Under the pieces are notes generated by a model. It saw only the letters and a list, made by a program, of their open reading frames with translations. It ran no database searches and was not told where the DNA came from. This document shows positions 1 to 20,361 of a stretch of DNA of 20,361 bases, one piece after another. The position numbers were made by a program, and so were the translations under genes. Source of the DNA: a virus; IMG/VR virus record IMGVR_UViG_3300020404_000666, positions 1 through 20,361 of that record. The stretch is one strand, 5' to 3'. Each line of letters begins with the position of its first letter. Position 1 is the first letter of the stretch.

Positions 1-3000
1 CTAGTCGGACGAATCACAGTTTGAGAAACACCATTTTTCCAAGCCTGCACCTGAAGAGTCGAACCAAGTTGTCCCTGCGAGCCCGAAACTGCAAATACAA
101 AATGGTTGTATTGTGCTGAGTCCGAAGATGCTGATAAGCCAGTTATTCGGAACTCGTTGGGCGTGTTTGGTGCGGTTCCGTTCGCGTTATCTGAGGTGTG
201 GATTTTGATTCTAAACTCGTCATCGCTATGTTGGTTTACACTGAAAGGTACTGAGCCTCCAGCAGTATTTTTACCATGACCATATATGAAAGTCTGGGCG
301 TTTTGACCCCGGCCCTGAGACATCTTGAGCCACATAGAGATTGCCCATTGGCCACTGCTTGTTACTTCAGCCATAAATTGTTCGCGACGACTGTCAGAGA
401 TTGAGACGTTTCCGTCAATATCCATCCCCACCAAGAATCTAGCTATGCGGCTAGTGTCGTTCATCATGGCGCCCGAAAGGTTACTTAAAGTTGAACCAGA
501 TAGCACCGGAACAGTGTTGATAATTCTACGTGCTTTCACTATATTATTTCTGTGAATTCTATGGAATGAGGGTCTTTCAACGTATGATGCTCCGGGGTTT
601 GATTCTAGCGTTGAATCTCTAAAGAATCTTGCGGCGTGACGTGTTGAGTGATTCACCAAACCAAAGTCTCTTCCATGAATATCGAATACACGAGTTCCAC
701 TAGTCTCAGAGACAATTGAAGAAGTTACACCTTGTAGCGGCCTTCTAACTGTTAAGTTCCTCGCGTTCATTGTATTGTAAACCGAGAACTGTGAAGACCT
801 AAAGTCTTGATAGCCCTTGGTCATTGTCTCGATACCGCCGGGTGCTGAGAATCTAGATATAATTACAGACTCTCCTGAGCCAGTCTGTAGATAATCAGCG
901 CTGTAATCGCCGTTAAAATCTGTGTGATTTCTGTCGGTTCTGTTGATATCGAGTACTGTTCGCACAGTATCGGCATATCTTGCTCGTGCATCAAATGTGT
1001 TTACTGGTAATGTGGGCTGCTTTTCGACAAACTGTCTTGGAGTAGAAAACGCACTTCCTGCTTGGACAACATCGTAATTGTGGTTGTAGTTTCCAAGAAT
1101 AGTAGAGCCAGTCGTGTGCCTAATGTTTCTAATATTTACCGGTCTCTTGGCTACCATATCGCGGTAGAAGAATGCCTTCTGGGCTCCGGTCATTGGGTAA
1201 GGGGTGGCACCAACATCGTTGGCTTCCGGGTAAGGATAATCAGCGCCGACCATTCCGATAGCGCCTGTTGTGACAGCACATCGGCCGAGCAAAATCTTCC
1301 AGCCTTCTGGTCTGTTTAGATAATTGTCGCCGCCCTTGTTAATTGGAACGTGTCTATATTGTAAGCCACCAACGGCGTATTCAGTGAACGGCCCCTGCAT
1401 GGGCTTCTCAGCATTGGGTCCATAAACGTCATTGTGTAAGTTTACTATTTCTATGCTTGCGGTAACCCTGTCGATAACTTGCTTGTTGTATCCGGTCTTG
1501 ACCGAAGAGCTTACAATATTGAATGGAAATACCACATCTGATTTGGCGTTTTTATACCCAACACCATGTTCGTAATCTCGCCCAGACTGTATTTTTATAT
1601 TTCTTTTAACAAGTTTGCTTGGGCTCTTCGGCGGATCTGTTGTGTCCTCAAGGCCAACTAGGTCTTCTGTAAAGCCGAGCATTATGTTCTTTGGAATGAA
1701 TATACTTCCAGACTGGTTAATTGGTCCGGCAGGGTGTAGAGCAACGCGGTGAAAACCAAAGTTCTTATTAACTTCAAAGTTTGCTCCACCATGTATCGAT
1801 CTAGGTGGGTTGCTTCGTCGATCAATCGTTAGTTTGTAAGGTCTGGCAAGCTTTCTTAACACAAACGTTTGGCCTGAATAGACCTGCTTGTCAAGCTGTC
1901 TTAGCGACGGAGCTTTTTGTGTATTCTGTTTATCGAGAGTTTCAATGATGGTATCTCGCTGAACATCAACAGTGTTGACGCCAGATGAGATTACCTCAGA
2001 GCCGACTCGTTTTGCTCTTTTCTGCCAGTACTCCGAATTTTCTTTTTGCGAGTTTGAGATTGGATGATGGGAGTGTTCCCAATCAAATGTCTTCTCTCTA
2101 ATGCCCAATATTGTAGTTTCTGGATCTGGGGTCTTGAACTCTATAGTTGGGAACTTAGATTGATATTTGTTTCTTTCAAGAACGTGGCTCTCGACAACAT
2201 CAAAAACATTCTCACTTATAACAGCAGACGCTGGAATAAGCTGCTTAATAATGTCTCCCAAGGAATCATCAAACCACTTGTAATAATCAATAAATTTTTC
2301 AACTTCTGTGACATCTTGGACACGAAGGAAGAAAGCCTGCCTTAGTTTTTCGAGAGCCTTGTAGTTCATTCTGTATCGGTTTACAGGCTCTCCGATTAGA
2401 TTATTAAAATCCGCAGCACCCGCAAAGAATTTTAACATTTCATCAGATACAGCACTGTACATACTCTTTTCTAAAGTATGATGATATCCAACCACATCTC
2501 TCGGTATTCCAAAAAACTCTTGATTGTCATCTATAATCGATACCATGTCAGAAGATATAACCCGTTCAGGATCTACAAACTTAAACACGTTTACTCTCTT
2601 AGATTCAATCGTGCCAAGCGATGAAGTAGCGAACCCAAAGCCATATCCAGAGTGTCTATAGCCTGCTACGTTTCCAACCCATCCGTAATTATTTCTTATA
2701 AGTGCTGACCCTGAGCTAAAGTCAGTGACATAAAAGTTGCCAGTAGAATCTGAGCCAGTGAGGTTACTAAACTCCCAGCTTAGGGCTAGTGTGTCTTTGT
2801 TTAGGATATCTAGATTTCTTGTATTATTATCGAGGGCAGAGATGTTTTTATAACCCTCGGATACTCCGTTATTGTCGAAGTCTAGGGCATGCTGTATCTT
2901 GGAGCCATAATCTATATTCTTTAGCCAGTATCTTACTCCTGAAATTAGCACGTCACTCTTGTCAATCAGAGCACCGGACAAGTTTTGTCTGTACGCTCCA

Positions 3001-5423
3001 GCATAAACTCTCTTTGCTGATTTTAAGAAGTTGTCGCCAGCTACCTTTGTTATTTCAGTATCCAATGTGAAACTATCTCTAGTGTCGCCAAGAATAGTGT
3101 TGTGGCCCTCGAACCTTAAGGTATATGTTGAATCGCTTGAGCCGGTTGTTGATCTAAGACTTCCAGATTTGGCAGGTATCACAGATACCGAGAAGTTCCA
3201 ATCTTGATTGTTATAAACACCGAAGAAAACACTACTTGTTACTTCAGCAAAAGGACTCGGGTTAAGTGATGATGTTAGTTTGAAGAATGCATTTTTTGAC
3301 TTTTCGGAATCTCGGACGGCGTAGACCTGAAAGTTCGTGTTATCTACGGCCATGAAAGTGGTGTCGTCGGGGCTTCCAACACTTGCGGACACAACACCAA
3401 ACAGAGAGACATCTTTAAACGTTCTGTCCAAAGTATCCTCAACACTGTTAAAGTATGGGAATGTTATGTCAGCCTCAACGGTAGCACCATATGCAAACTC
3501 AAGACCTTCGGCGCCGGAGCCAGAAATGAAACCAATTGTGTTTGTGGTGTCGGCTGGGTTCTGTCTTTGATAAATTACACCACCCAAGTTCTCTTCTCTG
3601 TTGAGATTAGCGTATTTATTTAATTTTGTTGTTTGTTCGAGGTTGTTCCTAAGTTGATATCTCGCCTTATTTGAATATGTGTTGAGTGTTAAGATTTGAT
3701 CATCAATATAGAAGCAGCGAAGCACGGCCTTGATTGACTTTTCTGTACCCTTGGATTTGAAAATAGAAGATAGATTGTTGTAAAGATTTAGATAAATTAA
3801 GTTTTTGGTATCTTCTAGATTTGACTCAAAATTAAACTTTTCTGTTTTATTGCCAACTTTATTTATAATATCCGAATCAATGAAAATCTCTGGCGTGTAC
3901 AGGCCGAGAGATTGTGGAAGATTTCTAGCAAATGTAAGAGGCTTATGAGAAGAGCTTGTGTACACAGGTTGCTTAAAATCGGAGACCGATTGAATCTGTA
4001 GGTATAGTTTATCAAAATATGTTCCGATAATATGAGATACCATCTCAAGTTGGCTATCTCCGTTACCTTCACCTTCTGCCTCTTCAATTACCCAACTGGG
4101 GATATAGTTGATAAACTTGGTGGAGTTGTTGTGATCGTGAAATTTGCCCTTGTCTTCTAGCAGTGTTTGCAATGATATAACATCAGGGTGCGTGTCATAT
4201 ATGATTGGATCTTTAAATTCTTTTGTTGCAGCCCCGGCCTCCACAATCGCTGATTGCAGAGTTCTTGATGGCGTACCAACCCAAGTACCGTTAGTTAAGC
4301 GACCAGCGTAATCAAGAACTATTCTGTCTGTTGTGCTATCACCCGTTGTGCCTTCATTAAATTTATAATATACACCAAGCGTTGCATTAGAAACATCCGT
4401 ATTTGTGCCTCCGCGCACCTGCGTAAAGTAATTTGTTCCAATTTGGAATCCATTTCTTTCTGTTTTCCAGAATCTAAATTCATCCATTGAGGAGACGCCC
4501 AGTAGACCTACAGAACCAGATGCTATGTAGCCAAGCGTACCTTTCTGTGTAAACGAGCCACTAGGTGCTGGGCCAATAACCTTGGCCTCGTTAAGCTCAC
4601 CATTGACAAATAACTTTGATGAAAGGCCCGAACTTGAGCTTTTAAACGAAAGTGCATAGTGGGCAAACGAAGTCATTGAGCCCGTAGTTATTGTCACACC
4701 AACTTGCTTGTCTGACAAAACTGATGTACCACCCTTGTCTAGATTTATATGGAAAGGCGAGCCGACTGTACCAGATAAGAAAATAGTTAAGGCGTCTCCG
4801 CCAGAAGAGTTAGTAAGATGAAAGATACTTCGTTTTGTATCGGCGCTAATCGCAGATGTCTTTAGCCAAAATTCAACGGTCACGCCGTTAGAAAAATCGC
4901 ACTTTAAATTAGATTCTCTTGAACCGAGAGCGTAGTCTGACGGCTTATTGTCGTGTTGATATATATCTGTTTCATATATGTTTGCTTGACTTCTTTTTGA
5001 TGAATCTGGCTCTTTAAACAAAGAGTTTAAGTTTGTGTAACTTGTGGAGTTAGGGCCGCCTTTTAAACTAATGAATGATGAAGCGTCAAAATTAGCGTAA
5101 CCGTTTGTTCTTGGATATAGATTATCAAATATATATCTTTCATGCGGGAGAGATTGATTAAAGAATTCGTTTATCTCTCCGTCAGAACCATCATAAGGGA
5201 AGAAATTGTATATTCTTTCAAGTGAAGACTTATAATACAAAAACGCAGAGCCATACTTTGCAAAGTTTTCAGGCTCAGAGTAATCTATCTGTGGAACAAA
5301 AGTATTTTCTAACTCAAGCTTTTGGGTTAAGTTTTTAGTTGACTCAACATTATCAACCATTTCTTGGTTGGTAGTTTGAGGTAAATAATTTCTTGTTTTA
5401 TTAAAAAGGTCTTTAATGCTCAT
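1..5423 (-). CDS. Giant LamG-domain tail/baseplate structural protein, C-terminus beyond window
   Basis: I read an uninterrupted frame from an ATG at 5423 to the left edge: 1807 complete codons and no stop, so the C-terminus is missing. The start overlaps the end of the upstream gene by 11 bases and has only a weak purine-rich ribosome site. Visible parts: an N-terminal region (1-160); a LamG/concanavalin-like domain (about 165-325) with VTVEFWLKTS at its start and SMDEFRFWK near its end; a helical region (about 430-585) with a KSKGTEKSIKAVLRCF motif that resembles the RGT-containing motif of P2 tail protein I/gp7-type wedge proteins; a long region with no recognised domain; and a second LamG-like domain from about 1675 to the edge (WAISMWLKM). 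LamG domains usually bind glycans or act as beta-sandwich spacers. I infer a virion protein of the baseplate periphery or tail fibre. Carbohydrate binding is suggested by the fold only. Confidence 0.85.
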   Translation of the reverse strand, partial: MSIKDLFNKTRNYLPQTTNQEMVDNVESTKNLTQKLELENTFVPQIDYSEPENFAKYGSAFLYYKSSLERIYNFFPYDGSDGEINEFFNQSLPHERYIFDNLYPRTNGYANFDASSFISLKGGPNSTSYTNLNSLFKEPDSSKRSQANIYETDIYQHDNKPSDYALGSRESNLKCDFSNGVTVEFWLKTSAISADTKRSIFHLTNSSGGDALTIFLSGTVGSPFHINLDKGGTSVLSDKQVGVTITTGSMTSFAHYALSFKSSSSGLSSKLFVNGELNEAKVIGPAPSGSFTQKGTLGYIASGSVGLLGVSSMDEFRFWKTERNGFQIGTNYFTQVRGGTNTDVSNATLGVYYKFNEGTTGDSTTDRIVLDYAGRLTNGTWVGTPSRTLQSAIVEAGAATKEFKDPIIYDTHPDVISLQTLLEDKGKFHDHNNSTKFINYIPSWVIEEAEGEGNGDSQLEMVSHIIGTYFDKLYLQIQSVSDFKQPVYTSSSHKPLTFARNLPQSLGLYTPEIFIDSDIINKVGNKTEKFNFESNLEDTKNLIYLNLYNNLSSIFKSKGTEKSIKAVLRCFYIDDQILTLNTYSNKARYQLRNNLEQTTKLNKYANLNREENLGGVIYQRQNPADTTNTIGFISGSGAEGLEFAYGATVEADITFPYFNSVEDTLDRTFKDVSLFGVVSASVGSPDDTTFMAVDNTNFQVYAVRDSEKSKNAFFKLTSSLNPSPFAEVTSSVFFGVYNNQDWNFSVSVIPAKSGSLRSTTGSSDSTYTLRFEGHNTILGDTRDSFTLDTEITKVAGDNFLKSAKRVYAGAYRQNLSGALIDKSDVLISGVRYWLKNIDYGSKIQHALDFDNNGVSEGYKNISALDNNTRNLDILNKDTLALSWEFSNLTGSDSTGNFYVTDFSSGSALIRNNYGWVGNVAGYRHSGYGFGFATSSLGTIESKRVNVFKFVDPERVISSDMVSIIDDNQEFFGIPRDVVGYHHTLEKSMYSAVSDEMLKFFAGAADFNNLIGEPVNRYRMNYKALEKLRQAFFLRVQDVTEVEKFIDYYKWFDDSLGDIIKQLIPASAVISENVFDVVESHVLERNKYQSKFPTIEFKTPDPETTILGIREKTFDWEHSHHPISNSQKENSEYWQKRAKRVGSEVISSGVNTVDVQRDTIIETLDKQNTQKAPSLRQLDKQVYSGQTFVLRKLARPYKLTIDRRSNPPRSIHGGANFEVNKNFGFHRVALHPAGPINQSGSIFIPKNIMLGFTEDLVGLEDTTDPPKSPSKLVKRNIKIQSGRDYEHGVGYKNAKSDVVFPFNIVSSSVKTGYNKQVIDRVTASIEIVNLHNDVYGPNAEKPMQGPFTEYAVGGLQYRHVPINKGGDNYLNRPEGWKILLGRCAVTTGAIGMVGADYPYPEANDVGATPYPMTGAQKAFFYRDMVAKRPVNIRNIRHTTGSTILGNYNHNYDVVQAGSAFSTPRQFVEKQPTLPVNTFDARARYADTVRTVLDINRTDRNHTDFNGDYSADYLQTGSGESVIISRFSAPGGIETMTKGYQDFRSSQFSVYNTMNARNLTVRRPLQGVTSSIVSETSGTRVFDIHGRDFGLVNHSTRHAARFFRDSTLESNPGASYVERPSFHRIHRNNIVKARRIINTVPVLSGSTLSNLSGAMMNDTSRIARFLVGMDIDGNVSISDSRREQFMAEVTSSGQWAISMWLKMSQGRGQNAQTFIYGHGKNTAGGSVPFSVNQHSDDEFRIKIHTSDNANGTAPNTPNEFRITGLSASSDSAQYNHFVFAVSGSQGQLGSTLQVQAWKNGVSQTVIRPT

Positions 5424-6879
5424 AGTCTTCTACTCTAAACATGAATTTCTGATCCTGCTCAATCCAAGATTGGCGCTGGGAGTCATAAAATGCAAGTTTG
5501 ATGCCGTATTCATATCCGGGCTCAAGCAGCGACATATCAAGGTCGAAATAATTTCCTGACACATCGTAAGAGAGTAGTGTGTGTAAGTCTGAACCAGTAC
5601 CATGTGGTATAGCATTGAAGCCATCAAAAATCCTGTAAACTCTAAACGATGCGCTAGGAATTGTAGTATTTTCTATTTCCTTAGACGCTACTGTGTAAAT
5701 AGTTGGGGACCAGTTTTTGTTTCGCACGTAAACGTTGAAACGGGCCTCTTCTTCAGAGAAGTATTTGCTTCTTAGATTCTTAATGCTAGTAACATAGCGA
5801 GTGTTGCCAGTGGAAGCGCCAAGAGCCAAATGTGTCTCAGGCTTTATTGTTCCAGTGAAGTATTGTGTTCCGCTGTCGTTATGCCAAACATCAAAAAGAG
5901 TTCTCAAGGGCGTGGCTGCCGAAGTGATGGCCACAGAACAAGAATAGATTCCTGTCGATACGTGACCACCAGTAACATTGGTTTTGCCATCGTGGAGAAC
6001 AAGCTTGTTTCCTGTGGGTGACGTAGAACCAGAGTAAAGATTTACAAAGATATTACCAGTGCCTATGACGGGTATATTTGTGAGTGCTCCACGAACAAAG
6101 TTGTAAAGATAAATTGTATTAAGGTTCTCGGACGCAGGAGCTAAAGAACTACTATAATAGAAGTCTCCGCGATCATCTTGGTTAGAAGAGTTCCAACGCG
6201 CTTCAATTACTGGCTTCTTAAAGAAATACTGGGTGCCTCTTGCAAAGAATCGCTTAGTGTAATATGATTCTTCCGCACCACCTGAGTTGGTGTCACTCTT
6301 TGCTTCTTGAGAGGCAGTGAGTCTGAATCCAACTCCATAATTTTGTTTTGTTCCAGCAATCCATTGTTCAACGAGTTCAGATATATCAATCTCCAAGTCT
6401 TCCAATCCAGTTTTAAAAGTCTGATTATACTTGGGAGAAGTGTGGTAATCACCACCTTGGCTTTCCCAAGGTTGGCCCTTAGAAGCAGATATCCAGTTTG
6501 ATGCCCCTAGGTCTTTATAGTTTTCGAGGTCTAGGCCGTCTCCCTCGCTCCAAGATTTTGATATGGCTTGTGCCACTATGGTGAAATTTTTTGGGACAGT
6601 CTTGGACGTTTCAGCGTTGAATAAACGCACATAAAAACTTACACTACCAGACGCTGGGATAATCCCTGCCGTTCTATCAGACGAGATTGAATTGATATCG
6701 AAGCTTGTCAGTACTCTTGATAGCTCAGCCGATGAAGTTGTTTGTCTACCATATATAGAATAAACCTCGCTTACATCTGCTTGGCCCATGTTGGAGCCAG
6801 TGGCTCTAATTCTGAGATTCTCCTGAAAGGCATTTGAAATTGTGTTATCTGCTTCCGCAGAATATCTTTTGATAGCCAT
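5413..6879 (-). CDS. Baseplate-associated protein with DNRLRE-like domain
   Basis: A 488-residue protein starting at ATG 6879, in a one-base TAATG overlap with the stop of the J-like gene. An AAGGGG sequence lies 11 bases upstream of the start. Residues 1 to about 225 look like a DNRLRE (CBM96-like) beta-sandwich: the features are a SKSWSEGDG segment (108-115), a tryptophan-containing NWISAS (128-133), and an IDISELVEQWIAG segment (164-176) followed by YGVGFRL, the usual 'x-V-x-x-W-x-x-G ... G' end of that family. The remainder (about 250-488) seems to be beta-rich, Ser/Thr/Gly-rich Ig-like segments without a family I can name. DNRLRE domains are better known from secreted and surface proteins, where some bind polysaccharide. 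The position between J and the giant LamG protein suggests a baseplate or fibre-attachment component. The role is inference. Confidence 0.8.
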   Translation of the reverse strand: MAIKRYSAEADNTISNAFQENLRIRATGSNMGQADVSEVYSIYGRQTTSSAELSRVLTSFDINSISSDRTAGIIPASGSVSFYVRLFNAETSKTVPKNFTIVAQAISKSWSEGDGLDLENYKDLGASNWISASKGQPWESQGGDYHTSPKYNQTFKTGLEDLEIDISELVEQWIAGTKQNYGVGFRLTASQEAKSDTNSGGAEESYYTKRFFARGTQYFFKKPVIEARWNSSNQDDRGDFYYSSSLAPASENLNTIYLYNFVRGALTNIPVIGTGNIFVNLYSGSTSPTGNKLVLHDGKTNVTGGHVSTGIYSCSVAITSAATPLRTLFDVWHNDSGTQYFTGTIKPETHLALGASTGNTRYVTSIKNLRSKYFSEEEARFNVYVRNKNWSPTIYTVASKEIENTTIPSASFRVYRIFDGFNAIPHGTGSDLHTLLSYDVSGNYFDLDMSLLEPGYEYGIKLAFYDSQRQSWIEQDQKFMFRVEDYEH

Positions 6880-8675
6880 TATCTAACTTGCCCCTTAATA
6901 TCTGTGTCTGGATATTTTATTTCTACAACTGCGTTTTTCGGAATCGTAACTTTTGTTCCATCAGAAGACGTGTTTTTATTTATGTCTATTGAGTTGCCAG
7001 AATAGCTTGATCCAGTTCTATTAACTAACTTTACGGATACCACCTCGTGAACGCCTCTAACCATTGATAGTTCCTTATACATATCAGATATATTTATATC
7101 TTCTCCAATGTAAAAAGCAGACCCAAATTTCTCGCTCAATGCGGTCACGCACCTTTCATTTAAATCAAACTTGTTGACACCGTCTTTGGAGGAAACAACA
7201 AAGTTCACTCCTAAGTTAATGATAAAAGGATCTATAATGTCTACTGTGTCGTTGATCATTCTATGCTGGTTGATCCAGACTTTTAAATTTTTCTTTATGG
7301 TATCACTTGAAAGAATTAGCTTGCCGAACGAATCCTCTGAGACAACATACATATTTAGATTTCTTTTTTGTGAATCAGGGTCGCGCTGTACTGAACATCT
7401 CTTTATTGAGCCAAACTTAACAGGCATTCTATAAACTAAATTTTCGTAGTCTACCTGCGTTACTGCTCTGTTTTGTGTTGAGAACGAATCGAAGATTCTT
7501 CTCTTTAGCTCACCAGCAGTTGGGGCGGTAACGTCACCCGTGATTGGCGATTCATTAAAAACTTCTAAAGAATTAATAACAGCATTTGCCTTTGAGGTAA
7601 CCAAGTCTGGTCGATCTTTAAATTCAAAATTAGAATTTGAAACTTTGTTGAGGCCGCCCGCAGCTACATTAGAGTTTGTGGGGTTTGTGACTCTGTACAC
7701 AATTTCCAAAGTTGTGTTGGTGGGGACTGTGCCAAAGTTTTGATTTTTCGTTAACTTTGTAGGATCAAAAGTTGTATCAGTCACATAAGATTTGCCAAAT
7801 AAATCTAGGGCTACCTTTTGTGGATCAGCGACCACATCGGTTTCATTTGGGTTACCGGAACCAAACTGCAAGAATGTTCTTGTTCTTTCCAAAGAAGTAA
7901 TAAATTTTCTTGAAACTAGGAAGGGTTTCATTACGGAAGGGGCGTTTTCTTCTTTAAAATTGTTATTAGGTATCTCTCGGTATACAATATCTTGTGACAA
8001 GTTGTCAACTTCAAAATACTCGTTGCCGTCTGCATCTGTAACAGAGACTATTTCTGAAACATTTGAGGAATTTAATTCTATTCTTTTGAATCTTTCAAAG
8101 TCTCCACAAGTTATCAGTTCTCGCTTAAAAAAGCCAGAGACAACATTGCCATAAGCCTTGACTGCAAAAAATGTTGGAGCACCCGTAGTGCTATCAACAT
8201 TGGCCACAACAACTTGGTTTTGTACATCCGAGAAGTCTACATTTTGGGTAAGAACAAAATTTAACCCATTTTGTGACGTAAATCTGGAACCTCTCTTTAG
8301 AATAGGCAAATATTCTGTGTCGGGGCCGATACCGATTGTGCTCGCTGGCACTAGAATGTACATCGCTACAGATCCGAAAGTAGTCGGCCTTCCTTCAGTC
8401 TTATATCCCAGTATACGACCGTGGCGCAACACATTTGAATATTGAAACGAAGTGTCCAAAAACATTTCGTTAACATTGTAGTCAAGATAAAAAGATAGTT
8501 GATCTGCGACGTAAGCCACAGAATCCAACATTATAGAACCAAACGACGCCTCACTGAAATCTTGGAAAGAGTCAGGGTAAAATCTTTCAGCTATTTGCTC
8601 AAGGTCCCTTCTGATTCCTTGGAACTCTCGATTTGTGTAATTAATTGGTATTTTTTTCTTTTCGTCTTGAGGCAT
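6879..8675 (-). CDS. Baseplate wedge protein, gp6 / baseplate J family
   Basis: A 598-residue protein in the size range of T4 gp6 (660 residues). The N-terminal 110 residues carry the gp6-like pattern: a YTNREFQGIRRDL stretch, then a helical dimerisation-type segment ending in NVLRHGRILGYKTEGRPT, which corresponds to the conserved 'A..LGY.P.G...' segment. Residues about 400-598 match the baseplate J C-terminal region: NRAVTQVDYENLVY (402-415), a ferredoxin-like segment with a CSVQRDPDSQKRNLNMYVV stretch, and a second one after IIDPFIINLGVNFVV. In T4 and P2, this protein forms the core ring of the wedge around the hub and triggers sheath contraction. The start is ATG 8675, with AGGGTG about 9 bases upstream. 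It follows gp25 after a 44-base gap, the same order as P2 W-J. Confidence 0.9.
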   Translation of the reverse strand: MPQDEKKKIPINYTNREFQGIRRDLEQIAERFYPDSFQDFSEASFGSIMLDSVAYVADQLSFYLDYNVNEMFLDTSFQYSNVLRHGRILGYKTEGRPTTFGSVAMYILVPASTIGIGPDTEYLPILKRGSRFTSQNGLNFVLTQNVDFSDVQNQVVVANVDSTTGAPTFFAVKAYGNVVSGFFKRELITCGDFERFKRIELNSSNVSEIVSVTDADGNEYFEVDNLSQDIVYREIPNNNFKEENAPSVMKPFLVSRKFITSLERTRTFLQFGSGNPNETDVVADPQKVALDLFGKSYVTDTTFDPTKLTKNQNFGTVPTNTTLEIVYRVTNPTNSNVAAGGLNKVSNSNFEFKDRPDLVTSKANAVINSLEVFNESPITGDVTAPTAGELKRRIFDSFSTQNRAVTQVDYENLVYRMPVKFGSIKRCSVQRDPDSQKRNLNMYVVSEDSFGKLILSSDTIKKNLKVWINQHRMINDTVDIIDPFIINLGVNFVVSSKDGVNKFDLNERCVTALSEKFGSAFYIGEDINISDMYKELSMVRGVHEVVSVKLVNRTGSSYSGNSIDINKNTSSDGTKVTIPKNAVVEIKYPDTDIKGQVR

Positions 8676-8704
8676 ATATTGTCACCCTTTTATGTTAAAT
8701 AGTT

Positions 8705-8720
8705 GAGTATTTTATTACTC
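8705..8720 (-). other. Small inverted repeat at the gp25/J junction
   Basis: On the minus strand, GAGTA and TACTC flank a six-base loop (ATAAAA). The repeat begins at the last base of the gp25 stop codon. Two more pairs could form beyond a mismatch. This sits in the longest gap of the window (44 bases, 8676-8719). There is no U-run directly after it, so a terminator is unlikely. An mRNA processing or translation-modulating hairpin is possible, but a 5 bp stem in AT-rich DNA may be chance. Confidence 0.25.
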
Positions 8721-9088
8721 TACAGTAGCAAATCTAGTAATTCGTTGACGGCGATGTCTGGTATGGAATAACTCAACTTCATTCTAAGGATATTTGAGTC
8801 CTGTTCTTCACTAAAGAAGCTAACATCGTTGATGTTTATTATTGGCATATACAACTTAGCCTGCTCTCTTATCTTATTATCTATTTGTGAGAATGTATCA
8901 TCTGAAAAGTTCTGAAACAAAAACTGTTTTATTCCAACGCCAAAGTCTGGCTCCATTACTCTCTCGCCGGGATTGGTGAGAACAAGCATCTTGAGATTTT
9001 GTTTGACCAGACTGCGTAGGTTTTTGATCATACGAAACCCATCAGTACCGTCTTGAACAACCGGCAGCGCTATACTTAAAGATCCCAT
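8720..9088 (-). CDS. Baseplate wedge protein gp25 (GPW/gp25 family)
   Basis: A 122-residue protein, close to T4 gp25 (132 residues) and P2 gpW. It shows the family signature: a basic, helical N-terminal part (IKNLRSLVKQNLKMLVLT), then NPGERVMEPDFGVGIKQFLF at residues 39-58, which matches the conserved 'GER....FG.gl...lF' core. After that come a helix and paired strands, ending in a hydrophobic LLDLLL tail. In contractile tails, gp25 binds the gp6/J core and offers the first docking platform for the sheath. It is named a lysozyme in older annotation, but the family is structural. The start at ATG 9088 is fixed by a very strong ribosome site at 9100-9093. The J-like partner is the next gene. 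Confidence 0.93.
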   Translation of the reverse strand: MGSLSIALPVVQDGTDGFRMIKNLRSLVKQNLKMLVLTNPGERVMEPDFGVGIKQFLFQNFSDDTFSQIDNKIREQAKLYMPIININDVSFFSEEQDSNILRMKLSYSIPDIAVNELLDLLL

Positions 9089-9092
9089 AAGT

Positions 9093-9100
9093 CTCCTCCC
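9093..9100 (-). promoter_or_regulatory. Strong Shine-Dalgarno for gp25
   Basis: On the minus strand this reads GGGAGGAG, ending 4 bases before the gp25 ATG. It is the best ribosome site I see in the window. It lies in the 28-base gap after the 2167-residue gene, so gp25 is probably initiated independently and strongly rather than by coupling. Confidence 0.75.
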
Positions 9101-9116
9101 TTATAAATACTACCGA

Positions 9117-12100
9117 CTAGTCTTTTTTATCACACAAAGCGCCGTCTGCATTAAATGGGTTGGTTCTAAGCATTCTTTTCTTCCACCAAGGCAGTAGTCT
9201 CTTCCCAGATGCTGGCCTAAAAGCAGCAGAAAGCTGAGAAACCACAACTTCCCCAACACTATCGGAGTCATCGTCGTTTGGATCGAAATCCCTTGAATTA
9301 TAAAAATTCTTGAATAGCTTCTTTATTCTAAATTTTGATTTCATAAATATATCTTGATCCCACTTATCGTAGTGAAGTAAGAATAAACCATTTCCAGCAA
9401 ATATACCCGGAGCGCGGTCTTTGGCACTTTGCCACCCATCAGCACCATTATTTGTAGTAATCTTGGTTACGGATACTGTATCTCCATCGGCGTCAACTCC
9501 AGTTGAGTTACTTACAACAATGTATCTACCGGGCTTGTCTTCAACGTTTTTAATTTTTTTGGATTTTTTATCTATAACGGTTTCGCCAATTGATGGAACA
9601 AAAGCCATGTCGTTATAAATGGCGATTACTGATAAAATTTTGTTGAGTGGGAACACATATTGTGCTACTGCATTAAAGTCTGGTTCATCTAACAAGTTGT
9701 TTACCAAACACAATAGCAGTTTAGAGTCAGCTTCAAGCGGCTGGAATTGTGTGACTGGTAAATCAAGGGCGTCTACCTCAGTTTCTACCAAAGTTTGTTT
9801 TCCATTTCCAGCGTCTGTAGACAGTCTAAGGCCGTAACGAACACCAAGCTCTCCGGTGACTCCTATTTCCGCACCGTTTTCATCATATACAAGCTCCATG
9901 GTGCCGGGGTAAACATCTGAAATGTTTGTATCTGTGGTACCAGCCGCTGTTATTATTGCTTGGGCTTCGCCGGGAGTATAATAAATATCGTTAATTCTAA
10001 CATACTTCTCCAAAACAAATGGCTTCTCAGAAGTTGGAACATTCGATGTACTGATGTCAGAAACATCGCCAATGGGGACCGTTATCTTGTTGGCAGACAC
10101 CTTTAGAACATCGTGAGATTCTTCAACGTGATATGGGCCAACCATGTACACTGAGTCTCCCGCCTCATCTATATGAATATGGTAATACCCAACATAATCA
10201 TCGCCCTGTTCCGTTATTAATGTGCCCCCAGCAGTGTAGAGATTACTAGCTGCCTCTGCTCCGGTGGCATCAATGTCCTGAACTTGTTGTTTAATTTCTT
10301 TATCTATATCGAGAGTAGAGCCAACACACAGTTTTTCAAGAACGTATTTTCTTAAATCTTCGATGACATTATCAGATGCAAGGCCGGTTTCTTGCATGTT
10401 CTTTAGATAGATGTCGCCCATAAATTGCATTTCTTCTTTCACGAGTTCTTGAAGAATTATCTTTGCATCTTCTTCTGTTTCTCTTACAAGTTCCAAATTT
10501 TTCTCATATCGATAATTTTTCAAAGTTTCAAATCTACCAGCATCACCCATTTTCTTTGCGTCTCTTAGGCCAACAATGGTACGATCATCATTTGATTGAT
10601 AAGTTTTTTTGATAATTCTTCTATATTTTGCAATTACCTCTTGGATTCTATTGAGTGCATCTACGACAGGCGCGGGCGGATCATCAAGCTGGTCATCAGC
10701 ATATCTTCTGGCATAGGTTTGCACTGACTGTTCCAAGAATGAATACCAGAATTCTTCATCTTTGAAAGGATTGAAAAACTCAAAGAATCCGCTCGGCTGA
10801 GCATTTTTGAAATCCTCTTCCATCTTCTCAATAATGTATTGTGGATATAGAGAACTGAACGTATTATAAAAGTCTGGCTTAAATTTAGAAAAAGTAGCAG
10901 AAGCCTTGAGTAAGTGAACACTAGCATATATTCTTATGGCCGCACTAATCAGACCTTCAATTCCCGCCTTGGCTGGACGTTCAAGAATTCTGTTATATGG
11001 CTCTTCTCTAATACAGTCAGGATCTGATCTCAGTCTATCATCTTCAGGTATTCTAGAATATGTGCTGTTAATTCTTTCCTGAATAGAACCAAAGTTGATA
11101 GCGTCTGACCTGTAGGGCTTACACGGACTCATTTCTGGGAACATTACATCGACAAAACCAAGCCAACCGGAATTCTTTTCTGGCTTTATGTAAATCGGAG
11201 GATTGAAGTAGTTGCCGCCATGCTTAGCAGGGTCTAGATAGAACACTCTTGTCTTTTCAGGTGTGCCGGCTTCATCATTTAAATACTGATCCCTGCTAAC
11301 CCCAAGAACAGCATCTTCATTTGAAAGGTCGTTAATGTCAGCGTATCTCGAATATTCAACAAATACGCCAGAGTCGTTAACAACACCATAGGATATATCA
11401 TCATATGACAAGTCATCGAACGCTGCTCCATACTTAAACGCATCTAAGTTTGTATACACTTCCTCTGCAAACTTCTCAAATATTGCTGTCATTATTTGAT
11501 CATGCTTGTCCTTTACCAGTTTGGCGTTTGGTGGTGTACTGCCTGCTTTTTCAATAATGTCTTGCAACATGTAAACCTGCGGAATAAACTTTTTGGCATT
11601 GCTTGCTGTTTCAGAGAATCTTGGATAAGCCAGTAAGTCAACGCCATCAAGGCCACCATCAGCAGAAACAAACTCGTAAGCACGATATTTTAATATATCA
11701 CTCTTGGAGTTCTTTTTCTTATCTTCCGCCTCGTTTTCGTAAGCGCCGTCAGCGGCATCAACTTTGGCGCCCGTGTTGACAACGTTGGTAATCACCACTC
11801 TTGCATTATCGGTTAGTGGGTTTACAAAGTTGCCGTCACTCTTTTCAATATCTGAGAGGTACATTTTGAGGTTGAAGCCGTATGAGAACCCACCTTCATC
11901 GGCGGTACCCTTTGCGTTGTCTCGGAACTTAAGTGATATATCTGCGGTTTTCTTTCGGGCACGTCTGTTAAACTTTATGCTTTCATCATCAAAGTCAACA
12001 CTCATATCTACATTATATCCAAAATCTGGCAGAGTTAACAGATTGACACTACCGAAGAAACCATCAAAACCCAAATTTTCAAAAGTTCTTTTAAACACTT

Positions 12101-15100
12101 TGTTATCTACTGGGGCATTTGAAGATTTAAAGTTTGCCTCTTTGAATTGCCTTTCCATCTCGCCAGTCTTCGTATCAGTGGTTATTAACCAATCAGCAAC
12201 GTAGTTGGGGAAAGCACCCTGTTGTCTCTTTACTGCCGCAAAGTTGGTGTCATCATTAGCGTCTGGTTCTTCTTCCGTTTGAACATAGAAGTCAACATAC
12301 TTTCTTTTAAACAAGAAGCCACCGCTGTTGCCGGACTTACGAAGGTGTGCTGTATATGGGTTACCTGATGTGTCTGAGAGCACCATGTTCATGAAGCCCC
12401 AATTTCTTTCTCCGGGGCCATTGCCTATCATGTCGTATGTATATGCAATCTTCAAGGCTTCCATGTTGCCATCAAGAGCGTTTGTGGTTGCCTTGATTAT
12501 CTCGTCAGGCTCAAAAGGCACAAGACCGTTGTTACAGCCGGGATCTGATACTATAGGGGGCAAATTGTTTTCTAGGTATGACGATACACCATCGTTCAGA
12601 ATTGTTGATATATCCTCTAGATCATCTTTGAACGTGTTACGTGTGCTTTCACAAAGATTGGCAATTTGGTCTGGCGATGCTCTTCCTTCTAGAAGACCAG
12701 CACGCAAAGAACAGAAGTCTTCAATTTGTTGCGGCGTTGCACAAAGAGTTGGGTTTGCGGGGAGTCCGTCATCTTCGTCAAGGCCACGAACAAAGTCTTT
12801 GATAACTTGTTTGGCGTCAGCGGGCATAAGATTGCCGATATTGCTAAAGAATGAAGATATGTTTTCCCTGTTGTTGAACGCCTCACCGAACTGTGGGTAT
12901 TCAAATTCTATGAGGCTCTGAACAACAGATAGGAACGTCTCGGAAGGATCGCCCACTATTGCGTTTGATAATTCTAGTTGTGTGGTTGAGGCAGATAGAT
13001 CCTCTGCAAAAGACATAACAGCAGCACGGTCAGCGAAGGCAGCACCTCCGGCTCCCATTTTCTGAAACATGTCAACTATCGTATCATCAATCTTTTCATC
13101 ATCTGCTTCAGGGCCACAGATAGTTTCTCTAATTACTTCCTTAAAGGTTGATCTTCCAGTAGCAATTGCAGGAAGCGCAGCCGCCAAATCACCAACAGCC
13201 TCAAGTGCCTTACAAATTGCATTGCCTATAAGTTCACAAACCTTAACAATTAATTTAATAATGATTCTTACGACAAGCTTCTGGACCTCAATCCTTAGAA
13301 TCATAAACAGCAGTCTAAAAATATCTTTGATTTTTGGAAGATATGCGAATGGATTTTCAAGCCTTGGTAAACCTATATGTGCAGTATTTCTACAGAAAGG
13401 TAATTCAATATCTTTTAAGAAATTTGTCATGCTCGGGTCAAAAATAGGAGGCATAGGGCAATCAATAAGTGCAATAACCTTTGCGATAATCTCAGCACCG
13501 GGGAACCTGTTAAGAAGATCCAGTAGCTCTAGTAAATTATCACTATAAACTTCTAGTAGCGCGGCGATGTACGCCTGCATAATTGAGTTTGGGTTTAGCT
13601 CTGAGCCAACATTCTGTAGCTGAGCCTTTACAGTTGCATCACCAACATCTGACTTTCTAGTTTTTGCTGGTGGGATGCCGGATGGTGATATACTTTCATA
13701 CGGACCCTCGCGCATAAGCTTTTCGTTTTGCTCGTTAATAAGGTCTGGGTTTTCCCAAGGCTTCTTAAATTTGGGCAAGAAACTAATACTGGTATCATTT
13801 TCGATATCTATTCTTGCATTCTCGCCCTTGGCTGCCTCATCGGATATTCGCTGAGCCGATGACCCCGCTGGAAATATATTGCCTTCGTTTAGCTTTTTTT
13901 GTACAAGTGCATCAAGCTCTTGCTGCTTATCGGGAGGCAGGCCAACAAACAGATCACCAAAGTTTTCCAACGACATTGAGGTCAGTGCAGATCTAAGCAT
14001 ACTTGATAGGGCTTCTTCAAGAGTGAGCCCCTTGAACAAACACTGTATTGCATCGAGCATTAGATCAAAAAGTCCACAAATTCTAATTTTGTCAAAACCA
14101 TCTGCGTAAAGGATATCAAGCTGTCTCGTGGTGTCCCCACTGGCAGAGAAGCCAGACAGTATCAAAGCGCAAAAATTAGAAAATACTTGGTCTGTCTCAT
14201 CCAATTCTTTAAACGCCTGTTCAATAGCGAATGCGCCAATATTCTTGGAGGCTTCATCGTCTTTGCCATTAGGCACAAACTTATCTGCGTCTATTAGTGC
14301 TACATCTCTACCTTGCGCGGCCACGGCGAGGGCACCAGAAGGAATCTGACCAAATTTTATTTTTTGTTCTATCATCTCCTTGTAGTCTCTGTTGCAGAGC
14401 ATTTTATGAAATTGTGAAGCAATCGCGTCGCCGAGACCAAAAGCATCATCTAAGATATCTTGCCCAAGTTGTTTTCCTTCAGCAGCAAGGTTGTCCGCAA
14501 TACAAGTAAGCGCACTGGGGGAATCTGGATCTGTATTAGTATACCCTGCATTGATTACGGCATCTACCTGTGGGTAGGTGTATTGTTTGACAAACTCAAG
14601 CCATGGCTGTGGGGTTCTCGCTGTAAGGTCTCTTTCCATTTGCCTCATTTGGGCAAAGTATGCAACAGCGGTTCTGTCTCTCCAGCTTTCTTTTTTGTTT
14701 AGACTTTTCAGCCTACTACTATTAAATACTTTTGGCTTTTCACCGCATGTTTGTGTATAGACTTTTAATTTTTTTAGTCTGTATTCCGGCGTAAAAGTGA
14801 ATTGTAGTTTCAAAACTTCGTCTTCAAAAAGGCCACCAAATCCTCCGACACCGGGAATATTGAAACCCTTATCATTTAGAAACTCTTCTAGGTCTGGTAC
14901 TAGTTTAGATGTGATTGATCTTTTCTTGCCGCGAAGTATGCCGAGGTCGCCGTAGTTATCTAAATTGAATAATCCGCCAGTATCAATAAATCTAAGACTT
15001 CCTCCGTCAGTGAACCTGTAAACTTTTTCATATCGAGAATATAGGTTAAGACCCTTTCTAATCCGAATCATATTTGTCTGCATTTCTGTAGCAATATATT

Positions 15101-15620
15101 CAACTGTTATGTCTTCTTCTGCCTCTTCCTCTTCTTCTTCATCGTCTTCTATCTCTTCAAGTAGAGACAGTATTTCAAAAGGGAAAGAATACAGAAGCTG
15201 TAGTCTTGAGCTTGGCGCCACTTCAAGAAAATAATCTCGATACTCTATATTATCAACCATTATTTGTTTGTTTGATGTGTTATCTGCCTTATCATAAAAG
15301 TCCAAAAAGGATGATATTGCTTCGTCAGCGTACTTTGCGTAAAGCTCCTGCAACGCCGCCTCTGCCTCTTCTTCAGTGGAGTTGGAGTCGGCACCAGTTG
15401 TTGTTTCTGGCGTAGTCATCGGTATCTGATAAAAGCACAACTTCTCATTTAAGAACGGCCGCAGAGACTCCGAAGTTTTCCAGTTAGGAACAAGGGCTTT
15501 CGGGTTGGGAACGCAATCCTTGCAAACCTTTTGTTCTGGTGGTCCCAGATCAATTTCACAGACATCTATAAGATTGTCTCTATCATAGTCTTGATATTTT
15601 AGGAATTTTGATTCTGCCAT
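9117..15620 (-). CDS. Giant 2167-residue protein of unknown function, probable baseplate/tail structural protein
   Basis: I do not recognise a named family over most of this protein. The start is ATG 15620, with a weak AAAGAG site, 17 bases after the preceding stop. Visible parts: a Cys/Pro-containing N-terminus (C21, C33, C36); a strongly acidic stretch (about 155-170, mostly Glu/Asp); helical regions to about 700; a long hydrophobic/basic helical block at about 762-820 (for example LVVRIIIKLIVKV) ending in an Ala-rich stretch; a Cys-containing region (C960, C970, C990, C1029); mixed beta regions; a charged helical, probably coiled-coil block (about 1650-1770); and a small His-rich module (about 1797-1840). 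The C-terminus is basic (WWKKRM). Its position between the spike proteins and gp25 argues for a virion protein at the tail tip or hub. A tape-measure role is possible but less likely, as there is no long, regular helical pattern. Confidence 0.85.
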   Translation of the reverse strand: MAESKFLKYQDYDRDNLIDVCEIDLGPPEQKVCKDCVPNPKALVPNWKTSESLRPFLNEKLCFYQIPMTTPETTTGADSNSTEEEAEAALQELYAKYADEAISSFLDFYDKADNTSNKQIMVDNIEYRDYFLEVAPSSRLQLLYSFPFEILSLLEEIEDDEEEEEEAEEDITVEYIATEMQTNMIRIRKGLNLYSRYEKVYRFTDGGSLRFIDTGGLFNLDNYGDLGILRGKKRSITSKLVPDLEEFLNDKGFNIPGVGGFGGLFEDEVLKLQFTFTPEYRLKKLKVYTQTCGEKPKVFNSSRLKSLNKKESWRDRTAVAYFAQMRQMERDLTARTPQPWLEFVKQYTYPQVDAVINAGYTNTDPDSPSALTCIADNLAAEGKQLGQDILDDAFGLGDAIASQFHKMLCNRDYKEMIEQKIKFGQIPSGALAVAAQGRDVALIDADKFVPNGKDDEASKNIGAFAIEQAFKELDETDQVFSNFCALILSGFSASGDTTRQLDILYADGFDKIRICGLFDLMLDAIQCLFKGLTLEEALSSMLRSALTSMSLENFGDLFVGLPPDKQQELDALVQKKLNEGNIFPAGSSAQRISDEAAKGENARIDIENDTSISFLPKFKKPWENPDLINEQNEKLMREGPYESISPSGIPPAKTRKSDVGDATVKAQLQNVGSELNPNSIMQAYIAALLEVYSDNLLELLDLLNRFPGAEIIAKVIALIDCPMPPIFDPSMTNFLKDIELPFCRNTAHIGLPRLENPFAYLPKIKDIFRLLFMILRIEVQKLVVRIIIKLIVKVCELIGNAICKALEAVGDLAAALPAIATGRSTFKEVIRETICGPEADDEKIDDTIVDMFQKMGAGGAAFADRAAVMSFAEDLSASTTQLELSNAIVGDPSETFLSVVQSLIEFEYPQFGEAFNNRENISSFFSNIGNLMPADAKQVIKDFVRGLDEDDGLPANPTLCATPQQIEDFCSLRAGLLEGRASPDQIANLCESTRNTFKDDLEDISTILNDGVSSYLENNLPPIVSDPGCNNGLVPFEPDEIIKATTNALDGNMEALKIAYTYDMIGNGPGERNWGFMNMVLSDTSGNPYTAHLRKSGNSGGFLFKRKYVDFYVQTEEEPDANDDTNFAAVKRQQGAFPNYVADWLITTDTKTGEMERQFKEANFKSSNAPVDNKVFKRTFENLGFDGFFGSVNLLTLPDFGYNVDMSVDFDDESIKFNRRARKKTADISLKFRDNAKGTADEGGFSYGFNLKMYLSDIEKSDGNFVNPLTDNARVVITNVVNTGAKVDAADGAYENEAEDKKKNSKSDILKYRAYEFVSADGGLDGVDLLAYPRFSETASNAKKFIPQVYMLQDIIEKAGSTPPNAKLVKDKHDQIMTAIFEKFAEEVYTNLDAFKYGAAFDDLSYDDISYGVVNDSGVFVEYSRYADINDLSNEDAVLGVSRDQYLNDEAGTPEKTRVFYLDPAKHGGNYFNPPIYIKPEKNSGWLGFVDVMFPEMSPCKPYRSDAINFGSIQERINSTYSRIPEDDRLRSDPDCIREEPYNRILERPAKAGIEGLISAAIRIYASVHLLKASATFSKFKPDFYNTFSSLYPQYIIEKMEEDFKNAQPSGFFEFFNPFKDEEFWYSFLEQSVQTYARRYADDQLDDPPAPVVDALNRIQEVIAKYRRIIKKTYQSNDDRTIVGLRDAKKMGDAGRFETLKNYRYEKNLELVRETEEDAKIILQELVKEEMQFMGDIYLKNMQETGLASDNVIEDLRKYVLEKLCVGSTLDIDKEIKQQVQDIDATGAEAASNLYTAGGTLITEQGDDYVGYYHIHIDEAGDSVYMVGPYHVEESHDVLKVSANKITVPIGDVSDISTSNVPTSEKPFVLEKYVRINDIYYTPGEAQAIITAAGTTDTNISDVYPGTMELVYDENGAEIGVTGELGVRYGLRLSTDAGNGKQTLVETEVDALDLPVTQFQPLEADSKLLLCLVNNLLDEPDFNAVAQYVFPLNKILSVIAIYNDMAFVPSIGETVIDKKSKKIKNVEDKPGRYIVVSNSTGVDADGDTVSVTKITTNNGADGWQSAKDRAPGIFAGNGLFLLHYDKWDQDIFMKSKFRIKKLFKNFYNSRDFDPNDDDSDSVGEVVVSQLSAAFRPASGKRLLPWWKKRMLRTNPFNADGALCDKKD

Positions 15621-15637
15621 TATAAACTCTTTAATAT

Positions 15638-16633
15638 TTAGGTTGTCTTGACACTTCTACTGCAAATATATTTGTAACTAAACGGGTATAGGTAGTTGAA
15701 CTCAAAATTAAAAGTCTTGTTTACTCTCGCATGATACATCGGGCTAAGAACCCTGCTTGGCATAAGAATTGAATTTACTGTACCAATCGCACCTCCCGCT
15801 GCACCATGAGGCGCAAAAATGCCACTGGAGGCAAATGCTGCTGCTGTAACATTGTTTATTGCACTCTGAACAAGCGCAAAATTAATTATTGCCCCGAACA
15901 CGTCATCTAAAACATCACTTAGTTCTTTAAAGGCATCCCTTGTATTATGGCCCATAGACACTGGCTGTAACGTATCTATTATCTCTCGTGGTTTTAAAAA
16001 TCCACCAAAGACTTTACGTGGCTCTGTGTTATTTCCGGCTATCAAATCTATACCGGGAGCAGGTTGAGATATTTTTCCACCAAGAGAGTTAGTTTCACCC
16101 TTGAGGCCAAAGCCCCTCCAGTTGTTGCCTTTACCGGTGACAATCTTAATACCTTCTCTACCAAAAATACGAACGCCATCAGCTTTGATACCAATTGCAC
16201 TGCGTGCTTTCGAGTTCCCCACTGAGCCCTCTACTATGCCAAAGTTGGTATCAACATCGGTTTGTTGGCTTATATAAATACGAGCAGCATCGGCGGCAAA
16301 GTTTGAATCAACATGTGTTCCGTATTTAACACCTTTGCCTCCCCTTGCAGAAGACAGACGCCCCACAACCAAATCAATGGTTGCTGCGCGGTCACTACCC
16401 CTCGCACCATATCCAGAGGCTTCAGAATTTGGCCTGTCGGTTCCTAAAACTACATATGCCCCATTCTTTGAAATAACTTTTTCATTTTGTGCCTTCTTGT
16501 AATTAAGAAACTTATCATCGATCCAGTGATCCATGTGCATAATGCCACTGTCAGAAGGAGTGGTATTAACAGGCTTTTTGTTTTTTATTCTTTTTTGTGT
16601 TTCAGAGCCTTCTCGTGATAATTTGCGTGCCAT
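15638..16633 (-). CDS. Beta-helix-like spike/tail-tip structural protein
   Basis: A 331-residue protein starting at ATG 16633, 3 bases after the stop of the peptidase gene. An AGGA site lies 8 bases upstream, inside the end of that gene. After a basic N-terminus, residues about 55-200 hold short strand-turn units such as AARIYISQQ, SAIGIKADGVRIFGREGIKIVTGKG (residues 145-169) and PGIDLIAGNN. The 'IKADGVRI.G.EGIKI' pattern is what gp5, gpV and VgrG beta-helix shafts look like (IKAD-type repeats). Residues about 235-290 form a helical, Ala/Gly-rich segment, and the C-terminus is aromatic (FNFEFNYLYPFSYKY). I infer a beta-helical shaft or tip that works with the adjacent OB-fold peptidase protein. 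No enzyme motif is visible. It could also be a hub-proximal baseplate protein. Confidence 0.75.
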   Translation of the reverse strand: MARKLSREGSETQKRIKNKKPVNTTPSDSGIMHMDHWIDDKFLNYKKAQNEKVISKNGAYVVLGTDRPNSEASGYGARGSDRAATIDLVVGRLSSARGGKGVKYGTHVDSNFAADAARIYISQQTDVDTNFGIVEGSVGNSKARSAIGIKADGVRIFGREGIKIVTGKGNNWRGFGLKGETNSLGGKISQPAPGIDLIAGNNTEPRKVFGGFLKPREIIDTLQPVSMGHNTRDAFKELSDVLDDVFGAIINFALVQSAINNVTAAAFASSGIFAPHGAAGGAIGTVNSILMPSRVLSPMYHARVNKTFNFEFNYLYPFSYKYICSRSVKTT

Positions 16634-16636
16634 ATT

Positions 16637-17767
16637 CTATGTCCTAGTTGTGTCTGTTGGGTCAGCTTCTCCATCTTTCGCTCCCTTTGCGATGACGGCA
16701 TTCTTTTTTGGTTCGCTATAGATGCTTGACTTTTTAGTTGATTCAAAGTGCCAAGGCTCAGGGTTACTACCGCCCTCAACAGCCCATGATGGATTATGAA
16801 AATTGTAAGTTGGGGCATTAGCTTTAAGCCATTTGTAGACAGTGCTTTCAAAGCCCTGCTTCCCGCCGGATATACCATATTCAGAGTCTATGTGATTAAA
16901 ATCAAAGGCGAGGCCCCATCCATGGTTAGACGTTCCGGGGCGTGCTGCAAGTTTAGGTTTTTTTCTTTTGAGGCTTACTTGAACCTCGTAGGTTCTGTAA
17001 TGGTCTGTTAAAATTATTTTTTTGCCAAAGCGGGCTATAAAAGCATCCACAAGTCTATCAAAATCATCCACAACATCGACAAGAAATCTGCCAGTATGCT
17101 TTGATTTTTTTAGTACAGACGCTGGTAACTGGCCATTAGATAAGTCTTGCTCCCCTGCCACACCACGATAAGTTCTAACTTGCGGTTCGCTCAAACTTCC
17201 AAGAGAGAAAGCACCGCCGGCCGCGTCCATGGCTTCTTTTATTGAATCACAATCTGCTGAACCTGAAGTTGGCGTATCGGGGTTTGTAACCACGCTGACA
17301 TGGCGACCATACTGAATATTGTAACTGTAGGCGTTCTTTGTTAGTTCAACCTCAACAGTAGAACCAATTCTTGGGAAAGAATCGCCAGCTTCGCCATCAG
17401 AATTGGAAACAAACAAAGTGTGCATTGAAGTAATCTCTAATGCTGATAGTGCATCAGAGGCGTACTCTGTGCTACACGGATTTGGCAAGAAACTGTGTGG
17501 TGAGTTTTCTCCAACTATTCTGGCACGATATGTAAATTTAGAGACTTTGTCTGGCTGTATTCCTCCTTCGACCTTAGTATCTCCCAAAAAATATTTTATG
17601 TCCTCTGGGGAAACAGGTATTGGAACTGTCAAGACAATTGCTTTAAACTTAGTCTTGCCACCATATGAATCATATTCAAAGCCTTTTCGTATGGAGTTTG
17701 AAAATAGCTCAGTCGCAGCCAATGCATCAGAAAAGGTAGAAAAATCTATAATGTCTTTCAATGACAT
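16637..17767 (-). CDS. Tail spike/hub protein: OB-fold-like N-terminus fused to M15 (VanY-type) peptidase
   Basis: A 376-residue protein in two parts. Residues about 1-160 are beta-rich, with YRARIVGENSPHSFLPNP and FPRIGSTVEVEL, like the gp5/gpV N-terminal OB-fold region. Residues about 220-342 are a VanY/M15 D-Ala-D-Ala carboxypeptidase domain: YRTYEVQ at 257-263, then PGTSNHGWGLAFDF (277-290) giving zinc ligands H282 and D289, and EPWHFE (337-342) giving catalytic E337 and ligand H340. All key residues are present. M15 enzymes cut peptidoglycan peptide links, so this is probably a tail-borne enzyme that opens the cell wall at entry; an exolysin role is less likely given the fusion and baseplate setting. 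A low-complexity charged tail follows. Start ATG 17767 forms a TAATG junction with the upstream gene, and GGGAG lies 7 bases before it. Confidence 0.9.
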   Translation of the reverse strand: MSLKDIIDFSTFSDALAATELFSNSIRKGFEYDSYGGKTKFKAIVLTVPIPVSPEDIKYFLGDTKVEGGIQPDKVSKFTYRARIVGENSPHSFLPNPCSTEYASDALSALEITSMHTLFVSNSDGEAGDSFPRIGSTVEVELTKNAYSYNIQYGRHVSVVTNPDTPTSGSADCDSIKEAMDAAGGAFSLGSLSEPQVRTYRGVAGEQDLSNGQLPASVLKKSKHTGRFLVDVVDDFDRLVDAFIARFGKKIILTDHYRTYEVQVSLKRKKPKLAARPGTSNHGWGLAFDFNHIDSEYGISGGKQGFESTVYKWLKANAPTYNFHNPSWAVEGGSNPEPWHFESTKKSSIYSEPKKNAVIAKGAKDGEADPTDTTRT

Positions 17768-18054
17768 TAGCTTTCTCCCTGAATCATATCAAAAAGGCTT
17801 GCCTTGTCATCTTCTGACAGACCCACCTCTTTAGAGCTTTCTTTCTGCTTGAGATTCAATACCTTTACTAGCTGCTCATTTGAGCGTTGCATGGTTTCGA
17901 TGTGTTTGGCGGCCACGGGAGAAAGTGCGCGATTGTTCTCTGCATTTTGAGCGATTTGATTGGCTAACTCATTTAAGAATTCTCGTGCCAACTCTCTGTC
18001 GGTACGAATGTTCTCAATTGCTTCGCTCATTAAATCGTCAAACTCTTGACTCAT
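17767..18054 (-). CDS. Small helical protein of unknown function (95 residues)
   Basis: I do not recognise this protein with confidence. I chose ATG 18054 because it forms an ATGA overlap with the sigma-factor stop and has GGGAG 11 bases upstream. A TTG at 18072 would add six residues but would overlap that ribosome site. The protein is almost all charged or polar helix. A central segment (residues 47-68, around VAAKHIETMQRSNEQLVKVL) has heptad-like hydrophobic spacing, and the C-terminus is acidic (LSEDDKASLFDMIQ). A small terminase-like or assembly-factor role would fit size and composition, but nothing decisive supports it. It ends in a one-base overlap with the spike peptidase gene, so the two are likely translated together. 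Confidence 0.75.
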   Translation of the reverse strand: MSQEFDDLMSEAIENIRTDRELAREFLNELANQIAQNAENNRALSPVAAKHIETMQRSNEQLVKVLNLKQKESSKEVGLSEDDKASLFDMIQGES

Positions 18055-18743
18055 ATCTGCCCGTTCTCCCAATCTCTTTTAAATTCGTAGTATAACTGTC
18101 TGAATTTGTTTAACGAGTTAACTACTTGCTTGGTGTTCAAGCCCGTTATCTCTCGCAGGTAAAGGTAAATAGCTTTTTTGTTAAAAATTTCTATGTCGTC
18201 CTTGCTCTCAAACAGAACAACGATCGCTTTATATACCCTCTGATCGTTTTCTCTCATATCTTCAAAGTCCCAATTTTTCATGTCTTTGTAGAATGAGTTC
18301 CAAAACTCCTCTTGTAATTTGTCTTTAATCCAAGAGTCGTCTGTCGATAAATACTCTTCTTCATACTTTCTTGGGGCAGCGTCAAAATCAACTTCTCTTT
18401 GATTCTTGCGTTGTTGCTTTTTGACTTTGTGTATAAACCAGTTCTTAGTAATGACTGAAAAATAAGAAAAAGCCTTATGGCCCTTGTCTGGTTGGAACTT
18501 ATCTAATATTGTCATCAGCCAGACTTTACACTCTTCCCTTAACAAGCCTATGTTGGGGAGGGTTGTAAACTTATAAGTGAAAACTATCTTATCAACCATC
18601 TCACTGAAAGCGGGTTGGAGAAGAGTGACATATATTTCGGTCTTTCTTCTTTGACAGTTGGTGTTGCAATATTCAATTATTGCGTCTTCATGTACTTTCG
18701 TAAAGTAATGATTAGACTTCTTCGGTTTGCGTGTTCTGTTCAT
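18051..18743 (-). CDS. Late-transcription sigma factor, gp55-like
   Basis: A 230-residue protein. Residues about 35-112 resemble sigma region 2 as found in T4 gp55: helices around LLREECKVWLMTILDKFQPDKGH, then AFSYFSVITKNWFIHKVKKQQRKN, parallel to gp55's 'NFDE.[24 protein letters not shown]'. A charged linker follows (about 113-165). The C-terminal part (about 180-222) contains YLREITGLNTKQVVNSLNKFR, which reads like a helix-turn-helix. T4 gp55 (185 residues) lacks such a DNA-binding region and needs the coactivator gp33 and the sliding clamp. I infer that this protein redirects host RNA polymerase to late promoters, including those of the structural genes. Start ATG 18743 overlaps the membrane-protein gene by 32 bases. 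An AGGA site precedes it. Confidence 0.75.
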   Translation of the reverse strand: MNRTRKPKKSNHYFTKVHEDAIIEYCNTNCQRRKTEIYVTLLQPAFSEMVDKIVFTYKFTTLPNIGLLREECKVWLMTILDKFQPDKGHKAFSYFSVITKNWFIHKVKKQQRKNQREVDFDAAPRKYEEEYLSTDDSWIKDKLQEEFWNSFYKDMKNWDFEDMRENDQRVYKAIVVLFESKDDIEIFNKKAIYLYLREITGLNTKQVVNSLNKFRQLYYEFKRDWENGQI

Positions 18744-19059
18744 TAGGTTCCTGTTCGTCCTGTTCTATTTCATCTGTGATGTATATGTAATCAAATCCGT
18801 CCATGTAGTCACGGAATGCACCAGCATGGTCCATAAGGGATTTGAGAGTCTGGTCACCATAGAACATTTCTAATTCGTAAACCTCTCGGACATGCGTAGC
18901 AAAGTTTGTTGCTGCATCGCGCAAATCACCTATCTCATCTGCAATTCTCAACAGCTTTGCTGTGACATTCCGAGAATAAACGAACATCAATACGTTCATG
19001 CCAATCGACACCAACGTCACTAGTGTGAGTATTAATTCTACTTTACTCATAAAGTTCAT
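18712..19059 (-). CDS. Small single-pass membrane protein, unknown function
   Basis: A 115-residue protein with one N-terminal hydrophobic helix (about residues 7-29, VELILTLVTLVSIGMNVLMF), followed by a basic residue and a helical region. Residues 60-95 (YELEMFYGDQTLKSLMDHAGAFRDYM and beyond) look like the conserved core: I recall similar sequences among T4-like phage hypothetical proteins, but cannot name a function. The tail is acidic and Gln/Glu/Thr-rich (from about 96). Start ATG 19059 is preferred over ATG 19050 because AGAGGAAG lies 6 bases upstream of it. It overlaps the zinc-ribbon gene by 17 bases and the sigma gene by 32. Its membrane topology, with a cytoplasmic coil after one anchor, would allow interaction with host envelope or lysis machinery, but this is a guess. 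Confidence 0.8.
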   Translation of the reverse strand: MNFMSKVELILTLVTLVSIGMNVLMFVYSRNVTAKLLRIADEIGDLRDAATNFATHVREVYELEMFYGDQTLKSLMDHAGAFRDYMDGFDYIYITDEIEQDEQEPNEQNTQTEEV

Positions 19060-19297
19060 TCTTAGCTTCCTCTTTCATATCTTTAAGGAGTTCCTTGTTG
19101 GCCTCAATGTATTCATTTGTCAGGTCTCCAGTAGTGCTAGAAACGTTTGTATTTTTTCTAATGATTACTGGCTTACCCAACATTTTTTTTACACCGCTGT
19201 GGCCACAAATATCACATGTCTCCTTAACATCTGACATGGAATGGAAGGCTATAAATTGTTCTTCACAGCCCTCGCATTCATAACGGTAACGGGGCAT
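19043..19297 (-). CDS. FmdB-type zinc-ribbon protein
   Basis: An 84-residue protein. The N-terminal half is an FmdB/CxxC-CxxC zinc ribbon: MPRYRYECEGCEEQF gives C8 and C11, and CDIC gives C28 and C31, followed by VKKMLGKPVII as in the family (often 'VKRL.S.P.F'). The C-terminal half is a charged helix (YIEANKELLKDMKEEAKNE). FmdB-like ribbons are small zinc proteins of poorly known role, named after a putative regulator of a formamidase. They are often found in T4-like phages. Its neighbour two genes downstream is a sigma factor, so a role in transcription is conceivable but not shown. The start follows the previous stop by one base with no good ribosome site, so translation probably depends on coupling. 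Confidence 0.85.
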   Translation of the reverse strand: MPRYRYECEGCEEQFIAFHSMSDVKETCDICGHSGVKKMLGKPVIIRKNTNVSSTTGDLTNEYIEANKELLKDMKEEAKNELYE

Positions 19298-19298
19298 T

Positions 19299-19514
19299 CT
19301 AGTCTGCCATGTTTTTTAAATCTTGCTCTGTAATCGGCTCATCGTTTGAGAGACGAACAGTTGGGGGATTCGTAACGATAAGTCCATCATCTGTTTGTTG
19401 TAGTTCAAAGCCTTTTAGTATTGGCACAATATCTAATTGGTTTAGTAGTGACTCTTGAAGAGCCATCATAACGGCACCAAGTGCTTGGTTTGATAGTTTT
19501 AAATTATTGTTCAT
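19299..19514 (-). CDS. Small conserved phage protein of unknown function (71 residues)
   Basis: A 71-residue protein with a helical N-terminus (LSNQALGAVMMALQESLLNQ), then DIVPILKGFELQQTDDGLIVTNPP and an acidic C-terminal helix. I recall similar small proteins in T4-like marine phages but know no function. It starts at ATG 19514, overlapping the end of the dehydrogenase gene by 11 bases, and has a good ribosome site (GGAG, 6 bases upstream). It has no transmembrane segment, cysteine or known motif. Confidence 0.75.
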   Translation of the reverse strand: MNNNLKLSNQALGAVMMALQESLLNQLDIVPILKGFELQQTDDGLIVTNPPTVRLSNDEPITEQDLKNMAD

Positions 19515-20352
19515 TGCTTTCTCCTTTTGAAACTGCTCGACCGGGCATACTCTCCCAGTCTTTATTAATTCTAACTTCTAGGTTTTTAGACCAAACTGAC
19601 TTTAACACAATTGGGTCTATTTTGTTTAGCTCTGCAAAGTGAATAAAAGAATTTAAATCTTTTGGGAAACAAGTTCCACCAAAGCCGCAGTTTCCATCAT
19701 GACCCGGTACATTTAAATGAGTCTTTCCAATCCTCTCATCTAGTAGTGCCAACTCTTTTACATCATTGTATTCTACCTCAATAGAATCACATATTTGCTT
19801 AACTTCATTTGCAAACGAGATCTTACAAGCCAAAAATGTATTTATATAATATTTTACAACTTCGGCCGTTCTGTGATCAGTTTGTCTATATGTCTTGTCA
19901 GGGTATATGATTTTAAATAAATCAACACAAGCCTGAGTATCAGGCTGGTTGCCGCCGAATATTACACGACTACAGGTTTTAAAATCTTCGATTGAATTTC
20001 TTTCGGTCAGAAACTCTGGACTAAACACTAGCTTGAGTTCTGGATGTAATCTAAGTATTCTTTCACATGTGCCGGGCGGTATCGTAGACTTTATCACTAC
20101 TATGTTGTTATCGTACCAGTGTGCAACCTGTGCCATAGCTCCAAAAATTATTGATAAATCACAACTTCCGTCAGGTCTCATTGGTGTTGGCAAACAAACA
20201 AAAATTATATCTGTGGAATGACACAACTCTCTTACATCGTTACAATCTGTTTTAGACTTATCTTTGTCGTAACAGGTAACTGTAAAATCATCTTTCAAAT
20301 TTTCGTAGACAGCGTTGCCCACAAAGCCTCTACCTATAATACCAATATTCAT
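19504..20352 (-). CDS. UDP-glucose/GDP-mannose dehydrogenase family, short form
   Basis: A 282-residue NAD-dependent nucleotide-sugar dehydrogenase. The N-terminal Rossmann fold has GIIGRGFVGNAV (G7, G9, G12). Then come FVCLPTPMRPDGSCDLS (51-67), the KSTIPPGT loop (88-95), SPEFLTERNSIEDF (111-124), VKYYINTFLACKISFANEV (166-184, with the family Lys and Asn at K167 and N171) and the catalytic GFGGTCFPKD (223-232, with C228). The family oxidises UDP-glucose to UDP-glucuronate, or GDP-mannose similarly. The family is normally about 400-450 residues. The C-terminal sugar-nucleotide-binding domain is missing here, ending about 50 residues after the catalytic Cys. Start ATG 20352 has GGAG five bases upstream. 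It heads the visible block; whether more genes precede it is outside the window. Confidence 0.9.
   Translation of the reverse strand: MNIGIIGRGFVGNAVYENLKDDFTVTCYDKDKSKTDCNDVRELCHSTDIIFVCLPTPMRPDGSCDLSIIFGAMAQVAHWYDNNIVVIKSTIPPGTCERILRLHPELKLVFSPEFLTERNSIEDFKTCSRVIFGGNQPDTQACVDLFKIIYPDKTYRQTDHRTAEVVKYYINTFLACKISFANEVKQICDSIEVEYNDVKELALLDERIGKTHLNVPGHDGNCGFGGTCFPKDLNSFIHFAELNKIDPIVLKSVWSKNLEVRINKDWESMPGRAVSKGESNEQ
19521..19524 (-). promoter_or_regulatory. Ribosome site for the 71-residue gene
   Basis: Minus-strand GGAG in an AAAAGGAGAAAG context, 6 bases before ATG 19514. It lies inside the 3' part of the dehydrogenase gene. It supports this small gene as real despite its size. Confidence 0.6.
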
Positions 20353-20361
20353 TTTAGCTCC

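Follow-up and report, generated by a model that had tools for sequence, protein, structure and literature searches.

What does a protein of 2167 residues do when it matches no known family and is encoded between the spike and gp25 genes of a viral tail module? The question is raised by IMG/VR record IMGVR_UViG_3300020404_000666, whose 20,361 nucleotides are the window analysed here. All of its main genes lie on the minus strand, in the order UDP-glucose dehydrogenase-like protein, zinc-ribbon protein, small protein, probable late sigma factor (phrog_234, E 0.03 only), 101-aa protein, hub-like protein, spike-like protein, the large protein (hereafter BIG), gp25, gp6, p488 and the start of another giant. 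The BIG open reading frame occupies 9117–15620, with an ATG start and no internal stops, and is intact exactly where an earlier note on this sequence had placed it. Upstream, the hub-like gene (376 aa, 16637–17767) carries a VanY/M15 peptidase domain (PF02557, E 9.6e-12) and is followed by the 331-aa spike-like gene (15638–16633), which ends 17 nt from BIG. Downstream, after 28 nt, come the gp25-like wedge/sheath-initiator gene (8720–9088; PF04965 E 2e-13, phrog_261 E 1e-19), the gp6/J-like wedge gene (6879–8675; phrog_6, phrog_219), p488 (488 aa, 5413–6879, with a weak DNRLRE-domain match) and, in the gp7 position, a protein of at least 1807 aa (3–5423) that runs off the window. The 331-aa neighbour is labelled spike from its repetitive sequence and its position, and has no family match. 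There is no T4 late-promoter box directly before BIG, and Rfam gave no match anywhere in the window.

Three scans of IMG/VR located more than 300 BIG relatives on well over 100 contigs, with 305 and 329 confirmed matching stretches in single scans, and full-length homologues are present on more than 100 independent contigs. Complete members measure 2087–2384 aa (median 2169, n=74) and are never split; with near-duplicates taken out, the set came to 98 sequences. In clean close pairs dN/dS was ~0.06–0.14; values of 0.35–0.69 in a few close pairs were traced to misaligned loop indels. The low dN/dS and the number of contigs with full-length homologues together exclude an open reading frame arising by chance. 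Wherever the flank was present, the spike gene was directly upstream (96/96 loci) and gp25 directly downstream (131/131 loci), counts that include some repeat fetches of one contig, and the gaps to these neighbours were mostly 3–50 nt. The position between spike and gp25, which the earlier note had described for one virus and proposed to follow across homologues, is therefore obligatory in the loci recovered. BIG is a real, common gene at one fixed place and not an oddity, and the spike-BIG-gp25 gene order indicates functional linkage, not contact. Only one partial copy turned up in a genome collection; its contig had been binned with a Flavobacteriales assembly and may be contamination.

The suspicion that BIG belongs to no recognised family was borne out. 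Profile searches against Pfam, PHROGs, NCBIfam and PDB sequences returned chance-level matches only, INPHARED isolate phages contained no detectable copy, and tblastn against isolate phages, with three members and the family consensus as queries, had no hits. LotA (a PDB profile match, E 0.016) and Psb29 (E 0.011) were rejected as unrelated. Using hhalign, T4 gp5, gp6, gp7, gp8, gp10 and gp53 and the S-RIM2 neighbours showed no similarity to BIG, and descent from immuto gene 155, an immuto 1266-aa protein or a 1452-aa protein of a relative contig (G001, below) was unsupported; T4 baseplate proteins likewise had no sequence or detectable fold similarity. Two specific identities were rejected on these grounds. 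BIG lies upstream of gp25 and aligns to T4 gp7 with a probability of 0.1%, which argues against the T4 gp7/P2 gpI wedge protein, while the absence of a Pfam LysM domain and a probability of ≤0.3% for T4 gp53 argue against the gp53 adaptor.

Which phages carry this gene? The 195-kb relative contig G001 encodes a T4-type portal (PF07230, E 3.8e-76) whose nearest isolates are Microcystis phage Mel-JY01 and Flavobacterium phage immuto (39%), then Rhodothermus phage RM378 (32%), and the gp6 of the window is also nearest Mel-JY01 and immuto (~29% identity). Since RM378 was named the sole Far-T4 isolate in 2020 (PMC7198788), this portal closeness leads us to call the clade Far-T4-type; portal and gp6 similarity suggest that the BIG viruses are uncultured members of that group. 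The earlier comparison with P2- and T4-like tail modules was consequently a loose one, as the phage is Far-T4-type and the slot occupied by BIG is variable in other lineages. In 80 outgroup loci fetched with gp6, the order (with some variation) was sigma, small gene, hub, variable slot protein, ~150-aa gene, gp25 and gp6. The slot proteins ranged from <100 to >1200 aa and fell into many unrelated clusters, and BIG profiles matched none of them in these 80 loci. The ~150-aa gene of Mel-JY01, immuto and other Far-T4 phages resembles BIG in lying directly upstream of gp25, but it is small, mostly low-complexity in appearance and has no homology to BIG that we could find, and its family was not found beside BIG. 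The BIG clade thus has one fixed giant in place of the small gene and the variable gene of the other lineages. Hydrolases such as the Mel-JY01 'chitinase' are among the proteins that can occupy the outgroup slot, which lends something to the idea that BIG is itself an enzyme acting on peptidoglycan, polysaccharide or another substrate. However, Pfam, NCBIfam and PHROGs identify no catalytic family in it, the PDB profile matches were weak (LotA, E 0.016), and the operon's peptidase is the VanY domain of the hub; we regard an enzymatic BIG as extremely improbable.

Alignments of 86–92 homologues (mean identity ~42%) showed that conservation is even along the chain, both termini included, with the last 17 residues among the most conserved and no hypervariable end. 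On G001 the T4-type tube and sheath and a T4-type baseplate chaperone (PF12322) lie together with an 883-aa tape-measure-like protein, ~115 kb from BIG. Identity with a tape measure is disfavoured because a candidate and the tube are encoded elsewhere, and identity with a receptor-binding protein or tail fibre because a hypervariable end is absent; in our searches no tape measure and no known hub matched BIG over most of its length, the outcome that the earlier note had named as refuting its reading. A broader version of the fibre idea makes BIG a peripheral baseplate or adsorption component, such as an arm, a fibre anchor or a receptor-binding part. Its size, multi-domain character and acidic and His-rich parts fit this, and peripheral wedge proteins are likewise encoded in T4-like clusters (T4 genes 9–12), but the conserved C-terminus leaves no variable receptor-binding end, and BIG adjoins spike and gp25 rather than the downstream region of large variable proteins. 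We consider a peripheral location unlikely.

The evolutionary distances of BIG tracked those of the spike most closely (r 0.84) and those of the hub almost as well (0.82), followed by gp6 (0.73) and gp25 (0.67); for sigma the correlation was only 0.49. Shared ancestry inflates these tree correlations, and rank correlations were 0.3–0.5. BIG lies between the spike/hub and wedge genes, its distances track spike and hub, and it has no variable end; for these reasons our preferred reading, to which we assign a probability of roughly 60%, is that BIG is an inner-baseplate structural scaffold of Far-T4-type contractile phages, tying the spike/hub to the gp25-gp6 wedge.

The predicted structure is consistent with a large multi-domain protein. 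Near the N-terminus, residues 11–22 (15555–15590) form an EF-hand/dockerin-like loop with consensus D-K-N-G-D-G-L-I-D-V-C-D/E, in which D11 is kept in 83, D15 in 71 and D19 in 81 of 86 homologues; the strict pattern occurs in 43 of the 86 N-termini and at no place in 91,190 other residues. There follow an alpha/beta domain (residues 45–159, 15144–15488, pLDDT ~90), which is weakly like Lpp20 (5ok8; Z 6.1, 99 residues, 3.5 Å), at the usual background level, and a second alpha/beta domain (171–355, 14556–15110, block pLDDT mostly 70–95). Around the junction of the two, 15 of the 20 residues at 155–174 (15099–15158) are D or E, a stretch that is acidic but variable in relatives. The mostly helical middle (360–1030, 12531–14543), predicted with low to medium confidence, holds 12 of the 21 conserved cysteines and a 35-residue hydrophobic helix with interspersed K/R (766–800, 13221–13325; GRAVY 1.33, 9 charged residues). 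An amphipathic reading of this helix was rejected, its hydrophobic moment being no higher than that of shuffles. The N half as a whole (1–1145) was moderately predicted (pLDDT 72, pTM 0.69) and the middle third of the protein poorly modelled; the compact C half (1030–2167, 9120–12533) reached pLDDT 88 and pTM 0.90. The latter includes paired long helices (1700–1714 and 1716–1744) and, in its late beta-rich part, a histidine cluster, YxGYYHxH..H....H (1809–1838, 10107–10196, from the homologue alignment), in which H1814 is kept in 81, H1831 in 70 and H1836 in 65 of 92 homologues; the motif is absent from the other G001 proteins. The acidic, hydrophobic, coiled-coil (1700–1744) and His-rich (1814–1836) parts that had been read from the sequence are accordingly all present.

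Searches of the PDB with both halves gave no fold match at E ≤ 0.001 (best VIA Z for the C half, 4.7), although a 1100-residue model lacking a PDB match is no proof of a new fold. No gp27-like hub fold was among the Foldseek or VIA matches, a result to be read with the caveat that searches with large models may overlook a single domain. The only fold relatives of the C half were two unnamed viral proteins in BFVD, A0A516M7H3 (A0A516M7H3_2; Foldseek E 2.6e-31, TM 0.55, 15% identity) and A0A1B1IUZ9 (E 3.6e-7, TM 0.27, 9% identity), neither of which was matched in the isolate collection. Because the C half matches these two proteins, the modelled fold suggests that the family probably reaches beyond the present clade. 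The model also bears on whether BIG is lodged in the hub and ejected with the DNA to insert in the host envelope, in effect a second tape-measure-like protein. The long hydrophobic helix, the helical middle and the peptidase-bearing hub next door would suit such a role, but the helix bears 9 charges, the C half differs from a tape measure in being large, compact and partly beta-structured, and the 883-aa protein by the tube genes is a better tape measure candidate. Ejection therefore appears quite improbable.

The cysteines of BIG stand out from its other residues: of 24, 21 reach a conservation of ≥90% of rows, a level attained by ~10% of all columns (86–92 homologues), and the next best kept residue type is Trp (7/12). 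At the same loci, conserved cysteines numbered 0/3 in gp6, 0/1 in p488 and 0/1 in the spike, while the hub-like protein kept 2/2 (C98, C173) though only ~2% of its columns are kept. Seventeen of the conserved cysteines are in the N half, where C21, C33-x-x-C36 and C62 (residues 21–62, 15435–15560; 95–99% conserved) overlap or follow the EF-hand-like loop and form a possible zinc or disulfide site. Judged from the alignment, the conserved cysteines must be under strong constraint, presumably as disulfides or metal sites; 21 being an odd number, not all can pair within one chain. In phage Milano the tail and baseplate are disulfide-locked (PMC10811340). Both systems place cysteines in baseplate or baseplate-module proteins and might share a redox lock, but the Milano proteins are unrelated to BIG, and the Milano bonds were seen by cryo-EM whereas for BIG there is cysteine conservation.

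Precedents exist for a connector in this place. Binding of gp25 in T4 requires that gp53 has bound first, and the T4 hub is surrounded by gp6, gp25 and gp53 (PMC3004832); the hub-wedge gap of A-1(L) is filled by the LysM adaptor gp16 (PMC10966104). Both share the place proposed for BIG, a hub-wedge connector tied to gp25, but BIG is 11 times larger and has no LysM match or profile similarity to them. It is also larger than any T4 baseplate subunit. The earlier note was right that this giant has no recognised family. Very large baseplate-module proteins have precedent in the 'gp7-like' giant (19 kb gene) of the marine T4-like phage S-RIM2. That gene, however, lies downstream of gp6, its product has no profile similarity to BIG, and its place is taken in the window by the protein of 1807 or more residues. 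The earlier suggestion of a baseplate component is partly supported: the BIG gene is conserved, belongs specifically to the baseplate cluster and has an obligatory position there, and its product probably serves the injection machine as a dedicated structural component, possibly of the hub, tip or wedge. The alternative of an assembly factor, a chaperone or scaffold absent from the finished virion, draws on the non-structural catalysts of T4 baseplate assembly and the PF12322 family protein of G001, but such catalysts are usually small, and BIG is very large and shares one operon with structural genes; we think this very improbable.

As an inner scaffold, BIG would be translated with spike and gp25 and would link the wedge ring of gp25 and gp6 to the spike/hub complex at the centre, filling the place of the ~150-aa protein and the variable slot protein of sister lineages. 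Its N half may consist of successive small domains, some alpha/beta and some helical, that bear the 17 conserved cysteines, and its C half of one large compact unit; the cysteines could form disulfides or bind metal and so hold the assembly in a loaded state. That BIG is in the virion, that it touches spike and gp25 and what its cysteines do are all inferred. The case is strong for the genes and their conservation, moderate for the role and weak for the mechanism. A more far-reaching proposal, which we hold to be doubtful, is a new baseplate architecture in which BIG, as a giant of new folds, would take over from several small adaptors of the T4 type between spike/hub and the gp25 wedge, its 21 conserved cysteines and the hub's two forming a redox or metal lock that has to open before the tail can contract.

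Looking forward, BIG represents a previously unannotated giant baseplate-module family, and we found no description of Far-T4 tail tips in the literature. Its existence suggests that contractile tails vary more in their central adaptor region than one would expect from T4, P2 and T6SS, and its cysteine pattern offers a simple test for Milano-like chemical locking of tails. Almost every aquatic virome examined is reported to contain Far-T4 phages (PMC4360716), and BIG provides a marker gene for a large uncultured virus group.

Unrelated proteins fill the hub-gp25 slot in other Far-T4 lineages. Among the eighty outgroup loci fetched with gp6 (L161-L240), the proteins encoded upstream of gp25 were OB/beta-helix proteins, hydrolase-like proteins or coiled-coil proteins of ~1000 residues, and the slot protein is followed by a conserved protein of ~150 residues with the C-terminal end RDYSALMKAINKKKG. 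At the extreme N-terminus of the 2167-residue protein that lies in this slot in the window, an EF-hand/dockerin-like calcium loop (residues 11-22; window 15555-15590) falls within a low-confidence region of the structure model.

The hub-like protein encoded upstream of the spike (window 16637-17767) and its homologues retain exactly two cysteines, C98, which lies within FLPDPC, and C173. Nearly all other columns are variable across the homologues, and the C-terminal enzyme part is of unequal length among relatives.

The gene following that of the 488-residue protein downstream of gp6, in the gp7 position (window 3-5423; locus L146:1-7185, minus strand), encodes >2000 residues in relatives and 2395 residues in the 195-kb relative G001, with only weak, S-layer-like matches. 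In cyanophage S-RIM2, a 19-kb gene directly 3' of gp6 (55142-74278; locus L241 from 14370 onwards) encodes a gp7-like virion protein of ~6,400 residues.

The T4 late promoter core TATAAATA was found five times in the window (3860, 7091, 9102, 16273 and 19839) versus 1.04 expected, three of these on the coding strand; across the window, none lay directly before the gene for the 2167-residue protein. A C-terminal fragment of this protein is present on a 4.6-kb contig (L136) from a Flavobacteriales metagenome assembly, weakly hinting at this group as hosts.

Five unrelated G001 proteins share an MKxLxENWRxFLNE-like N-terminal peptide (loci L144 8560-11286 and L148 16110-17682; G001 95470-95946); the peptide may serve as a capsid-targeting signal comparable to the one in T4 internal proteins. 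In G001 the baseplate cluster adjoins a series of genes that, judged by N-terminal sequence only, resemble those for sugar-nucleotide enzymes and glycosyltransferases (locus L147 3191-19216, G001 60-76 kb); the window carries a UDP-glucose dehydrogenase-like gene (19504-20352). An 883-residue G001 protein without a match in PHROG or Pfam (locus L153:362-3013, minus strand; G001 171362-174013) is encoded beside the tube and chaperone genes and is probably the tape measure protein.
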